Positions 1-64,000 of a stretch of 64,000 bases of DNA are shown one piece after another. How positions within the stretch are numbered: position 1 is the stretch's first letter; each line of letters starts with the position of its first letter. Made by a program: the position numbers and the translations under genes. The notes under the pieces are model-generated. The model did not search any database, was not told where the DNA came from, and saw nothing but the letters and a program-made list of their open reading frames with translations. Source of the stretch: Phycisphaerales bacterium (GTDB lineage: Bacteria; Planctomycetota; Phycisphaerae; Phycisphaerales; UBA1924); the NCBI GenBank assembly GCA_027019265.1, contig JALUWX010000032.1:1-64000 (forward strand), in the 5' to 3' direction.

Positions 1-263
1 GCCGAGTACGGATTCGGTTCGGATCCCTCGCCCACCACGACCTCCGCCGCCTTCTTCTTCCCGAAGAGCTTCCGGATACAGCAGCATTCCTTCCGACCCG
101 AAGCCCCCGCGCTGACCGTCGTCGCCGCCCCCAGCATGATCACGATAAACGCACCCGAAGTCCCCGATTCGGAGGAGCCCGAAGCAACCAGCACCAGCGC
201 GATCGTCACCGTCACCAGCGCCATCACGACCGCAATCACCGTCCCCGAGCACATCCGCTTCAT
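1..263 (-). CDS. Small membrane protein of unknown function, cut by the window edge
   Basis: The reading frame starts with ATG at 263-261 and runs off the left edge after 87 codons, so its C-terminus is not seen. An AGAGGTGA ribosome binding site lies 5 bases before the start. Two hydrophobic stretches (about residues 8-28 and 37-52) suggest membrane segments. They are followed by a Cys-rich patch (ECCC, near residue 60) and a lysine cluster. I do not recognise the family; the Cys cluster could bind metal, but that is a guess. It is divergent from the MscS-type channel gene. Confidence 0.55.
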   Translation of the reverse strand, partial: MKRMCSGTVIAVVMALVTVTIALVLVASGSSESGTSGAFIVIMLGAATTVSAGASGRKECCCIRKLFGKKKAAEVVVGEGSEPNPYS

Positions 264-358
264 CGTGTCACCTCTGCTTCCATGAACAGCCATTCATACT
301 GACCGAACACCCGACGGTTGCATCCCCTCATCGACTCTCCCAAACCTACCATCCACCC

Positions 359-1330
359 GTGATCCAGGACACCGCCCAACAAACGACCGAGAACCCCCCG
401 ACCTCCGGGCTCCCCGAAGCTTCCCCCGCCATCGACCTCCTCGCCAACGCCTACAACCACGCCTCCGACATCTGGCACATGGACCTCTTCAAGCTCCAGG
501 ACACCACCATCTCCGTGTCCCAGATCGTGATCGCGCTCCTCACCCTCATCGTCGGCATCATCCTCGCCAAGTTCATCTCCAAGCGCGTCGCCAAAGCCTT
601 CCTCCCCCGATTCAAAGTCGAACCCGGCCCCGCAAGCGCCATCCAGACCGTCCTCTTCTACATCCTCCTCACCGCCGTCGCCGTCCTCTCTCTTCAGATC
701 GCCGGCGTCCCCCTCACCGTCTTCACCATCTTCGGCGGCGCCGTCGCCATCGGCGTGGGCTTCGGATCCCAGAACCTCGTCAACAACTTCATCTCAGGCC
801 TCATCCTCCTCCTCGAACGACCCATCCAGGTCGGGGACTTCGTCGAAGTCTCGGGCTTCTCGGGGGTCGTCCTCAAAATCGGAGCCCGCGCCACCCACCT
901 CCAGGACTACAAAGGCGCCACCTCCGTCATCCCCAACTCCATCCTCCTCGAAAACCGCGTCGGGAACTTCTTCCTCCCCGACCGCTCCATGCGCGTCATC
1001 ATCCCCGTGGGTGTCGCCTACGGCTCAGACGTCCAGCTCGTGAAGAAAACCCTCGAGTCCGTCCTCGAAGACCACGTCCGGGTCCTCGAACACCCGGAGA
1101 ACCGGGTCCTCTTCATGAACTTCGGGGACTCCTCCCTCGACTTCGAACTCCACTTCTGGATCATGCCGCGCAACCTCCTCGACCGCCGCCAGATCGAATC
1201 CGATCTCCGCTTCCGGATCGACGAGCTCTTCCGCGAGCACAACATCACGATCCCCTTCCCCCAGCGCGACATCAACTTCAAACCGAGCCCACCGATCCAG
1301 GTCATGTCCCATTCCCCCAGCCAGGACTGA
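359..1330 (+). CDS. MscS-family mechanosensitive ion channel
   Basis: Small-conductance mechanosensitive channel family, releasing solutes across the inner membrane on osmotic downshock. The 323-residue protein has a hydrophobic segment at about residues 51-72, a second at about 95-118, and the pore-lining helix followed by the family's conserved block (GVGFGSQNLVNNFISG, then LLERPIQVGDFVEV). A beta domain (GARATHLQDYKGATSVIPNS) and an alpha/beta C-terminal domain follow. The length fits the compact MscS type. The frame opens with GTG at 359 without a strong Shine-Dalgarno; the ATG at codon 41 is an alternative start but would remove the N-terminal cytoplasmic/periplasmic tail. Codons end overwhelmingly in C, unlike plus-strand genes further right. 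Confidence 0.9.
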   Translation: MIQDTAQQTTENPPTSGLPEASPAIDLLANAYNHASDIWHMDLFKLQDTTISVSQIVIALLTLIVGIILAKFISKRVAKAFLPRFKVEPGPASAIQTVLFYILLTAVAVLSLQIAGVPLTVFTIFGGAVAIGVGFGSQNLVNNFISGLILLLERPIQVGDFVEVSGFSGVVLKIGARATHLQDYKGATSVIPNSILLENRVGNFFLPDRSMRVIIPVGVAYGSDVQLVKKTLESVLEDHVRVLEHPENRVLFMNFGDSSLDFELHFWIMPRNLLDRRQIESDLRFRIDELFREHNITIPFPQRDINFKPSPPIQVMSHSPSQD

Positions 1331-1346
1331 TCCCAGGAACACAAAA

Positions 1347-1372
1347 GGGACCGGGACGCGCGTCCCGATCCC
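1347..1372 (-). terminator. Hairpin terminator between convergent genes
   Basis: A near-perfect inverted repeat (GGGA, one mismatch, CGGGACG, CG centre, then the complement) lies between the MscS stop at 1330 and the DUF2202 stop at 1410. On the minus strand the stem is followed by TTTTGTGTT, so it best serves the minus-strand gene. On the plus strand no T-run follows, but the hairpin could still stop transcription from both sides. Confidence 0.6.
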
Positions 1373-1409
1373 TCATCCGGATCTCTCCTCCCGGATCATC
1401 ATCGACCCA

Positions 1410-2084
1410 TTACCCACCCGGCTCATGCGGCGAGTTCGCGATCGCATCGAACTCGTCCTGGGTCAGATACCGCGCCTCGTAGGTCCCGCCGTTGTTGTTG
1501 ATCTGACGCGCAAACGCGCGCAGGTGATTCCGAGAACCACGCATCAGATTCTCGTACACCGAAGCAAGAACAGGGTCACGGACATCCTCGAGCGCCTCGC
1601 GCAGATCCACGATGTCCAGCTCCTCGATCAACGCCCCCACCTTGTACGCATCCATCAGCGAACGCTCCCCGTTCGCGATCAACTCGCCGTACAACTCCAC
1701 AAACTCGGGCGCGGCAAACACCCCGACCGTGTCGTCCACAATCGGATCCGTGAGCCGATACCGATCGATCATCATCGCCATCGAATCCATGTGGCGCTGC
1801 TCGGACTGGGTGATGTTCAGGAACACGTTCGCGCCCCAGAGCTCACCCAGAACCCGATACACATCCCGCGCGATCTTCTCCTCCTCGCGCATGTGCAGCA
1901 CCCCCGAGACGACAGACTCATTCTGGATCGGGATCGCAACACGCGTCCGCCCCGAATCCGGACTCAACGTCGCGCATCCACCCCGACCCCGACACGATCC
2001 CCGAGGACCCATCGCCGTCATCCCACCCACAAGCACAAGCGTCCCCGCCACAACCACGATCTTCGCCGACTTGCTGCTGCGCAT
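1410..2084 (-). CDS. DUF2202 ferritin-like domain protein, exported
   Basis: The family is a ferritin-like helical bundle of unknown role, sometimes linked to metal or redox stress. The 224-residue protein opens with a hydrophobic export signal (about residues 9-27). The DUF2202 domain covers about residues 60-215: MREEEKIARDVY, then SEQRHMDSMAMMIDRY and NLMRGSRNHLRAF. The EE-K and E-x-x-H pairs resemble di-metal ligands of ferritin-like folds. An AAGGAG site sits 7 bases before the ATG at 2084. It is a single-gene unit with its own promoter at 2156-2184 and a terminator at 1347-1372. The function is inferred from family only. Confidence 0.8.
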   Translation of the reverse strand: MRSSKSAKIVVVAGTLVLVGGMTAMGPRGSCRGRGGCATLSPDSGRTRVAIPIQNESVVSGVLHMREEEKIARDVYRVLGELWGANVFLNITQSEQRHMDSMAMMIDRYRLTDPIVDDTVGVFAAPEFVELYGELIANGERSLMDAYKVGALIEELDIVDLREALEDVRDPVLASVYENLMRGSRNHLRAFARQINNNGGTYEARYLTQDEFDAIANSPHEPGG

Positions 2085-2155
2085 CGCCAGCTCCTTTCCT
2101 TCCGAGTCGGCCCCCGTCCTGCGTCGGGAACCGACGGCCAGGAGAATAACGCATA

Positions 2156-2184
2156 ATCATATCCGGTATTGCGGCCCCCATCAA
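2156..2184 (-). promoter_or_regulatory. Sigma-70-type promoter of the DUF2202 gene
   Basis: On the minus strand TTGATG (2184-2179) and TATGAT (2161-2156) are separated by exactly 17 bases. Transcription would start near 2149 and give a leader of about 65 bases. The -35 box overlaps the end of the T-run of the typA terminator. Confidence 0.55.
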
Positions 2185-2208
2185 AAAAACGCCGGAAACC
2201 TCCGGCGT
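2182..2208 (-). terminator. Rho-independent terminator of typA
   Basis: An 8-bp perfect stem (ACGCCGGA, 2189-2196, with its complement at 2201-2208) and a 4-base loop are followed on the minus strand by seven T residues. It lies 30 bases past the typA stop codon. Confidence 0.85.
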
Positions 2209-2237
2209 CTATATACACACCCGATCTCGACTCCGGA

Positions 2238-4142
<1,905 letters not shown>

Positions 4143-4244
4143 GCGTGCCTTCGGGGTCGAGCGTTGATCGCTGATGGGGTGGGACGGCGCGCCTCGTGGG
4201 CGCCCCCCCAATCGTAGCTCCGGTTTTGTCAAGGAAAATCCGGA

Positions 4245-5840
4245 TCAGTCCGCACCGAGCGAGGGTTTCCGCTCGGGGAACGATGCGCCGTGATCGGGTG
4301 TCGTCTCGATGACGGCCCTGAGGACCCCGTCGTCGATGACGATGCTCCAGTCCAGGGTCCCCCGGATGTCGTCCTGGGGGAACGGGGTGATCGTGTTCCC
4401 GGGTCCGGTGACGAGATCGAATACCCGCGCGAGATCGAGGGTGCCCTTGGCGATGGTCGTGCTCGAGAGGGGTTCGGGGCTGATGGATTCGATGAGCGCG
4501 ATCCGTTCGGAGAGCGACGTGACGGCCGCACTGGCTGATGCTTCGGTCGGCGCGAAGCTGACAATCACGTCGCTGGACGCGCCGTGGTCGAGGACTTTCC
4601 AGGAGACGGCGGCCGGGATGTCCTGTTCCGTGCGGTACGGCTGGGTGCGCGTCGCGCCTGGGAAGCTCCCCCCGAAATCGTGCGCGTCAGATCCGATCGC
4701 GCGAGCGATCGCGTGATCGAGGGCGCGGATGTCCACGGATCCGGGGGCGCAGCGCGACAGGAGAGTCGAGACCTGTGTGCTTTCGGGGGCGCTCGGGTCC
4801 TCGGGGTCGGTGATCAGGAGGAACGATCCGCGCGGATCGAATGGAGCGCTCCCGGCGGGTGGATCGAGGGAGACGTCGATCCCGAGTCCGTTGCTCAGGT
4901 CGAGGCGCATGACGGGGCTCGTCGCGCACGCGAGGAGTGTGGAGTCCGGGCTCGCGCTCCCCAGGAGATGGATCGGGGCGCCGCTCGCTCCACGCTCCCC
5001 CCCCACCGCTCCGGCGGTGAGTTCGTTGAGCTGTTCCCGGGTCGGGGTCAGCGCGATCTCGGCGCGACCGTGGTCGGGCGCGGATTCGGAGAGCTTGACC
5101 CAGATGTACCCGTCCCCGGCGAAACGGACGGCGGCGTTCTCGCTCGAGAACACGTCGGGCCTGGTGCGTACAGCGATGCACGGCGCTTCATCGTCTGTGT
5201 CCGCGATGGGGGCGCAGGGGAGATCGGTGTGTTCCTCGGCACGCGAGTTTGCGAGCGCGAGTTCGAGTGTGCGCGACGCGCCCTTCGGTGAGAGGAGGAG
5301 CTGCGCGTTGGGCTGATGCTCATCGGGCGCGACGATCGCGAGTGAGAACCGCCCTTGCTCGATGGCGTAGATGAGCACCCCGTCCACGATGTCGCGCGGG
5401 ACGGGCTTGAGCTTGTTGGTGATGGAGTCGAGGGTGGATGCGGGGATCTGCGCCCCGAGGACCCAGTGGGTATCGATGTGCGCGAGCATCTCGGGGAGAC
5501 GCGGATCCGTGTCGGCGATCGTGTTCTTGTCCCAGTCGAGGAGGAGGGTGACGCGCCCCGAGAGGAGGGTGCGGATCGCTTCATCGCTCGTCATCCCGAG
5601 GGAGTTTGAGAGTGAGCGCCACGCGCGCCTTGTGTTGGGCATGATCCCGATGGCGGAGAGCACCCCGCGGGACATGGCGACCTCGTCCTTGAGGAGTACG
5701 GCGGAAGCATCATCCATGACGATCGCGAGATCGATCTCGCTCGGGATGCGTTCGAGTTCGTCCCAGGCGCTCTGCTGCGCCTGGGCGATGGACGAGGAGA
5801 CCGCGATCGCGAGGGTGAGGGCTCGTCGGATCAACGTCAT
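4245..5840 (-). CDS. Secreted protein of unknown function, third gene of the sigma-factor operon
   Basis: The 531-residue product begins with a clear signal peptide (MTLIRRALTLAIAVSSSIAQA), so it is exported. The mature part is acidic and has no domain I recognise; patches such as SSRTLELALANSR and FLLITDPEDPS suggest repeated alpha/beta units. The frame stays open upstream to 6329, but that part is a shadow of the anti-sigma gene. ATG 5840 is chosen for the signal peptide; ATG 5879 would add 13 basic residues. It lies 58 bases after the anti-sigma gene in the same direction. Its position suggests that it is part of the envelope process this sigma factor controls, but that is inference. Confidence 0.75.
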   Translation of the reverse strand: MTLIRRALTLAIAVSSSIAQAQQSAWDELERIPSEIDLAIVMDDASAVLLKDEVAMSRGVLSAIGIMPNTRRAWRSLSNSLGMTSDEAIRTLLSGRVTLLLDWDKNTIADTDPRLPEMLAHIDTHWVLGAQIPASTLDSITNKLKPVPRDIVDGVLIYAIEQGRFSLAIVAPDEHQPNAQLLLSPKGASRTLELALANSRAEEHTDLPCAPIADTDDEAPCIAVRTRPDVFSSENAAVRFAGDGYIWVKLSESAPDHGRAEIALTPTREQLNELTAGAVGGERGASGAPIHLLGSASPDSTLLACATSPVMRLDLSNGLGIDVSLDPPAGSAPFDPRGSFLLITDPEDPSAPESTQVSTLLSRCAPGSVDIRALDHAIARAIGSDAHDFGGSFPGATRTQPYRTEQDIPAAVSWKVLDHGASSDVIVSFAPTEASASAAVTSLSERIALIESISPEPLSSTTIAKGTLDLARVFDLVTGPGNTITPFPQDDIRGTLDWSIVIDDGVLRAVIETTPDHGASFPERKPSLGAD

Positions 5841-5898
5841 TCGGGATCTGCGGGGGCGATGGGTCGTCGGCGCACACATGGTTTCGGCGCTGGTTCGC

Positions 5899-6657
5899 TC
5901 AGGGGAGTTCGGGGAGCGGTTCGTCTTCGGGTTCGGGCGCGGCGGGGTGCGGCTGGTTTGCGACGAGCCAGACGGAGTCGGTGCCGGCGAAGGAGACGAG
6001 GAAGGGCGCGTGTCCGGAGTTGTCGGTGGGCGCGCGTCCGAGGACGATGACGTGGCGTGTTTCGTATTCCGAGAGGAGACGGGTGAGTTCGCCGGAGTCG
6101 GTGCGTGTCTCGGTGGTGAGGGTGACGCTGATGTTCTGGGATTGTCGTGGTGCGCCGATGAAGGAGGAGAGGGGGGAGAGGTTCGCGCGCGCGGTCTCGA
6201 TCGCGGGCTCGACCTGTTGTGCGATGTGGGCTGCGTCGTCCTTGACGGACTCGGCGACGTTGAGCACGGGGGTCTCGGGGGCGCTGATCGAGGTGAGACG
6301 CGGGTAGAGGGATTGGAGCGCGGCGACACCCATGAGCCCGAGGAGGAACCCGGCGGCGATGGCGAGTCGTCCGAGACGGACGGACTTGCGGAGGGTGCGC
6401 GGGATGAACTTGTCTTGCTTGTCGAGCGCGTTGAGGACGGAGAGCTGGAAGTCGGGGACCCCGAGGTCTTCGTCGCGCATGGAGCGGATGGCTTCGGTGG
6501 TTTCGAGGAGTTCGGCGCGGCGTTGCTTGTCGTAGCGGAGCGCGTGCGCGATCTCGTCGCTCATTCGGTCGCAGAGTTCGCCGTCGAGCGCTGCGTCGAT
6601 CAGCGATTCGGGGATACGACCGGGTTGTTGGTCCTGGTTCGGATCGCTCGGGCTCAT
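5899..6657 (-). CDS. Probable anti-sigma factor, single-pass membrane protein
   Basis: 252 residues. A cytoplasmic N-terminal part (about 1-95) resembles the anti-sigma domain layout (LIDAALDGELCDRMSDEI, then a helical ELLETTEAIRSMRDE), without the usual zinc HxxxCxxC motif. One membrane helix lies at about residues 98-117 (LAIAAGFLLGLMGVAAL). The C-terminal part is outside and ends in a Pro/Glu-rich tail. Its ATG overlaps the stop of the ECF sigma gene (ATGA, 6654-6657), the typical arrangement of a sigma/anti-sigma pair. The assignment rests mainly on this context and topology. Confidence 0.7.
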   Translation of the reverse strand: MSPSDPNQDQQPGRIPESLIDAALDGELCDRMSDEIAHALRYDKQRRAELLETTEAIRSMRDEDLGVPDFQLSVLNALDKQDKFIPRTLRKSVRLGRLAIAAGFLLGLMGVAALQSLYPRLTSISAPETPVLNVAESVKDDAAHIAQQVEPAIETARANLSPLSSFIGAPRQSQNISVTLTTETRTDSGELTRLLSEYETRHVIVLGRAPTDNSGHAPFLVSFAGTDSVWLVANQPHPAAPEPEDEPLPELP

Positions 6658-7253
6658 GCGCCGATCCCTTGGGTGATTCCCTGGAACTGTTCGGCGAGGC
6701 CTTTGTGCTGCTGGAAGATGAGGCGGAGACGTCGGCGGCCGCGGTGGAGGTGGGACTTGACGGTGCCTTCGGGCATGTCGAGGTGGGAGGCGATAAGGGC
6801 GATGGGCCAGTCGAGTTGGTGGAAGAGGACGATGATCTCGCGCTGCTCGTCGGAGAGTTCCATGAGGGCGCGTTGGATTGCGTCTTTGTGGACGGTGGAC
6901 CGTTCGTCGTCGAGGGAGCGGTCTTCGGGCATGGCGGTGCCCGGCGCGCCCATGGACCCGACGAAGTCGGTGTCGTAGGCGGGGCGCGATTTCGCGATGG
7001 CGTTCATGTAGAGGCGGCGTGCGATGGTGAAGAGCCAGGTCGAGAAGCGGAAGCGGAAATCGAAGCGGTGGATGTTGGCGAGGACCCGGACGAAGGCTTC
7101 CTGGACGACATCTTCGGCGAGTTCGGGCTTGCCCGACATGCGGAGGATGTAGGCATAGACGGAGCGCTGGTGCGCGCGGATGAGCTCGCCGGCGGCGGCG
7201 CGTTCGCCGGTGATAGCGCGGCGGATGAGGTCGTGCTCGATGGCGCGTTCCAT
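6654..7253 (-). CDS. ECF-type RNA polymerase sigma factor
   Basis: A 199-residue sigma-70 family protein with only regions 2 and 4, the ECF hallmark. Region 2 is at about residues 25-90 (VYAYILRMSGKPELAEDVV, then RFSTWLFTIARRLYMNAI). Region 4 is at about 135-185 (ELSDEQREIIVLFHQLDWP, then MPEGTVKSHLHRGRRRLR). It would direct RNA polymerase to envelope-stress or similar promoters. An AAAGGA site precedes the ATG. It leads a three-gene operon with the anti-sigma factor and the secreted protein at 4245-5840. Confidence 0.92.
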   Translation of the reverse strand: MERAIEHDLIRRAITGERAAAGELIRAHQRSVYAYILRMSGKPELAEDVVQEAFVRVLANIHRFDFRFRFSTWLFTIARRLYMNAIAKSRPAYDTDFVGSMGAPGTAMPEDRSLDDERSTVHKDAIQRALMELSDEQREIIVLFHQLDWPIALIASHLDMPEGTVKSHLHRGRRRLRLIFQQHKGLAEQFQGITQGIGA

Positions 7254-7297
7254 GCGGATCGGGTCCTTTCGAGGGGCGAAACGCCGCTCAGACCATC

Positions 7298-7328
7298 ACT
7301 ATACAGGTTTCTGGGGTGAGGGATGCAA
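7298..7328 (-). promoter_or_regulatory. Possible promoter of the ECF sigma operon
   Basis: On the minus strand TTGCAT (7328-7323) and TATAGT (7303-7298) lie upstream of the sigma gene. The spacer is 19 bases, longer than ideal, so the -10 box is better supported than the -35 box. Confidence 0.3.
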
Positions 7329-7367
7329 AAAAAGCAACCCCGCGTCGTGCTTGCGCGCGACGCGGGG
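7327..7367 (-). terminator. Rho-independent terminator of the B12-fold protein gene
   Basis: A 10-bp GC stem (CCCCGCGTCG at 7338-7347 with its complement at 7358-7367) is followed on the minus strand by TTGC and seven T residues. It lies 34 bases after the stop codon at 7401. Confidence 0.85.
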
Positions 7368-7400
7368 CTGAAGAGAGAGAGCTTGGTTTTTGTTCGGGTA

Positions 7401-8132
7401 TCAGGCCGCTTGACGCATTGGGGCGGGAGAAACGGGCTTGCGTGTGCGGCCGACGGTGCGTTGATCGGGGGTGGCGCGGGTTTCGGAGTCGTCGATCATC
7501 ATGTCCACGAGCTCGAGGGGGTGCGCGGCCCAGAGGTCGGCGCCGATTTCCTCGGCGAGCCCTTCGGCGCGGTTGAACACGCCGCCGCCGACGACGATCT
7601 GGGTGTGGGGGCACGCGCCGATCTCGTGGAGGGTGTCGATGAGGACCCGGATGTCGGGGAGGTCTGCTGCGTTGGAGCAGAACATGAGGAGGACGTCGGG
7701 ACGGGTGTCCTGAACGTTCTGACGGACCTCGTCCATGGGGACCCCGCCTCCGGTGAAGCGGACGGAGAAGCCGGCGGCTTCGAGGAGGTCGATGGCCATC
7801 TGGGCGCCGAGCTCGGAGCTTTCGGTTGTGCCGCAGGACGCGAGGACGGTGCGGTTGAGGGGTTGGGCGTCGCTTTGAGCGATGAGGTCCCGGGAGGTCT
7901 GGTCGACGAGGACTCGGAAGAGTCGGGTCGAGAGGTTGTACGCGAGTTCGGAGATCTGGTCTTCCCGGTGGAGCTTCTCGATGAGCTCGTAGGTCGGCCA
8001 GTAGAGGTCGGTGAGGAGGAGTTCGGGGGAGACGCCCTTGGTGCATTGTTCATCGATGACGTTTCGTGCACGGGTGCGGTCGCCTTCGATGAGGGCTTCA
8101 AACAGACGTTCGGAGAGGACTTGAGCGCTCAT
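7401..8132 (-). CDS. Cobalamin-binding-fold protein lacking the axial histidine motif
   Basis: The 243-residue protein has the two-part layout of corrinoid proteins (MtbC/CarH type). A helical cap lies at about residues 1-88, with DLYWPTYELIEKLHREDQI in the cap helix, and a Rossmann-like B12 domain at about 95-215 (GFSVRFTGGGVPMDEV, then VVGGGVFNRAEGLAEEIGADLW cut here to its core GGG and GAD). The position where the DxHxxG motif is expected reads ESSELG (residues 104-109), so the His that ligates cobalt is a Ser. It may bind cobalamin base-off without a protein ligand, bind another ligand, or act as a light-independent sensor. There is no DNA-binding domain attached. Start ATG 8132 keeps the whole cap; the upstream open frame looks non-coding. 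Confidence 0.75.
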   Translation of the reverse strand: MSAQVLSERLFEALIEGDRTRARNVIDEQCTKGVSPELLLTDLYWPTYELIEKLHREDQISELAYNLSTRLFRVLVDQTSRDLIAQSDAQPLNRTVLASCGTTESSELGAQMAIDLLEAAGFSVRFTGGGVPMDEVRQNVQDTRPDVLLMFCSNAADLPDIRVLIDTLHEIGACPHTQIVVGGGVFNRAEGLAEEIGADLWAAHPLELVDMMIDDSETRATPDQRTVGRTRKPVSPAPMRQAA

Positions 8133-8496
8133 GGTTCTTCGTTCCCCTGATGTGTCCCCCTGCCTTGGGGATCGTGGTTGGGAGTGTGTTGGGCGAACAC
8201 TCGCCCGGCCGGGGAGGTATCGAGCGCAAAGAACTTTGAGCGAGAGTGTGTGGGAATGGAAGTGACAGTTTGTGCGCACAAACCGTGGAACCGGGCGTTT
8301 TGAGTGATGCGCGGGGTTCTTATTGGACAGTTGGTCGGATCTGGGTCCGAGAAACGTGATTTGTGGTCTGGATAACGGTGGGTGGTTGAGGAGGGTGCGG
8401 AGAAATTCGTCGTGATTGGAGCCGGTCAGACTTGACTGCTCGTCCGAGAACGCGCGGGTGTGGGTGGATTGCTCTGGGTAGAAGTCCGGGGTTCGT
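8133..8496. other. Gene-free stretch upstream of the B12-fold gene
   Basis: No convincing coding frame, tRNA or riboswitch was found in these 364 bases; in particular the conserved cobalamin-riboswitch B12 box is not visible. The region holds the stop side of ubiE, presumably the promoter of the B12-fold gene, and the palindrome at 8268-8283. Confidence 0.5.
8268..8283. promoter_or_regulatory. Perfect 16-bp palindrome, possible operator
   Basis: GTTTGTGCGCACAAAC is its own reverse complement. It lies 136 bases upstream of the start of the B12-fold gene. Perfect palindromes of this size outside genes usually bind dimeric regulators; the regulator is unknown. Confidence 0.45.
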
Positions 8497-9279
8497 TCAG
8501 CGCGTCGGTTTGACGGCGCGGGTGCAGGCGCAGATCCCGAGGGTGAGCTTCTTCGAGACGGGGTTCTCGAACCCGGCGTTTTGCGCTGCGGTTGCGAGTT
8601 CGGAACTCGTCATGAAGGTTTCGACGGATTTGGGGAGGTAGCGGTAGGCGCCGGATTTGTCGCGCGCGATCCAGGTGGCGGTGCGGGGCATGATGGTGGC
8701 GCAGTAGAAATCGTTGAACCATCGCACGGGGGGGATGGTGGGCTTGTCGAACTCGAGGATGATGAGCCGGCCTCCAGGACGGAGGACCCGGTAGAACTCG
8801 GAGAGGGCTTGCTCGGGGCGCTGGACGTTGCGGATTCCGAAGGCGATGGAGAGGACGTCGAAAGACTCATCCTCGAAGGAGAGGTTCATCGCGTCTTCGT
8901 TCTGGTAGGTGATCCGGTCGGCGAGTTTGGGGTTGAGTTTCTGGCGCTTGTGCTCGGCGATGTCGAGCATTTCCTGGGTGAAGTCGGCGCCGGTGATGGT
9001 TCGGGCTCTTGAGTGTTTCGCGAAGGCTTGGGAGAGGTCGCCTGTGCCGCAGGCCATATCGAGGACGTCGTCGGTGGGCTGGACATTGGCTTGTTTGACG
9101 GCGAAACGTCTCCAGGACTCGTCGCGCCAGAGGGAGTGGACTCGGTTGTTGAGGTCGTAGGCGCGGGCGATGGCTCCGAACATGTCTCGGACCCGGGTGG
9201 CTTTGTCGTCCTTCTCGTGGGGGTTCTCGAGGTCGGGCGCGGACCAGGCTGGCGCGGGTTGGGTGTGGGTTTCGGTCAT
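8497..9279 (-). CDS. ubiE: Demethylmenaquinone methyltransferase (UbiE/MenG)
   Basis: An S-adenosylmethionine-dependent methyltransferase for the last step of menaquinone synthesis (and of ubiquinone C-methylation where that is made). The 260-residue protein has the family N-terminus YDLNNRVHSLWRDESWR, SAM motif I VLDMACGTGDLS (residues 72-83), the acidic motif II region ITGADFTQEML and the post-motif FGIRNVQRPEQALSEFYRVL. The final block RPGGRLIILEFDKP is also typical. Respiring planctomycetes usually use menaquinone, so the menaquinone role is more likely. It is monocistronic as far as can be seen. Confidence 0.93.
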   Translation of the reverse strand: MTETHTQPAPAWSAPDLENPHEKDDKATRVRDMFGAIARAYDLNNRVHSLWRDESWRRFAVKQANVQPTDDVLDMACGTGDLSQAFAKHSRARTITGADFTQEMLDIAEHKRQKLNPKLADRITYQNEDAMNLSFEDESFDVLSIAFGIRNVQRPEQALSEFYRVLRPGGRLIILEFDKPTIPPVRWFNDFYCATIMPRTATWIARDKSGAYRYLPKSVETFMTSSELATAAQNAGFENPVSKKLTLGICACTRAVKPTR

Positions 9280-9340
9280 GGGCGTTTCAGTCTAGACTGG
9301 GGTGGGCTCCATTCTCGCATTCTTCAGACGGAGAACACGC

Positions 9341-10309
9341 ATGTTCACGGCTCGGATTCGCTCGTTGGTGTTGGTTGGATTTGCGGCGTTGTTGATTGCT
9401 CCGCTCGGCGCGTGTCAGGTGAATCCAGCGACGGGGAAACGGACGCTGATCCTGATGTCGTGGGACAAGGAGAAACGGCTCGGGCTGGAAGCGGCGCCGT
9501 TGATGACGGAGCAGTTCGGGGGTGAAGTCCCTGATGCGACGGCAACGGATTACACGCGCGAGGTGGGGATGAAGCTGACGACGGGGGTGGAGGAAGCGGT
9601 CCCGGAGCTGGACTGGGAGTTCACGCTGGTGAACTCGGATGTGATCAACGCGTTTGCGCTGCCGGGGGGCAAAATCTTCATGACGCGCGGGTTGGCTGAG
9701 AAGCTGAGCTCGGAGGCGGAGCTCGCTGGGGTGCTGGGTCACGAGATCGGTCATGTGACGGCGCGTCACTCGAATCAGCAGATGAGCGCGCAGCTCGGGA
9801 TCAACTTTGCGCTCGGGGCGGCGGCGGTGGCCGTGGGTGTTTCGGATCCGGATTCGGATCTGCGGCGGTACGGACAGGCGGGGGTGCCGGCGATGATGGT
9901 GGGGAGCAATCTGTTCTTGCTGAAGTACGGTCGTGATGACGAGTCGGAAGCGGATCTGCTCGGGATGCGGTACATGTCGCGTGCGGGGTACAACCCGGTG
10001 GGTCAGTTGCGCGTGATGCAGGTGCTGGAGGCGGAGACGGCGAGCTCGGGGAGGCCGCCGGAGTTTCTGTCCACGCACCCGTACCCGGAGTCCCGGATCG
10101 AGCGGATCCAGGAGCTGCTGAACGGGGATTTCTCGGGGACGCAGAACAACCCCTCGTATGTGATCCGGGAGCGCGAGTATCAGCAGCGGATGTTGACGCC
10201 GCTGTCGAAGCTTGCGCCTGCGCCGGAGTATGACCCGGGGACGGAGTCGGCGATGGGGCTGAGCCCGGTGATCTGGTGTGCGCACTGCCGGGAGTCGGCG
10301 GGGACGTGA
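9341..10309 (+). CDS. M48-family zinc metallopeptidase, lipoprotein
   Basis: An envelope-located zinc protease of the M48 group (BepA/LoiP-like), likely in quality control of outer-membrane or periplasmic proteins. The 322-residue product has a lipoprotein signal with lipobox LGAC (Cys25), the zinc-binding and catalytic HEIGH (134-138) and the third ligand region RDDESEADLLG. The downstream STHPYPESRIERI is also typical of the family. A start at GTG 9302 is open, but ATG 9341 has a GGAG site and gives a proper lipoprotein signal. The C-terminal tail WCAHC is unusual and could bind metal. Its stop codon touches that of the convergent solute-binding protein gene. Confidence 0.9.
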   Translation: MFTARIRSLVLVGFAALLIAPLGACQVNPATGKRTLILMSWDKEKRLGLEAAPLMTEQFGGEVPDATATDYTREVGMKLTTGVEEAVPELDWEFTLVNSDVINAFALPGGKIFMTRGLAEKLSSEAELAGVLGHEIGHVTARHSNQQMSAQLGINFALGAAAVAVGVSDPDSDLRRYGQAGVPAMMVGSNLFLLKYGRDDESEADLLGMRYMSRAGYNPVGQLRVMQVLEAETASSGRPPEFLSTHPYPESRIERIQELLNGDFSGTQNNPSYVIREREYQQRMLTPLSKLAPAPEYDPGTESAMGLSPVIWCAHCRESAGT

Positions 10310-11875
10310 TCAGAGTCGTTCGTTGACCCGGTGGATCAGCTCTCGGTAGTTGTTTCGGAAGAACTTGGTGTACTCGATCTCGAGGCGTTGCTGCGCGCCG
10401 GGCGGGCGCCACGCGTTGCGGACATCGCTGTAGGTGGCTTGGGTGAAGGGGACGGGCTGACCTTCGATCTCGGTTGTTGGGAACGAATAGAAGAGATTGT
10501 CGAGCTCGGCGAGTTCTTCGTCGCTGAACTGTCCTGATTCGATCGCGTTGTTGAGGGCTTCGAATGCCTTGCGGCAATCCACGGCGATGTCGATCCCGAA
10601 GCAGCCCATCATGACCTGGACCCCCGTGCGCCATCCGGGGTTTTCGACATCGGACACGATCTCGAAGGGGTCCACGTGGTCGATGAAGGTGTCGAAGTAC
10701 TTCTCGTACATGACGCGCCGGACGGGCATGCGGCGGAGTTCGTAGTCGTGGGGTCCCATGGGCTCGCCCGACTCCCCGATGGGGTTGTCGGGGTTCACCC
10801 TCGGGAACTGCCAGAGGGCTTGGGCTTCCTCGGAGAGGCAGAAGCGGACGAATCGCTTTGCGAGTTCGGGGCTCGGGGCGCCGTTGATGATGGAGACGGG
10901 GTCGGCATCGACGTACACAGCGCCTGCTGGGTCGGTGTATCCGACCCGGTCTCCGCCGCCGGAGTCTTTGATGACCTGGGCTTGGCCTCGGCCGTAGAAA
11001 TCGATGGCGAGCCCTGCTGCTGCTTCGCCCTGGGAGACGTCGATGGGGGGTTTGGTGGAGGAGTTGGTGAAGTAGCGGGTGTTGCCGCAGAGGGCGCGGA
11101 GGATGCGCCACCCGTTGTCCCAGCCCTCGTTGCCGAGGATGGAGTCGAAGGTGGTCGTGATGGATCCGGACTGGCGCGGGTCGGCGAGGGCGATCCATCC
11201 GTGGAGTTCGGGTTGGGTGAGGTCGCGGAACTGCTCGGGGACGGGGAGGTGGAGTCGGTCGGTGTAGACGTCCCGGTTGTAGACGATCCCGAAGGAAGAG
11301 AGGGCGGTCCCGATCCAGTACTGATCGGGGTCGTAGAGGTGCTGGGGGCCGATTTTGTTTTCGCCGAAGAGGTCGTCGAGTTCGGACTGGGTGAAGTCCA
11401 TGGGCGCGGACATGCGCACGTCGATGGTGGTCTGGTTGGTTTCGGTGTCCACGACTTGGACGGAGACTCCTCGCTTGAGGAGCCCGTGGTCGTAGGAGCC
11501 CCCGCCGAGCATGACGTCGAAGGCGATGGATCCGGGCTTGAGGGGGACGAAGCCCGATTCGTCCATGGCAAGCCCGGTGCTGCTTTCCTGGCGTTTGACG
11601 GCGTCAACGAACATGGCTTCGAGTTGTTTGCGGATCTCGGAGGTTCCGCCGGGGGCGCGGTAGTCGATGTTGACGGGGGTGCCGTGGACGCGCTCGTGCC
11701 AGGCGCTGAAGGCGCGGGCGAACTCGTCACGGATCTGGGGGACGTGCGGTGTGACGACGATGAGGGTGGGCGCGTCGTCGTTGTGGGTCGCGGCGTGCTT
11801 CCCTGCGCTCATGACGAAGGGGACCCCGAGGACGAGGGCGAGGAGGACGGCGACGATGATCGTCGGGGTTTTCAT
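10310..11875 (-). CDS. Extracellular solute-binding protein, type 2 periplasmic fold
   Basis: The 521-residue product has an N-terminal signal or anchor (MKTPTIIVAVLLALVLGVPF) and the alternating layout of an ABC-transporter binding protein. It starts the mature part with TLIVVTPHVPQIRDEF and contains SFGIVYNRDVYTDRLHLP and WIALADPRQSGSITTTF, segments seen in iron or thiamine/spermidine-type binding proteins (PBP2). A long C-terminal part after about residue 330 (PHDYELRRMPVRRVMYEKYF) extends it past the usual 330-350 residues. No permease or ATPase gene lies next to it, so the partner transporter must be elsewhere, or the protein acts as a sensor. The frame upstream of ATG 11875 is open but reads as non-coding. 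Confidence 0.8.
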   Translation of the reverse strand: MKTPTIIVAVLLALVLGVPFVMSAGKHAATHNDDAPTLIVVTPHVPQIRDEFARAFSAWHERVHGTPVNIDYRAPGGTSEIRKQLEAMFVDAVKRQESSTGLAMDESGFVPLKPGSIAFDVMLGGGSYDHGLLKRGVSVQVVDTETNQTTIDVRMSAPMDFTQSELDDLFGENKIGPQHLYDPDQYWIGTALSSFGIVYNRDVYTDRLHLPVPEQFRDLTQPELHGWIALADPRQSGSITTTFDSILGNEGWDNGWRILRALCGNTRYFTNSSTKPPIDVSQGEAAAGLAIDFYGRGQAQVIKDSGGGDRVGYTDPAGAVYVDADPVSIINGAPSPELAKRFVRFCLSEEAQALWQFPRVNPDNPIGESGEPMGPHDYELRRMPVRRVMYEKYFDTFIDHVDPFEIVSDVENPGWRTGVQVMMGCFGIDIAVDCRKAFEALNNAIESGQFSDEELAELDNLFYSFPTTEIEGQPVPFTQATYSDVRNAWRPPGAQQRLEIEYTKFFRNNYRELIHRVNERL

Positions 11876-12054
11876 GGTGGGAGTGTATCTTCGGAAGTGT
11901 TGGTGGTGATGCGCTGGGGGTGCTTTCTGGGGGGGTGTCGGATGGGTGTTCGGGGCTCGTGGATCGGTCGGGATGGATGAATCGGGGTGTTCGTTGGAAC
12001 AAGCGGCGGGGATCGGGGGTTGTGGTGTGAAACCACCCTTAACCATGAGGTCGA

Positions 12055-12879
12055 ATGATGAAATCTGCTCTTGCCTGTCTTCTGGGAATCTCTGTGACTG
12101 CTGGTGCTTCGATGGCGCAGGATCAGGCGATGTATGAGGTTGAGTTCGTTGCGGGGTGGAGCGCGGCGAATCACCCGACGAGCTTTCCACCGAACCCCCA
12201 CTTCTCGCCGCTGATCGGCGCGACCCACACGGATGTGGTGAGTCTGTGGGCTCCGGGTGGGATCGCGACGAACGGGATCGAGGTGATGGCGGAGACGGGA
12301 TCCCCGGCCCCGCTCCGGAACGAGGTGGATGCGTATATCGCTGTGGACCTGGCTGATCAGTTCATCAACCTGGGTCCGATCGCGCTCTCTCCGGATTCAC
12401 GATCGGGGATGATCGAGGTGGATCGCGCGTTCCCCATGCTTTCGCTGGTGACGATGATCGCGCCGAGCCCGGATTGGTTTGTGGGGATCCATGATCTCGA
12501 TCTGCGCGCCGGGGGGGTGTGGCTCGATGAGGTCGTGATCGATCTCGAACCCTACGACTCGGGGACGGATGCTGGGGTGGACTATGTATCCGGGAACTCG
12601 GACATCACTCCCCATCTCCCGATCGCGAACATCTCCGATGGGTTCCCGTTTGCTGGGAGCCCCAGGATCGGGACCCTCCGGATCACCCGGGTTTCGGAGG
12701 CGGGGTGTGTCCGCGCGGATCTGTCGGCTCCGTACGGGGAGCTCGACTTCTTCGATGTGTCGGCGTTCCTGTCTGCGTTCTCCGAGGGGGACCCGGATGC
12801 GGACTTCAACGATGACGGGGTGTTCGACTTCTTCGATGTGTCGGCGTTCCTGAGCGAGCTTTCGGGTGGGTGTCCGTAA
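12055..12879 (+). CDS. Secreted spondin-domain protein with C-terminal dockerin-like module
   Basis: The 274-residue protein has a signal peptide (residues 1-22, ending SMAQ). A Spondin_N-type domain covers about residues 27-210: VEFVAGWSAANHP, FSPLIGATHTDVVSLW, GIEVMAETG and APSPDWFVGIHDLDL. The domain is known from animal F-spondin and some bacterial exported proteins; its ligand here is unknown. Residues 221-274 form the paired dockerin-like module, with a degenerate first half (ADLSAPYGELDFFD) and a canonical calcium loop in the second (ADFNDDGVFDFFD), ending GCP. Two ATG codons stand in tandem; GAGG is 4 bases from the first and 7 from the second, so translation may begin at 12058. Confidence 0.82.
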   Translation: MMKSALACLLGISVTAGASMAQDQAMYEVEFVAGWSAANHPTSFPPNPHFSPLIGATHTDVVSLWAPGGIATNGIEVMAETGSPAPLRNEVDAYIAVDLADQFINLGPIALSPDSRSGMIEVDRAFPMLSLVTMIAPSPDWFVGIHDLDLRAGGVWLDEVVIDLEPYDSGTDAGVDYVSGNSDITPHLPIANISDGFPFAGSPRIGTLRITRVSEAGCVRADLSAPYGELDFFDVSAFLSAFSEGDPDADFNDDGVFDFFDVSAFLSELSGGCP

Positions 12880-12984
12880 GCGCGATGGATGGATCGAACG
12901 TGAGCTGCGCCCCGGGGGTCCGGGGTGCGGTTGTTTTTGGGGGTGTTGGGCTTCGTGGGGGGATGGGCCGTATGTTGGGGTGTG

Positions 12985-13851
12985 ATGTCGAAGGGATCAG
13001 CACGAGGTCGGGAATGGGAGGACGAGTTCACGCTGCTCTGCGAGCAGTGCGGGTATGTCGTGGAGGGGTTGGATGTTGAGGGGGCGTGTCCGGAGTGTGG
13101 GAAGGGGATTGTGGAGAGTTTGCCTGAGCGGCGGGTGGGGACGCCTTGGCAGCAGAAGCCCGGGGTGGGATCGTTGGTGCGGACGTGGTGGATGACGGTG
13201 CGGCATCCACTGCGAATTGTTCGAATCATGCGAGCTGACACGCCTCAGGCCGGAGTGCTCCGGCTGGTTCCGATCGTAACTGCGTCGGCGTTGGTCAACG
13301 GATCCGTCGCGTTGGTTCAGGGGTTGTCACTGCATGAACTCGACTTGTTGGATTCGGGCTCGTTCCTTCGACTTGTGATGTCAAGCGGTGTCTGGCTGGT
13401 CGTCTGCATCCTTGCTCTTCTCGTGCTCACTACAATCGAAACACTCGGAATCCGATTCTTGAGCCGTCGTCACGGGACACGGATTTCTCGCTCACTCGGT
13501 GAGTCCATCACGACACACGGCTGTGTCGGATGGATACTGGGCGCTGTGCTCTGCTCAATGTCTCTGCTTGTGGGTGATGTAATTCTGGAGATCACCACGC
13601 CGAAGGTTTCGCTGTCACTGAGCGATTTCGGATCCATGGATGAGCTCGTTCAAGCTGTTCAGAACGCGCAAGTCCCAACGGCTCCTGGGTGGGCTGATTG
13701 GGTATTCACTTGGTTGCCGAGGATCGGGCTCCTGATCGGCTTCCTGTTCTTTGAAACTTTTGCGTGGCTTGGGCTTCGGCGGTGCAAATACGCGAACCGG
13801 GCGCGGCCGGGGGGCGTTGAGGGTGGAGAGTCCCCCGCTGTTGCGAGCTAG
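12985..13851 (+). CDS. Zinc-ribbon multipass membrane protein, unknown function
   Basis: 288 residues. A small zinc ribbon stands at the N-terminus (CEQC at 19-22 and CPEC at 35-38), followed by a membrane part with about four hydrophobic segments (for example RLVPIVTASALVNGSVALV, SSGVWLVVCILALLVLTTI and IGLLIGFLFFETFAWLG). This ribbon-plus-membrane design recurs in planctomycetes, but I cannot assign a function. The frame opens with GTG at 12925; ATG 12985 is preferred because the extra 20 residues are a hydrophobic stretch out of character with a cytoplasmic zinc ribbon. The ispG start follows 8 bases after the stop, so the two are probably co-transcribed. Confidence 0.7.
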   Translation: MSKGSARGREWEDEFTLLCEQCGYVVEGLDVEGACPECGKGIVESLPERRVGTPWQQKPGVGSLVRTWWMTVRHPLRIVRIMRADTPQAGVLRLVPIVTASALVNGSVALVQGLSLHELDLLDSGSFLRLVMSSGVWLVVCILALLVLTTIETLGIRFLSRRHGTRISRSLGESITTHGCVGWILGAVLCSMSLLVGDVILEITTPKVSLSLSDFGSMDELVQAVQNAQVPTAPGWADWVFTWLPRIGLLIGFLFFETFAWLGLRRCKYANRARPGGVEGGESPAVAS

Positions 13852-13859
13852 GATTGTCC

Positions 13860-15191
13860 ATGCGTGATCGTGTACCAACTCGGCCTGTGTTTGTCGGCGA
13901 TGATCGTGTGGGTGTGGTGGCGATCGGGGGTGGGATCCGGGGGGATCATCCGCTTTCGAAGGGGCTGAGCGCCGAGGCGCTGGGGATGGATCCTGCGCCG
14001 GTGTCGGTGCAGACGATGACGGCGGGGTACACGCACGAGATCGACAAGTGTGTGGCGGAGATCCACAAGCTGACGGCGGCCGGGGCGGACATTGTCCGGG
14101 TTGCGGTTCCCGAGAAGAAGGACACGGAGGCGCTGAAGGAGATTCTGGCGCAGACGACGGTCCCGATCGTGGCGGATGTGCACTTCCACTTCAAGCGGGC
14201 GCTGGAGGCGGTGGAGGCCGGGGTCCACAAGATCCGGCTCAACCCGGGGAACATCAACGATCGGGCGCAGGTCGAAGCGGTGATCGATGCGTGCAAGGAC
14301 AAGCAGATCCCGATCCGTGTGGGGGTGAACGAGGGGTCGATCATCGAGCGGAAGGACAAGCAGGCGCGGGCGAAGGAGCTCGGGGCGTTCTTCTCGGATC
14401 AGAAGCACGGGTACCTGCTCGCGATCATGATCGCGAAGCTCGAGGAGTACCTGGACATCTTCTACGAGCGGGATTTCTACGACATCACGATCAGCGCCAA
14501 GTCCATGAGTGCGCCGATCGTGATCGATGCGTATACGGAGATCTCGAAGCGGTTCGCGCATCCGTTGCACCTGGGGGTAACCCATGCGGGACCCAAGGAG
14601 ACGGGGGCGATTCGGTCGATCGCGGCGTTGTCTTCGTTGATGGCGAACGGGGTCGGGGACACCTTGCGGATCTCGTATGCGAACGATCCGATCTACGAGG
14701 TCGAGGACGGGTTGGAGCTGCTGTATTCGATGGATCTGCGCGAGCGGAAGGGGGCGGAGTTGATTGCGTGTCCCACGTGTGGGCGGATCCAGGTGGATCT
14801 GTTCACGCTGACCCAGGAGGTCCACGCGAAGCTGGAAGCGGAGATCGAGCTCCCGATCAAGGTTGCGGTGATGGGGTGTGTGGTGAACGGTCCCGGGGAG
14901 GCGGAGGGGGCGGATGTAGCGGTGTTTGCCGGGGATCGGAAGGGGATTATCTATGTGCAGGGGGAGAAGGTTGCGACGGTTGGGGAGGAGGAGATCCTGG
15001 ATCGGCTGCTCGATGAATGCAAAGCGTTTCAGGAGCGGGTCCGTTCGGGTGAAGTGAAACTGGGGGAGAAGAAGGTGGACATCGTCCCCCCGGATCCGGA
15101 GGGGGAGTTGGGGTCCGGGTGGGAGAAGATGGCCGCGCAGCGGATGGGGCACACGGCGTTGACGATCGAGGGGTCGGACGCGGGATCGTAA
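13860..15191 (+). CDS. ispG: 4-hydroxy-3-methylbut-2-enyl diphosphate synthase IspG
   Basis: The iron-sulphur enzyme of the MEP isoprenoid pathway, converting methylerythritol cyclodiphosphate to HMBPP. The 443-residue protein starts with the TIM-barrel marker SVQTMTAGYTHEID, carries DIVRVAVPEKKD and KIRLNPGNI, and ends with the 4Fe-4S cysteines in ACPTCGRIQVDL and VMGCVVNGPGEA. The short bacterial form without the inserted domain fits this length. ATG 13860 has an AGGA site overlapping the stop of the preceding gene. TTG 13854 is an unlikely alternative. UbiE and this enzyme are both part of quinone/isoprenoid supply but lie in separate units. Confidence 0.95.
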   Translation: MRDRVPTRPVFVGDDRVGVVAIGGGIRGDHPLSKGLSAEALGMDPAPVSVQTMTAGYTHEIDKCVAEIHKLTAAGADIVRVAVPEKKDTEALKEILAQTTVPIVADVHFHFKRALEAVEAGVHKIRLNPGNINDRAQVEAVIDACKDKQIPIRVGVNEGSIIERKDKQARAKELGAFFSDQKHGYLLAIMIAKLEEYLDIFYERDFYDITISAKSMSAPIVIDAYTEISKRFAHPLHLGVTHAGPKETGAIRSIAALSSLMANGVGDTLRISYANDPIYEVEDGLELLYSMDLRERKGAELIACPTCGRIQVDLFTLTQEVHAKLEAEIELPIKVAVMGCVVNGPGEAEGADVAVFAGDRKGIIYVQGEKVATVGEEEILDRLLDECKAFQERVRSGEVKLGEKKVDIVPPDPEGELGSGWEKMAAQRMGHTALTIEGSDAGS

Positions 15192-15206
15192 GGATTGGGT
15201 AAGTTG

Positions 15207-15236
15207 TTGTGAGATCGTCGGGGGTTGTGGTACAGT
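15207..15236 (+). promoter_or_regulatory. Putative promoter of the secreted metalloprotease gene
   Basis: TTGTGA (15207-15212) and TACAGT (15231-15236) are 18 bases apart, and a strong AGGAGG site follows at 15258-15263. Box matches are moderate. Confidence 0.4.
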
Positions 15237-15268
15237 TTTCGTGACCCGGTTTTTCAGGAGGAATCACG

Positions 15269-16600
15269 ATGACACGTCTGCGCGCTCTCGTCTTTGCTTT
15301 GATTTCCGGTTGTTCGGTTTCCGCGATGGGGTCGCCGTACTGCGCGGCGGATCTGGTGGCGGACAACGAGCTGGACTTCTTCGATGTGACGTACTTCGTG
15401 GGGTTGTACGCGGAGGAGGATCCGGCCGCGGACTTTGACGGGAACGGGGTGTTTGATTTCTTTGATCTGTCATCGTTCCTCGATGCGTTCTCGTCGTGCC
15501 CGGATCTGACGGATTCGGACGGGGATCGGATCCCGGACTTTGCGGAGACGGACGACGGGGTGTATCTGAGTCAGACCCAGACGGGGTCGGATCCGTTCAA
15601 TGCAGACACGGACGGGGACGGGATCGATGACGGGGACGAGGTGCTCGGGACGGAGCAGGGTTTGGATCTGCGCTCGATGGGCGCGTCCCCGGTGTTCAAG
15701 GACATTTTCGTGGAGTGCGATTGGTTTGCGGGGACGTTCCAGGGTCGTCAGGAGAACTACCGGCCGACCCCCGCGGTGGCGGAGCGGGTGCGGCTCGCAT
15801 TCAAGTACGGGGGCGCGGAGAACCCGTACGGGGCTGATGACGGGGTGAACATCCATCTGGATTACGGGCAGGGGTTCGGGTCCACGGGTGGGAACCAGAT
15901 CCCGGGTGAGCCCGTGTTCGTGCAGTTCGATTCGGAGTTCAACCAGTACAAAGCGGAGCACTTCGACCCGAGGCGGAAGGGGTACTTCCATTACGCGATT
16001 TTCGCGAATCGGTACAACTCCTCGACGAACGGGTCTTCGGGGTTTGCGGAGGTCAACGGCGACGACTTCATCGTGACGATGGTGAACTACAACAACACGA
16101 ACAACATGTCGAACACGATCATGCACGAGCTCGGGCACAACCTGGGCTTGCTTCATGGTGGGCACCAGAACCGGAACTACAAGATCAACTACAACTCGGT
16201 GATGAACTACCGGTTCCAGTTTGCTGGGGTTGATGTCAACGAGGATACGTTCGGGGATGGGGTGCTCGATTATTCCTTTGGTTGGAATCACGATGTGAAC
16301 GAGGGGTTCGTGGACGAGACGATCGGGGTGCTCGGGGGTCCGATCGATTTCAACTTCAACGGGCAGATCGATATCGCTCCGTATTCGATGAACCTGAACT
16401 GTTCCGGGAGTCCGGTTCCGTGTGGGCAGGACGGGAACGGTTCGTGCTACGATAGTGTCTGCACTTCGCTGAGCGACTCGGACGACTGGGCGAACATCAA
16501 CTGGGCGCGGCTGAGTCAGAGCGTGGACCGGGTGGGTTCGGCGGAGGTGGTCGAGTGCACGAACTGGCCGGGCAAGGTGTTGGGGGCTGTCGAGCCCTGA
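15269..16600 (+). CDS. Secreted metzincin-like protease with N-terminal dockerin-like module
   Basis: 443 residues. After the signal peptide (1-21) comes a dockerin-like pair at residues 25-77 (ADLVADNELDFFD and ADFDGNGVFDFFD), here at the N-terminus rather than the usual C-terminus. A thrombospondin-3-like calcium segment follows at 82-122 (DSDGDRIPDFAETD and DADTDGDGID type). The catalytic part has the extended zinc motif HELGHNLGLLH (286-296) and a plausible Met-turn NSVMNY (309-314), as in metzincins. It is therefore probably an extracellular zinc endopeptidase; the substrate is unknown. The AGGAGG site before ATG 15269 is the best ribosome binding site in the neighbourhood. Confidence 0.83.
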   Translation: MTRLRALVFALISGCSVSAMGSPYCAADLVADNELDFFDVTYFVGLYAEEDPAADFDGNGVFDFFDLSSFLDAFSSCPDLTDSDGDRIPDFAETDDGVYLSQTQTGSDPFNADTDGDGIDDGDEVLGTEQGLDLRSMGASPVFKDIFVECDWFAGTFQGRQENYRPTPAVAERVRLAFKYGGAENPYGADDGVNIHLDYGQGFGSTGGNQIPGEPVFVQFDSEFNQYKAEHFDPRRKGYFHYAIFANRYNSSTNGSSGFAEVNGDDFIVTMVNYNNTNNMSNTIMHELGHNLGLLHGGHQNRNYKINYNSVMNYRFQFAGVDVNEDTFGDGVLDYSFGWNHDVNEGFVDETIGVLGGPIDFNFNGQIDIAPYSMNLNCSGSPVPCGQDGNGSCYDSVCTSLSDSDDWANINWARLSQSVDRVGSAEVVECTNWPGKVLGAVEP

Positions 16601-16706
16601 ATTGCGTGTCTGGGGCGGGGGCGCTCGGGGCGATGGCCCGGGTTGTCTGATATCATGGTCGGCCGATGGTTTTTCGATCGGGTTGCATCATGGAAGGACG
16701 GCGCGG

Positions 16707-17234
16707 GTGGTCAGGATCAAGCGGATTTCGATGGACGACGAGTTGTACGCGCAGGAGATCGATCTGCGCACCCGGATCCTCCTTGCGCCTCTTGATCTGA
16801 CGATCCAGGATTATCTGAAGATGACGGGGGATCGGGAGCAGCGGAGCGAGCATTTCGTGGCCGTGGTCGATCATCAGCACGGTGAGCGTGTGGTGGGCGC
16901 GGCGACGCTGTGCTTGCCTGGTGCGGATCACGACGAGCGGTGCGGGAAGGTGCAGCAGGTGTGTGTGAATGAGCAGCGCCAGGGGGAGGGGATCGGGACG
17001 AAGCTGATGATCGCGATCGAGGCGCGGGCGTTTGCGGAGCTCGCGATCCCGGGGTTGTACTGTCATGCGCAGCTGAGCGCGATGGGGTTCTACGAGCGGC
17101 TCGGGTGGGTCGCCGGGTCGGATGTGTTTCAGGAGGCGGGGATCGATCACAAGCGGATGGAGATCGTGGCGCCCCGGCCGGAGGATGTGTCTTCGGTGGG
17201 TGACGGGGGTCTGGGACCCGGGATGTATCCGTAA
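16707..17234 (+). CDS. GNAT-family N-acetyltransferase (ElaA-like)
   Basis: An acetyl-CoA-dependent transferase of the GNAT fold. The 175-residue protein has the acetyl-CoA loop QRQGEGIGTKLM, the strand before it (VQQVCVNE) and the C-terminal AMGFYERLGWVAGSDVFQEAGIDH, which is close to ElaA-type proteins. The acceptor is unknown. The frame is open from 16602, but that part is unlike a GNAT; GTG 16707 with GGAAGGA about 10 bases before it matches the normal N-terminus. ATG at codon 9 is an alternative. Confidence 0.82.
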   Translation: MVRIKRISMDDELYAQEIDLRTRILLAPLDLTIQDYLKMTGDREQRSEHFVAVVDHQHGERVVGAATLCLPGADHDERCGKVQQVCVNEQRQGEGIGTKLMIAIEARAFAELAIPGLYCHAQLSAMGFYERLGWVAGSDVFQEAGIDHKRMEIVAPRPEDVSSVGDGGLGPGMYP

Positions 17235-17291
17235 GCTGTTTCGGGGGAGCGGGTTGGATCGGGTTTATTGGGGTGTTAGGATGGATGCGTG

Positions 17292-17747
17292 ATGGAGAAC
17301 CAAGATTATCCTGCGCTGGCGAAAGCCCGGCTCACTGAAGCGTCGTTGCGGTGCACGCGCCAGCGGGTGTTGGTGTACGGCACATTGATGTCGATGATGG
17401 AGCACCCGACTGCGGAGCAGTTGCACGCGCGGGTGACGGGGATCGACTCGAGCGTGAGTCTTGCGACGATCTACAACACGCTCGAGACGCTGGTTGAGCA
17501 CGGGCTCGCGCGTCGGGTGGGTCAGCGGACCCGGGGGTCTGGCGCGATCCGGTACGACGCGGATCTTGAGCCGCATGTGCATGTGGTGCGTGGGGATGGG
17601 CGCGTGGTGGATGTTCCGGAGCACCTGGGACGATCGCTCATGGAGCGGCTTGATCCGGAGTTCCTACGCGAGATCGCGGATTCGACGGGGGTCCGGGGGA
17701 TCCGTTTGGAGCTTGTGGAAGAGAGCGATCCGGCCCGGGCGAGCTGA
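17292..17747 (+). CDS. Fur-family regulator without the usual cysteine pair
   Basis: A metal- or peroxide-responsive winged-helix repressor family member, 151 residues. The DNA-binding helix region is well kept (CTRQRVLVYGTL, AEQLHARV, then VSLATIYNTLETLVEHGL). The dimer domain has PHVHVVRGDGRVVDVP (residues 94-109) where many Fur/PerR proteins have His-rich sequence followed by CxxC. The cysteines and several His are absent, so only the regulatory His/Asp site may remain. It may be PerR-like or sense something else. GTG directly before the ATG gives an almost equal start. The gene stands alone and converges on the small membrane protein gene. Confidence 0.85.
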   Translation: MENQDYPALAKARLTEASLRCTRQRVLVYGTLMSMMEHPTAEQLHARVTGIDSSVSLATIYNTLETLVEHGLARRVGQRTRGSGAIRYDADLEPHVHVVRGDGRVVDVPEHLGRSLMERLDPEFLREIADSTGVRGIRLELVEESDPARAS

Positions 17748-17789
17748 GCCCGTTGGTCTTGCTCCCCCGCTGCTGTCTGTGAGACTTGT

Positions 17790-18110
17790 TCAATCCGCGG
17801 GTGTGTATTCCCGGATGAGGATCCCGATGGGTGTCGTGTGGGGTCGCTTCGCCGCGGTGTCTCTGAGTTCTCTGGTCCGCTCGGCGCTGAGGGCCATGCG
17901 TTTGGTGATCGTGCGGAACGCGAGTTCGCGGGGGTCGGTGTGTCTTTCGCGCCAGGCGCGGTAGGCAAAGAAGGCGAGGACGAGGAGGGCGGCCCCGAGA
18001 GCCATAAGGAGAAGACGGGCGAAGGGGAATCCGCTCGTGGGTTCGATCGTGTCGGGCACGACGAGACGGGTGGGCGATTGGGCCGCGAGTGTGGTGAGGG
18101 TGCGGATCAT
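17790..18110 (-). CDS. Small single-pass membrane protein coupled to the HEAT-like gene
   Basis: 106 residues. One hydrophobic helix at about residues 32-50 (LLLMALGAALLVLAFFAY) is followed by a basic, charged tail. Its ATG overlaps the stop codon of the HEAT-like gene (ATGA, 18107-18110), so the two are translated together. No family recognised; a membrane anchor or partner of the HEAT-like protein is a reasonable guess. The longer frame up to 18308 is a shadow. Confidence 0.6.
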   Translation of the reverse strand: MIRTLTTLAAQSPTRLVVPDTIEPTSGFPFARLLLMALGAALLVLAFFAYRAWRERHTDPRELAFRTITKRMALSAERTRELRDTAAKRPHTTPIGILIREYTPAD

Positions 18111-20209
18111 GGGGTGACTCCTTCGTAGGAGTCTGCGGTGCGAGCCCATTGGGTGATCGTGCTGAGACGACGGATGCACGCGGCGGCGCGGGTGCGAACG
18201 GACTCGTTGTGATCTTTGCGTGCGATGTGCTCGATCATCGACGCGATAGGTTTGAGCTCTTCTCGTTGGTAGGGGGAGGTGGCGCGTTCGAGGGCGCGTT
18301 GGGCGCACCAGACGGCGGCGGTCCGGTGGGTCTCGCGTTGATCCTGGAGCATCTCACGGAGCGCCTCGATCGCGCCGGTGTGGGTGTACTGGTCGTGGGT
18401 GTCGAGGAGCGCGCGCCTGAGGGCGCTGGAGCGGACCCGGTGGTGGTCGTCGCCTTTGTATTCGAGGAGTGTATCGGATTGGACGTGGGGTGTTTCGATC
18501 GCGTTGGCGCGGAGTCGGGGGTCGTCGTCGGTCAGGACGGCTTGGACGGCGCGCTTTGCGGCGATGGAGTCGATCCGGCCGAGCGCGCGGACGACGGTGG
18601 CGCGGACCCGGGCGGATTCGTGCTCCCGGGTCATGATCGCGAGGAGATCCTGCTCGAATCGCCGTTCCATGCTGAGCGCACAGACAAGGGTGATCGCGTT
18701 GATGATCTGGTCGTCGTCTCGGAAGAGGGCGCGGATGAGTCGAGCGAAGCCCGCGGGGTCGGAGTGCGCGAGTCGGCGGGCTTGGAGACGGGACTCGGGG
18801 CGCGAGGGGTCGGTGATGACGAGGCGGGCTCGTTCTTCCTCGGCGATACGCCGGACGAGGGGATCGCGTGATCGGGTGTTGGTCTGCGCGACGTTCAGAC
18901 GGCGGGACCAGGAGGGTGTTTCGGGGGTCGGGGGTGTCGCGCCTGTGGAGGACCAGCGCATCGCGGCGTGTCTGGCGACGGTGGGATTGGAGTCGAACAT
19001 GTAGTCGGTGAGGTCGATGGGATCCACGAGGTCCACGGCCGGGAGACGGATTGCGGGGTCCGGGTCGGCGAGAGCGGGTTCGAAGTGGGCTCGACGGCGA
19101 TGCGTTGGGAGGTCGAGGAGGGGGAGGATGCGGAGTCGGCCTCGGCGCGAACGGGGTGAGAGCAAGGGGAGGATGTCGAGTGTGGGGAGGACTTCGCTCT
19201 GCGCGTCTGGGTCGTCGTGGGTGGCGCGATCGGTGCGGATGCGCGCGATGGCGCTGGCTCGCTTGGGATCGAGCGCGAGGTGGGCGTTGTCCAGGACGAT
19301 CTCGTGCTCGATGGTGTCGGTCGCGATCTCGAGTCGGTCCGTGCAGGCCGGTGCGATCGGCGCGATGGCGGTCCATCGGAGGGCGCAGAGTCGCAGGATG
19401 GGCGCGGGTGTGCGTTTCAGGACGGTGCGGAGTGGGTCGTGGCTCGGGTGGTTGCGTTCGCGGAGGAGGCGGCGCATGCGCGTGATGGGCGCGGCTGAGA
19501 CGGGATCGTCGATGTGATCGATCAGGAGGAGGGAGGCGAGGAGGGGGGATCGGCGGCGGTGCTTGGCGAAGGACCAGGCGGCGTCGGCGATGGCTTCGAG
19601 CATCGCACCACGCTCGAGTTCGAGGACACGGGGGTCGCAGGGGATGGGGGTTCGGGTGTGGTCCCGGATGGCGGCGAGTTCTGGGCCGAGGAGCTTGGGG
19701 CTGATGTGATCGAGGAGGGTGAGCGCCATGGAGAGGAGGGTTTGGTCGGCGTCTTTGCTGACACGGGCGCTGGGGTCTTCGAGGAGATTGGCGGCGAGTG
19801 AGGCGAGCGCCGGGTCCGCGGTGTTCCGTGCGATGGAGAGCGCGACGAGTCGTTCGTCCTCGTGCTCGGACTGCGCGAGGGCGCGGGTGGCGTTGATCCA
19901 GGGTTCCCGGCCGAGCGCCAGCGCGAGGGGGCGGAGCGCGGAGTCGAGCTTTTTCCATCCCCGCGCGAGGGCGTTGAGCGCGTCGGTGCTGGAACGGGCG
20001 CGCCAGGCGTTGGCGAGGGATCCGAGGGGGGTTCGGAGGGTGGGATCGGTGCGGTAGCCGGCGATTTCGATGAGGAGCATCGCGCAGGATGCGCGTGTGT
20101 TGGGGTTGGTGGTGAGGAGCCCTTCGGCGAGTGCGGCGACACGTTGGCGCACGGGGAGCTTGGCGATAAGCGTCAGTGGGTCAACGGGTTGGGTCGTTTG
20201 CTTGGTCAC
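18107..20209 (-). CDS. Large HEAT-repeat-like protein of unknown function
   Basis: The 700-residue product is built almost entirely of amphipathic helices in pairs, as in HEAT/armadillo-type solenoids. Examples are VRQRVAALAEGLLTTNPNTR, ATVVRALGRIDSIAAKRAVQ and ALREMLQDQRETHRTAAVWC. There is no signal peptide, so it should be cytoplasmic. Such proteins are scaffolds or binding platforms; no enzyme motif is visible. It starts with GTG at 20209; a TATAAT box lies about 70 bases upstream. The overlapping small membrane protein gene suggests that the solenoid works at the membrane. Confidence 0.75.
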   Translation of the reverse strand: MTKQTTQPVDPLTLIAKLPVRQRVAALAEGLLTTNPNTRASCAMLLIEIAGYRTDPTLRTPLGSLANAWRARSSTDALNALARGWKKLDSALRPLALALGREPWINATRALAQSEHEDERLVALSIARNTADPALASLAANLLEDPSARVSKDADQTLLSMALTLLDHISPKLLGPELAAIRDHTRTPIPCDPRVLELERGAMLEAIADAAWSFAKHRRRSPLLASLLLIDHIDDPVSAAPITRMRRLLRERNHPSHDPLRTVLKRTPAPILRLCALRWTAIAPIAPACTDRLEIATDTIEHEIVLDNAHLALDPKRASAIARIRTDRATHDDPDAQSEVLPTLDILPLLSPRSRRGRLRILPLLDLPTHRRRAHFEPALADPDPAIRLPAVDLVDPIDLTDYMFDSNPTVARHAAMRWSSTGATPPTPETPSWSRRLNVAQTNTRSRDPLVRRIAEEERARLVITDPSRPESRLQARRLAHSDPAGFARLIRALFRDDDQIINAITLVCALSMERRFEQDLLAIMTREHESARVRATVVRALGRIDSIAAKRAVQAVLTDDDPRLRANAIETPHVQSDTLLEYKGDDHHRVRSSALRRALLDTHDQYTHTGAIEALREMLQDQRETHRTAAVWCAQRALERATSPYQREELKPIASMIEHIARKDHNESVRTRAAACIRRLSTITQWARTADSYEGVTP

Positions 20210-20262
20210 ACGCGGGGTCGGGGTCTCGGATCAGGGGGGTGATTGGAGGATATCCCCAAATC

Positions 20263-20284
20263 GTACATTTGTACGCGAATTATA
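20263..20284 (-). promoter_or_regulatory. TATAAT box and adjacent inverted repeat upstream of the HEAT-like gene
   Basis: On the minus strand a perfect TATAAT (20284-20279) lies about 70 bases before the GTG start. No good -35 box is seen at the expected distance. Just downstream, GTACATTTGTAC (20263-20274) is an inverted repeat covering the expected transcription start, a position typical for a repressor site. Confidence 0.45.
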
Positions 20285-20350
20285 CAATCTGTCGTGGTGT
20301 GCTGCTCAGGGGACCTGCTATCTTGTGCCCTTGGTGAGAAAGTCTGTCGA

Positions 20351-20379
20351 TTGACACGAACGTGGATCGAGGGAATCTC
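20351..20379 (+). promoter_or_regulatory. Possible promoter of the unknown gene at 20497
   Basis: A consensus TTGACA (20351-20356) is followed after 17 bases by AATCTC, a weak -10 box. Only the -35 hexamer is convincing. Confidence 0.3.
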
Positions 20380-20496
20380 CGGGATTCTCTCAAGCATTGA
20401 TGGTTTATCGGTCGTGTTTATTCGGGGACACCAGCTTTCTCTCGTGGGACAGCACCTGATCGGCGAGGGGTCGATCCTTGCCATGGGAAGGAATCC

Positions 20497-21057
20497 ATGG
20501 GACTCGCACACACAGCGGATTCACACGGCACAGCCAAACTCCAGTCGTACCAAACCGTCTTGACGGGGAAGTTGCTGCATCCTGAGCTGTTCCGGATCGA
20601 GGTATCGACTCGGGTTGAGAAGCCCACGTATTTGTTCTCGGCTTGGGTGCTCCGGGGGGCACATGTGTGCTCGTTCACGACCTCGAAGGGTGCTGCGACG
20701 GAGGTGGTCTCGGATTCGGTTGCGGCGGTCCCGGGCGCGAGCGTGATCGATTCGTTCCTGTGCGCGGGGGAGCGGGACGCGCAGCGGCAGGTGGAGGGGA
20801 CGAACATTGTCCATATGACGGCGGCGCAGACGGAGCAGCTCCCGGAGCATCTGTACACGGATACGTACAGCGAGCTTGATGAGATGGCTCGTGGTTCGGG
20901 GTCGCTCGTCCATCGGTACAGCGATCAGGTGGGCTCGTGCATGAGCATTGTGGATGTTCAGGAGTACGCGAAGGAGATCCACTTCCAGGCGTATCACATG
21001 GTGGCCGGGGAGGGGTTGGTGCTCCGGACGCAGTCGATTTTCGAGATCCGGGGCTGA
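20497..21057 (+). CDS. Conserved-looking protein of unknown function
   Basis: 186 residues, no signal peptide and no membrane helix. The sequence is a mixed alpha/beta protein (for example LFRIEVSTRVEKPTYLFSAW, then SMSIVDVQEYAKEIHFQAYH-like strands near the end). I do not recognise the family. It has a good GGAAGGA ribosome binding site 6 bases before ATG 20497, and normal codon use, so it is very likely real. It stands alone between the HEAT-like gene and ileS. Confidence 0.65.
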   Translation: MGLAHTADSHGTAKLQSYQTVLTGKLLHPELFRIEVSTRVEKPTYLFSAWVLRGAHVCSFTTSKGAATEVVSDSVAAVPGASVIDSFLCAGERDAQRQVEGTNIVHMTAAQTEQLPEHLYTDTYSELDEMARGSGSLVHRYSDQVGSCMSIVDVQEYAKEIHFQAYHMVAGEGLVLRTQSIFEIRG

Positions 21058-21364
21058 ATCGGGTGACGCGTTGATTTTCTGGGGGATCGGGGGGATCGGC
21101 GGCGCTGGATGGTCGATGGCGTGGGTATGCTTGTGTCGATGAGTCACGGAGCTTGTCCCAACCGAGGGCCGCAGAGCCGCCGAATTCCGATGCCCCGCTG
21201 AGGGCTCGGGTTATCCGTGTGGATGGCTGGGGGAGCTCTGGTGGGGCGCTGATCGGATGGACTGATCCTGATCGGCACGACGAATACGATTGAAACACAG
21301 ACACCCTGACCCGTGTTGATGGCTCGGAATCGAGGATCGCGCGGGCGATGATGGACCATTGACC
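21058..21364 (+). other. Leader region of ileS, possibly structured RNA
   Basis: 307 bases without a gene. The middle part (about 21158-21215) can fold on itself: AACCGAG pairs imperfectly with CTCGGGTT, with a GC-rich stretch between. I looked for T-box, SAM and cobalamin riboswitch cores and saw none. It should contain the ileS promoter, but no clear -35/-10 pair is visible. Confidence 0.3.
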
Positions 21365-24283
21365 ATGTCCGAGACGACCGAGACTCCGAACTACAAGAAG
21401 TCCCTGAACCTTCCGAAGACCACGTTCCCGATGAAGGCGAACTTGGTGCAGAACGAGCCCGCTTCGCTCAAGCGTTGGGGGACGCTCGGTGAGAAGAAGG
21501 GGTTGTACCACGCGATGACGGAGACGAGCGCGGGGCGCGAGCGGTTCGTGTTCCACGACGGGCCTCCGTATGCGAACGGGTCGATCCACCTTGGTCACTT
21601 GATGAACAAGTGTCTGAAGGACTTCGTGGTGCGCTCGAAGTTCATGAACGGGTTTGATTGCCCGTACGTCCCTGGGTGGGACTGTCACGGTCTTCCGATC
21701 GAACATCGGGTGATGACGGATCTGGTGGAGTCGGGGAAAGCGGCGAAGCTCGATGGGTTGTCGGATGACAACCGTCGGATGGCGGTGCGCCGGGAGTGCA
21801 AAGCGTACGCCGACAAGCAGATCAAGCTGCAGCGCGGGCAGATGGAGCGCTTGCTGACGGTGGCGGATTACGAGGATCCGTATCTGACGTTCGAGCCCCG
21901 ATATGAGGCGGGGGTGCTCGAGGTGCTGGCCGGACTGTGCGAGCAGGGGCTGGTGTACAAGGCGCTCAAGCCCGTGCACTGGTCGGTCGCGAACGAGACG
22001 GCGCTTGCTGATGCGGAGTTGGAGTATCAGGACCGTGAGGATCTGTCCGTGTACGTGGACTTCGAGGCGCGGGACGCGGATGCGGTGTACGACGCGTTCG
22101 GGCTCGAGGGGGATGCGCGGCCGACGGCGACGCCGAGCTTCATGATCTGGACGACGACCCCGTGGACGCTCCCGGCGAACCTGGCGATCGCGGTGCACGA
22201 GAAGTTCACGTATGCGATGGTCCGGATCGACGGGAACTACACGGTGCTCGCGCAGGAGCTGATCGAGGGTGTGACGAAGCTCGCGAAGAGCGAGGACGTT
22301 GAGGTGCTCGCGACGACGACGGGTGATCGGCTCGTCGGGCTCGGGTATGTGCATGCGTTCCGTGATGCGCCCCCCACTCCTTCGGGTGATCCCGATGCGG
22401 ATACGTCCACGTGCTACACGGTGGTGAGCGCGGACTACGTGACGCTCGAGGACGGCACGGGTCTGGTGCACACGGCTCCGGGTCACGGTGCTGACGACTA
22501 CCAGACGGGGCTCAAGAACGGGCTCCCGGTGTACTGCCCGGTGCGCGGGGACGGGACGTACGACGAGACGGTCCCGGAGTGGCTCGCTGGGATGTCGATC
22601 TGGGACGCGAACCAGAAGGTCGCGGATCTGCTGACCGAGTCCGGGCACATGTTCCATGCGCACACGTTCATGCACAGCTACCCGCACGACTGGCGAAGCA
22701 AGACCCCCGTGATCTTCCGGTGTACGGAGCAGTGGTTTGTCGGGGTCGATCGTGAGACGAAACGGGACGGGCGATCGCTGCGTGAGTTGGCGCTGAAAGC
22801 GACGGGTGAGGATCGATCGGTGCAGTACGTGCCGAGCTGGGGCCGGAACCGGATGCGCGGGATGCTCGAGTCTCGGCCGGACTGGTGTATCTCCCGTCAG
22901 CGCTCGTGGGGCCTCCCGATCCCGGCGTTTACGCTCCCGGACGGGGGCGCGTTCATGACGAGTGCGAGTGTGCTCGCGGTGACCGAGGTGATCCGTGCGA
23001 AGGGTTCGGACGCGTGGTTCACGGAGGACCCGGCGACGCTGCTTGCGCACTACGACCCGACGAGCGATCCGGATGCGCCCGGGGTGCTGAAGGACGGATC
23101 GGTGTCGTTCGAGCAGTTGACGAAGGGGCAGGACATCTTGGATGTGTGGTTCGAGTCCGGGTCGTCGTGGAACGCGGTGATGCGTCAACGCTCGGAGGGG
23201 AAGGACTTCCCTGTTCAGCTGTACCTTGAGGGGTCGGACCAGCATCGGGGTTGGTTCCAGTTGTCGTTGCTGCCGTCCTTGGGTGTGATGGGTCGTCCTG
23301 CGTTCCGGACCCTGCTCACGCACGGGTTCATGGTGGACAAGGACGGGAAGAAGTTGTCCAAGTCGTCGGGCGCTTCGCTCAAGGATCTGTTCGAGCGGTA
23401 CGGCGCGGATGTGCTGCGTTGGTGGGTGAGCTCGCTTGCGTATGAAAACGACGTGAAGGTGGACGAAGAGTTCTTCAAGAACTCGGGCGAGTCCTACCGG
23501 AAGATCCGGAACACGCTGCGCTTTATGCTTTCGAATCTCAACGACTTCGATGCGCCGGAATCCTTGGACTTCTCCGGGTTCCATGTGCACTCGATCGATG
23601 CGTGGGTGCTGGGTGAGTACAACACCATGCGCGATGCGGTCGTCGGCGCGTTCGAGAAGTATGCGTTCCATGAGGCGCACAAGCTGCTGTACAAGTTCTG
23701 CAACACGACGCTGTCGGCGGAGTACTTGTCGGCGGTGAAGGACCGGTTGTACTGCGATGCGCCGGATTCAGAACGTCGTCGGAACACGCAGAAGACGCTT
23801 TGGTTCCTCACGGATGCACTGTGCAAGCTGCTCGCGCCGGTGCTGTGTCACACGGCGGACGAGGCGTATCGGGCGCTGCGCGGGGCGGATCCGAAAGACG
23901 GGTCGGTGTGTGTGCATCTGACGGGGTTCCCGGAGCGCGTCAAGCTCGAGAGCGCCACGGGGTGGCCCAAGGTGATGGAACTGCTCGAGGGTGTGGCGAA
24001 GACGATCGAGAACGCTCGGACCGAGCGTGGGATCGACAATCCGCTTGATCTCGGTGTGAAACTCCCGGATCCGGAGGGGATGCTGAAGTGGTTCGATCGG
24101 GTTGATCTCGCGGACCTGCTGGGTGTCTCGCGCGTCGAGGTCGGGGGCGATTCGGTTGAGGTCCTGGACCTGCGCGAGGAGCCCCGGTGCGATCGTTCGT
24201 GGAAGCGTGACGGGACGGTGAAACGTCGCGCGGACGGCGGGATGTTGTCGGATCGGGACGCGCTGGCCGTCGGTACGGTGTGA
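21365..24283 (+). CDS. ileS: Isoleucyl-tRNA synthetase
   Basis: Charges tRNA-Ile with isoleucine in the cytoplasm. The class I signatures are present: PPYANGSIHLGH (HIGH box) and KDGKKLSKSSG (KMSKS box). The editing domain has TTPWTLPANLAIAV, and the anticodon-binding region YRKIRNTLRFMLSNL is typical of IleS. Length 972 residues is normal. No Cys4 zinc finger is seen at the C-terminus, where bacterial type 1 enzymes usually have one; the protein ends with RADGGMLSDRDALAVGTV. ATG 21365 is taken as the start; TTG 21359 is also in frame. Confidence 0.95.
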   Translation: MSETTETPNYKKSLNLPKTTFPMKANLVQNEPASLKRWGTLGEKKGLYHAMTETSAGRERFVFHDGPPYANGSIHLGHLMNKCLKDFVVRSKFMNGFDCPYVPGWDCHGLPIEHRVMTDLVESGKAAKLDGLSDDNRRMAVRRECKAYADKQIKLQRGQMERLLTVADYEDPYLTFEPRYEAGVLEVLAGLCEQGLVYKALKPVHWSVANETALADAELEYQDREDLSVYVDFEARDADAVYDAFGLEGDARPTATPSFMIWTTTPWTLPANLAIAVHEKFTYAMVRIDGNYTVLAQELIEGVTKLAKSEDVEVLATTTGDRLVGLGYVHAFRDAPPTPSGDPDADTSTCYTVVSADYVTLEDGTGLVHTAPGHGADDYQTGLKNGLPVYCPVRGDGTYDETVPEWLAGMSIWDANQKVADLLTESGHMFHAHTFMHSYPHDWRSKTPVIFRCTEQWFVGVDRETKRDGRSLRELALKATGEDRSVQYVPSWGRNRMRGMLESRPDWCISRQRSWGLPIPAFTLPDGGAFMTSASVLAVTEVIRAKGSDAWFTEDPATLLAHYDPTSDPDAPGVLKDGSVSFEQLTKGQDILDVWFESGSSWNAVMRQRSEGKDFPVQLYLEGSDQHRGWFQLSLLPSLGVMGRPAFRTLLTHGFMVDKDGKKLSKSSGASLKDLFERYGADVLRWWVSSLAYENDVKVDEEFFKNSGESYRKIRNTLRFMLSNLNDFDAPESLDFSGFHVHSIDAWVLGEYNTMRDAVVGAFEKYAFHEAHKLLYKFCNTTLSAEYLSAVKDRLYCDAPDSERRRNTQKTLWFLTDALCKLLAPVLCHTADEAYRALRGADPKDGSVCVHLTGFPERVKLESATGWPKVMELLEGVAKTIENARTERGIDNPLDLGVKLPDPEGMLKWFDRVDLADLLGVSRVEVGGDSVEVLDLREEPRCDRSWKRDGTVKRRADGGMLSDRDALAVGTV

Positions 24284-24413
24284 GTCCGAGAACGGGTTGA
24301 AGGGAATCGGGTTGTGCGGATCGCGGGGTTGATCCGGGCGCGGTGGGTGTGAGTGTGGTGCGCAGACAACGCGCATGGGTTGCGGTGTGTGGTGTGCGGC
24401 CGACAATTGGGGC

Positions 24414-25286
24414 ATGTCGCACGATGAGAACAATGTTCCGGGTGGTGGTACGGGTCCTGATCCGAGGGTGGTCCGTCCTCCGGGGGTGCTTTCGCCCAAC
24501 GATCCTTCTTCGGGTCCTGTGAGCGCCGATCAGCTCACGGTGCTGGCGCATGATCTGAGCAACATGATCGATGGATCGATGCGCTGGCTCGGGCTCGCGA
24601 TCGCGGCGATGCCCGAGGGCGCGGCGAGTGATCCGGGTGAGGAGCTGAGCGCGGCTCGTCAGCAGATCGAGACGGTTCAAGCGACGCTTCATCGGATGAG
24701 CTCGCTCGTGGGCGCGGCGATGCGGAGCGCAACGGTCCCGATCGGGTCCCCGATGCTCGGGGTGAGCGAGAGTGTCACGATCGGGATGGCGGTCGATCAT
24801 GCGATCGACGTGGTGCGGCCTTTGGCTGCGCAGTGCGGGGTGAGGATCGAGGCGCAGATCGAACCCGAGGCGGGCGCGGTCGCTGCGGGTCCCGTGTACA
24901 CGGTGATTCTCAACGGGCTATTCAATGCGGCTCAGTCGATCGAGCGTTCTCAGCGCCGGGATCCGCTCGACCCGAGCGGTCGGATCAATGTGAACGTGTC
25001 GCTGGTGAGCAACGGGGACGAGCTGCTGATCGACATCATCGATGACGGGCAGGGGCTCGGGACGCTGGACGATGTATCGAGATGCTTCGAGCACGGGTTC
25101 TCGTGTCGATCCGAGGGTTCCGGGATGGGGCTCTCGATGAGCAAGCGGATCGTGGAGTCGCTCGAGGGTGTGATCGAGTTGATGAAGCGGGACGACACGA
25201 TCGGGCATGCCCGGCCGGGCGCGATCCTGAGAATACGGATCCCGACCCAGCACCCCAGCTGCGATCCGGATCGATTGATCGGGTGA
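24414..25286 (+). CDS. Soluble sensor histidine kinase (NtrB-like)
   Basis: 290 residues without a membrane segment. The phosphoacceptor helix is probably LAHDLSNMIDGSMRW (His near residue 46). The ATPase domain follows with the N-box region VYTVILNGLFNAAQS, IDIIDDGQGLG (G1) and GSGMGLSMSKRI (G2). There is no recognisable sensor domain in the first 40 residues, so the signal may come from a partner protein. The stop codon is 2 bases before the start of the response regulator gene, so the pair is one operon. ATG 24414 is preferred over the longer frame from 24375. Confidence 0.85.
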   Translation: MSHDENNVPGGGTGPDPRVVRPPGVLSPNDPSSGPVSADQLTVLAHDLSNMIDGSMRWLGLAIAAMPEGAASDPGEELSAARQQIETVQATLHRMSSLVGAAMRSATVPIGSPMLGVSESVTIGMAVDHAIDVVRPLAAQCGVRIEAQIEPEAGAVAAGPVYTVILNGLFNAAQSIERSQRRDPLDPSGRINVNVSLVSNGDELLIDIIDDGQGLGTLDDVSRCFEHGFSCRSEGSGMGLSMSKRIVESLEGVIELMKRDDTIGHARPGAILRIRIPTQHPSCDPDRLIG

Positions 25287-25288
25287 GT

Positions 25289-26725
25289 ATGGGCTCCAGC
25301 AACGGACAAGCTGCGCGGGCGCGTGTGATCGTGGTGGACGATGACGCGATCGTTGCGAAGTCGATTGCGGCGTTCTATTCGGGCGAGGGTTGCGAGACGC
25401 ACTCGTGCGCGGATCCGGGTCACGCGATGACGATGCTGAAAGAGACGAGCGACTCCCCCACTGTTGTGGTGCTCGATGTGCATCTTGGTGGGACGGACGG
25501 GATCGAGGCGCTGCGTGAGATCCGTTCGGCGCATCCGTCGGTGCCGGTGGTGATGCTGACTGGGTACGCGACGGTGGAGACGGCGGTGGAGTCGCTCCGG
25601 ATGGGCGCGATCGATTTCCTGACCAAGCCCATCGTGGACGACGAGCTGCGTGCTGCGTTGGATCGGGCTCTGAACCATGTCGCGATGGATGTTTCCGGGG
25701 GCAAGAAGCGGACAGTGCGCGGGGGCTTCGGGGCGATGGACTGCGTGATCGGGATGGATCCCCGGATGGTGAGGATCAACGAGATCGTGCGCGCGGTTGC
25801 TCCGTCGAGGACGACGGTGCTGATGAGCGGCGAATCGGGTGTGGGGAAGAGCATGATCGCCCGCGCGATCCATGATGCTTCGGATCGGAGGCGGAAGCCG
25901 TTCGTGGAGTTGTCGTGCGGGTCGATCCCGGAGACGCTGCTCGAGAGCGAGCTCTTCGGTCATGTGAAGGGCGCGTTCACGGGGGCGCACGCGGACAAGA
26001 TCGGTCGGTTCGAGGCGGCGCGTGGGGGGACGCTGTTCCTCGACGAGATCAACAGTGCGCCGGCTTCGATGCAGCTCAAGCTGCTGCGTGTGCTCCAGGA
26101 GAAACGGTTCGAGCAGGTGGGTTCGAGCGAGACGATCGAGGCGGACGTGCGGGTGGTGCTTGCGAGCAATCAGGATCTGGAGGCGCTGGTCGCTCGGGGT
26201 GCGTTCCGTGAGGATCTGTACCATCGGATCAACGTGGTGACGATCGATGTCCCGGCGTTGCGCGAGCGCCCTGGAGATATCGAATCGATCGCGGAGCACT
26301 TTCTTGAGGTGCAACGAGCGGAGCTCGGACGCGCGTTCGTTGGCTTCAGTGATGAGGCGATGAAGGCGCTGAAGTCGTATTCGTTCCCGGGGAACGTGCG
26401 CGAGCTCTCGAACATCGTGGAGCACGCGTGTGTGCTGTCGAAGGGGCTCACGATCGGGGTGGACGATCTCCCTGAACGTGTGGTCAGCGACCGGGGTTCG
26501 GTCGTGATTGGGCGCGACGAGGTCGTAAGCGATGACGAGTTCGTGCCCATGTCGTTGCACGATGCGTTGGTTGCGCCGGAGCGCCGGATCATCCTGGACA
26601 CGCTCGGGTCGTGCGATTGGAATCGGACGAAGGCCGCGGAGATCCTGGGGATCAACCGGACGACGCTCTACAAGAAGATGAAGCAGCTTGGGATCGACCC
26701 GGAGACGCACGCTCGCGCGGGGTGA
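25289..26725 (+). CDS. Sigma-54-dependent response regulator (NtrC family)
   Basis: 478 residues in three domains. The receiver domain (about 10-125) has acidic residues VVDDD, phosphoacceptor Asp in VVLDVH and the Lys of LTKP. The AAA+ domain (about 150-385) has Walker A GESGVGKS, the sigma-54 contact loop [13 protein letters not shown], Walker B GTLFLDEI and the arginine-finger region [12 protein letters not shown]. The C-terminal Fis-type helix-turn-helix is [20 protein letters not shown]. It activates sigma-54 promoters after phosphorylation by the kinase encoded just before it. The target genes are not evident; no clear -24/-12 promoter was noticed in the window. Confidence 0.94.
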
Positions 26726-26734
26726 GGCGCGGGA

Positions 26735-28315
26735 TCAGTTGCCCGATGCGCCCCGGCGGCGTAGCTGGGCTTCGTGGAGGTCCTTGGGCTCGATCGTGCT
26801 GGTGTCGAGGGGTTCGAACCACTTTCCGGTGGGGTTGGTCTGCTTCGGCTGCGTTGTGGTGATCCCGACAATGTTGATCAGGTCGGGGGCGAAGTTGTCC
26901 GGGGGCGAGTTGATGGGGGTGTCGGCGCGGATGTTCCAGAAGGTGGTCCATGCTCCGGCGTGCTTGCCCAGGGCGGTGCTCCCTCCGGATTTCCAGATCC
27001 GGGTACCCTTCCCGACATCGATGTTGGAGAAGAGGTTTGCGTGGTTGACACTCTTGTGGTGGTCGAACGCGATGTTGACCCCGCGGCCGTTCTTGGAGAC
27101 GTTGCCCGCGCTGCGCCGGGTGAGTGTGATCTCGTGGTAGAAGACGGTGTCGAAGTTGAAGCCGTCGAGGAGGTTGTCGATCCCGAGGGTGATCCCGTGG
27201 TGTCCGGTGTAGGTCTTGAGGTAGGGTTCACGCTCTGAAGTGAATGTGATGTCTTTGAGGGTGTTGTTGTAGCCGTGGACGAAGAACCCGGAGTCGCAGT
27301 TCCGGACCTCGACGTTTCGGATCCAGCAGTCGTACGCGTTCCCGATGGCGACGGCGTTGCGTCCTCTTTCGGTGAAATGGCCTTCGTAGGGGAGGGGATC
27401 GAACTCGATCGCGAGGTGCTCGATCCCGACGTCGTAGACATGGGGCTGGGAGGGACGGACGACGGGGTTCCACTCCGATCGGAGGTCCCAGCGGAGGGGT
27501 CGGTTGAGGATGATGTTGGAGCCGCTGATCGATTCGACGATGGCGTGCATGGTGACGTTGAGCTTGGTGTTGAGTTTGCTGTAGTCGCCGGGATCGTTTG
27601 CGTAGAGGTAGTCGATGAGGGAGTTGGAGCTGGGGTTGGACTGGACGACGATGACCCGGGCGCCGACGCTGAGTTTCTTGGGATCATCAACCCGGATGAC
27701 CCTGGAGCCCTGCTGCGCGGGTGCGGTGATGGTCGCGGTTTTGGACTGGGTGTAGGAGCCGTTGATCCGGAAGAACCCGCTCGACCAGGACCACTTGAGT
27801 GTTCTCTTGGGCTCGCCTGGCTTGAGTGTGGGTTCGACGTCTTCGAGCGCCTTGGTGATGTGGATGGTGGTCTTGTCGGGGCCTTGTCCACGGAGGACGA
27901 TGCGGGGTTTGTTGAGATTGATAACGTCGCTGATCTCGAATCGGCCTTCGGGGATCTCGATGGCGCCTGCGTCGGTGCGCGCGATGGCGCGTCGGAAGGC
28001 GGCGGTGTCGTCCCGGCCGTCGTCGGGGACGGCACCGAAATCGGTGACGGACGCGACGGTCCGGTACTGGGGGAGGGGCTTGTTCCCGAAGGCGTAGCCC
28101 GCGTAGGAGAAGTCGATGAGGCGGGGATTGGAATCGGCGCGTTCACCCGATGCACCCCAGAGCGCGGATTGATTGTCGCGCGGGGCTTCAATGACAGCGC
28201 CCCGGTCGCGTGATGACGCGCCGGGGAGCTGTGTGGTCGAGAGGGTGATGGTGGCGCAGGCGCTCATGGTGAGCGCGAGCATTGCGGTTGCGACTGCTGC
28301 TCGTAAGGTGATCAC
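26735..28315 (-). CDS. Pectate-lyase-superfamily beta-helix protein, putative lipoprotein
   Basis: 526 residues. The N-terminus looks like a lipoprotein signal (MITLRAAVATAMLALTMSAC). The start of the solenoid has the hallmark VTDFGAVPDDGRDDTAAFRR of pectate-lyase-3/GH28/GH55-like right-handed beta-helices, followed by rungs such as YDVGIEHLAIEF and CWIRNVEVRNCDSGFFVHGY. The family acts on uronic-acid or glucan polysaccharides; the substrate cannot be told. It starts with GTG at 28315, overlapping the stop of the cytochrome gene (GTGA, 28312-28315), with no own Shine-Dalgarno; translation is coupled. Confidence 0.8.
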   Translation of the reverse strand: MITLRAAVATAMLALTMSACATITLSTTQLPGASSRDRGAVIEAPRDNQSALWGASGERADSNPRLIDFSYAGYAFGNKPLPQYRTVASVTDFGAVPDDGRDDTAAFRRAIARTDAGAIEIPEGRFEISDVINLNKPRIVLRGQGPDKTTIHITKALEDVEPTLKPGEPKRTLKWSWSSGFFRINGSYTQSKTATITAPAQQGSRVIRVDDPKKLSVGARVIVVQSNPSSNSLIDYLYANDPGDYSKLNTKLNVTMHAIVESISGSNIILNRPLRWDLRSEWNPVVRPSQPHVYDVGIEHLAIEFDPLPYEGHFTERGRNAVAIGNAYDCWIRNVEVRNCDSGFFVHGYNNTLKDITFTSEREPYLKTYTGHHGITLGIDNLLDGFNFDTVFYHEITLTRRSAGNVSKNGRGVNIAFDHHKSVNHANLFSNIDVGKGTRIWKSGGSTALGKHAGAWTTFWNIRADTPINSPPDNFAPDLINIVGITTTQPKQTNPTGKWFEPLDTSTIEPKDLHEAQLRRRGASGN

Positions 28316-28743
28316 GGTGCAGTATATGCGTTGCCCTCGTAGGTGCGGATGAAGGCGAGGACGGCCCTGATGTCTTCATCGGGGAGGATGGCTTCGGTGA
28401 AGCCACCGCGCGGGGGCATGTCGGCGCCGTCTTCGACGACCCGACCGGTCACGACATATTCAAAGAGTTGTTCGTCGGTGTTGGTTTTGACGAACTCGTT
28501 GTTGTGGAGGTTGGGGCCGTTGTCGGGCATGCCCTTGCCGTCGGCGTTGTGGCAGGTGGCGCAGGTTTTCTTGAACACCATCGCGCCTTTGAGGGCGGCG
28601 GGGTTGACGCTGGGTTTGGAGGTCGAAGTGCTCGAGGCGGTGGGTGTCGAGGAGGCGTCTTCGGAGTCGCCGCCGCAGGCGACGAGGAGGGTGGATACGC
28701 CGAGCATGGCGGGGATGACGAGCGATCTGAGTGCAGCGTTCAT
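28312..28743 (-). CDS. Mono-haem cytochrome c, lipoprotein
   Basis: A small class I cytochrome c, 143 residues, anchored by a lipobox (STLLVAC, Cys23) and a Ser/Thr-rich linker of about 25 residues. The haem motif is CATCH (61-65), and Met109 in DMPPRGG is the likely sixth ligand. It should shuttle electrons in the periplasm or at the outer face of a membrane. An AGGAGA site precedes ATG 28743; the upstream ATG at 28800 lacks a signal peptide. It is coupled to the beta-helix lyase-like gene, an odd pairing. Confidence 0.9.
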   Translation of the reverse strand: MNAALRSLVIPAMLGVSTLLVACGGDSEDASSTPTASSTSTSKPSVNPAALKGAMVFKKTCATCHNADGKGMPDNGPNLHNNEFVKTNTDEQLFEYVVTGRVVEDGADMPPRGGFTEAILPDEDIRAVLAFIRTYEGNAYTAP

Positions 28744-28855
28744 GACGATCTCCTGTGGCATGGTATTCTGGATCCTGCAATCCGCTATGTACTGTAGCAC
28801 ACGAATGACAGTTTGATTTCTGGCATTGCTCGATTTTTGTTCTGCTTGGCAGGAA

Positions 28856-29995
28856 TCACCCCTTGATCCGGTTGACCAATGTGGAGGACTTCACTTGCAC
28901 CCCTTTGAGGATGGATTTCAGCTGATCCCGGTTGGGGGCGAACTCCATGGCTGTCTGCATGTCGATCCACTCCTTATCCACCAGTTCGGCGAAGTGCTGG
29001 GTGAAGGAGACCATGCCTTCGGATCGGGAAGAAGCGATGACACTGGGGAGGTCGGCGTCCCGTTCGTCTCGGATGAGTTCTTTCACGGTGGGTGAGGTCA
29101 GGAGGACTTCGACGGCCGGAACGACGGAGGTTCCCGTGATTTCTTTGTTCGAGGGGACAAGTCGTTGGGCGCAGATGGCTTTCATGGTCGCGGCGAGGGA
29201 GTTGCGGATGAAGGTGCGTTCGTCCTGGGGGAAGAACTCGAGCATGCGCCCGAAGGCGCCCATGGTGTCCGCGGTGTGGAGGGTGGCGAAGACCAGGTGT
29301 CCGGTCTCGGCCGCTTGGATCGCGCTGAGGACGGTCTGCTGGTCGCGCATCTCACCGATGAGGATGACATCGGGGTCCTGTCGGACGATGTGCTTGAGCG
29401 CCTCGTGGAAGTCGGTGACATCGATCCCGATCTCGCGTTGGGAGACGATGGACTGCTTGGGATAGAAGCGGTATTCGACGGGGTCTTCGACGGTGATGAT
29501 GTTCTCGGCGCGGGTTCTGTTGACCTGCTCGATCATGGCGGCGAGGGTGGAGGACTTGCCCGACCCGGTGACGCCGACGACGAGGACGAGTCCTTCGCGT
29601 TCCTGGGTAACGATCTTGGAGTAGACGGGCGGGAGGTGGAGGTCTTCGTAGGAGGGGATCTCGGCTTTGACGCGCCGGATGGCGGCGTGGGTGTGGTTCC
29701 CGGATCGGAGCATGTTGATGCGGAAGCGGTCCCCTGGTCCGCCGTCGGGATCCTCGATGTGCCACGCGAAGTCGAGGTCGCCGGTTTCGGCGAAGCGTTT
29801 CTTCTGGACTTCGGAGAGGAGCGGGTCGAGGAGGTGGTCCGCTTCGTCTTCGGAGACGGGGTCGGCTTCGATCGGGCGGAGCTCGCCGCCGACCCGGTAG
29901 GTGGGTGGGATCCCGACCTTGATGTGGAGGTCGGAGGCGTCGAGTCGGCGCATGGCGCCGAGGAGTTTCTTGATGTTGAGGGCGCCTTGGATCAT
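28856..29995 (-). CDS. pilT: Type IV pilus retraction ATPase PilT
   Basis: The hexameric ATPase that depolymerises type IV pili for twitching and DNA uptake. The 379-residue protein has Walker A GVTGSGKSSTLAAM, the Asp box ITVEDPVEYRF, Walker B DVILIGEMRD and the His box TGHLVFATLHTADT. The PilT-specific AIRLI-like helix is present at the C-terminal side as SLAATMKAICAQRLVP and the arms after it. ATG 29995 with AAGGAG upstream is the start; the 16 residues before it are a shadow. No pilus assembly genes are next to it. The pseudopilin-like genes at 35386 and 47861 may not be its substrates. Confidence 0.93.
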   Translation of the reverse strand: MIQGALNIKKLLGAMRRLDASDLHIKVGIPPTYRVGGELRPIEADPVSEDEADHLLDPLLSEVQKKRFAETGDLDFAWHIEDPDGGPGDRFRINMLRSGNHTHAAIRRVKAEIPSYEDLHLPPVYSKIVTQEREGLVLVVGVTGSGKSSTLAAMIEQVNRTRAENIITVEDPVEYRFYPKQSIVSQREIGIDVTDFHEALKHIVRQDPDVILIGEMRDQQTVLSAIQAAETGHLVFATLHTADTMGAFGRMLEFFPQDERTFIRNSLAATMKAICAQRLVPSNKEITGTSVVPAVEVLLTSPTVKELIRDERDADLPSVIASSRSEGMVSFTQHFAELVDKEWIDMQTAMEFAPNRDQLKSILKGVQVKSSTLVNRIKG

Positions 29996-30018
29996 GGCGG
30001 GCTCCTTTTGGGTGCGGC

Positions 30019-30056
30019 AGAAAAGAAACACGCCGCGATACAAGTGTATCGCGGCG
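30019..30056 (-). terminator. Rho-independent terminator of the GH57 gene
   Basis: A perfect 12-bp stem (CGCCGCGATACA, 30031-30042, complement 30045-30056) with a 2-base centre is followed on the minus strand by TGTTTCTTTTCTG. It lies 29 bases after the GH57 stop and separates it from pilT. Confidence 0.85.
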
Positions 30057-30085
30057 CGGGGGTTCTCGGAAGATGAAGATTGGGC

Positions 30086-33019
30086 TTATGGACAGCCCGC
30101 GCTGAGGAGTTGGAGGAACGCGGAGACGTCGAAGAAGTCGTATGAGCCGTCGTCGGTGAAATCGGCGATGGGATCTTCGTTCGCGAGGGCTTGGAGGAAG
30201 GCGGAGACATCGAAGAAATCGAGGGCTCCGTCGCCGCTGAGGTCTGCTGGGCAGCAGGATTCATCGCTGATGTCGCACGTTTCGATGGCGGCGAACTCGT
30301 CCGCTTCGACGTTCCCGTCGCCGTCCTGAGTGACGGGGACCTGGTTGGTGATTTCGAGGGTTGAGCCGTCGGCGGATCCGAAGCTGAGCACGCACACGTG
30401 GATGGTGTCGGGGACGGATCCGAACTCGCCCACGAGGTCGAGGGTGGCTTCGAGGACGGCTCCGGATGCGACCTGGGCTGCGCCCTGGTTGTCGAACCAT
30501 CCGGCGAAGTTGTTGTCGTTCTCGTTCCCGACGAAGGCGGACCACTGCGCGACCTGACCGCTCTTGCCCCACATGGCTTGGGTCATCGCGCCGGGTTCGT
30601 CGGCGACGACGATGAAGCGATCGAGCCCCCCGCTCGCGGGGTTGGTTGCGAGGTAGAGGGTGGACCCGCGGAGCGCGGCGCGGAGTTCGATTCCGTTGTT
30701 GTTCGCGATGAGCGTGGTGTTCGGATCGAGGGTGCCGTCGATGGTGAAGTCGGGTTCCGCGGTGCCATCGACGCTGAAGTGCCAATCCGCGCCGTTGTTG
30801 TTATCCCAGGTTCCCGCGCCGTTGTTGAAGACCATATCGAGTTGGGTGGCGCTCGATGGGACGTTGAGGGTGATCTCCCAGATCCCGTCGTTGTCCGGGT
30901 CGCTCATGACGGGATCGGGTTCGAAGACGCTCGACCAGTTGTCGATCCCCCAGTGGATGTAGACGTTGGGTGCGCCGCTCAGGACGGTTCCCGATTCGTC
31001 GTAGGTGATGGTGACGGGCTCGCCGGCGATGGGGGTGGACGGGTCGAGGGTGACACCTTCGCCCGGGCCGGTGGATTGTTCGGACCCGACCCAGACGTGT
31101 TTGATGTCGGAACGGGAGATGTTGCCCGCGCTGTCCTGGGCTTCGACGTAGTAGTCGATGAGAACATTGGACTGACCCGTAATCATCGCGCCGTAGCGCA
31201 TGGCCTTGCGAGATGCTTGGAGCACACCCTGGGGTGTCGGGACGGCGGCGCTCGACATGGGGATCGAGTTCCACGCGCCGACTTCCGGACCTCCGGCGAA
31301 GGTTTCGTTCTGGGTCGAGGAGAGTGGATTCTGGCCGTCGTTATCGATGCGCCAGTGGAGAGTGACGTTCGAGACGGTGTTGAAATCCGCGACGAGGGTC
31401 CAGACCTCGAAGTCGCTGGGTTGGGGCTGGGAGCCGAACTCGATCGCGCCGGGGTTGTAGGGTTCGCGTTGGGGGACGAAGATCGCGGGACCGACCTGAT
31501 CGGTGAGCGAGGACCCGGGGTAGGCGCTGTCGATCATGTCGATGGCGGCGTTTGCGGCGCGGGTGGGGTTGGAGTCCCAGACCTCGGTGCCGTCCCAGTA
31601 CCAGTAGTCGGAGGCCTGCCCGACGAGGAGCATGCGCCAGGCGCGATGGCGGAGATCACCGGTGGCGTTGATGATGTGGTTGAGGTCGGTTGTGCTCGTC
31701 GGGTTGATGGGATTGGTGTGGTCGAGGGTGAGGACGTGGGCTTGGGCTTGGGTGATGGCGGCCCAGGAGTTGATGTCGGGGGAGGTGGCGCCGGCGCTGA
31801 CATCGCCTCCGAGCCACTTCTTGAACTCGGGGTCTCCGGAATCTGCGCCGGCCCAGGAGCCGTCCTCGATGTGGATGATGTCGGAGGGGTTCACGGGGAA
31901 TCGATCGAGGTAGTCGTCCACGGTGGTGACATCGTAGTCGGGGTCGCCCGTGACCCAGTTGACCATGTTCTGGAAGTTGTGGTGGTAGTAGCCCTCGGAT
32001 CCGCCTCCGAAGTTGTCGCCGTCGTGGTGGAGGACGACGAACATGGGGTGGTCGGGGTCGGTGTTCTCGCCCAGGTAGGCGTCCATGACTTGGTCGTAGA
32101 GGAAGGCGCCGTAGCCGCCTCGTCCGTCTTCGTTGCCTTCGTAGCGTGCTGCGGGGACGGCGACGATTTGGGAGATCGCGCCCGTGTCGGGATCGATGTG
32201 CTGCGCGATGTGGGGTTGGTATCCGAAGGGCGCGGAGACCTGAGAGGGTGCCCAGAGGTTCTGAAGCTGGATCCAGGATCCTCCGGTGGTTGCGGGGTCG
32301 GGGTTGAGCTGATCGGCGCGGTTGGGACGCGTGATCCCCGTGGAGTCTGTGTGGGGGTAGTTCAGGCACGCGCGGTCGAAGTGGATGTTGTCCACGAGGA
32401 CCCAATCGAGCCCGGCTTCGACGAGCGCGGGGATCATGCGTGTGGAGAACGCGGTTTCGGGTGGGAAGAGCCCGGCGGAGTCCGCTGGGGTGCTGAACTC
32501 GCTTGCGCGGACGCGCTGGTGGAGCGCGATCTGGAGGACGATGGACTTCTCATCGATCAGGGGCATGAGGGGATGGAAGTACCCGAACCCGATCATCTCG
32601 AGTCGTGGATTCCCGAGCGTTGTGTAGTTGGAGGAGGGAAACGCGGATTGTTCGGAGGCGTAGGTCGAGGACCAGTTGGACCAGAGCCCGCCGTTGATCC
32701 CGGAGGATTCGAGCGCGTTGAGGTTCTCGATGAGGGCTCCGGAGAAGGAGACATGCGCACCGAGGTGCGCGAGGGAGGACCCTGCGTTGACGGCGTTGGC
32801 CGGCCAGTTTGTGTAGGGGCCGAAGCGTTGGTTGTGGATATCGGGGACGGAGAACGAGAAGAAGGGGTCGGATCCGAAGGGGTCGAGGTCGGGGACGTAG
32901 CGGGGTTGGTGCATGTGCCAGAGGAACCCGATGTGGATGGGTTCGGTGGCGAGTGCGCCGGCGCTCATAGAGATCATCGCGGCGAGGGTGGCGTAGGTTG
33001 AAATGGATTCGTATTTCAC
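30086..33019 (-). CDS. Secreted GH57-family glycoside hydrolase with dockerin-like module
   Basis: 977 residues, signal peptide about 1-25. GH57 region 1 is IGFLWHMHQPRYVP (HQP at 37-39). A candidate nucleophile block is GLFPPETAF (183-191, Glu188), and the acid/base block is HHDGDNFGGG. GH57 members are alpha-amylases, amylopullulanases, branching enzymes or alpha-galactosidases, so an alpha-glucan substrate is likely. Two beta-sandwich regions follow: one near VTLHWRIDNDG and one near VYIHWGIDNWSSVF, the second resembling starch-binding modules. Residues 925-977 are a dockerin-like pair (ADLSGDGALDFFD and ADFTDDGSYDFFD) ending GCP. The start is GTG 33019, with GGAG 5 bases before it. Confidence 0.88.
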   Translation of the reverse strand: MKYESISTYATLAAMISMSAGALATEPIHIGFLWHMHQPRYVPDLDPFGSDPFFSFSVPDIHNQRFGPYTNWPANAVNAGSSLAHLGAHVSFSGALIENLNALESSGINGGLWSNWSSTYASEQSAFPSSNYTTLGNPRLEMIGFGYFHPLMPLIDEKSIVLQIALHQRVRASEFSTPADSAGLFPPETAFSTRMIPALVEAGLDWVLVDNIHFDRACLNYPHTDSTGITRPNRADQLNPDPATTGGSWIQLQNLWAPSQVSAPFGYQPHIAQHIDPDTGAISQIVAVPAARYEGNEDGRGGYGAFLYDQVMDAYLGENTDPDHPMFVVLHHDGDNFGGGSEGYYHHNFQNMVNWVTGDPDYDVTTVDDYLDRFPVNPSDIIHIEDGSWAGADSGDPEFKKWLGGDVSAGATSPDINSWAAITQAQAHVLTLDHTNPINPTSTTDLNHIINATGDLRHRAWRMLLVGQASDYWYWDGTEVWDSNPTRAANAAIDMIDSAYPGSSLTDQVGPAIFVPQREPYNPGAIEFGSQPQPSDFEVWTLVADFNTVSNVTLHWRIDNDGQNPLSSTQNETFAGGPEVGAWNSIPMSSAAVPTPQGVLQASRKAMRYGAMITGQSNVLIDYYVEAQDSAGNISRSDIKHVWVGSEQSTGPGEGVTLDPSTPIAGEPVTITYDESGTVLSGAPNVYIHWGIDNWSSVFEPDPVMSDPDNDGIWEITLNVPSSATQLDMVFNNGAGTWDNNNGADWHFSVDGTAEPDFTIDGTLDPNTTLIANNNGIELRAALRGSTLYLATNPASGGLDRFIVVADEPGAMTQAMWGKSGQVAQWSAFVGNENDNNFAGWFDNQGAAQVASGAVLEATLDLVGEFGSVPDTIHVCVLSFGSADGSTLEITNQVPVTQDGDGNVEADEFAAIETCDISDESCCPADLSGDGALDFFDVSAFLQALANEDPIADFTDDGSYDFFDVSAFLQLLSAGCP

Positions 33020-33106
33020 GGGAGCTCCGAGGCTGAGAAACTGCGGTTGATCGGTCAGAATACCAGATCCGTGACACTGTTCAAGGTGATCGAGCGGAGC
33101 TACGGG

Positions 33107-35389
33107 TTATTGATCGATGAAGAGCCCGTGGAGGGTGGCGTTTGCGGGGTCGGCGTCGTTGGGCTTGCCCGTGATGATCGTCGAGTTGTTGGTCCGGAGA
33201 GCGCCGGGGTAGATGTCGTCGGAGGATCCGAGATCCATGAAGCATGAGTAGCTGTGGACTCGTGCGGTATCGAAGTGGTACGTGTCGTTGCTGGATTGGC
33301 CGAGGACAGCTCCGGGATTGACGCTGTAGCGATCGGTGCCTTCGGAGTCGATGAAGATCGCAAGGGCTTGCATGGCGGCGGCGCCTTGGGCGAGCCCGTC
33401 GGCGCGGTAGGCGTCGTTGCCTTGCTTGTCCCAGAGGAGGGTGATGGACTCGTCCCAGACCCCGGACTGGGAGGCGGCGGTCATGGACCAATAGGTGTCG
33501 TCGCCTTGATCGTCGATGAGGATCCCGATCGCTTGGTGCGCGGCGAAGGCCTGTCCATAGCGGTTCCCGTGGTAGAGGTCGTTCCCGGCATGGTCGCGGA
33601 TCATCCCGAGCCCGAAGTAGTAGCCACCCCCTTGGGAGAACTCGCCGGCGATGTATTGGTCGTTCCCGGATTTGTCGTCGATGAGCCCGATCCCTCCGGC
33701 GGCGTAACCGCGGATCCCGAAGCCGAAGCCCTGGGACATGCCGAGGTAGACGCCGGGGGTTCCGTAGGCGCTGGGGAAGTTTGGGCCGTTGGCTTGGTAG
33801 AGGTCGTTGCCCGATTGGTCGAGGATCGCGCCGAGCCCGCGCGGGCCGCCCACGCCTTGCGAGAGCTTTTCGGCGCGGTAGGTGTCCCGTCCGGATTGGT
33901 CGATGATGAGACCGACGCCGTAGAACCCTACGCCCTGGGACCATCCGGAGTCGGGTCCGGCGTTGTCGTAGGTGTCGTCTCCGGCGCGGTCGATGATGAC
34001 GCCGACCCCAAAGAAACCTGCACCGATTGAGAACATGTTGTGTCCGATGTAGGTGTCGTTGCCTTGGTGATCGTCGATGATCGAGGTTGCGCGGATCCCG
34101 GTTCCGGGTCCGGCGAAGTCCGCGAAGGATTCGTAGCGGTCATGGCCTGCGAGATCGATGATGATCTCGCTCCGGGACGGGATTTTGGGTTGGTGTGAAC
34201 GGAGCGACCGGGTGTCCGGTGTTTCGGGTTGTGGTTCGTGTCTCGGCCAGATGTAGGTGTCGTTGCCCCCGGGATCGAGAACGCGCTGGACGATGGACAT
34301 GTCGTAGGTATTGGGGCCTGGACCTCCGATGATCCAGTGGATGCCGTGTTCGTCGATCAGTTCAGCGATGACGTCGCCTTTGACGCCGATGGCGGGGATC
34401 GATGCTTTGGTGTCTGATTCGTTGTGGAGTGTTTCCAACCGGACCGCGGCGTCACGGGCGTGTATGCCCAGCGAGATGAAGAGTGACTGGTCGATCATCC
34501 AGTTCGGGGTGTTGATCGTTGCGATCTGGGCTTGTGCTTGGTCAGGATCGATGGACCAGTTGTCACGCATGGTCCGGACGACGGATGGCGAGCACACGTC
34601 GATGAACATGGAGCCGCTCGATGCGTTCCCGATCTGGTTCCGATCGAAACCGAGCTCGGTCGCCATGAACGTCTCGATCGTTTCGAGGCGCTGCCACGTC
34701 GATTGGGATCGATCGTCTCGGATCGGCGCGAGCGCGTTGGTCAGGTCTTCGGCGATCGTGTCGAGTGCGAGGGGGTTGCGGAACGCGCGGAAGACGTGGG
34801 GCATGGAGTTCGGGTCGAGCGCGTCGTCCTGGACGCTGCGGAGGTGCGCCATGAGGTTGGCGAGCCCGGTGTCGTGGTTGAGGATCCCGTGCTCGTGTGC
34901 GAGGTCGAGGATCTGGTCTTCGTAGGCGCCTTTGGGGGAGTCGGGGAAGGTTCGGTTGTCTGCGCCTCTTCCAATGGTCCCGGTCCATTCGTTGCGGTTT
35001 CCGAGCTCGACTTCGACGGTGAACTCGTCGCCGCCTTCACCTCCGATGGGGACACTCGCGTTGGACTGTGCGTCGGGGGATCTTCGGAGGGTGAGGGTGA
35101 TCGTGGTTGCGGGATCGATCTGGTCGATGGTGGTTCGGAAGTCGTCGGCGCTTTCGACTGTGTGGTCGTTGATCGCGATGAGGTTGTCGCCGCGTTTGAT
35201 TCCGGAGTCGGAAACGAAGGACTTTCCTCCGAGGGGTCCGGGGTAGATCCATCCGACGACGACGCCGTGCTCGGTGTCGCGCACGCTGAGCCCGAGGTAG
35301 GGCTGCTGGTGGAGTGGTCTGGGGTCCGGGTCGGTTGCGATCGCGCTCGTGGTGAGGACGGCGAGCGCGATGAGCGCTGATCGGATCAT
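33107..35389 (-). CDS. Exported PDZ protein with about eleven 27-residue DxxGxDxY repeats
   Basis: 760 residues. A signal peptide ([18 protein letters not shown]) is followed by a PDZ-like domain (about 25-110: [20 protein letters not shown], then [16 protein letters not shown]). A helical domain spans about 130-330. From residue 372 to about 745 runs a tandem repeat. Each unit starts with (I/L)I-D-x-x-G-(N/D)-D-x-Y, continues with a Gly-rich SQGxGxxGxG segment, and is mostly 27 residues long; examples are [16 protein letters not shown] and DHAGNDLY. At least eleven units are visible, with longer ones of 38-48. The pattern suggests a beta-solenoid with Asp ladders that could bind calcium, but it is not the classic RTX repeat. 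The ATG overlaps the stop of the pseudopilin-like gene (ATGA). No known family named. Confidence 0.75.
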
Positions 35390-36093
35390 GGGGTTTCGAG
35401 GGACCAGGGGAGCATCTTGCTTGCGTGCCAGGTCATCTTGCTGGGGTCGTACTCGGAGAAGCTCGCGGCGTGCCCGTCGAAGAAGAAGATGTTGCTCTTC
35501 CCGTCGTGGGGGACGAGTTCGCCTTCGAAGAAGACGGTGGGCTGGGTTGCGTCGTCCTGATCGCAGTCGGGTTCGTGGGCGTTGGGATCTTTGTCGCCGT
35601 AGGGCTGGATGTAGAGCCCGGGGTGGTTGCAGTCGCCTCCCATGACGAACTTGCTGGGGAAGTAGATCTGCTGCTCGCGCACGTTGGAGAACTGGCGCTG
35701 GTAGCGGGTCCAGGAGTACCGCGCGGCGATGAAGTACGAGAACGGGGTGGCTTCGACGGGTCGGCGCGCAGGGTCGTGGTAGGCCTCGGTGGCTTCGAGG
35801 TAGGGTTCGAGGATCTCGGTCCACCCGAGCCCGGGCTCGTCTCCGCCCTGGCCGTCGCCTTGGCCTCCGAAAACCTGCCAGCCCGACCAGTAGGGGTAGG
35901 CCTTCTTGTTGGCGTCGGCGTACATAGTTTGGGCTTGGGTGATGGAGCGGACGTTGGCGAGGCACACGGTGGTCATGGCCGATCCGCGCGCGGAGCGGAG
36001 CGCGGGGAGGAGGATCCCTATGAGGAGCGCGATGATCGCGATGACGACGAGGAGTTCGATGAGTGTGAACGCGCGGCGAGAGCGGGGTGTCAT
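35386..36093 (-). CDS. Prepilin-like secreted protein (planctomycete type II pseudopilin-like)
   Basis: 235 residues. The N-terminus has the prepilin peptidase signal: basic leader MTPRSRRA, cleavage before FTLIELL with the Glu at +5, and a hydrophobic helix ([17 protein letters not shown]). The rest is a globular domain with [15 protein letters not shown] near the end, as in the large planctomycete families that carry this head (prepilin-type N-terminal cleavage domain). An AAGGAG site precedes ATG 36093. The gene is coupled to the repeat protein at 33107-35389 and follows the 1043-residue hydrolase-like gene by 108 bases. The role of such stand-alone proteins is unknown; a link to polysaccharide binding is only suggested by context. 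Confidence 0.85.
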
Positions 36094-36201
36094 GGTCTGG
36101 AGTCTCCTTGTGGGAATGTATCGGAATGCGCGGACCATGTGCACAGAAAAACCCGGGATCGGGGGGGATCACGGGCTCGGGTCGGGGTTTGTCTCGGGTT
36201 C

Positions 36202-39200
36202 TTAGCGCCGGATGACGACTCGTCGCGCGTCCGGGGGGATCCGGAGGGGGGAGGAGGGGTCGGGCTGGATGCGCGTGCCGTCGATGGTGATGGAGGGGAG
36301 GACGGGGGTCATGGTGGGATTCATGAGGGGGTTGAAGTCGACGAGATAACCGTCCGGTGGTGCACACCCCTCCTCTATGTCGAGGGTGAGGGTGTCTCCC
36401 GAGCGCGAGAGGGTGTAGGAGAGGGACCCGAACCGGGTGATCTGTCGGCGGATCCCGACAGGCTGGTCGTGGTCGAGCCAATCGCGCATGACCCCCGCGC
36501 CGAGGACGATGGTGTCCTGGTCCTCGAAGGCGAAGATCGAGAGGATGGAGAGGATCGCGCCAGACCCGACCCAGGTATGGGGCATGTCCCCGACGAAGCG
36601 CGGGGGCTCGCGGTGCTCCCACGCGATCTCCCCCCACTGCTTCCATCCCTGGGGGTCTCGGAGGGTCATAAGCCAATCGAGGTATTGGTGGGCTCGTTCG
36701 CGCCAACCCAGACGGATGAAGGTCCCGATGAGTCGGACCTCGTAGGGGGTCATGTCGTTCCAGGGCTTGCCCTCGATGCGCCCTTGGGTGGAGGTCCAGG
36801 CGCGTTCGAAGGTGTTCCGGAGGAGGGTGTCATCGATGACGTGCGCTGCGCCCGTCGGGTAGTACGCGATCGCGGTGGAGGTAGCGTCGAAGTCACCGAG
36901 CTCGACACACCCGGGGACGTAGTTGATGTTGTGGTGTGTGGTCGCGCGGGTGATGGAATCAGAGAGGGACTGCCCGAACTCGATCGCGAGTTTCTCGAAT
37001 CGGACGCGGTCTGATTCGTGTCCGAGTTCATCGGCGAGTCGGACGGCGTCCCACAGACCCCGATCGATCCAGAAGTCGTCCCAGTAGGAGTGCATGGGTT
37101 TTTCGGAGTAGCCCTCGTGGCTGATGGATTCGGGCATGAGCCCGGCGCTGGCGCGGGCGATAGGGTCGGTGGTGTCCGTGTACTCGGGGGTGAGTCGTGT
37201 GTTGCGCATCATCTCGATGTAGTCAACAGCTTTCACGACGTTGGGGTAGAGCTTCGATGCGAGGGCTTTGTCGAAGTTCCCCCCCGCTTCGACGGCGTTT
37301 CGGATCGCGAAAATGAACTCGCCGGGCGCGTCGTTCTCGTCCACGGGGTCGGGTCCGCGGAAATCGACGACACAGGGGACTTTGCCGTTGTCGTATTGGT
37401 ACGGCGCGTACCAGGTGATGAAGCGTTTCGCGTCGTCGGCGCGTCCGAGCGCGATCAGCGCGGCGGAGGTCATCGCGCCGTCTCGAATCCAGGATCGTTC
37501 GTAGGAGCGGGACCCGGGCTGGATGCCTGGGCCGTCCACGTTGATGAGGATGTAGGCGAGGTTCGCGCGGAGGGTGTCCTGGAGGTCTTGGTGGGACTCG
37601 GGAAGCACGAGTTCGGTCGTGGTGAGGAGCTCGGTCCAGCGGGATTGTTCGTGGGCTTCGACCCGGGCGAAGGAATCGATTGATGGGGAGTCCAACTCGG
37701 CGCGATCGTTCATGGGGAGCGCGGCGATGATGGTGTGTGACCCGTTTGGTTCGAGGGTGAAGTCATAGAGCATCGCCGCGCTTGCGAATTGCGCGCTGTC
37801 GATGCTTGCGTTCGGGGCGCGGCGGGATGGATCGGCGAGTGCTTGGGTGAGGGGGGTGGCCGGGATGTCGGTGACGAGCGTGCTGGACGACGGTTCGCTG
37901 AATATCGCGAAGGGGGCGCTGTTGATCGTGATGGTGTCGTGCGCAGCGCGGGCGGAACTGACGGGGATGGTCCCTCCGACGGTGTTGAGGAACTGCGCTG
38001 CGGGGAGGACCTGGAAGGGTCGGGCAGCGAGCGCGAGGGTGAAGGAATGATTGACGTTCGTTGTGTTGGACAGGGTGTAGCGGACGAGCGCGATGTCGGA
38101 CCCGGAGAGGTCCGTGGTGAGGGGGGTGATGTCGAGGGTGAAGGTATCGTGGGTCCAGCGGGTGTCGGGGGTCGGAAGCCCGGGCGCGTGGAGGGTGTTG
38201 GTGATGTCCACATCGGCCCAGGTGATGACAGCGTTGTCTTTGATGACGAAGGGTTCGAGGGTTGGGCCTCGTTTGAAGGGCTCGATCGCGCCGTCGGCGC
38301 TGACGAGGGCTTCGTCGTGGTGCTCGGGGAGCCCGGCGACGGTCCAGGGGGAGAGCTCGGTGAAGGAACGGGGGTAGGCGCCTCGTGGCGCGAGCGTGGC
38401 GAGATGGGTGATGTAGTCGTTCGCGCCGGGGTACAGCTCAACGGGGGCGAAGGCGATCGCGCGGAGTGTCGCGTTGCCTTGGACGGCGATGCGGATGTGC
38501 TGGGCTTCGGTCTCGGGGGTGTGGACGGTGTTGTTCTCGCTCGGGTTTCGGAGCTGCGCGAGGGTTTGGTAGGACTGCGCGTCGATGGAGGACTCGATGG
38601 TGTAGGACTCGGGCGGTGTCTCCCAATCGAGGGTGATGGCGCTGAACTCGACGGGAGTGTCGAAGGTGAGCGCGAGGGTGTTGTTGTTTGTTGCGGACCA
38701 GGAGAGGCGGCCGTCGGGTGCGACGCGTCCGAGGTACTCGCTCCCGCTGCTCGCGCGGGGCTCGGTGGGTTTGGGTTCGGTGTCGGGGAGGCGCTCATAG
38801 CTGAGTTCATCGAGGTACAGCGAGCCCTTCCCGCCCTGGCTCGCGGTGACGACGATCTCGATGGTGTGGACGCGCTCGAGCGGCGAATCGTCCGGGCCCC
38901 ACGCGAAGGAGACGTGGCGCTTGCGGATGGACTTGGTCTCGTAGTCGCGTGGGTAATCGAAGTCGCGTTCGACGGCCCACCAGACGTTGTCGCCGGAGTC
39001 GTCCACGAGTTTAAACTCGAGTGTGTTTCGTGGTCCGGTGCCTTTGTAACGGAGCGCGAATCGGTAGTTGGGATCGAGGTCGAGATCGACCTGTTTGCGG
39101 ATGATGCAGTATCCGGATCCGGAGGTGAAGTCGTAGTCAATCCGAAGAACGCCGCCGTCCTCGTGAGTCGTCGCGCGGACCCCGTCGGCGAGGACGAGGT

Positions 39201-39333
39201 TCCAATCCGATGGATCGTCGAAGGTGTCGATCGGGGCGCGGGCGTTCGCGCTCGCGCATGCTCCGAGAACCGACGCGATCAGGATAAGGGTGTAGCGAAG
39301 GACGGCTCGCGAAGGCGGGGCGTGCACGCGCAT
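36202..39333 (-). CDS. Large glycoside-hydrolase-like lipoprotein with (alpha/alpha)6 domain
   Basis: 1043 residues. A lipoprotein signal (LILIASVLGAC) is followed by a carbohydrate-binding-like beta-sandwich (about 35-185, ALRYKGTGPRNTLEFKLVDD and SLYLDELSYE). A discoidin-like domain follows at about 200-295, then a large beta domain. From about residue 590 comes a six-hairpin domain: RSYERSWIRDGAMTSAALIA, YWDDFWIDRGLWDAVRLA and KPWNDMTPYEVRLIGTFIR, resembling glucoamylase/GH15-like and related families. The acidic residues in WIRDG, YWDDFW and WNDM are candidates for catalysis. The exact family and substrate are not clear. It starts 25 bases after the stop of the dockerin-tagged gene at 39359 and belongs to the lacI-led operon. 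Confidence 0.72.
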   Translation of the reverse strand: MRVHAPPSRAVLRYTLILIASVLGACASANARAPIDTFDDPSDWNLVLADGVRATTHEDGGVLRIDYDFTSGSGYCIIRKQVDLDLDPNYRFALRYKGTGPRNTLEFKLVDDSGDNVWWAVERDFDYPRDYETKSIRKRHVSFAWGPDDSPLERVHTIEIVVTASQGGKGSLYLDELSYERLPDTEPKPTEPRASSGSEYLGRVAPDGRLSWSATNNNTLALTFDTPVEFSAITLDWETPPESYTIESSIDAQSYQTLAQLRNPSENNTVHTPETEAQHIRIAVQGNATLRAIAFAPVELYPGANDYITHLATLAPRGAYPRSFTELSPWTVAGLPEHHDEALVSADGAIEPFKRGPTLEPFVIKDNAVITWADVDITNTLHAPGLPTPDTRWTHDTFTLDITPLTTDLSGSDIALVRYTLSNTTNVNHSFTLALAARPFQVLPAAQFLNTVGGTIPVSSARAAHDTITINSAPFAIFSEPSSSTLVTDIPATPLTQALADPSRRAPNASIDSAQFASAAMLYDFTLEPNGSHTIIAALPMNDRAELDSPSIDSFARVEAHEQSRWTELLTTTELVLPESHQDLQDTLRANLAYILINVDGPGIQPGSRSYERSWIRDGAMTSAALIALGRADDAKRFITWYAPYQYDNGKVPCVVDFRGPDPVDENDAPGEFIFAIRNAVEAGGNFDKALASKLYPNVVKAVDYIEMMRNTRLTPEYTDTTDPIARASAGLMPESISHEGYSEKPMHSYWDDFWIDRGLWDAVRLADELGHESDRVRFEKLAIEFGQSLSDSITRATTHHNINYVPGCVELGDFDATSTAIAYYPTGAAHVIDDTLLRNTFERAWTSTQGRIEGKPWNDMTPYEVRLIGTFIRLGWRERAHQYLDWLMTLRDPQGWKQWGEIAWEHREPPRFVGDMPHTWVGSGAILSILSIFAFEDQDTIVLGAGVMRDWLDHDQPVGIRRQITRFGSLSYTLSRSGDTLTLDIEEGCAPPDGYLVDFNPLMNPTMTPVLPSITIDGTRIQPDPSSPLRIPPDARRVVIRR

Positions 39334-39358
39334 CGGTGGTCAAGCTCCGGTTGAGGTA

Positions 39359-41656
39359 TCAGGGACAACCCTGGATGAAACGATTCAGGAACAGGGAGAG
39401 GTCGAAGAAGTCGAACTCTCCGAAGGGGCGCGCGATGTCGGCGCGGGAATCTCGGTTGTGGTACGCGCTGAGGAACGCGGAGAGATCGAAGAAGTCGAGC
39501 TCTCCGAGGGGTGCGCCGTAGTCCGCTGGACATTCGGGTCGGTAGTCCACGGCGAGGACATTCGTCACAGACCCGGGCTCGATGAGCTCCGCGAGCCCGA
39601 TCGCGCCGATGACGACGTCGGGGAGCCCCGCGTCGGGTGGGGTGTATCCGGGATCGATGGCGGATCGGCGGTAGAGTATGGATGCGCCCGTTGCGAAGGT
39701 CGCGCGTGCGCCGCGCCGGTAGGCGTTGTATGCGCCAACGGTTGGTGCGGTGTCACCCAAGGCGCCGAAGGCCATGAGGGACGGGAAGGTCGTGACGTTC
39801 CCGGGGTGGTCGGAGAGGGAGTCGGCGTGGTAGCCCCCCCACTCGGGCTTGGTGGTCCCGGCGCTGAAGACGGTAGAGAAATCCGGCGTGTTGTCGTCCG
39901 TCCATCCTCCGTGGGACGCGAGGAGGTTGCGCATGTGGGTTTCCCAATCGGGGTCATCGCGCATGGCGCTCGATCCGATCCAGGGGTAGTGCGAGACGAA
40001 GGCTGGGAGATGACCGCCCGGCCAGTTCGTGGTGACGGGGAAGTTGTTGATGTAGGACGCGCTGGGGAGGGCGCTCCGATCGAGCCAGTAGTCGAGGGCG
40101 CTGCTGGAGTTCCCGTACATCGCGGCTTGTTCGATGAAGAGGACGGCTTCGTTGAACGCGCCGCTCCCGGACCCGAGGTCCGGGCCTCCGCTCTGGATCG
40201 CGCGGAAGTAGATGTTGTTCGTCCAGGGCTGGATGTAAGAGTCCCAGTTCTCGACCCGGTTGATGATGGTGTCGGCGGCGAGGACGATCTGGGGGTCATC
40301 GAAGTAGAAACGGCGCGCCCGATCGGCGGCCGTCACGATGAGCATGGTGCTCAGGGTTGCGTATTCATCGCTCCAGCCGGGCGCAGCGTTCCCTGTGAAG
40401 GGGTCGTACCAATGGTGCATGATCCCGTCGGCGGTAACCCGGGGAACGATCCCGTCGGGTTTGAGCCCGGCGTATCGGTCGAGGATGTCGCGGACGATGG
40501 GTGCGGAATCGGATGAGCCGTCGATCGAGTCCTTGACGAGGTGGAGCATGATGACCCACGCGGCGCCGTCGGGGCTCGGGGGGTGGAAGCGTGTGTTTCC
40601 GGCGATGACATCGGCGTCGGTGACCCACCCGCTGGGTCGGCCGTCGGCGGCGATGAGACCCTGCGCGAAGGTGACGGCCTGGTCGAACTCGTCGCGGAGC
40701 CAATCTTCGTAGTCGAGGTCGGGGTCGTCGGTGTCTCGGACGGATTCGATGGAGTCGTCCGACGCGAGGAGCATGGATCCGTCGGCGCTGATCGCGATAC
40801 CCGTAAGATCCGAGGAGGAGACGAGGTAATCGGATGGCGCGTACGCGAACAGCCCCGTGACCTGGAACCAGGGCACGAAGCGGACGCGGGCGTTGTCCCC
40901 ATCGCCCGCGCCCTGCGCGATGAACGCGCCTTCGTGCCAGACGTTGCCGTAGTGCTCGGAATAGGCGATCCCTCGCGCGTTGGAGAGGGCGCCGATGGTG
41001 TCGAAGGTCGGGGTGGCGTTGTCGAGATCGATTGCGTACAGGGTCGATTCGGTTGCAACGGTGACGGTGTTGATGCGCGGCGCGAGCGCAATCCCGACGG
41101 CGGGCTCGGCGCTTGGGATGCTCATCGTGCGCGAGAGGACCCCTGTGATCGAGTTCCGGAAGGCGTTGTAGATCCGGATGTTCCCGTCGATTGTTGAGAC
41201 CCAGAGCTCCCCCTTGTGGTGCAGAGCGGCCGGGGCTTGGCCCGAGAGGTCGTCGAGGTTCGCGCGAGCGAAGAGAGAGAGCTGTTCGCTCGTGGTGTCG
41301 TACCGGAGGATCGTGTCGGACCCGAGCCCGTCGGTGCTTGGTTCGTCGTCGGTCAGGATGATGAAGAGGGATCGTCCTGAGCTGGTCCATGCGAGGGCGC
41401 GCGGGCCGTCGGGTGATGTGTCGAGGGTCATCCACGGCGCCAGGGCGTTCAGTTCGGCGCGGGTGATGGTGTGGAGGAGGGTCTCTCGGACATCGCGGAA
41501 CTCGATGGTGTCGGTCGTGGTGTCGGCGCTTGCGTACCACCCGCTCAGACTCGCCGCGGCGATCGCGTCGGCGCGGGGAGCGTCCCCCCACTGCTGCGCG
41601 ACGGGGGCCGCGAAGGTTGTGCTTGCGATCAGGGTTGGAACAACGATGGAACGCAT
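39359..41656 (-). CDS. Secreted beta-propeller / (alpha/alpha) enzyme-like protein with dockerin-like module
   Basis: 765 residues. A signal peptide (MRSIVVPTLIASTTFAAPVA) is followed by a propeller-like part with repeated short strands (about 40-290: GELWVSTIDGNIRIYNAF, VGIALAPRINTVTVATESTL, LTGIAISADGSMLLASDD). A helical domain follows at about 310-690 (AAWVIMLHLVKDSIDG, MLIVTAADRARRFYFDDPQI, GAFNEAVLFIEQAAMYGN), like glucoamylase-type folds. The end is a dockerin-like pair with both calcium loops degenerate (ADYGAPLGELDFFD and ADIARPFGEFDFFD). The GAGGAG site overlaps the lacI stop codon 5 bases before, so the gene is co-transcribed with the regulator. ATG 41656 gives a signal peptide; the frame above it is a lacI shadow. 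Substrate unknown. Confidence 0.75.
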   Translation of the reverse strand: MRSIVVPTLIASTTFAAPVAQQWGDAPRADAIAAASLSGWYASADTTTDTIEFRDVRETLLHTITRAELNALAPWMTLDTSPDGPRALAWTSSGRSLFIILTDDEPSTDGLGSDTILRYDTTSEQLSLFARANLDDLSGQAPAALHHKGELWVSTIDGNIRIYNAFRNSITGVLSRTMSIPSAEPAVGIALAPRINTVTVATESTLYAIDLDNATPTFDTIGALSNARGIAYSEHYGNVWHEGAFIAQGAGDGDNARVRFVPWFQVTGLFAYAPSDYLVSSSDLTGIAISADGSMLLASDDSIESVRDTDDPDLDYEDWLRDEFDQAVTFAQGLIAADGRPSGWVTDADVIAGNTRFHPPSPDGAAWVIMLHLVKDSIDGSSDSAPIVRDILDRYAGLKPDGIVPRVTADGIMHHWYDPFTGNAAPGWSDEYATLSTMLIVTAADRARRFYFDDPQIVLAADTIINRVENWDSYIQPWTNNIYFRAIQSGGPDLGSGSGAFNEAVLFIEQAAMYGNSSSALDYWLDRSALPSASYINNFPVTTNWPGGHLPAFVSHYPWIGSSAMRDDPDWETHMRNLLASHGGWTDDNTPDFSTVFSAGTTKPEWGGYHADSLSDHPGNVTTFPSLMAFGALGDTAPTVGAYNAYRRGARATFATGASILYRRSAIDPGYTPPDAGLPDVVIGAIGLAELIEPGSVTNVLAVDYRPECPADYGAPLGELDFFDLSAFLSAYHNRDSRADIARPFGEFDFFDLSLFLNRFIQGCP

Positions 41657-41661
41657 GGGGA

Positions 41662-42714
41662 TCAGTGCTCCTCGGGTGAGGCGCTTGATTGACGGGGGAT
41701 GAAGCTTGCGGCGAGTCGCGCGTGGCGCGGCGCGCTCTCGGGCTCCTCGATCCGACGGATGATCGCTTCGATGGCGGCGAACCCGATTTCCTTGACGGGC
41801 ATACGCACGGAAGAGAGCTTGGGACGGACGAGGGAACAGAGCTGGGAATCGTCGAACCCGACGATCCGGAGCTGCTCGGGGATCTCGACCCCTCGGTCCC
41901 GGGCTGCGTTTGCGATCCCGATCGCGATCTCGTCGTTCGCGGCGAAGACGGCGGTATCTTCGAGCTTCCCTTCGTCGAGCATGGACTGCGCCCAGTCCCA
42001 GCCCCAATCGAAGGAGAACTCGCGCCGTGCGATCTGGTCCGCTCGGGGTTCGTGCCCGTGGGCTTTGAGGACATCGCAGAACGCGCCGAGACGGGATTCG
42101 GAGTCGATGTTCCCACGGTGCGCGCCGACGAAGTAGCAGCGATCCGGTGTGGTGGCTTGGACCAGGTGCTCGACGGCTTTGCGTGCTCCGGCAACGTTGT
42201 CCACGACGATGGTCTCGACATCAAGACCGGGCTCGTCGATCCCGATGACGACCACGGGATGATCGATCCGGTTGATCCCGTCGAGGTCGAGCTCGACCCC
42301 GGATCGTTCGGTGATCATGACAATGAGCCCGTCCACGAGATCGAGGGCGAACCCGTTCTCCGGGCCGGAGTTCACACGGTGCGCGTTGGAGCTGACGAGG
42401 AGGTGGTATCCGAGCTCGCAGGCGCGTTCGTCGAGCTTGAACATGAGCTCGGAGTAGAACTCGCCGTGGATGTCGGGGAGGGAGACCCCGATGACGCGCG
42501 ATCTCTTGGTGAGGAGACCCTTCGCGAAGAGGTTGGGTCGGTACTCAAGGTCCTGAATCGCAGCTCGGACCCGGTCCGCTGTGGTCGCGGAGACCTTGTC
42601 GGGGGTATTGAGGACCCGGCTGACGGTCGCGATGGACACGCCGGCGCGTTCGGCGACGGATCGGATCGAAACCGATCCAGTTCGTTGGGTGCTGCTTGCT
42701 TCGTTGCCCTTCAT
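41662..42714 (-). CDS. LacI-family transcriptional regulator
   Basis: 350 residues. The helix-turn-helix and hinge are typical (SIRSVAERAGVSIATVSRVL, then DRVRAAIQDLEYRPN). The periplasmic-binding-like effector domain has VIGVSLPDIHGEFYSELM, GLIVMITERSGVEL and FAANDEIAIGIANAARDRG, followed by LRIVGFDDSQLCSLVRPKLS. It should bind a sugar and act as a repressor at the four near-palindromes at 42734, 44380, 50501 and 52281. One of these lies 20 bases upstream of its own start, so it probably controls itself. ATG 42714 has no clear Shine-Dalgarno; the ATG at 42756 would add 14 residues. It heads the minus-strand operon that continues with the gene at 39359. Confidence 0.93.
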   Translation of the reverse strand: MKGNEASSTQRTGSVSIRSVAERAGVSIATVSRVLNTPDKVSATTADRVRAAIQDLEYRPNLFAKGLLTKRSRVIGVSLPDIHGEFYSELMFKLDERACELGYHLLVSSNAHRVNSGPENGFALDLVDGLIVMITERSGVELDLDGINRIDHPVVVIGIDEPGLDVETIVVDNVAGARKAVEHLVQATTPDRCYFVGAHRGNIDSESRLGAFCDVLKAHGHEPRADQIARREFSFDWGWDWAQSMLDEGKLEDTAVFAANDEIAIGIANAARDRGVEIPEQLRIVGFDDSQLCSLVRPKLSSVRMPVKEIGFAAIEAIIRRIEEPESAPRHARLAASFIPRQSSASPEEH

Positions 42715-42732
42715 TGGGGATGATGATACCAC

Positions 42733-44262
42733 ATGAAAACGCTTACACGAACACAATTCGCCGTCAGTGTGCTTCTTGGTGGATCGATTTCCTCGATCGG
42801 ATGCGCGTCGTCGGCTGATCGGACCACGGTGAGTTCGGCGGATTCATGGTCCGTCGTGGACGCGAACACGCTTGTGATTGAGTCGGATCCGTCGATCCCG
42901 AGGCCGCCGTTCGTTTTCTCAAAGAACGACGAGAAGCTCCTCGACGAGATCCAACACGCGACCTTCGTGTACTTCTGGAACGCGGTTGCGCCGGAAACAG
43001 GGATGGTGTACGACCGGACGAGCAGCGATGTGGTGAGCGTTGCTGGGGTGGGGTTCCAGCTGGCCGCGCTCCCGATCGGGGTTGAGCGGGGGTGGGTGTC
43101 CAAGGAGGATGCGGAAGCCCGAACTCGGCTCATCATCGATTCGCTCTCGGATGCGCCGAGCAATCGGAAGGCGGGGTTGTTCTACCACTTCATCAACCCC
43201 CACGACGCGTCCGCGCGTCGGGTGGGCCGGGAGCTCGTGGTGAGCACGGTCGATTCGGCGCTGCTTTTCTCGGGGATGATCGTCGCTGGAGAGTATTTTA
43301 AGGGGGATCTGAAGCGGGATATTGATGCGTTGGTGGAGGCCGCGGATTGGTCGTTCTTCTTGGAGACTCCCGGCGGGGAAGCACCGGATGCGCCGTTCCT
43401 GAGTCTGGGGTGGAAGCCGTCCGCCGATGAAGTTCCGACCGGGGACGGGTCGTTGCTCCCGTTTTATTGGATCGATTCGGGAGATGAGCATCGGTTGTCC
43501 ACGCTGCTCGGGGTGTGTGCGCCGGATCCTGATCATCGGGTCCCGGTGAGCACCTATTGGCATCTCCGTCGGCAGATCGGGTACCACGAGGGTCAGGGGT
43601 ATGTGTCGTGGTTCCCGTACTCGGGGGCGCTGTTCACGGCTTTCTTCGAGCACCTGTTCGTGGATCGCGCGTCGATGGGGGTGGACGATCCGTCAGCGCA
43701 CGGGGTGACCCAGCGTGCGAAGATCGATTGGTGGGAGAACTCCCGTCGGCTCGTGAATCTCCATCGGGATCGCGCGATCGAGAACCCGCTCGGGCTCCCG
43801 ACCTTGGGTGAGCGTGCGTGGGGGTTCAGCGCGAGCGATGGGCCGGAGGGGTATCTGGTGTCGGCGCAGTATCCGTCGAAAGTCACGATGGACGGCGCAC
43901 GGGTGAATCTGGACTATGCGAACTGGGATCCGCAGGAGAACTGGGGCGACGGTGTGGTGGCGCCGTATGCGCCGGGGGCGTCGATCATGTTCGAGCCGAG
44001 GTATGCGGTTGAGGCGCTTCGTTTCGCGCGTTCGATTGAGGGTCCCGATGGAGAACCCGGGGTATGGCGCGGGGACTGGGGGTTTGCTGATGCGTACCGA
44101 CTCGGGGAGGACGGGAAGACGGACTGGGTGGCCGAGGATTTTGTCGCGATCAGCCAGGGCCCCCTGATTCTGGGGATTGAAAACGCACGGAGCGGGCTGA
44201 TCTGGGAGTTGTTCATGTCGAGCGAGGTCATCCGATCGGGGATCGCGCGTTTGGATGAATGA
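42733..44262 (+). CDS. GH144-like (glucoamylase family, COG5368) lipoprotein
   Basis: 509 residues with a lipoprotein signal (lipobox region ISSIGC, Cys24). The body matches the glucoamylase-like (alpha/alpha)6 family that includes GH144 endo-beta-1,2-glucanases: LLDEIQHATFVYFWNAV, GMVYDRTSSDVVSVAGVGF, KAGLFYHFIN, VSTVDSALLFSGMIVAGEYF cut here, WGFSASDGPEGY and the final FVAISQGPLILGIENARSGL. It is anchored to a membrane facing outside the cytoplasm. Cleavage of beta-1,2-glucan is plausible because a GH94 phosphorylase follows; other glucans are not excluded. The ATG coincides with a LacI-type operator (42734-42747). The signal peptide leaves little doubt about the start. Confidence 0.82.
   Translation: MKTLTRTQFAVSVLLGGSISSIGCASSADRTTVSSADSWSVVDANTLVIESDPSIPRPPFVFSKNDEKLLDEIQHATFVYFWNAVAPETGMVYDRTSSDVVSVAGVGFQLAALPIGVERGWVSKEDAEARTRLIIDSLSDAPSNRKAGLFYHFINPHDASARRVGRELVVSTVDSALLFSGMIVAGEYFKGDLKRDIDALVEAADWSFFLETPGGEAPDAPFLSLGWKPSADEVPTGDGSLLPFYWIDSGDEHRLSTLLGVCAPDPDHRVPVSTYWHLRRQIGYHEGQGYVSWFPYSGALFTAFFEHLFVDRASMGVDDPSAHGVTQRAKIDWWENSRRLVNLHRDRAIENPLGLPTLGERAWGFSASDGPEGYLVSAQYPSKVTMDGARVNLDYANWDPQENWGDGVVAPYAPGASIMFEPRYAVEALRFARSIEGPDGEPGVWRGDWGFADAYRLGEDGKTDWVAEDFVAISQGPLILGIENARSGLIWELFMSSEVIRSGIARLDE
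42734..42747. promoter_or_regulatory. LacI-type operator between lacI and the GH144-like gene
   Basis: TGAAAACGCTTACA is a near-palindrome around a central CG, of the kind bound by LacI/CcpA-family proteins. It begins at the second base of the GH144-like start codon and lies 20 bases upstream of the lacI start, so it can serve both divergent genes. Confidence 0.65.
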
Positions 44263-44289
44263 TTTCGTGTCACAATGGGGATTTTGTGG

Positions 44290-44308
44290 TCAGAAACGGT
44301 GTTTCTGA
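44290..44308 (+). terminator. Hairpin after the GH144-like gene
   Basis: TCAGAAAC and GTTTCTGA flank a 3-base loop (8-bp stem), 28 bases after the stop codon. No T-run follows, so it may be only a weak terminator or an mRNA-stabilising stem. Confidence 0.3.
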
Positions 44309-44351
44309 GCTCGAACCGGGACATCGAATCTTAAAAAAATCTACGTGGGTC

Positions 44352-44393
44352 TTGAATGGGGTCGGTTGATCCCGCACAATGTAACCGTTTTCA
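44352..44393 (+). promoter_or_regulatory. Promoter with overlapping LacI-type operator, upstream of the PEP-CTERM gene
   Basis: TTGAAT (44352-44357) and CACAAT (44375-44380) are 17 bases apart. The near-palindrome TGTAACCGTTTTCA occupies 44380-44393, over the expected transcription start. This is an arrangement in which a LacI-type repressor would block initiation. Confidence 0.6.
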
Positions 44394-44472
44394 GGGATCG
44401 GACCCGTTGCGACTCCGTGTGGGGCCGGGCCGGTCAGATGAAAGTGACAACGCGCAAGCGAGGAGAGAAATC

Positions 44473-45255
44473 ATGAAGAACACCATCAAACTCGGGATCG
44501 GGATCGCGATGTGCGCGGGGACGATTGCGACGGCGTCGGTGAGCGAGATCAACGGCTTTGAGGATGCGCCCCGCCTGTTCAACGATCGTCCGGGGAGCAA
44601 CCTGACCTACATGAGCAACTACGACGCGATGGGGTCGAGCGTGTCGTTCTCGGAAGACAACTACGGGACGGGCGGGTTCGCGAACCGTCACGCATCGTGG
44701 TTCTCCGACGGGATGGGGAACAAGGTCGATATGGACTACGCGGACGCGTTCGACATGCAGATGACGATGCGGATCAATGATGCATCGAGCGTTGACAACG
44801 TGGAGGCCGGTTTCCAGTTCGACCTGTTCGGGTTCGGACTCTTCGGGGTGCTCTCGAGCTCCGGCGAGATCGCCGCGTTCGGTTCGGTGCTTCCGTTCCA
44901 CTCGTTCGGTGCGGGTCTGTACAACGTGGGTGACGAGCTCATGCTCCGCATGGTTCACACTCCGGGCGCGGGCGAGTTCAGCGGGACCAACTCCACGATG
45001 GAGTACATGTACAACAACGTCACCCAGGGCACGGGTTGGGTGAGCTCGGGCGCGATCGACTTCACGACCCTTGAGGGCGGGATCCCCGATGCGTTCGCGG
45101 CGTTCGCCGGTGTCGGTGCGCAGATCAACAACCCCGACGCCATCGATGGCTCGGTCAGCATCGATTACTACGGGATCACGACCTCGGTCCCTGCGCCGAC
45201 GTCGCTCGCGATGCTCGGGCTTGCGGGTCTGGGCGCGGCGCGTCGCCGCCGTTGA
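44473..45255 (+). CDS. Exported PEP-CTERM-like protein of the glucan locus
   Basis: 260 residues. Signal peptide (MKNTIKLGIGIAMCAGTIATA), a Gly/Phe-rich beta-type domain of about 200 residues with no recognised family, and a C-terminal sorting signal (VPAPTSLAMLGLAGLGAA followed by RRRR). Such tails are recognised by exosortase-like enzymes and lead to surface anchoring or release. AGGAG stands 9 bases before ATG 44473. It has its own promoter and operator and lies between the GH144-like and GH94 genes. Binding of the sugar polymer is a plausible role but only inferred from context. Confidence 0.8.
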   Translation: MKNTIKLGIGIAMCAGTIATASVSEINGFEDAPRLFNDRPGSNLTYMSNYDAMGSSVSFSEDNYGTGGFANRHASWFSDGMGNKVDMDYADAFDMQMTMRINDASSVDNVEAGFQFDLFGFGLFGVLSSSGEIAAFGSVLPFHSFGAGLYNVGDELMLRMVHTPGAGEFSGTNSTMEYMYNNVTQGTGWVSSGAIDFTTLEGGIPDAFAAFAGVGAQINNPDAIDGSVSIDYYGITTSVPAPTSLAMLGLAGLGAARRRR

Positions 45256-45267
45256 TTCGGGTTGCTC

Positions 45268-45328
45268 TCTCCGGGGGTCCGCTCCCCCCGAGAACCACAC
45301 TTTGGTGTTCCGCTGAGAAGCGGGGCAC
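45268..45328 (+). other. Two hairpins between the PEP-CTERM and GH94 genes
   Basis: The first stem (TCTCCGGGGG at 45268-45277 with CCCCCCGAGA at 45284-45293, one mismatch) and the second (GTGTTCCGCT at 45305-45314 with AGCGGGGCAC at 45319-45328, two G-U pairs) follow each other. Neither has a T-run, so transcription probably reads through. They could protect the upstream message or lower expression of the downstream gene. Confidence 0.4.
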
Positions 45329-45368
45329 CGGTTTCGAGACGAACGACAACACTTGCGAGGCACGAGCA

Positions 45369-47816
45369 ATGACGCTCCAGAATCAGTACGGACGCTTCAT
45401 CGAGAACGGGAACGCGTACGAGATCACGGACCCGGACACGCCTCGGCCTTGGTCGAATGTGGTGAGCAACGGTCGTTATGGGTTCGCGGTGTCCCAGCAC
45501 GGGGCCGGTTTCTCATGGCTCGATCACTGCCAGCTCAATGTGCTGACATCGTGGCGCATGGACCACATCCGGGATGATCGGGGTCGGTTCCTGTACCTGT
45601 CGGACCTCGACGACACCTCGAAGGTGTGGTCGGTTGCGCCGCACCCGTGCCGGGCGGAGTTCGATTCGTTCCGCTGTATCCATCGCGCGGGGAGCACGAC
45701 ATTCGAATCGTCTCTGCACGGGATCAACGCGACATGGACCCTCGGGGTGGCACCGAGTGATCAGGCGGAGCTCTGGACCCTGACCCTCAAGAATGAATCG
45801 GATCGTCCCCGGAGGATCCGGATTGGCGCGTTCTTTCAGTGGTGCTGCGATGCGGCTCCTGACTCGACGCGCGAGTTCCATCGCTTGTTCTTCACGACGC
45901 GCTACGACTCGGATCGGAACGCGATCTATGCGACGAAGAACGTGTGGAACGCGCCATTCGGGAATGCTGACGATCACTGGAACCGGGGTTGGCCGTACGT
46001 TGCGGGGTTCGCGATGGCGAAGCACGACGGGGACACGCAATGGGCGACGGCGGACACCGAAGCGTTCCTCGGGAAGCGTGGGGATCAGCGCCGGCCGATC
46101 GCGATGACGGACGGGTGTGAATCGACGTTCGGGCGGTTCTCCGATCCGTGTGTCGGGATGGGCGCGGATGTTTCGATCGCTCCCGGCGAAACGATCACCC
46201 GGACCTTCGTGCTCGGGGTTGCTCCGGAGCAGGAGGAGCTGGAACGGACGATCGATGCGTTCTCCAACCCGGCCGCTGTGGAAGAAGCGATGGAAGCGGC
46301 CGCTTCGGGATGGGACGATCTGCTGAGCCCATCACGCGTTGAGTCTGAATGCGAGGACTTCGATCTGCTCAACAACCGTTGGCTCCCGTACCAAGCGATC
46401 AGCGCTCGGATCTGGGGTCGATCGGGGTACTACCAGCAGTCGGGCGCGTACGGGTTCCGGGATCAGCTCCAGGACTCGCAGGTCTGGCTGCTCCGTGAAC
46501 CTTCGCGCTGCAAAGACCAGATCATGCTCCACGCGCGGCACCAGTTCGTGGACGGGAGCGTGTACCACTGGTGGAACCCGCTCACGGAGACGGGGCTCCA
46601 CGATCAGTGCTCGGACGACTACTTGTGGCTCCCATTCATCCTGTGCTCGTACCTGCGCGAGACAGGGGATATGGGGATCCTCGACGAGACGGCGCCGTTC
46701 GTAGACGACGAAACTCCCGCAACGATCCGGGATCACGCGATGCGCTCGATCGAACGTTCGCTCTCCCGTCAGAGCGAGCGTGGGCTTCCGCTCATCGGGG
46801 ATAACGACTGGAACGACGGACTCTCGGCGCTGGGTGGAGGAGAATCGGTCTGGGTCGCGTTCTTCCTCATGATTATCCTCGATGAGTTCGGGAACGCGCT
46901 CGAACGCTCGGGTGACTCGGAGACCCCTCAGCGGTACGCGAAAGAACGGAAGAAGCTCCACGACGCGGTGCTCGCGCACGCATGGGACGGCGCATGGTTC
47001 CGTCGCGCGACGGACACCAACGGGCGCTGGCTCGGTTCGAAGGACTCGCTCGAGGGTCAGATCTTCCTGAACGCGCAGACCTGGGCGCACTTCGCGAACG
47101 CGGGCTCTCAGGATCAGCGAGACCAATCGTGGTCGTCGCTCAAGGACAAGCTGCTGACGGCGTACGGGCCTTTGCTGCTCGCGCCGGCGTACACGATCCC
47201 TGATCCGGATATCGGGTATCTCTCACGCTATGCGCCGGGGTCCCGTGAGAACGGGGGTGTGTACATGCACGCGGCGACGTGGGCGCTGATGGCGGCCGCG
47301 GGTCGTCGGGAAGCGGACACGGTGTCGTCGATCTGGAAGTCTGTGTCCCCCCCACTGCGATGCAACGGGGACAATGCGGATTCGTATGCGGCGGAGCCGT
47401 ACTGTCTTCCGGGGAACGTTGACGGGCCGCTGTCTACCTGTCCTGGGCGCGCGGGGTGGACGTGGTACACGGGGTCCGCTGCTTGGCTGAACCGGGTGAG
47501 CATCGAACACATCATCGGGGCTCGCGCGGAATGGGACGGGCTCCGGATCGATCCCTGCCCGATGCGTGAGCTCGGGAAGGTCCGCGCAACCCGTCAGTGG
47601 CGCGGACGGACGATCACGATCGAGTTCGATGCAACGACCTACAACCCCGAGCACGAGTGTGTCCTGTCGATGAACGGGAGCGTGCTGGGCGATACGATTT
47701 TAACGGAAGACATGATCCCCGAAGGTGCGAGCGCAACCGTGCAGGTGCGTTGGGACCCGGCGGAAGGATCGGTCGCGGAGCTCCGGGTGCAAAGCCGCGA
47801 GAGGAGCAGGACATGA
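45369..47816 (+). CDS. GH94-family disaccharide/oligoglucan phosphorylase
   Basis: Cytoplasmic phosphorylase that splits a beta-linked gluco-disaccharide or oligosaccharide with phosphate to give glucose 1-phosphate. The 815-residue protein has the family N-terminus ([30 protein letters not shown]), the barrel ([20 protein letters not shown]), the catalytic acid region [10 protein letters not shown] (from residue 477) and [31 protein letters not shown]. It lacks a signal peptide. Cellobiose phosphorylases are about this length; the beta-1,2-oligoglucan enzymes are often longer, so the linkage is open. ATG 45369 is chosen; the open frame from 45252 is not like GH94. Confidence 0.9.
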
Positions 47817-47860
47817 TCGACACGGGACGCGCACTCTCTCTTCGTTCCGGAGGACGACAC

Positions 47861-48637
47861 ATGACATCGAAGAACACACGAGCGTTTACGCTGATCGAGT
47901 TGTTGGTGGTGATCGCGATCATCGCGCTGCTGATCGGGATCCTGCTCCCCTCACTGAGCAAGGCACGACAATCGGCGCAGAACATCATCTGCCAGAACAA
48001 CCTGCGCCAGATCGGGCTCGGGATGCAGATGTATCTCGACGAGCAGAAGAATCCTCGCTACATCGATATGTTCCCGTTCGAGTTCGGGAAGGACGAGGTG
48101 AACCCGGTCACGGGGAACCACGACATCCGGGCGCAGCGTTGGAACGTGATGCGGGTGCTCGAGCCATACATGGGTGGTCAGGCGCAGGACGCGTTCATCT
48201 GCCCGGCGGCGCGGGGCGCGTCGTCGGTGCTCGACCAGCAGACCCGGCTCGGGATGGAGTTCGGTGGGCGTGTCCAGGTGCTCGACTACGACAACGACGG
48301 AGTTGAGGAATACAGCGAATACTGGTTCAACGACTCGCACATTTTCGAGGATCCGGTTTCGGGCTCTCGCAACTCGGGGGTCTCGGGGCAGCTCGTGCGC
48401 CGGGTCGCGAACCCGTCGGAGCTCGTGCTCGGGATCGACGCTGTCGACTGGATCCCGAGACACCGGGATCGTCAAGAGACGAACATCGAGGGACAGAGCT
48501 CGTCGGGCGCGAGCAACCTGCTCCGGGGTGATCTCCGGGTCCAGCAGATGTCCGAAGCGGAGTACATCCTCCAACGCGACAAGTTCGGCTCGGCGACCCA
48601 GTTCTTCAACTGGGGCCACTACTACCCCGAACCCTGA
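47861..48637 (+). CDS. Prepilin-like secreted protein of the glucan locus
   Basis: 258 residues with the same kind of head as the protein at 35386: MTSKNTRA, then [19 protein letters not shown] with Glu at +5. The rest ([20 protein letters not shown], then [15 protein letters not shown]) is typical of planctomycete prepilin-type families, with a Cys pair near residues 55 and 108. A GGAGG site precedes ATG 47861. It follows the GH94 gene by 44 bases and precedes the small membrane protein, so it is part of this operon. Function unknown; a role at the cell surface in polysaccharide capture is possible. Confidence 0.85.
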
Positions 48638-48664
48638 TCTCCAGACCACGGACCCGAGGCACGC

Positions 48665-49024
48665 ATGGGACTCAGAGACAAGCTGAACGAGAACCCGCAC
48701 ATCGCTTGGTCGATCACGGTTGTGGCCGTGCTCGTTGCGGGATTCTTCCTGTATCGATCGATGACCCAACAGGATGCGGACTCGATGGAACGCCGATCCG
48801 AGATGGTCACGATCCGTGACACCCTGACGGGTGATGAATGGGAGATGAACCGGGGTCAGTTCGAGCGACTGCTCATGACCCAGGACGGGCTCATCGACCC
48901 GGAGGGGGGGATCCCGAGCCAGTTCTCCGATGGGATGCCCGTCGGGGTGCTCGTGGACAAGAACGATTGGGAATCCACGGTCGAACGGATCAACGCGCTG
49001 AAGAAGAAGTACGGGCAGGACTGA
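48665..49024 (+). CDS. Small single-pass membrane protein
   Basis: 119 residues. One helix at about residues 14-31 (AWSITVVAVLVAGFFLY) and a small charged domain behind it (EMNRGQFERLLMTQDGLIDP, GVLVDKNDWESTVERINAL). No family recognised. It starts 27 bases after the pseudopilin-like gene with the same strand and codon use, and could be its partner. An analogous pairing is not obvious at 35386. Confidence 0.75.
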   Translation: MGLRDKLNENPHIAWSITVVAVLVAGFFLYRSMTQQDADSMERRSEMVTIRDTLTGDEWEMNRGQFERLLMTQDGLIDPEGGIPSQFSDGMPVGVLVDKNDWESTVERINALKKKYGQD

Positions 49025-49031
49025 GTCCCGA

Positions 49032-49048
49032 TCCTGATCGGATCAGGA
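49032..49048. terminator. Inverted repeat at the convergent gene ends
   Basis: TCCTGATC and GATCAGGA flank a single G, between the stop codons of the small membrane protein (49024) and the symporter (49043). No T-run on either side; it could be a weak bidirectional terminator. Confidence 0.3.
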
Positions 49049-50461
49049 CCCGGGCTGCTCTTCGCCGCGCCGTGCTTCGAGCTGGGCTTTGATCTCGTAC
49101 ATCCGCGCTTCGGAGAGCGGGTACTTCACGATCAGATAGAACGATCCGATCCCGAGGAGGATGGGGGTTCCGATCTCGATGATGCGCATCAGGAGCATGG
49201 TGCGCTCGGACTGGACATCGACCCCTTCCTGGAAGCCGGAGAGACTGATGAGCACCCCGGCGGCGAAATAGGCGCCGGCCATTCCCATCTTCATGAACCA
49301 CCAGAAGACGGCGTAATACGAGCCCTCGCTGCGCCGTCCCGTGTGGAGTTCGTCCTCGTCGCACACATCCGCGACCATCGCGCTCGCGAGGGTGAAGAAC
49401 ATGAGCATCCCGGCGCTGAGCATGACCGTGGGGATGACGAGGAGCCAGGGGTGGTCGGGGTTGTAGCAGACGATCTTGCTCAGCTGCGCGCCGAGCATCA
49501 GGCAGACGGCGAGCGTGAGCGTCCGGGTCTTGCCCATCGCTCGGCTGATCCAGTTGAGTGGGAAGACGGCGAGCACACCCGTAACAGCCCAAGCGGTTCC
49601 GATCCAGCCCATGAGCTTGGAGGCGTTCTCCTTGTCCCCTTCGAAGAGGTAGAAGATGGTGATGTAGTTCGCGAAGTTGTTGACGAGGTTGAACCCGAGG
49701 ACGACGGAGAAGATGATCCCGACGAGGATGAGGAATGTTGTGTTTCGCATCGTCATCTTGAGACGAGTCCACATGGGGATCCGCTCCTGCTCAGCGACAT
49801 GCTCGAACTGTCGTTCTTTGCATAGCGAGAAACACAGGATCGCGAAGATCACGACAATGACGGCGGCGAGGTATCCGACGTTGCGCATCCCGTCCACTTC
49901 ATCCCCCCCACCCCTGAAGAAAGGCATGTTGGCCATCGCGTAGAACCAGGGGGTGATCATCGCGCCGAGGTTCCCGATGAAGCTCTTGGCGCTGAAGAGT
50001 TTGGTGCGCTCGTGGTAGTCGGCCGTCATCTCCATCCCGAGCGCACCGTGGGGGATCTCGAAGATCGTGACGGCGGTGTAGAAGAGAAGGGACATCGCGA
50101 GGAAGTACCAGAACTGGGACATGGGGTCCCAGTCCCTCGGGACGGCCCACATCGCAACAAAGGTGATCGCGACAAGGAACCCTCCGAGGAGGATGTAGGG
50201 CCGGCGTCTCCCAAAACGGGTGCGTGTGTTGTCGGTCACGTGACCCATGATGGGATCGGTGATGGCATCCCAGAATCGGGGGACCATCTGCGCGACCCCG
50301 ACGAGGATGGCGCTGATCCCGAGCCCGACGTTCACGATCAGCCCGGAGAGCTGTCCCACGGAGTTAAAGAGCGCGATGGGGACGAATCCCCCGAGCCCGT
50401 AGGCGATGAGGATGAGCCAGGGGATCCGGTCACGTTTCGCCGTCGTGTGATGCTCAGACAT
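49043..50461 (-). CDS. GPH-family sugar:cation symporter (MFS)
   Basis: A twelve-helix transporter of the glycoside-pentoside-hexuronide group, importing sugars with protons or sodium. The 472-residue protein has the family features FWDAITDPIMGHVTDNTRTR (loop 2-3), RFGRRRPYILLG and YHERTKLFSAKSFIGNLGA, and the later VADVCDEDELHTGRRSEG. It probably brings the product of the outer glucanases to the cytoplasmic GH94 enzyme. An operator-covered promoter lies upstream (50499-50514). ATG 50461 is chosen; the 13 codons above it are not conserved-looking. Confidence 0.9.
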   Translation of the reverse strand: MSEHHTTAKRDRIPWLILIAYGLGGFVPIALFNSVGQLSGLIVNVGLGISAILVGVAQMVPRFWDAITDPIMGHVTDNTRTRFGRRRPYILLGGFLVAITFVAMWAVPRDWDPMSQFWYFLAMSLLFYTAVTIFEIPHGALGMEMTADYHERTKLFSAKSFIGNLGAMITPWFYAMANMPFFRGGGDEVDGMRNVGYLAAVIVVIFAILCFSLCKERQFEHVAEQERIPMWTRLKMTMRNTTFLILVGIIFSVVLGFNLVNNFANYITIFYLFEGDKENASKLMGWIGTAWAVTGVLAVFPLNWISRAMGKTRTLTLAVCLMLGAQLSKIVCYNPDHPWLLVIPTVMLSAGMLMFFTLASAMVADVCDEDELHTGRRSEGSYYAVFWWFMKMGMAGAYFAAGVLISLSGFQEGVDVQSERTMLLMRIIEIGTPILLGIGSFYLIVKYPLSEARMYEIKAQLEARRGEEQPGS

Positions 50462-50498
50462 GGAAACGATACTCGCTGGGTAGGGAAGGGGTGCGGGC

Positions 50499-50514
50499 AT
50501 TGTAAGCGTTTACA
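50499..50514 (-). promoter_or_regulatory. LacI-type operator over the -10 box of the symporter gene
   Basis: On the plus strand TGTAAGCGTTTACA (50501-50514) is a near-palindrome. On the minus strand its end forms part of TACAAT (50504-50499), a good -10 box, about 38 bases upstream of the start codon. The -35 box is weak (GTGCAA). Confidence 0.62.
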
Positions 50515-50708
50515 CGGGCGATTGCACGCGCTGATCGTGGATCCAAAGCGATGGGTTTGATCGAAACCATCCGATTTCAGACTTCAGCATCCTGTTTCTC
50601 GGAGATCGCTGGACGACCGAGAACCTGTGTGTCATATCTGGGGTGTTGCACAGCGTGATCGCCCCCAATTCATCGAACGGCGGCACACGTACGACGGAGG
50701 GACATCGG

Positions 50709-51272
50709 ATGCTCATACGAACAACACGAGCAATCGGGATCATCGGGATCACACTCTTTGGAGCGCACGCGGATGCTGGGCTGATCAGCCCGATCTCTGC
50801 GACGACCAGCGATCCGATCCTGTTCGGGGATCTTGGGAATCTCATCGACGGCGTGATCGACTTTGACTCGAACGTCGGGATCGGGAACACGACCAGCGGA
50901 GAGTTCAGCGGGCCGTACTCGATCGTGTTCGATCTCGGGGGTGTGTTCGATCTGACGGCGATGCATCTCTGGAACAATGCCGGCTCGATCGAGCTCGACG
51001 GGGAGGGGATCGACGGATTCGAGCTTCGATTCTTCGGCTACGACGACACGCTCATGGGGATGTACTCGGGGAACGCGATGGATGTCCTCGGCGAGCAGTC
51101 GTTCGAGTTTGATGTCCAGGGGATCAGATCGGTCGAGATGGTGATCCAATCGAACCACGCGCCCCTCGTGCGGGATTATGCGGCGCTCTATGAAGTTGCG
51201 TTTGTTCCTTCGGCGGGTGTGCTCGGGGTGATCGGGGCTGGGATGATCGGGATATCTCGTCGTCGGCGTTGA
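50709..51272 (+). CDS. Exported PEP-CTERM-like protein with discoidin-like core
   Basis: 187 residues. Signal peptide (about 1-23, TRAIGIIGITLFGAHADAG), a beta-rich domain with YSIVFDLGGVFDLTAMHLWN and GIDGFELRFFGYDD as in discoidin/F5-8-type modules, and a sorting tail (VPSAGVLGVIGAGMIGIS followed by RRRR). A GGAGGG site lies before ATG 50709. It stands alone with a strong terminator behind. Surface carbohydrate binding is likely for the fold but not shown. Confidence 0.75.
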   Translation: MLIRTTRAIGIIGITLFGAHADAGLISPISATTSDPILFGDLGNLIDGVIDFDSNVGIGNTTSGEFSGPYSIVFDLGGVFDLTAMHLWNNAGSIELDGEGIDGFELRFFGYDDTLMGMYSGNAMDVLGEQSFEFDVQGIRSVEMVIQSNHAPLVRDYAALYEVAFVPSAGVLGVIGAGMIGISRRRR

Positions 51273-51298
51273 TCGAACCGGAACATTGGATTGAAGAG

Positions 51299-51334
51299 AA
51301 AGGCCCCGTGTCTCTCGTGAGACACGGGGCCTTT
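51299..51334. terminator. Strong bidirectional terminator
   Basis: A perfect 16-bp stem from AAAGGCCCC to its complement with a TCGT loop lies between two convergent genes. The A/T ends of the stem give a T-rich tract on both strands (CCTTTAATTT on plus). Confidence 0.88.
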
Positions 51335-51366
51335 AATTTCATGACCGAGCCGATCCGCTGTCGCGT

Positions 51367-52242
51367 TTACGGGCAGCCCATGTCGTAGATCTGGAGGAAG
51401 GTCGAGACATCGAAGAAGTCCCAGTTGTTGTCGTTGTTCAGATCCGCGTTGGGATCCTGATTGCTCAGCGCCATAAGGAACGCGGAGAGGTCGAAGAAGT
51501 CGAGCTCGTTGTAGGGCTCGGCGAAGTCGGCTTCGTTACAGGGGCCGTTCTGATCGAGTTGGACGATGCAGAGGTCATCGAAGTAGACGGTGCCCATCGG
51601 CTCGGTGCCGGCGGAGAAGTCGCCGCCGTAGAACCGGAACGGGAGGACGGAAGCGCTGGTCGCGTAGGGGGGGAAGTCGCCGACGGCTTCCATCATCGCA
51701 TCGGTGACGGTGAAGGAGAAGGGCACCCACTCGCCTCCGGTTTCTTCAGCGCCGGGGATGTCGAGGAAGTTGAACTCGAACGAGGTGTAGACGGAGAAGT
51801 TCGGGGGTTCACGACGGAACTCGAGCTTCACGCCGACGACGGTGTCGTCGAGCATCTCGCCGGACGGGACGAGGTAGTACCCGGAGACGACGTAGTCACC
51901 CCCGAGGTAGGTGTAATCGGGATCGTACAGGTCGGAGCCGTCGGGCTGGAAGACGTTGGTGGTGAGCCCCTTGAATCGATCCGCGCCGGTGGAGGCCGGA
52001 GTCATCCGGATGGAGCGGTTCCCGGAGCGGACCTGCGCACCGGCGTCACCGATATCGACGTAGTCGCTGGAGCTGAGATTGAAGTCCTGCCACCCAAGGG
52101 GGAGGTCGGGGAACACGGGGTGCTGGGTCTCGAATCCGGGGTTGAAGAGCCGGTTTTCGTCATCGTTCGCGTTCGCAGCGGTGCCGACGAGCATGAACGA
52201 CGCCGCGAGGGACGCGACGAGTGTGTGTTTGGACATGATCAT
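51367..52242 (-). CDS. Secreted binding-type protein with dockerin-like module
   Basis: 291 residues. Signal peptide (1-26), a beta-sandwich of about 200 residues resembling carbohydrate-binding modules (LFNPGFETQHPVFPDLPLGW, RSGNRSIRMTPAST, GEWVPFSFTVTDAM, MGTVYFDDLCIVQL), and a dockerin-like pair at the C-terminus: degenerate ADFAEPYNELDFFD and canonical ADLNNDNNWDFFD, ending GCP. No catalytic motif seen. GGAG is 8 bases before ATG 52242; ATG 52236 is an alternative. It has its own promoter with LacI-type operator, so it belongs to the same regulon as the GH144-like and symporter genes. Confidence 0.82.
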   Translation of the reverse strand: MIMSKHTLVASLAASFMLVGTAANANDDENRLFNPGFETQHPVFPDLPLGWQDFNLSSSDYVDIGDAGAQVRSGNRSIRMTPASTGADRFKGLTTNVFQPDGSDLYDPDYTYLGGDYVVSGYYLVPSGEMLDDTVVGVKLEFRREPPNFSVYTSFEFNFLDIPGAEETGGEWVPFSFTVTDAMMEAVGDFPPYATSASVLPFRFYGGDFSAGTEPMGTVYFDDLCIVQLDQNGPCNEADFAEPYNELDFFDLSAFLMALSNQDPNADLNNDNNWDFFDVSTFLQIYDMGCP

Positions 52243-52278
52243 GGTTGGATCTCCACTAGGGGTACAGCTGTCACTGGT

Positions 52279-52306
52279 AATGTAAAGGTTTTCACGTCTG
52301 AATCAA
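52279..52306 (-). promoter_or_regulatory. Promoter with LacI-type operator, upstream of the binding-type protein
   Basis: On the minus strand TTGATT (52306-52301) and TACATT (52284-52279) are 16 bases apart. The near-palindrome TGTAAAGGTTTTCA (plus, 52281-52294) lies between them and overlaps the -10 box. Confidence 0.65.
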
Positions 52307-52425
52307 GCCCTGTGACGGGAGATCTGGGATTTCTTTCTCGGAAGTCGAAGGAGCCCGATCATTGCACAAACAAATGCCCTGGGGGATCACGACCAAACGC
52401 GGCCCGGTTCGGGTACGCTCTTGAT

Positions 52426-53340
52426 ATGGATGCGCTGCTGAAATCGATCCAACGCGCGGTCCATGATCGGGGGTTCAATGAACGGGTCGTCGCCCATCGC
52501 GCCCTGGGGGGTGGGCACGGTCAGCGCGTGATCCGGATCGAGACGAGCAGGGGGAAGTCGCTCGTCGCGAAATGTGTGGATGCTGAGGAGGACGATCGTC
52601 TCCGGGCTGAATCGAACGGATTGATGGCGCTGGCTGAGTCGGATATGCCGATCCGGGTCCCCCAGGTCTGGTCGATCACGATCTCGGGGGAGTACGCCGT
52701 CATGCTGCTGGAGTTGCTCGAACCCGCGCGATGGAACATGGTGACGGATCGGGCCTGGTGTACTTTCGGGAGAGCGCTCGCGCTCAAAGGGTCCCAGAGC
52801 CCCACCCCCAGGTACGGCTGGTCCCGGGACAACTCGATCGGCGCGACCCCCCAACCGAACCCGTGGTGCGATGACTGGGTGGAGTTCAATCGGGAGTATC
52901 GGATCGGGTTCCAGCTCGCGCTCGCTGAGGGGACGGGACAGCTCACTGCAAAGGAGGGGGATGTGATCCGGAAAGTGATCGATCAGCTCGATCGATATAT
53001 CCCGAGACAGCCCCAACCCGCGCTGCTCCACGGAGACCTGTGGCCGGGGAACGCGCACCCGTTCGTGGAAGACGGACAGGTGCAGATCGCGCTGATCGAT
53101 CCGGCCGTCTATATCGGAGACATCCTCGCGGACCTCGCGATGATGCGTTTGTTCCGTGGATTCCCGGAGTCGTGTCTCACCGCATTCGATTCGGCGGTCC
53201 TCGACAGGGAGAAATCGGATACCCGTCAGATGGTGTACCAGCTCTACCACGCGCTGAATCATGTGAACATCTTCGGTGCGGCGTATGTCGAGCAGACGAT
53301 CGGGCTCGCGCGGCGGATTCTGGAGTCTCCGAAAGCTTGA
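52426..53340 (+). CDS. Fructosamine-kinase-family phosphotransferase
   Basis: 304 residues of the aminoglycoside-phosphotransferase-like kinase fold. Family members phosphorylate fructosamines or related sugar-amine adducts, leading to deglycation. The motifs are the substrate-side ESNGLMALAESDMPIRVPQV, YAVMLLELLEPARWN, the catalytic LLHGDLWPGNAH and the metal-binding Asp in IALIDPAVYIGD. The long open frame upstream (from 51559) is a shadow of the neighbouring gene; ATG 52426 matches the family N-terminus. The stop overlaps the first possible start of the SGNH hydrolase gene (TGATG). Whether it belongs to the glucan locus is not clear. Confidence 0.87.
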   Translation: MDALLKSIQRAVHDRGFNERVVAHRALGGGHGQRVIRIETSRGKSLVAKCVDAEEDDRLRAESNGLMALAESDMPIRVPQVWSITISGEYAVMLLELLEPARWNMVTDRAWCTFGRALALKGSQSPTPRYGWSRDNSIGATPQPNPWCDDWVEFNREYRIGFQLALAEGTGQLTAKEGDVIRKVIDQLDRYIPRQPQPALLHGDLWPGNAHPFVEDGQVQIALIDPAVYIGDILADLAMMRLFRGFPESCLTAFDSAVLDREKSDTRQMVYQLYHALNHVNIFGAAYVEQTIGLARRILESPKA

Positions 53341-54068
53341 TGTATACTCCCCGCATGGTGAATCGAATGGTCCGTGTGGTCTATGTCTCCGTTGTTGTGT
53401 TCGCGATCGGTTCTTGCGTTTCATCGCAGAATCGATGGGAGACGGATGTCGAACCCTGGCTCAACGAGGTCTTCGAGAACGACATCATGGAATTCGAGCA
53501 CGCTGATCGAGAACAGGGGTATCCCACCGGGGAGGTGCTGTTCATCGGGAGCTCAAGCATCAAACTCTGGGAGACCTTGGAGCGGGACTTCGCGCCACTC
53601 CCGGTGGTGAACCGGGGGTTCGGTGGATCCCAGACCCCCGAGGTCCTCGCGGTGTTCGATCGGATTGTGGTCCCGAGAGCACCGAGGGTGATCGTGTACT
53701 ACTGCGGCGACAACGACATCGGCCTCGGGACAACCGATGCGCGGGGGGCGGCGGACGGGTTTATCTCGTTCGATCAGGAAGCCCGGAGACTCTGGCCAGA
53801 GGTCGAGGTGATCTACATCCCGATCAAACCGAGTCTGGCGCGTTGGGAATCCTGGGATGAGATGGATACAGCCAACTCGATCGTGGAGGCGTACTGCGCC
53901 GACACGGACGGCGCGTGGTACGCGGACACGGTGTCCCCGACACTGCTCGGGGACGGGACCCCGGACCCCGCGATCTTCCTCGGGGATGGGCTCCACCTGA
54001 ACCCCGAGGGCTATCGACGCTGGGTGGATGTGGTTCGGCCGATGGTTCAGCGGTCTTGGGATCGCTGA
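53340..54068 (+). CDS. SGNH/GDSL-type hydrolase, exported
   Basis: 242 residues. The N-terminus has an export signal (VVYVSVVVFAIGSC, possibly a lipobox). The SGNH blocks are present: block I VLFIGSSSIKLW (catalytic Ser), block II RGFGGSQTPE, block III YYCGDNDIG (Asn) and block V DGLHLNPEGY (Asp and His). The family contains esterases, acetyl-xylan esterases and PAF-acetylhydrolase-like lipases; the substrate is unknown. In-frame ATGs at 53340, 53355 and 53367 are all possible; none has a clear Shine-Dalgarno. The first overlaps the stop of the kinase gene, which suggests translational coupling. Confidence 0.85.
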   Translation: MYTPRMVNRMVRVVYVSVVVFAIGSCVSSQNRWETDVEPWLNEVFENDIMEFEHADREQGYPTGEVLFIGSSSIKLWETLERDFAPLPVVNRGFGGSQTPEVLAVFDRIVVPRAPRVIVYYCGDNDIGLGTTDARGAADGFISFDQEARRLWPEVEVIYIPIKPSLARWESWDEMDTANSIVEAYCADTDGAWYADTVSPTLLGDGTPDPAIFLGDGLHLNPEGYRRWVDVVRPMVQRSWDR

Positions 54069-54230
54069 GTCCACGTCGGGACCCCCTTCGATTTGATCCC
54101 CCAGATCGGGGTATCAAAGTGGAGAAAACGCATGGCCGCACGGATTCTGCGCTGAGATCGGGAGCTCCGGATCGGGTCTTTCGGTGTTCGGTTCCATCCG
54201 TATCCGGGGTCGGTCGATGGTAATGGAACC

Positions 54231-54929
54231 ATGTCTGAACAGTTCCACGACGAGCTTCTCGAAGCTCCATCGACGACATCCGGATCACATCGCACACTGG
54301 CCGCATTGCTTGTCGGGTGGTGTGTGTTGCTCGGGGTGGTGGTCGCGCAGATCGGTGTGTACGCCCAGACATCCGGAGCGCTCGGTCTTCCGGATCATGC
54401 GCGGGCTGTTGGTCTCTCGATCGATCCGACCAAGCACACACTGGTGATGGCCGTTCATCCCAAATGCCCGTGCACCCGTGCTTCTCTTTACGAGCTTGAG
54501 CGGATCATCGCAAAGAGCGGCGATGGCCTTGGGATCGCCCTGTGCCTTTACGAACCGGGCTTGGGGGATGAGGACTGGTACTCGGAAAGCTCGGGCGCCA
54601 TCCAGGAGCGGTTCCCGGGAGCCGACGTCATCCGTGACCCGGATGGGGTCATGGCGGTGAAGCTCGGCGCGGTCACATCCGGATCGGTTGTGCTCTATGC
54701 ACCTGATGGGGAGCCGGTTTTCTGGGGCGGGATCACACAATCACGCGGGCATAGCGGAGACAACCTTGGCTCGGACTCGATCCTCTCGATTCTCCGTGGG
54801 GACACCGGTGTGACTCGGAGCACGAAGGTCTACGGGTGTCCGATTACAGAGCTCGGTTGTGAGGATCCGCTTGGATCCTGCACGGATGAAGATACGGATT
54901 GCGATCAAAGAACGGAGCCGAATCGATGA
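54231..54929 (+). CDS. Membrane-anchored thioredoxin-like protein with CPC motif (RedB-like)
   Basis: 232 residues. One membrane helix (about 22-43, LAALLVGWCVLLGVVVAQIG) and an outside thioredoxin-like domain with AVHPKCPCTRASLYELE (Cys79 and Cys81, CxC rather than CxxC). Later segments (VIRDPDGVMAVKLGAVTSG, VLYAPDGEPVFWGGI) fit the fold. The C-terminal tail contains four more Cys. It resembles proteins called RedB in planctomycete genomes, as far as I recall. Its stop overlaps the start of the histidine kinase gene (ATGA, 54926-54929), so it may deliver a redox or metal signal to the kinase. Confidence 0.72.
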   Translation: MSEQFHDELLEAPSTTSGSHRTLAALLVGWCVLLGVVVAQIGVYAQTSGALGLPDHARAVGLSIDPTKHTLVMAVHPKCPCTRASLYELERIIAKSGDGLGIALCLYEPGLGDEDWYSESSGAIQERFPGADVIRDPDGVMAVKLGAVTSGSVVLYAPDGEPVFWGGITQSRGHSGDNLGSDSILSILRGDTGVTRSTKVYGCPITELGCEDPLGSCTDEDTDCDQRTEPNR

Positions 54930-56512
54930 AGCCACGCAGACGGAAGATCAAACATCCGGGTGATGCCATTCTTCACAACATCGCGGTCAAAACTGATCGT
55001 GTCTTCGCGATCCTTCTCGGGGTTCAGTTCGTCGCAGCGATCCTCGGCGCGGTATTTCTGACACCTCAGACCTGGGAGGGCGCGGAATCGAGCACACACA
55101 TCCATCTGTGGGTCTCCATCGCGATGGGAGTGCTCCTGACCGGGTTCCCGACAATCCTGATCCTCCGGAACCCGGGAGCGGTTCTGAATCGGTATGTGGT
55201 TTCGGTCGCGCAGCTCATGTACTCGGGGCTGTTCATCCATCTGACGGGGGGGCGTATCGAGACCCATTTCCACATCTTCGGATCATTCGCGTTCCTCGCG
55301 TTCTATCGAGACTGGAAGGTGCTCATCCCGGGCACGATCGTGACGGCGATCGATCACTTCGCGCGAGGTGTGTATTGGCCTCAGTCGGTATTCGGTGTGT
55401 TCGCCCCTGCGCCGTGGCGCGCGCTTGAACATACCGGGTGGGTCATCTTCGAGAATGTGTTCCTTTCGTATAGCTGTATCCGGAGCCGACGATTGGTGTG
55501 CGATTACGCTGAGCACCAATCGGATCTGGAACGGATCAACGGGTTGATCGAGCGTCTTGTGGAAGAGCGGACCCAGGAACTGGAGGCCGCGAACGAGGCG
55601 TTGAGCAAGGAGTTCGAAGATCGGAAGAAACTCGAATCGGATCTTCTCGAGGCGCAGAAACTCGAGTCGATCGGGCAGCTTGCGGCTGGGATCGCGCACG
55701 AGATCAACACCCCTGCGCAGTATGTCGGAGACAACACCCGGTTCCTCCGGTCCGAGTTTGGAGGCATCCTGCAAGTGATCGAGGAATACGCCAAGCAGCT
55801 CGACAAGAACAAGGAACGCGTCGATTGGGACACGCGATCATCCCATGTCCGGAACACGCTCGATTCCGTTGACTACGAGTTTCTCCGGACCGAGATCCCC
55901 GCTGCGATCTCGCAATCGCTTGAGGGTATCGAACGGATCACGGAGATCGTGAAAGCGATGAAGGAGTTCTCTCATCCGGGAACGGATCAGGCGGAGCCGG
56001 CGGATCTCAACAACGCGATCAGATCGACATGCATGGTGTGTTCGAACCGCTGGAAGTACTGCGCGGATATCGAGTACGACTTCGACGACAACCTGGGTCC
56101 CGTGCCGTGCTTCCTTGGCGCATTCAACCAGGTGATCCTGAACATCGTGGTCAACGCCGCGGACGCGATCGAAGCCAATCTCGACACTTCGAACACGAAG
56201 GGATTGATCCGGATCAAGACAGAGAGACTCAAAGACTCGGCCAAGATTACGATCAGCGACAACGCGGGCGGGATGTCCGAATCGGTCCGGCAGAAGATCT
56301 TTGATCCGTTCTTCACGACCAAAGAGGTCGGGAAGGGAACGGGTCAGGGGCTCGCGATCAGCAAAGATGTGATTGTGAACAAGCACAACGGGGTCCTGGA
56401 ATGCGAGTCGAATCTCGGAGTCGGGACCACGTTCACGATCGAGCTCCCGCTCCACGCGTTCTCCGTTCAAGAACAATCTGACCAGATGTCGGATCAGTCC
56501 GAAGCGGCATGA
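54926..56512 (+). CDS. Membrane sensor histidine kinase with His-rich membrane domain
   Basis: 528 residues. The first 190 residues hold about five membrane helices and seven His (58, 60, 105, 114, 116, 144, 169), including IETHFHIFGSFAFLAFYRDW cut here to its core THFH. A coiled coil (about 195-245) leads to the H-box AGIAHEINTPAQYVGDN (His258). The ATPase domain has FNQVILNIVVNAADAIEAN (N), KITISDNAGGMSE (G1) and GKGTGQGLAISKDV (G2). The His-rich helices could hold metal or haem, as in other redox-sensing kinases; this is inferred. No response regulator gene lies next to it. It overlaps the convergent argH by 19 bases. Confidence 0.88.
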   Translation: MKPRRRKIKHPGDAILHNIAVKTDRVFAILLGVQFVAAILGAVFLTPQTWEGAESSTHIHLWVSIAMGVLLTGFPTILILRNPGAVLNRYVVSVAQLMYSGLFIHLTGGRIETHFHIFGSFAFLAFYRDWKVLIPGTIVTAIDHFARGVYWPQSVFGVFAPAPWRALEHTGWVIFENVFLSYSCIRSRRLVCDYAEHQSDLERINGLIERLVEERTQELEAANEALSKEFEDRKKLESDLLEAQKLESIGQLAAGIAHEINTPAQYVGDNTRFLRSEFGGILQVIEEYAKQLDKNKERVDWDTRSSHVRNTLDSVDYEFLRTEIPAAISQSLEGIERITEIVKAMKEFSHPGTDQAEPADLNNAIRSTCMVCSNRWKYCADIEYDFDDNLGPVPCFLGAFNQVILNIVVNAADAIEANLDTSNTKGLIRIKTERLKDSAKITISDNAGGMSESVRQKIFDPFFTTKEVGKGTGQGLAISKDVIVNKHNGVLECESNLGVGTTFTIELPLHAFSVQEQSDQMSDQSEAA

Positions 56513-57840
56513 GGTTCTGACCCGACGCCCGCGATGATGCGGCGTTCGAGTTCATCGAGCATGAGGTTCCCGCACGCGCCGGGTGATCGGCGCGATCGGA
56601 GACTCTCGTCGATCGTCGAATCTGTGAGTTCGAGAGATTCGATCTGAGCCGCGGCCTGCTTGTACGCATCCCGGAAGGGGACCCCCCCCTTCGCGAGATC
56701 CACGGCTTGGTCGGTCGCGAGCATGGAGCGCTCGATGGCGCTCCGCATCGTGTCGGTGTGGTAGGTCGCGCTGGTGATGAGCTTGGGGATATGGGTGAGG
56801 GCTTCACGCGTGACATTCACGGCGCGGATGAGCGCGGGCTTGGTGATCTGAAGATCGCGCTGGTATCCGCTCGGGAGGGACATGGTCTGCTGAATTTCAC
56901 TCAATGCGCCCCCGATGACAGCGGTCGAGGCACGGAGGAGCTCGGCCATGTCCGGGTTTGCCTTGTTGGGCATGATCGAAGATCCGGTTACGAACTCGGG
57001 CGCAAGGGTGAGGAACCCGAACTCCTGGGTCGAGAAGAGCGAGCAATCCCACGCGAGTCGGCGGACTTCCTGCATCGCTTGCCAGAGGGTCGAAACGACC
57101 TGGTGCTCGATGCGTCCGCGCGAGGCCTGGGCGGCCATCGGGTTGAGCTGGAGACATGCGAAACCGAGCTCGTCGCTGACCTGTTGGCGCGGCAACTCGA
57201 TATTCACCCCGTACCCGGCGGCGGTCCCGAGGGGTGAGGAATCGATCCAGTGTCGGGTGAGCGCGCAGAGCTCCGCTGAATCGAGAAAGCCCTCGACAAA
57301 CGATCCCATCCAGAGCCCGATGCTCGACGGGACGGCGCGTTGTAGGTGGGTATAGCCTGGCATGGGATCGAACTCGTGGCGACGCGCGACTCCGAGCGCG
57401 GCCCGGGCGATCTCGAGGCACTGGGCTCTGATGGTCTTGAGCGCGTCGAGCATGTACAGGCGGAGCGCGACGGCGACCTGGTCGTTGCGCGAGCGCCCGA
57501 GGTGGACACGCTTCCCTGTTTCACCGAGCTCCTCGACGAGGTACGACTCGATCGCGGTGTGCCCGTCTTCGAATCGTTCGTCGAGGACAAATGAACCATC
57601 GGCGAAGAGTTCGACGAGCTCGTCCAGCGCATGAAGGATGTCCCGGGTCTCGTCATCGCTGAGCAGATCGATCGAGTTGAGCCCGTTGACGTGCGCCTTG
57701 GTGGCGCGAATGTCAAAGAGGAATAGCTCACGATCGAGGATGACATCGTCCCGACTCATGAAGGACATAGCGTCGTGGTTAATCGTCGCGCCGGGTTTCG
57801 CCCAGAGCGGCGATGCGGCGGCCTTGACTTCGGTGCTCAT
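56494..57840 (-). CDS. argH: Argininosuccinate lyase
   Basis: Last enzyme of arginine synthesis: argininosuccinate to arginine and fumarate. The 448-residue protein has the family signature GSSIMPNKANPD and the active-site regions GRSRNDQVAVALRLY and PGYTHLQRAVPSS. The length is normal. Its ATG overlaps the argC stop (ATGA). The frame above ATG 57840 is an argC shadow. It is the last gene of the arginine operon. Confidence 0.95.
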   Translation of the reverse strand: MSTEVKAAASPLWAKPGATINHDAMSFMSRDDVILDRELFLFDIRATKAHVNGLNSIDLLSDDETRDILHALDELVELFADGSFVLDERFEDGHTAIESYLVEELGETGKRVHLGRSRNDQVAVALRLYMLDALKTIRAQCLEIARAALGVARRHEFDPMPGYTHLQRAVPSSIGLWMGSFVEGFLDSAELCALTRHWIDSSPLGTAAGYGVNIELPRQQVSDELGFACLQLNPMAAQASRGRIEHQVVSTLWQAMQEVRRLAWDCSLFSTQEFGFLTLAPEFVTGSSIMPNKANPDMAELLRASTAVIGGALSEIQQTMSLPSGYQRDLQITKPALIRAVNVTREALTHIPKLITSATYHTDTMRSAIERSMLATDQAVDLAKGGVPFRDAYKQAAAQIESLELTDSTIDESLRSRRSPGACGNLMLDELERRIIAGVGSEPHAASD

Positions 57841-58850
57841 TCGATCGGCTCCGCGTGCGGTCCGGTGAGTGGACGGAGCCCGATGAACTCGTCGAACCCG
57901 AGGGCGAGGTTGATATTCTGAATCGCTTGGGTGGCTGCACCCTTGCGGAGGTTGTCGATCGTGCAGACCACGGCGATCTCGTCGGGTCGTTCCGGGTTGA
58001 TCGAGAACCCGCCGACGAGGGCACCGTCCCGATTCACGATGCTCCGGACCCGGGGCATGTCGTCGTCGAGCACCTTGATGAGCTCGCACGAGTCGTACAT
58101 GTCGTGGTAGAGAGCGGAGAGGGTCGGCGCATCGATCGGGTTCGTGAGTTTCGCTTGGACAGTCAGCGCGATCCCGCGGAAGAACGACACCACATGCGGG
58201 GAGAAGCGCACGGGGGTACCCAGGTGACGCGAGATCTCACGCTCGTGGGTGTGGTTGACGAGCTTGTAGGGGAGCAGGTCGTCGTGGAGGGCGCGGTGGT
58301 CGTTGCGGCTTGTGCGTTTCGTCCCCGCGCCCGAGTACCCCGAGACCCCGAAGCAGTGCGGGAGCTCTGAGAGGAGCGGGAGGATGGGGCGGAGCGCGAG
58401 CTGCGCGGCCGTCGCGTAGCACCCGGGGTTGCTGATGCGCGACGCGCCGACGATCTGCGCGCGATTGTGCTCGCTGAGCCCGTAGGTCCAGTCGTCCGTG
58501 AACCGTTGGTCCGAGCTCAGGTCGAGGATGAGTTTCGGTGAAGATCCGGATGCGTCCAGCGCTTCGAGGAACGGATCACCCGCACCATCAGGGAGCGCGA
58601 GGATGACAATGTCCGCGTTCATGCTTGCGATGTCGCCTGGGCTGAGTTCCTCGAAGGATTTCCCCGAGAATGACGCCTTCGCGTGCTTGGAGATTGGTTC
58701 CCCGGCGAGCGCGCGGGAAGACGCGTACGAAAGGTCGAGGAGCGGGTGCGACTCGAGGAGTGCGAGGAGCTCGAGCCCGACGTATCCACGAGCGCCGATG
58801 AGCCCGACGGACTGGATCCCGATGGACTGGGTCGTTGCGTTAGCGGGCAT
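57837..58850 (-). CDS. argC: N-acetyl-gamma-glutamyl-phosphate reductase
   Basis: NADPH-dependent reduction of N-acetylglutamyl phosphate to the semialdehyde. The 337-residue protein has the nucleotide-binding loop GLIGARGYVGLELL and the catalytic Cys in RISNPGCYATAAQLAL, followed by GVSGYSGAGTKRT and PHVVSFFRGI. Start ATG 58850 overlaps the end of the fused kinase/synthase gene by 11 bases. No ribosome binding site could be separated from that gene, so coupling is likely. Confidence 0.95.
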   Translation of the reverse strand: MPANATTQSIGIQSVGLIGARGYVGLELLALLESHPLLDLSYASSRALAGEPISKHAKASFSGKSFEELSPGDIASMNADIVILALPDGAGDPFLEALDASGSSPKLILDLSSDQRFTDDWTYGLSEHNRAQIVGASRISNPGCYATAAQLALRPILPLLSELPHCFGVSGYSGAGTKRTSRNDHRALHDDLLPYKLVNHTHEREISRHLGTPVRFSPHVVSFFRGIALTVQAKLTNPIDAPTLSALYHDMYDSCELIKVLDDDMPRVRSIVNRDGALVGGFSINPERPDEIAVVCTIDNLRKGAATQAIQNINLALGFDEFIGLRPLTGPHAEPIE

Positions 58851-60198
58851 GGGTCAGCTCCTTGTCGGACTTGTGTTCGATCTGGGTGTCGGGCTTGGGG
58901 ATGGGGTCGCCGAAGGTTTGGTGGATCGAGACTGCGTCTTCGATACATGACTCAATCGCGGATCGATCGTCGATCCCGTACCAGAAGACGATCCACGGAT
59001 CGGCGCGGTGCATGCCGTCGGCGCGGGTGAGGTACCACTTGTTGGCTTCGTTCGTGATCCGGCTGCGCCAATAGAGCGCGGGGTGGTCGTTCTTGATCCG
59101 GTTCCAGAGCGACGCGCCGAGCCCGATCCCCTGGGCGCGTTCGCTGAGCCCGAGCTTGTCGAGGTACCACCCTGGGCCGCGTTCTTTGAGGATCGCGATC
59201 GCGACGTAGTCGCCGGCGAGGTAGATCTTCGAGGATCCGAGGGTGCCGAGATACGACGGGTCGAGGGTGCGCCCGAAGCTCTGCTCCAGGAGATCCGTGA
59301 TCCGGGCGCGGTCGAGCCCATCGATCCCGGTCTGGACCCGGATGCGTCGTCCTCTCCGGACGAGCGTGCCCGAGCCCTTGTGGGTGAAGAGTTCACGTGC
59401 GACCTTCGCGGGCGCGGTGATGGACACGGACGCGTGCTCGTCGAGTTCGTCGAGGAGATCTCGGATCTCGATGAGCTTGCGTTCCATCCCTCCCGAGATG
59501 ATCCCCTTGTCGATCATGGGCTGGAGATCCTCGATGCAGTTGACGGCCGGGATGACCTTGCCGTTCGGATCGAGGATCCCGCCGGTCGGGGTGAGGTAGA
59601 TGATCTTGGACGCATTGAGCGAGATCGCGAGGGCGCGGGTCGCGGTGTCCGCGTTGATGTTGAGGAGCTGACCGTTCGTGCTCGTCCCAATGGGGGAGAG
59701 GATGGGGAGCTGACCCATCTCGCTCGCGCGGGTGATCGATTCGATCTGGACGCTCGTGACTTCACCCACATTGCCCAGAGATGCGTTGGCCGAGGCTGCC
59801 GCGTTGAACACGCCCATGTTGAGAGGACGGGCACGGACCCCGCGCGCGTCGATCGCGTCGGCGAGCTGCGCGCCAACGCGCTGGAACACGCGCTGAGCGG
59901 CGGCGAGCACATCGGGTGTGGTGACCCGGATCCCATCGACGAACTCGGTCTGGATGTTTTCGTCGGCGAGTTCTTTCGTGAGCTGCGGCCCAGCGCCATG
60001 GACGACGACGGGGGTGAGCCCGACGTGGTGCATGAACACGAGCGCGGACGCGAGCTCGTCGAGGTCGTCCTCGATGAGACCACCCCCGACTTTGATGACG
60101 GCGTATCGACCAGAGCCCGTGTATTCACGGAGGTATCGATCGACTTCGGCGCGCCCACCAAGGTTGTGGAGAAGGTTCAGAACGATCTCACGGAGCAT
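58840..60198 (-). CDS. argAB: Bifunctional N-acetylglutamate kinase / N-acetylglutamate synthase
   Basis: 452 residues in two parts. The first (about 1-285) is the amino-acid kinase domain: VIKVGGGLIEDDLDEL, VVVHGAGPQLTKEL, LNINADTATRALAISL, and the arginine-responsive N-terminal helix found in inhibited kinases. The second (about 300-435) is the DUF619-type acetyltransferase domain seen in vertebrate-like NAGS and in the NAGS-K of Xanthomonas and Maricaulis: YVAIAILKERGPGWYLDKLG, RITNEANKWYLTRADGMHR and DPWIVFWYGI. It would make N-acetylglutamate and phosphorylate it. The 11-base overlaps at both ends show tight coupling to argE and argC. Symbol argAB is my label for the fusion. Confidence 0.88.
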   Translation of the reverse strand: MLREIVLNLLHNLGGRAEVDRYLREYTGSGRYAVIKVGGGLIEDDLDELASALVFMHHVGLTPVVVHGAGPQLTKELADENIQTEFVDGIRVTTPDVLAAAQRVFQRVGAQLADAIDARGVRARPLNMGVFNAAASANASLGNVGEVTSVQIESITRASEMGQLPILSPIGTSTNGQLLNINADTATRALAISLNASKIIYLTPTGGILDPNGKVIPAVNCIEDLQPMIDKGIISGGMERKLIEIRDLLDELDEHASVSITAPAKVARELFTHKGSGTLVRRGRRIRVQTGIDGLDRARITDLLEQSFGRTLDPSYLGTLGSSKIYLAGDYVAIAILKERGPGWYLDKLGLSERAQGIGLGASLWNRIKNDHPALYWRSRITNEANKWYLTRADGMHRADPWIVFWYGIDDRSAIESCIEDAVSIHQTFGDPIPKPDTQIEHKSDKELTHAR

Positions 60199-61297
60199 GG
60201 GCGCCCCCTTGGATGGTCAGGGCGGCGCTCACGATGGCGGCGTATGCATCCGCGCACTGCTCGAGCTGCGCGAGCTCGACGTACTCGTCCGAGCTGTGCG
60301 CCTGCGCGATGTTCCCGGGCCCGAGGACGACGGCCGGGACCCCGCCGACGGCGAAGAGCGCTGCTTCGGTCCAGAAGTCCACGTCGTCCCCGAGTTCGAT
60401 CCCCCACGACTCGACGATCGGGACCATGGACTCGTCCCGCACCAACGCGGGCGCGACGAAGCGATCGGTCCAGATCGTGGAGCCGTCCCTGGGGAGAAGG
60501 TCCTGGAGGGACTGAATGCAGGCTTTGGTGCGCTGGGGCGCGTCGCGGGTCGGGAGGGGGCGGAATCCGAAACGGAGGATCGCATCGGCGGCGATGACGT
60601 TGGAGGCCGACCCGCCCTGCGCGAGCCCGATGTTGAAGCGCGCGCCGTCGAGGATCGCGCCGGGCTGAGCGAGCGTGAGGGCTTGGCTCCCCCACTGCAA
60701 TGCTTTGTGGATCGCGCTGTCGTGGGATGCGTCCGCGCCGGAGGTGTGCCCGGCGGTGCCGTGGAAGGTGAGCTCGAAGGAGGTGAAGCCCCGATGCTGG
60801 AAGACACCCTTCGCCTTGGTGGGCTCTGCGACAACGGCGCGGGCCCAGCGGCTGCGCTGAGATTCGAGGAACGTCTCGACGCAATGACCCTTCCCGGCTT
60901 CCTCGTCCGTCGTGAAGAGGATCGCGATCGGCGCGTCAGTGGACTGCGCGACGCTGAGCATGCACGCGCCCGCGCCCTTGATGTCTGTTGCACCGAGTCC
61001 ATACGCGCGGCCGCTCTCGATCGAGAGTTCGAACGGGTCCTTGCTCCAGTTCGGGTTGGGCTTGACGGTGTCGAGGTGGCAGTTGAAGAGCGTGACTGGC
61101 TCTCCCCGGACCCCGAGGAGGTTCACACACCCCGCGCCGAGATCCTCGATGGTCACGGTGCATCCCGCACCCTCGAGCACTCGCGCGGCGTATCCGAGGA
61201 TCGGGTGATCCTTCGTGATCGTTGAAACGGGGTCGGAGGTGTCCTGCGCTACGAGATGGCGCAGGTGCTTGGTGATGGTGTCGATGGGGATAGTCAT
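60188..61297 (-). CDS. argE: M20 deacetylase, probable N-acetylcitrulline (or acetylornithine) deacetylase
   Basis: 369 residues. Metal-binding M20 features are TLFNCHLDTVKP, YGLGATDIKGAGACML and ILFTTDEEAGKG, plus AHSSDEYVEL at the C-terminal ligand. The family removes acetyl groups from acetylornithine. Because the operon encodes an N-acetylornithine-type carbamoyltransferase, N-acetylcitrulline is the more likely substrate here, as in Xanthomonas. The ATG overlaps the argG stop (ATGA, 61294-61297). Confidence 0.87.
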   Translation of the reverse strand: MTIPIDTITKHLRHLVAQDTSDPVSTITKDHPILGYAARVLEGAGCTVTIEDLGAGCVNLLGVRGEPVTLFNCHLDTVKPNPNWSKDPFELSIESGRAYGLGATDIKGAGACMLSVAQSTDAPIAILFTTDEEAGKGHCVETFLESQRSRWARAVVAEPTKAKGVFQHRGFTSFELTFHGTAGHTSGADASHDSAIHKALQWGSQALTLAQPGAILDGARFNIGLAQGGSASNVIAADAILRFGFRPLPTRDAPQRTKACIQSLQDLLPRDGSTIWTDRFVAPALVRDESMVPIVESWGIELGDDVDFWTEAALFAVGGVPAVVLGPGNIAQAHSSDEYVELAQLEQCADAYAAIVSAALTIQGGAHAP

Positions 61298-62547
61298 GCG
61301 TTCACCGCCTGGGCCGGCTTGAAGTCGATCTGCTGGGCCGCAGCGATCGCGCTCGATTTCGACGCACCGAGCGCGGACGAGTTACCAGCGATCTTGATGA
61401 ACCCCTCCGCATCGGACGCAGTCCACGCGGCCTTCTGGGCGTAGACGTTCGAGTCGTCCATGAGCGCGTTTTCGGTTTCGACCGCGACGGCGAGCGCCGA
61501 GCCGCCGTGAGTCTCGACGACGACCGTGCCGCAGACATTGGCCTGAGTCGAAGTGATCAAGGATTCGAGGTCGATGCGCAAGGGCTCAAAGAAGAGCCCG
61601 CCGAACACCAGTTCGGTCCATTTGTTCGCGGCGATCGCTTTGAAGTCCGCTTGCTGTTTGGTGAGCGCGAGTTCTTCGAGCGCTTTGTGGGCTTGGAGGA
61701 GGACGTCGAGACCGGGGCACTCGTAGACGATGCGCCCCTTGAGCCCGACGATGGTGTCCCCGGTGTAGATCCCGCGGCCGACCCCGTACGCGCCGAAGTC
61801 GTCGTTGAGCTTCGCGAGGGCTTCGGGACCGTCGGTGATGGGCTGGCCGTCGATCGCGACGGGGATCCCGGACTCGAAGGTGACCGAGACCTTGAGCGAT
61901 TCCGTCGGCCACTCGGCGCGGGGCTTGGTGAGCTTCCGGCTCGCGTCATCGGGCGCGCCGAGCTCGTCTATCTCCGAACCCGAGGTCGTGACACCGAGCA
62001 CGTTTTCGTTGATCGTGTAGCGTTTTACGCTCGCGTTGACACCGAACCCGCGCTTCGCGAGCTCGTCGATCTCGTACGCGCGGGGGGTATCGGTGATCCC
62101 CTGGATCTCGCGGATCGGCGCGAGGATCGGGAGGTTCGTGAGACAACGCACGGATTGGTCGAAACGGAACTGATCGTTCCCCATCGCGGTGCACCCGTGC
62201 GCGACGGCGGCCGCCCCGAGTTCGTGCGCCTTGGACACCATTGCTTGGACGATGACGTAGCGATCGGAGCACAGCAGCGGGTACCGGTTCTGGTAGCACG
62301 CGCCCCCCTGGACGAAGGGGATCACGAACGAGTCCCAGAGGGCTTTGGATGCGTCGATCGTGTCGTGCCCGACCGCGCCGAGCTCGAACGCGCGGGCTTC
62401 GATCGCGCTCGCTTCGTCGGGGTCCATCGCGCCCGTGTTGACGAACACGGTGTGGACCTTGTAGCCCTTTTCGATGAGGTAGGGCACGCAGAACGAGGTG
62501 TCGAGCCCTCCGGAAAAGGCGAGGACAACGAGGGGCTGATCGGACAT
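61294..62547 (-). CDS. argG: Argininosuccinate synthase
   Basis: ATP-dependent ligation of citrulline and aspartate. The 417-residue protein has the PP-loop VLAFSGGLDTSFCVPYL, the citrulline region GGACYQNRYPLLCSDRY and the AHGCTAMGNDQFRFD motif (the usual form is AHGxTGKGNDQ). This variant points to the subgroup found in Xanthomonas-like pathways; I state that from memory only. GGAG is 8 bases before ATG 62547. The 46-base gap to argF' is the largest in the operon. Confidence 0.94.
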   Translation of the reverse strand: MSDQPLVVLAFSGGLDTSFCVPYLIEKGYKVHTVFVNTGAMDPDEASAIEARAFELGAVGHDTIDASKALWDSFVIPFVQGGACYQNRYPLLCSDRYVIVQAMVSKAHELGAAAVAHGCTAMGNDQFRFDQSVRCLTNLPILAPIREIQGITDTPRAYEIDELAKRGFGVNASVKRYTINENVLGVTTSGSEIDELGAPDDASRKLTKPRAEWPTESLKVSVTFESGIPVAIDGQPITDGPEALAKLNDDFGAYGVGRGIYTGDTIVGLKGRIVYECPGLDVLLQAHKALEELALTKQQADFKAIAANKWTELVFGGLFFEPLRIDLESLITSTQANVCGTVVVETHGGSALAVAVETENALMDDSNVYAQKAAWTASDAEGFIKIAGNSSALGASKSSAIAAAQQIDFKPAQAVNA

Positions 62548-62593
62548 GGGTATGTCTCCGCGCGGTGTGGTGCGCTGGGGTGGTGTGTGCGGA

Positions 62594-63643
62594 TCAGAGC
62601 GCGGGGCCGGCGATGGCGGCCATCAGGGCTTTCTGGACGTGGAGCCGGTTCTCGGCTTCTTCGATGATGAGCGAGTTCGGGGAATCCATGACCCCGTCCG
62701 TCGCTTTGACGTTGCGACGCGCGGGGAGACAGTGCGAGAAGGCCGCGTTGTTGGTCCGCGCCATCTTCGCTTCGTCCACGATGAAGTGCTTGTATCGGTC
62801 CCGGATGGGTTTCTCGTCGTCCCAGTTCCCGAAGTACGGGATCGCGCCCCAGGACTTCGCATAAACGACGTCGGCGTTGCTGTACGCGATGTCGATGTCG
62901 TGGGAGACGGTGAATGATCCACCTGTTTCCTGGGCGTTGTTGGTCGCGTGGTTCATGTAGCGTTCGTCGAGCAGATATTGCTCGTTCGGGCAGAGGAGGG
63001 TGACGTCCATCCCCGCGCGGGTCGCGATCATCGCGGCGGAGTTGGCGACGGCCGTGTTCAGGGGCTTGGGGTGGTACGTCCAGGTGAGGACGTACTTCTT
63101 CCCGCGCAGGTCCGAGGTCCCGAAGTGCTCACGGAGCGCCATGAGGTGCGCGAGTTCCTGGCACGGGTGGGTGATCGTTTCCATATTGATCACGGGGACG
63201 GTTGCGTGTTTCGCGAAGGCGCCCAGGACTCGGTCCTGACGATCCACGGACCAGTCCTTGAACTTGGGGAACGCGCGGACGGCGATGATGTCGCAGTACC
63301 GGCTCAGGACCCGGGCCGCTTCCTTTGCGTGTTCCTCGGCGCTCCCGTCCATGACCTCGCCGTCGCCGAACGCCATCTCCCACGACCCCGAACCGGGTTC
63401 GAGCACCACAGCGTGCGCACCCAGCTGGGACGCGCCGATGTCGAAGGACGCACGGGTTCGAAGCGAAGGGTTGAAGAACACGAGCGCGATCGACTTATTC
63501 TTCAGGAGGGGCTGGATCGGGCTCCGCTTGAGCTCGAGCGCGTGATCGATGAGGGACGACAGGTCATCCCACGACCAGTCCTGGGTCGAGAGGAAGTGCT
63601 TGGGGGTGGTCGGGGCTTTGATCTCGGTGATCGTCATGGTCAT
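62594..63643 (-). CDS. argF': N-acetylornithine carbamoyltransferase
   Basis: 349 residues. Carbamoyl-phosphate binding is by FFNPSLRTRASFD (SxRT), with THPCQELAHLMAL and FSHCLPARRNVKATD closing the active site. The whole sequence (KHFLSTQDW, FPKFKDWSVDRQDRVL, KKYVLTWTYHPKPLNTAVAN) follows the Xanthomonas acetylornithine enzyme. A Glu in SAEEH (residue 103) occupies the position that reads Glu in the acetylornithine enzyme and Pro in the succinylornithine enzyme. It would make N-acetylcitrulline. ATG 63643 overlaps the argR stop; the second ATG (63637) has GAGGG at better spacing and may be the true start. Confidence 0.92.
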   Translation of the reverse strand: MTMTITEIKAPTTPKHFLSTQDWSWDDLSSLIDHALELKRSPIQPLLKNKSIALVFFNPSLRTRASFDIGASQLGAHAVVLEPGSGSWEMAFGDGEVMDGSAEEHAKEAARVLSRYCDIIAVRAFPKFKDWSVDRQDRVLGAFAKHATVPVINMETITHPCQELAHLMALREHFGTSDLRGKKYVLTWTYHPKPLNTAVANSAAMIATRAGMDVTLLCPNEQYLLDERYMNHATNNAQETGGSFTVSHDIDIAYSNADVVYAKSWGAIPYFGNWDDEKPIRDRYKHFIVDEAKMARTNNAAFSHCLPARRNVKATDGVMDSPNSLIIEEAENRLHVQKALMAAIAGPAL

Positions 63644-64000
63644 CCCTCGAGCGCGCTCGTGATCGCACGAGCGAGCGAGCCCGCGCTGGTGTTGGATTTG
63701 GTCGCGATGAAAATGGTGTCGTCCCCGGCGATGCACCCCACCATCCCTTTCGGACGGGATGAATCGAGCTCCGTCGCGACGAAGTCGGCATGACCCGGCG
63801 CGGTCCGGAGGACCACGAGGGCGGCCGCGGTTTGAGCGCTGATCACGTGCTGATTCAGCACGGAACGGAGCTTGTCCTGTTGATCGATCGGCGCGGAGAC
63901 CGTGTCGGGTGCGAGTTCGACGAGGTGGTATCCCTCCGCGCTCCGTACAGCACCGATCGCGGCGAGGTCACGGGACACGGTTGCTTGCGTCACGGATATC
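63640..64000 (-). CDS. argR: Arginine repressor ArgR, cut by the window edge
   Basis: The visible part (about 120 residues) begins inside the winged helix: the frame enters at the right edge and reads VTQATVSRDLAAIG, the recognition helix of ArgR. The C-terminal hexamer/arginine-binding domain follows, with GHADFVATELDSS and the acidic pair in VGCIAGDDTIFIA. The start lies beyond 64000, with the operon promoter and ARG boxes. It leads the arginine operon and probably represses it when arginine is plentiful. Confidence 0.88.
   Translation of the reverse strand, partial: ISVTQATVSRDLAAIGAVRSAEGYHLVELAPDTVSAPIDQQDKLRSVLNQHVISAQTAAALVVLRTAPGHADFVATELDSSRPKGMVGCIAGDDTIFIATKSNTSAGSLARAITSALEG

Follow-up and report, generated by a model that had tools for sequence, protein, structure and literature searches.

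In the stretch of Phycisphaerales DNA analysed here (contig JALUWX010000032.1, 64,000 nucleotides; hereafter the window), four similar palindromes, O1 to O4, had been predicted to be the operators of a LacI-type glucan regulon. The locus raises the questions of which regulator and which sugar these sequences would serve, and why the first of them lies inside the coding sequence of a putative glucanase. Taken as a whole, the account that we consider probable is that a LacI-family repressor governs a beta-1,2-glucan utilisation locus via the four 14-bp palindromes.

Results

Rarity and position of the four sites

The four sequences were recovered exactly where the original prediction had placed them (Table 1), and the LacI-family gene, which had been said to lie between them, was found instead just to their left, 19 bp away from O1. 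The centre is GG in O4 and CG in the other three sites, which thereby have the LacI-family feature of an even palindrome, here of 14 bp, with a CG centre.

With at most one mismatch allowed, the pattern TGWAANNNNTTWCA has five matches in the window, four of them exact and the fifth, at 15018, with one mismatch; shuffled windows gave 0.64 +/- 0.79 (maximum 3), and 0 of 100 reached five. We also scanned the whole genome (3,043,485 bases in 122 contigs, 91.5% complete), and the many equal-scoring sites at unrelated genes that would speak against a regulon did not turn up. TGWAANNNNTTWCA matched exactly five times and its mirrored pattern 0 times; O1 to O4 are four of these matches, and the sole other one, at C83:11967, has an AT centre. 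The stricter pattern TGWAANSSNTTWCA, which has a G/C centre, finds exactly O1 to O4 in the genome and, when one mismatch is allowed, 14 sites in total vs 4 for the mirrored pattern. The clustering of 4 of the 5 exact TGWAANNNNTTWCA sites in one 9.56-kb stretch has a binomial p of ~5e-10 if the stretch is taken as preset, and a scan bound of ~6e-7. The reading frames around C83:11967 and the ten one-mismatch sites were listed, and a weak additional regulon target may lie at one of these places. From their sequence, the four sites look like operators of a sugar-sensing LacI-family repressor.

Table 1. Coordinates of the predicted operators and genes at the locus.
Feature	Coordinates	Strand	Position or evidence
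Secreted A1043 protein, CBM32/F5-8C domain, GH94/GH116/GH15-like beta-sandwich and (alpha/alpha)6 fold	36202..39333	-	profiles
Secreted beta-propeller, SGL-clan-like (alpha/alpha)6 and dockerin protein	39359..41656	-	downstream of LacI gene
LacI-family regulator, 350 aa	41665..42714	-	PF00356 1e-17, PF13377 2.6e-29
LacI-GH144 spacer	42715..42732		18 bp between start codons, read as a putative bidirectional promoter core
GH144-type endo-beta-1,2-glucanase, predicted lipoprotein	42733..44262	+	PF10091 4.5e-37; lipobox-like Cys24 by eye
O1, TGAAAACGCTTACA	42734..42747		bases 2-15 of GH144-type gene
O2, TGTAACCGTTTTCA	44380..44393		79 bp upstream of PEP-CTERM gene
PEP-CTERM surface protein, 260 aa	44473..45255	+	PF07589 just under cut-off
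GH94 phosphorylase, 815 aa	45369..47816	+	PF17167 1.9e-97, PF06165 1.7e-59; no signal peptide by eye
Pseudopilin-like protein (N_methyl, DUF1559)	47861..48637	+	probably co-transcribed with GH94
GPH-type sugar:cation symporter (MFS)	49043..50461	-	PF13347 3e-73; TIGR00792 194 bits vs cut-off 231
O3, TGTAAGCGTTTACA	50501..50514		39 bp upstream of MFS gene (minus)
Secreted dockerin protein, 291 aa	51367..52242	-	NF041540 4.3e-6, 27 bits, just under cut-off 29
O4, TGTAAAGGTTTTCA	52281..52294		38 bp upstream of dockerin gene (minus)

The divergent LacI/GH144 start

Each of the four sites was found near a promoter-like sequence or gene start, as the original prediction had it, and O1 moreover falls within the first five codons of the GH144-type gene, ATG AAA ACG CTT ACA (MKTLT). 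The spacer between this gene and the LacI gene holds a shared -10-like element that reads GATGAT on the plus strand (42722-42727) and TATCAT on the minus strand (42728-42723), with ANNNT (42723-42727) common to both. In all 12 of the closest LacI/GH144 pairs, window included, an O1-type operator overlaps the GH144 ATG, and the spacers of all 12 are bordered by open, in-frame LacI and GH144 starts; the start codons are 18 bp apart in 11 pairs and 19 bp apart in one (L087). When all 52 adjacent and divergent pairs were counted, a requirement that dropped 29 of 80 loci, e.g. L091 (75% LacI identity), the GH144 ATG was overlapped by an operator with at most one mismatch in 21 pairs and free of such overlap in 31. 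Among those 21, a second Met may be the true start in L104 and L113, and the site in L122 is poor. As a rough background, we took 28 divergent neighbours from 258 kb of the genome, a selection that missed the LacI gene; no start-to-start distance of 18 was found among them.

The amino-terminal residues of the GH144 proteins differ (MKTLT, MKTIT, MKTFT, MKTFS, MKPFT, MKRFS), and the operator letters are mostly kept. The codon test, which left out L092, L094 and L097 of the 12 closest pairs, gave a mixed result: codons 4-5 are mostly minority synonyms (9/12 loci read), codon 3 (ACG or CCG) is often the common synonym, and L090 and L087 have no rare codon at position 5.

On the LacI side of the 12 closest pairs, NANNNT is separated from the start by 8 nt in 11 and by 7 nt in the remaining one; on the GH144 side, the distance is 5-6 nt in all 12. 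Base counts for the spacer were taken over 11 of the 12, L087 being left out for its 19 bp. The -10 register is ambiguous on both sides, since 11 of the 12 pairs carry a NANNNT 5 nt before the LacI start as well, and since, across 23 loci, the motif stands 5 nt before the GH144 ATG in 10 and 8 nt before it in 11 (5-7 nt before the start in 18). An SD-like 4-mer occurs in 4 of these 23 upstream stretches, of which 3 belong to the 12 closest pairs. At the level of sequence, a symmetric -10-like element with about 18 bp between the starts of divergent genes is present in 12 of 12. Because of the symmetric ANNNT, we infer that the spacer is one bidirectional promoter that yields two (nearly) leaderless mRNAs, and that one operator closes both directions.

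The plainest alternative is an ordinary regulon with real sites, in which the GH144 and LacI genes have separate, leadered promoters and the overlap with the start codon is a by-product of the ATGAAA opening of the signal peptide. This opening does give one half-site free; in several relatives at a greater distance the operator remains ahead of the start, as in L041, which has a leader and the SD-like GGAGGGGAGG; and the promoter scan described below was empty. Genes that look leaderless are also few in this genome under a strict rule: only 2 of 82 combine TANNNT at 5-7 nt with the lack of an SD-like 4-mer. At 5-9 nt, TANNNT occurs in 8 of the 82, vs 9 over distances 10-39. However, the second half-site is retained, mostly in minority codons at the loci read, the overlap is found in every one of the closest pairs, and with a spacer of 18 bp each separate promoter would need to sit inside the other gene. 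We rate separate promoters as an unlikely explanation, if one to be taken seriously.

A bolder reading, to which we give a confidence somewhat above even, is a conserved dual-coding operator: in a Phycisphaerales clade, codons 1-5 of the signal peptide of the main target (M-K-x-[LIF]-[TS]) would spell the primary operator of the LacI-type repressor. The bidirectional promoter with its two leaderless mRNAs would force a lacO1-like position, +1 to +15, into the coding sequence, and one dimer would shut both target and regulator. Under the same reading Planctomycetota would have an operator set devoted to beta-1,2-glucan, for which no precedent appeared among the papers listed in our literature searches. 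If the GH144 transcript starts at the A of its ATG, O1 would have a position similar to that of the primary lac operator, which is centred near +11.

Genes of the locus and the predicted substrate

The GH94 protein has both the supersandwich and the catalytic domain, and its D480-W481-N482-D483 (DWND) motif is invariant in 12 of 12 sequences. Its nearest PDB relative is a cyclic beta-1,2-glucan synthase (407 bits, vs 306 for cellobiose phosphorylase), and only 26 bits were obtained against 5h3z, which we take to be a sophoro-oligosaccharide phosphorylase. The pseudopilin-like gene behind it is probably part of the same transcript; an operator stands upstream of this gene in just 1 of 31 homologues.

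PDB matches of the GH144-type protein were 4gl3, XcSGL (8xul) and 5gzh; the top match, 4gl3, is named only 'putative glucoamylase', and 8xul and CpSGL are described as GH144 (PMC12102758). The acid Glu, the acidic base candidate and the Phe of the SGL clan, taken from that paper and matched by eye to our structure-database alignment, correspond to E252 (53/55 rows; one X, one gap), D174 (55/55) and F301 (53/55; two gaps). The clan Tyr (Y367 of XcSGL) falls in an unalignable region, where position Y395 holds Tyr in 15, a gap in 15, Phe in 14 and other residues in the rest of the 55 rows.

When the 765-aa and 1043-aa proteins were searched singly against the PDB at E up to 1, nothing useful was obtained; profiles gave matches. 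The family profile of the protein encoded at 39359-41656 matches the beta-1,2-glucanase PgSGL3 (GH194) at 4e-8, and the same PgSGL3 entry is the top Foldseek match of its structural model. E503, F553 and Y609 are invariant in 16 of 16 sequences, the Glu and Phe being aligned to 8xuk by profile and the Tyr by eye. The general base candidate of PgSGL3, Asp148, is aligned to an invariant Ser436, so the protein was not filed as GH194. At the transporter gene, an alternative start at 50500 abuts O3.

Given the residues E252, D174 and F301 of the GH144-type protein, the synthase-like GH94 and the GH194-type profile and model match, beta-1,2-glucan is most likely the substrate. A correct regulon with a different substrate, such as a beta-glucan of the 1,3 or 1,4 type or some oligosaccharide, would agree with the many specificities that the GH94 family spans and with an A1043 protein family that is unassigned; against this stand two SGL-clan-like proteins and a synthase-like GH94 at one locus, and we think such a substrate quite unlikely.

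Putative promoters and a model of repression

The original prediction had three sites overlapping or touching a -10 box, and the letters of these boxes were confirmed. The first base of O2 is also the final one of a -10-like CACAAT (44375-44380), with TTGAAT 17 bp upstream, as found by eye; O3 overlaps TACAAT (50504-50499) and O4 overlaps TACATT (52284-52279), both on the minus strand and both seen by eye. A sigma-70 promoter scan of 41600-52600, at >=9/12 matches, returned none (shuffle mean 2.0, sd 1.3), so that the boxes are weak by the E. coli standard; the -10 assignments rest on eye and conservation.

We propose that, when no inducer is present, a LacI dimer would occupy O1 to O4. Bound at O2-O4, it would lie over the -10 or start regions of three promoters, those of PEP-CTERM/GH94, the transporter and the dockerin gene. 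Bound at O1, it would cover positions +2 to +15 of the GH144 transcript, provided that this begins at the A of the ATG; relative to the LacI start codon, the same bases lie at about -20 to -33. Both genes would share one bidirectional promoter with a common -10, and both mRNAs would have leaders of 0-2 nt, so that a single operator, spelled in the first five signal-peptide codons of GH144, would close both directions. The repressor would be released by a fragment of beta-1,2-glucan, in the simplest case sophorose or a short sophoro-oligosaccharide; surface glucanases would then cut the polymer, the GPH transporter would import the fragments, and GH94 would phosphorolyse them.

LacI-family proteins of activator or co-repressor type exist as well as those released by an inducer, and this one could be of the former kind. 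However, all four sites, as read by eye, fall on putative -10 elements, starts or early transcribed stretches, where a bound protein would block polymerase, and we regard this alternative as very unlikely.

The regulator and conservation of the sites in relatives

Both the N-terminal LacI helix-turn-helix and the periplasmic-binding-like sugar domain of the regulator score above their cut-offs, and it falls far below those of the RbsR and CcpA NCBIfam models. In a plasmid search with this protein, each of the 4174 records was below 60% identity. Its best PDB match is a protein of the type of CcpA, which acts at cre sites and has the same SxATVSR recognition helix, invariant in 17 of 17 aligned sequences, and the operator letters resemble the cre consensus; CcpA controls a global set, whereas here four exact sites lie in one locus.

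Exact sites number 90 in 80 LacI loci of relatives, vs 0 for the mirrored pattern, and 34 of the 80 loci hold none. These and the following counts are not independent, since the relatives share ancestry. The letters of O1, O2 and O4 are identical in all three same-genus relatives that have the LacI gene, and O2 and O4 stand at the same genes in all three. The exact O3 is absent in the three same-genus relatives; L039 and L040 have a site at the MFS gene, and L036-L038 have none there. In 43 of the 80 loci plus part of the window, 78 sites were placed relative to the aligned genes: none falls within such a gene once its first and last 60 bases are set aside, 69 sit where a cluster gene begins and 9 do not.

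Homologues outside the window were then scored for a site with at most one mismatch, from 300 bp upstream of the start to 75 bp within the gene. The set was limited to matches of E 1e-20 or better, or E 1e-6 or better for PEP-CTERM and dockerin proteins, whose starts lie far enough from the end of the contig. Sites were found at 24/25 PEP-CTERM, 8/10 dockerin, 12/18 A1043, 40/57 GH144, 49/75 LacI and 30/53 GH94 genes, and at 2/11 MFS homologues and 4/21 genes of the 39359 type; the mirrored control gave 0 everywhere, except 1 for A1043.

Six genomes with the LacI gene hold 31 matches vs 5 mirrored, and six same-genus genomes without it hold 34 vs 31; three same-family genomes outside both sums (G001, G007, G012) hold 0, 1 and 1 vs 2, 1 and 0. 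Across 10 same-genus genomes, LacI (E 1e-40) and GH94 (E 1e-30) are both present in four and both absent in six; G244 has LacI and no GH94 match. The description of a glucan regulon thus held up, with rare sites conserved at the same genes and LacI and GH94 co-occurring in the genus.

The CcpA type of recognition helix is a common one, so that the motif could also be bound by a paralogue, and a first look at the genome gave 12 LacI candidates, 8 of which were scored; another CcpA-like or global LacI-family protein might bind the sites while this LacI senses something else. We hold this to be very improbable indeed, as only this LacI among the genome's candidates reached E 1e-40, exact sites cluster genome-wide at this locus and, in relatives, beside this LacI gene, and same-genus genomes without the gene show no excess over the mirrored control. 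The sequence comparisons support these sites as the regulon of this LacI protein, which would bind them and be released by a sugar. Chance palindromes, a reading for which nothing was found in favour, were ruled out by the shuffled, genome-wide and mirrored controls and deserve practically no credence.

Discussion

The predicted regulon resembles the local sugar regulons of the LacI family surveyed in PMC4052901 in its even palindrome, its CG centre in 3/4 sites (reported there for 1173 of 1303 regulators), a regulator beside its targets, apparent autoregulation and a local catabolic set. It differs in the position of O1, since that survey puts <1% of sites in coding sequence; the term 'planctomyc' is absent from its main text. 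The spacer recalls the E. coli bidirectional promoters with a shared, symmetric -10 described in PMC12825309, where 18 bp is the commonest separation of start sites; here it is the start codons that are 18 bp apart, and the operator lies in the first codons. A further parallel is the csoR-cueA divergon of Bradyrhizobium (PMC5057107), in which a repressor gene is divergent from its target, the -10 elements overlap, the regulator mRNA is leaderless as mapped by RACE, and one box acts both ways. However, the CsoR box overlaps the shared -10 and not target codons, the leader on the cueA side is 42 nt, and the signal is a metal, not a sugar.

With the beta-1,2-glucan clusters described in PMC12102758 (GH144, GH162, GH189, GH192-194, SOGP), the locus shares a GH144-type enzyme, a GH194-like domain and a phosphorylase of the GH94 superfamily. 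It differs from them in a GH94 nearest to cyclic glucan synthase, in its dockerin, PEP-CTERM and pseudopilin parts, and in a defined set of LacI-type operators. Among the papers listed from the literature searched, which leaves most subscription journals outside it, none was found to report this locus or arrangement in its title or in the opening of its abstract, and the terms 'gh144', 'laci' and 'sophoro' are absent from the main text of PMC11266412 on Phycisphaerae genomes.

For a little-cultured phylum, the locus offers a testable regulator, an operator set and a likely inducer for beta-1,2-glucan breakdown. It is also a clear comparative case, since the first codons of a secreted enzyme show a constraint from DNA binding, and, if the reading is true, would be a natural test of a repressor that acts on a bidirectional promoter with leaderless transcripts.

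Predicted operator sites in the genome and in relatives

The four operator-like sequences of the original prediction (O1-O4) are present at 42734, 44380, 50501 and 52281, but the LacI gene, which had been placed between them, lies directly left of the first. The genome, scanned as 3,043,485 bases in 122 contigs (91.5% complete), contained five exact matches to TGWAANNNNTTWCA, four in the window and one with an AT-rich centre on another contig (C83:11967), and none to the mirrored form used as a control for chance matches. Demanding G or C at both central bases left only the four reported sites genome-wide, and allowing this G/C-centred pattern one mismatch gave 14 matches versus 4 mirrored.

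Genes of the predicted regulon locus (signal-peptide and lipobox calls were made by eye)
Gene product	Coordinates	Strand	Remarks
Large secreted protein (A1043)	36202-39333	LacI strand	Downstream of LacI
Second dockerin protein	39359-41656	LacI strand	Downstream of LacI
LacI	41665-42714	minus	
GH144-type lipoprotein	42733-44262	plus	Lipobox and signal peptide read by eye
PEP-CTERM protein	44473-45255	plus	
GH94	45369-47816	plus	
Pseudopilin-like	47861-48637	plus	N_methyl/DUF1559
GPH transporter	49043-50461	minus	
Dockerin protein	51367-52242	minus	

Between the transporter and dockerin genes lies a further gene (50709-51272), PEP-CTERM-like by eye, for which no match was found in Pfam or NCBIfam. 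The sugar locus also holds a pseudopilin-like gene at 35386-36144, recognized from sequence only, besides the tabulated one, whose counterpart comes after GH94 in many relatives.

A LacI relative (E value of 1e-40 or better) was found in 33 of 251 genomes of the order, an even draw from a larger group, and in 4 of the 10 genomes of the window's genus. In a search of 22 genomes, GH94 was found in the same 4 genus genomes and not in the remaining 6; G244, a genome outside the genus, has LacI without a GH94 match. O1, O2 and O4 are letter-identical at the same genes in all three same-genus relatives with LacI, while O3 has no exact counterpart there. In those relatives (L036-L038), the dockerin and transporter genes are neighbours read in one direction, dockerin first, with one site ahead of both; the transporter gene of two sister-genus genomes (L039, L040) has a site to itself. 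Across six LacI-bearing genomes, four from the genus and two from the sister genus, the pattern matched 31 times and its mirror 5 times; six same-genus genomes that lack LacI gave 34 matches versus 31 mirrored.

The wider sample comprised the best 80 of 296 related loci, mostly from Planctomycetota MAGs, and contained 90 exact matches to TGWAANSSNTTWCA, spread across 46 of the 80 loci, versus no mirrored match. Site positions were counted in 43 of these loci (L086-L128) and in window positions 30001-56000: 69 of the 78 sites were at cluster-gene starts, 9 were near none, and none lay within an aligned gene past its first or last 60 bases. With up to one mismatch allowed, sites were found at genes for PEP-CTERM (24/25), dockerin (8/10), A1043 (12/18), GH144 (40/57), LacI (49/75), GH94 (30/53), the second dockerin protein (4/21), the transporter (2/11) and pseudopilin (1/31); the mirrored control gave one for A1043 and zero for every other gene. 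The predicted LacI-type regulon is supported by sites that are rare in the genome and recur at the same genes in relatives.

In more distant pairs (L137, L148, L151-L156, L158), a shifted motif, TGACANCGCTTTCA, lies between LacI and GH144, suggesting an operator that drifts along with its regulator. One record in the sample, L094 (RHKP01000001.1), is titled 'Cyanobacteria bacterium CYA'; it carries a Phycisphaerales-type locus with 61% LacI identity and is probably a mislabelled MAG.

The predicted operator within the GH144 start

O1 coincides with bases 2-15 of ATG AAA ACG CTT ACA. The GH144 start was taken as the ATG at 42733 because a stop lies at 42724 in this reading frame and, by eye, no other start gives a charged signal-peptide opening ahead of the lipobox-like SIGC. 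LacI and GH144 genes were adjacent and divergent in 52 cases, the window and 51 of the 80 loci. Allowing up to one mismatch, 42 of these pairs had a site, which overlapped the ATG in 21, three of them doubtful (L104, L113, L122); the overlap occurred in all 12 pairs with LacI identity of at least 57%. In relatives' GH144 starts, the operator letters are mostly kept while the residues encoded there vary. These genes are GC-rich, and as read in 9 of the 12 closest loci, with codon usage taken from three genes in each, codons 4 and 5 are for the most part the less used synonyms, with exceptions at codon 5 in L090 and L087 and at codon 3, which is often common. Initiation regions favour A/T-rich codons regardless, and we therefore regard the codon pattern as supporting, not decisive, for constraint by the operator.

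Each of the 12 closest pairs has a spacer bounded by an in-frame open LacI start (ATG in 11, GTG in L097) and the GH144 ATG; it measures 18 bp in 11 and 19 bp in L087. Divergent start sites that share a -10 element in E. coli are reported to lie 18 bp apart most often (PMC12825309). Conservation within the eleven 18-bp spacers is highest at G3, A6, A9, T10, T13 and A14 (10 of 11 each), and A9, T10, T13 and A14 are part of two overlapping putative -10 boxes. The -10-like element NANNNT lies 5-6 nt ahead of the GH144 start in all 12 pairs and 8 nt ahead of the LacI start in 11 (7 nt in L097), where it reads TAYCAT in 9 of the 12. Counter to a simple reading, however, NANNNT also occurs 5 nt ahead of the LacI start in 11 of the 12 pairs. 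Similarly, among 23 loci with ATG overlap (up to two mismatches), 18 have NANNNT 5-7 nt ahead of the ATG, but 11 also have it at 8 nt, and 4 carry a Shine-Dalgarno-like 4-mer, three of which (L093, L095, L096) belong to the 12 closest. Since the -10 registers are ambiguous and such 4-mers occur in some loci, we only infer a leader length of 0-2 nt.

In 82 genes of the window's genome, TANNNT was found 5-9 nt ahead of the ATG in 8, versus 9 over the thirty distances of 10-39, and this excess suggests that leaderless genes exist there; TANNNT at 5-7 nt without a Shine-Dalgarno-like 4-mer occurred in only 2 of the 82. In the related locus L041, where GH144 is preceded by a leader, the operator lies upstream of the ATG, yet 7 nt past a TAGACT as judged by eye. 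This single example suggests that the operator keeps its place relative to the promoter and lands in codons where the leader is lost. O1 probably sits at a bidirectional, (nearly) leaderless promoter.

Predicted substrate and enzymes

Three residues named for the SGL clan in PMC12102758 are retained in the GH144-type protein, the acid Glu (E252), candidate base (D174) and Phe (F301), and the nearest relative of the GH94 protein is cyclic beta-1,2-glucan synthase. The family profile of the second dockerin protein matches PgSGL3, a GH194 beta-1,2-glucanase, at 4e-8, and the same PgSGL3 structure (8xuk) was the first Foldseek match (E 1.3e-9, TM 0.61 by target) of its predicted model (mean pLDDT 75, weak over 493-559); the remaining 49 matches listed appear from their names to be mostly WD40/NHL propellers, matching the N-terminal half. 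Its architecture combines a beta-propeller, an SGL-clan-like domain and a dockerin. We did not assign it to GH194 because its candidate-base position is Ser436, not Asp, a Ser that is invariant in 16 of 16 relatives; it may represent a separate glucanase family. A1043 has a CBM32-like domain and is conserved along with the regulon; its predicted model (pLDDT 85) resembles GH94, GH116 and GH15 folds, and these fold matches gave no family.

Judged from sequences and predicted models, the substrate of the regulon is likely beta-1,2-glucan. Altogether, the predicted LacI-type regulon is of an ordinary kind, with one unusual element, a predicted operator that lies inside the start of its target.
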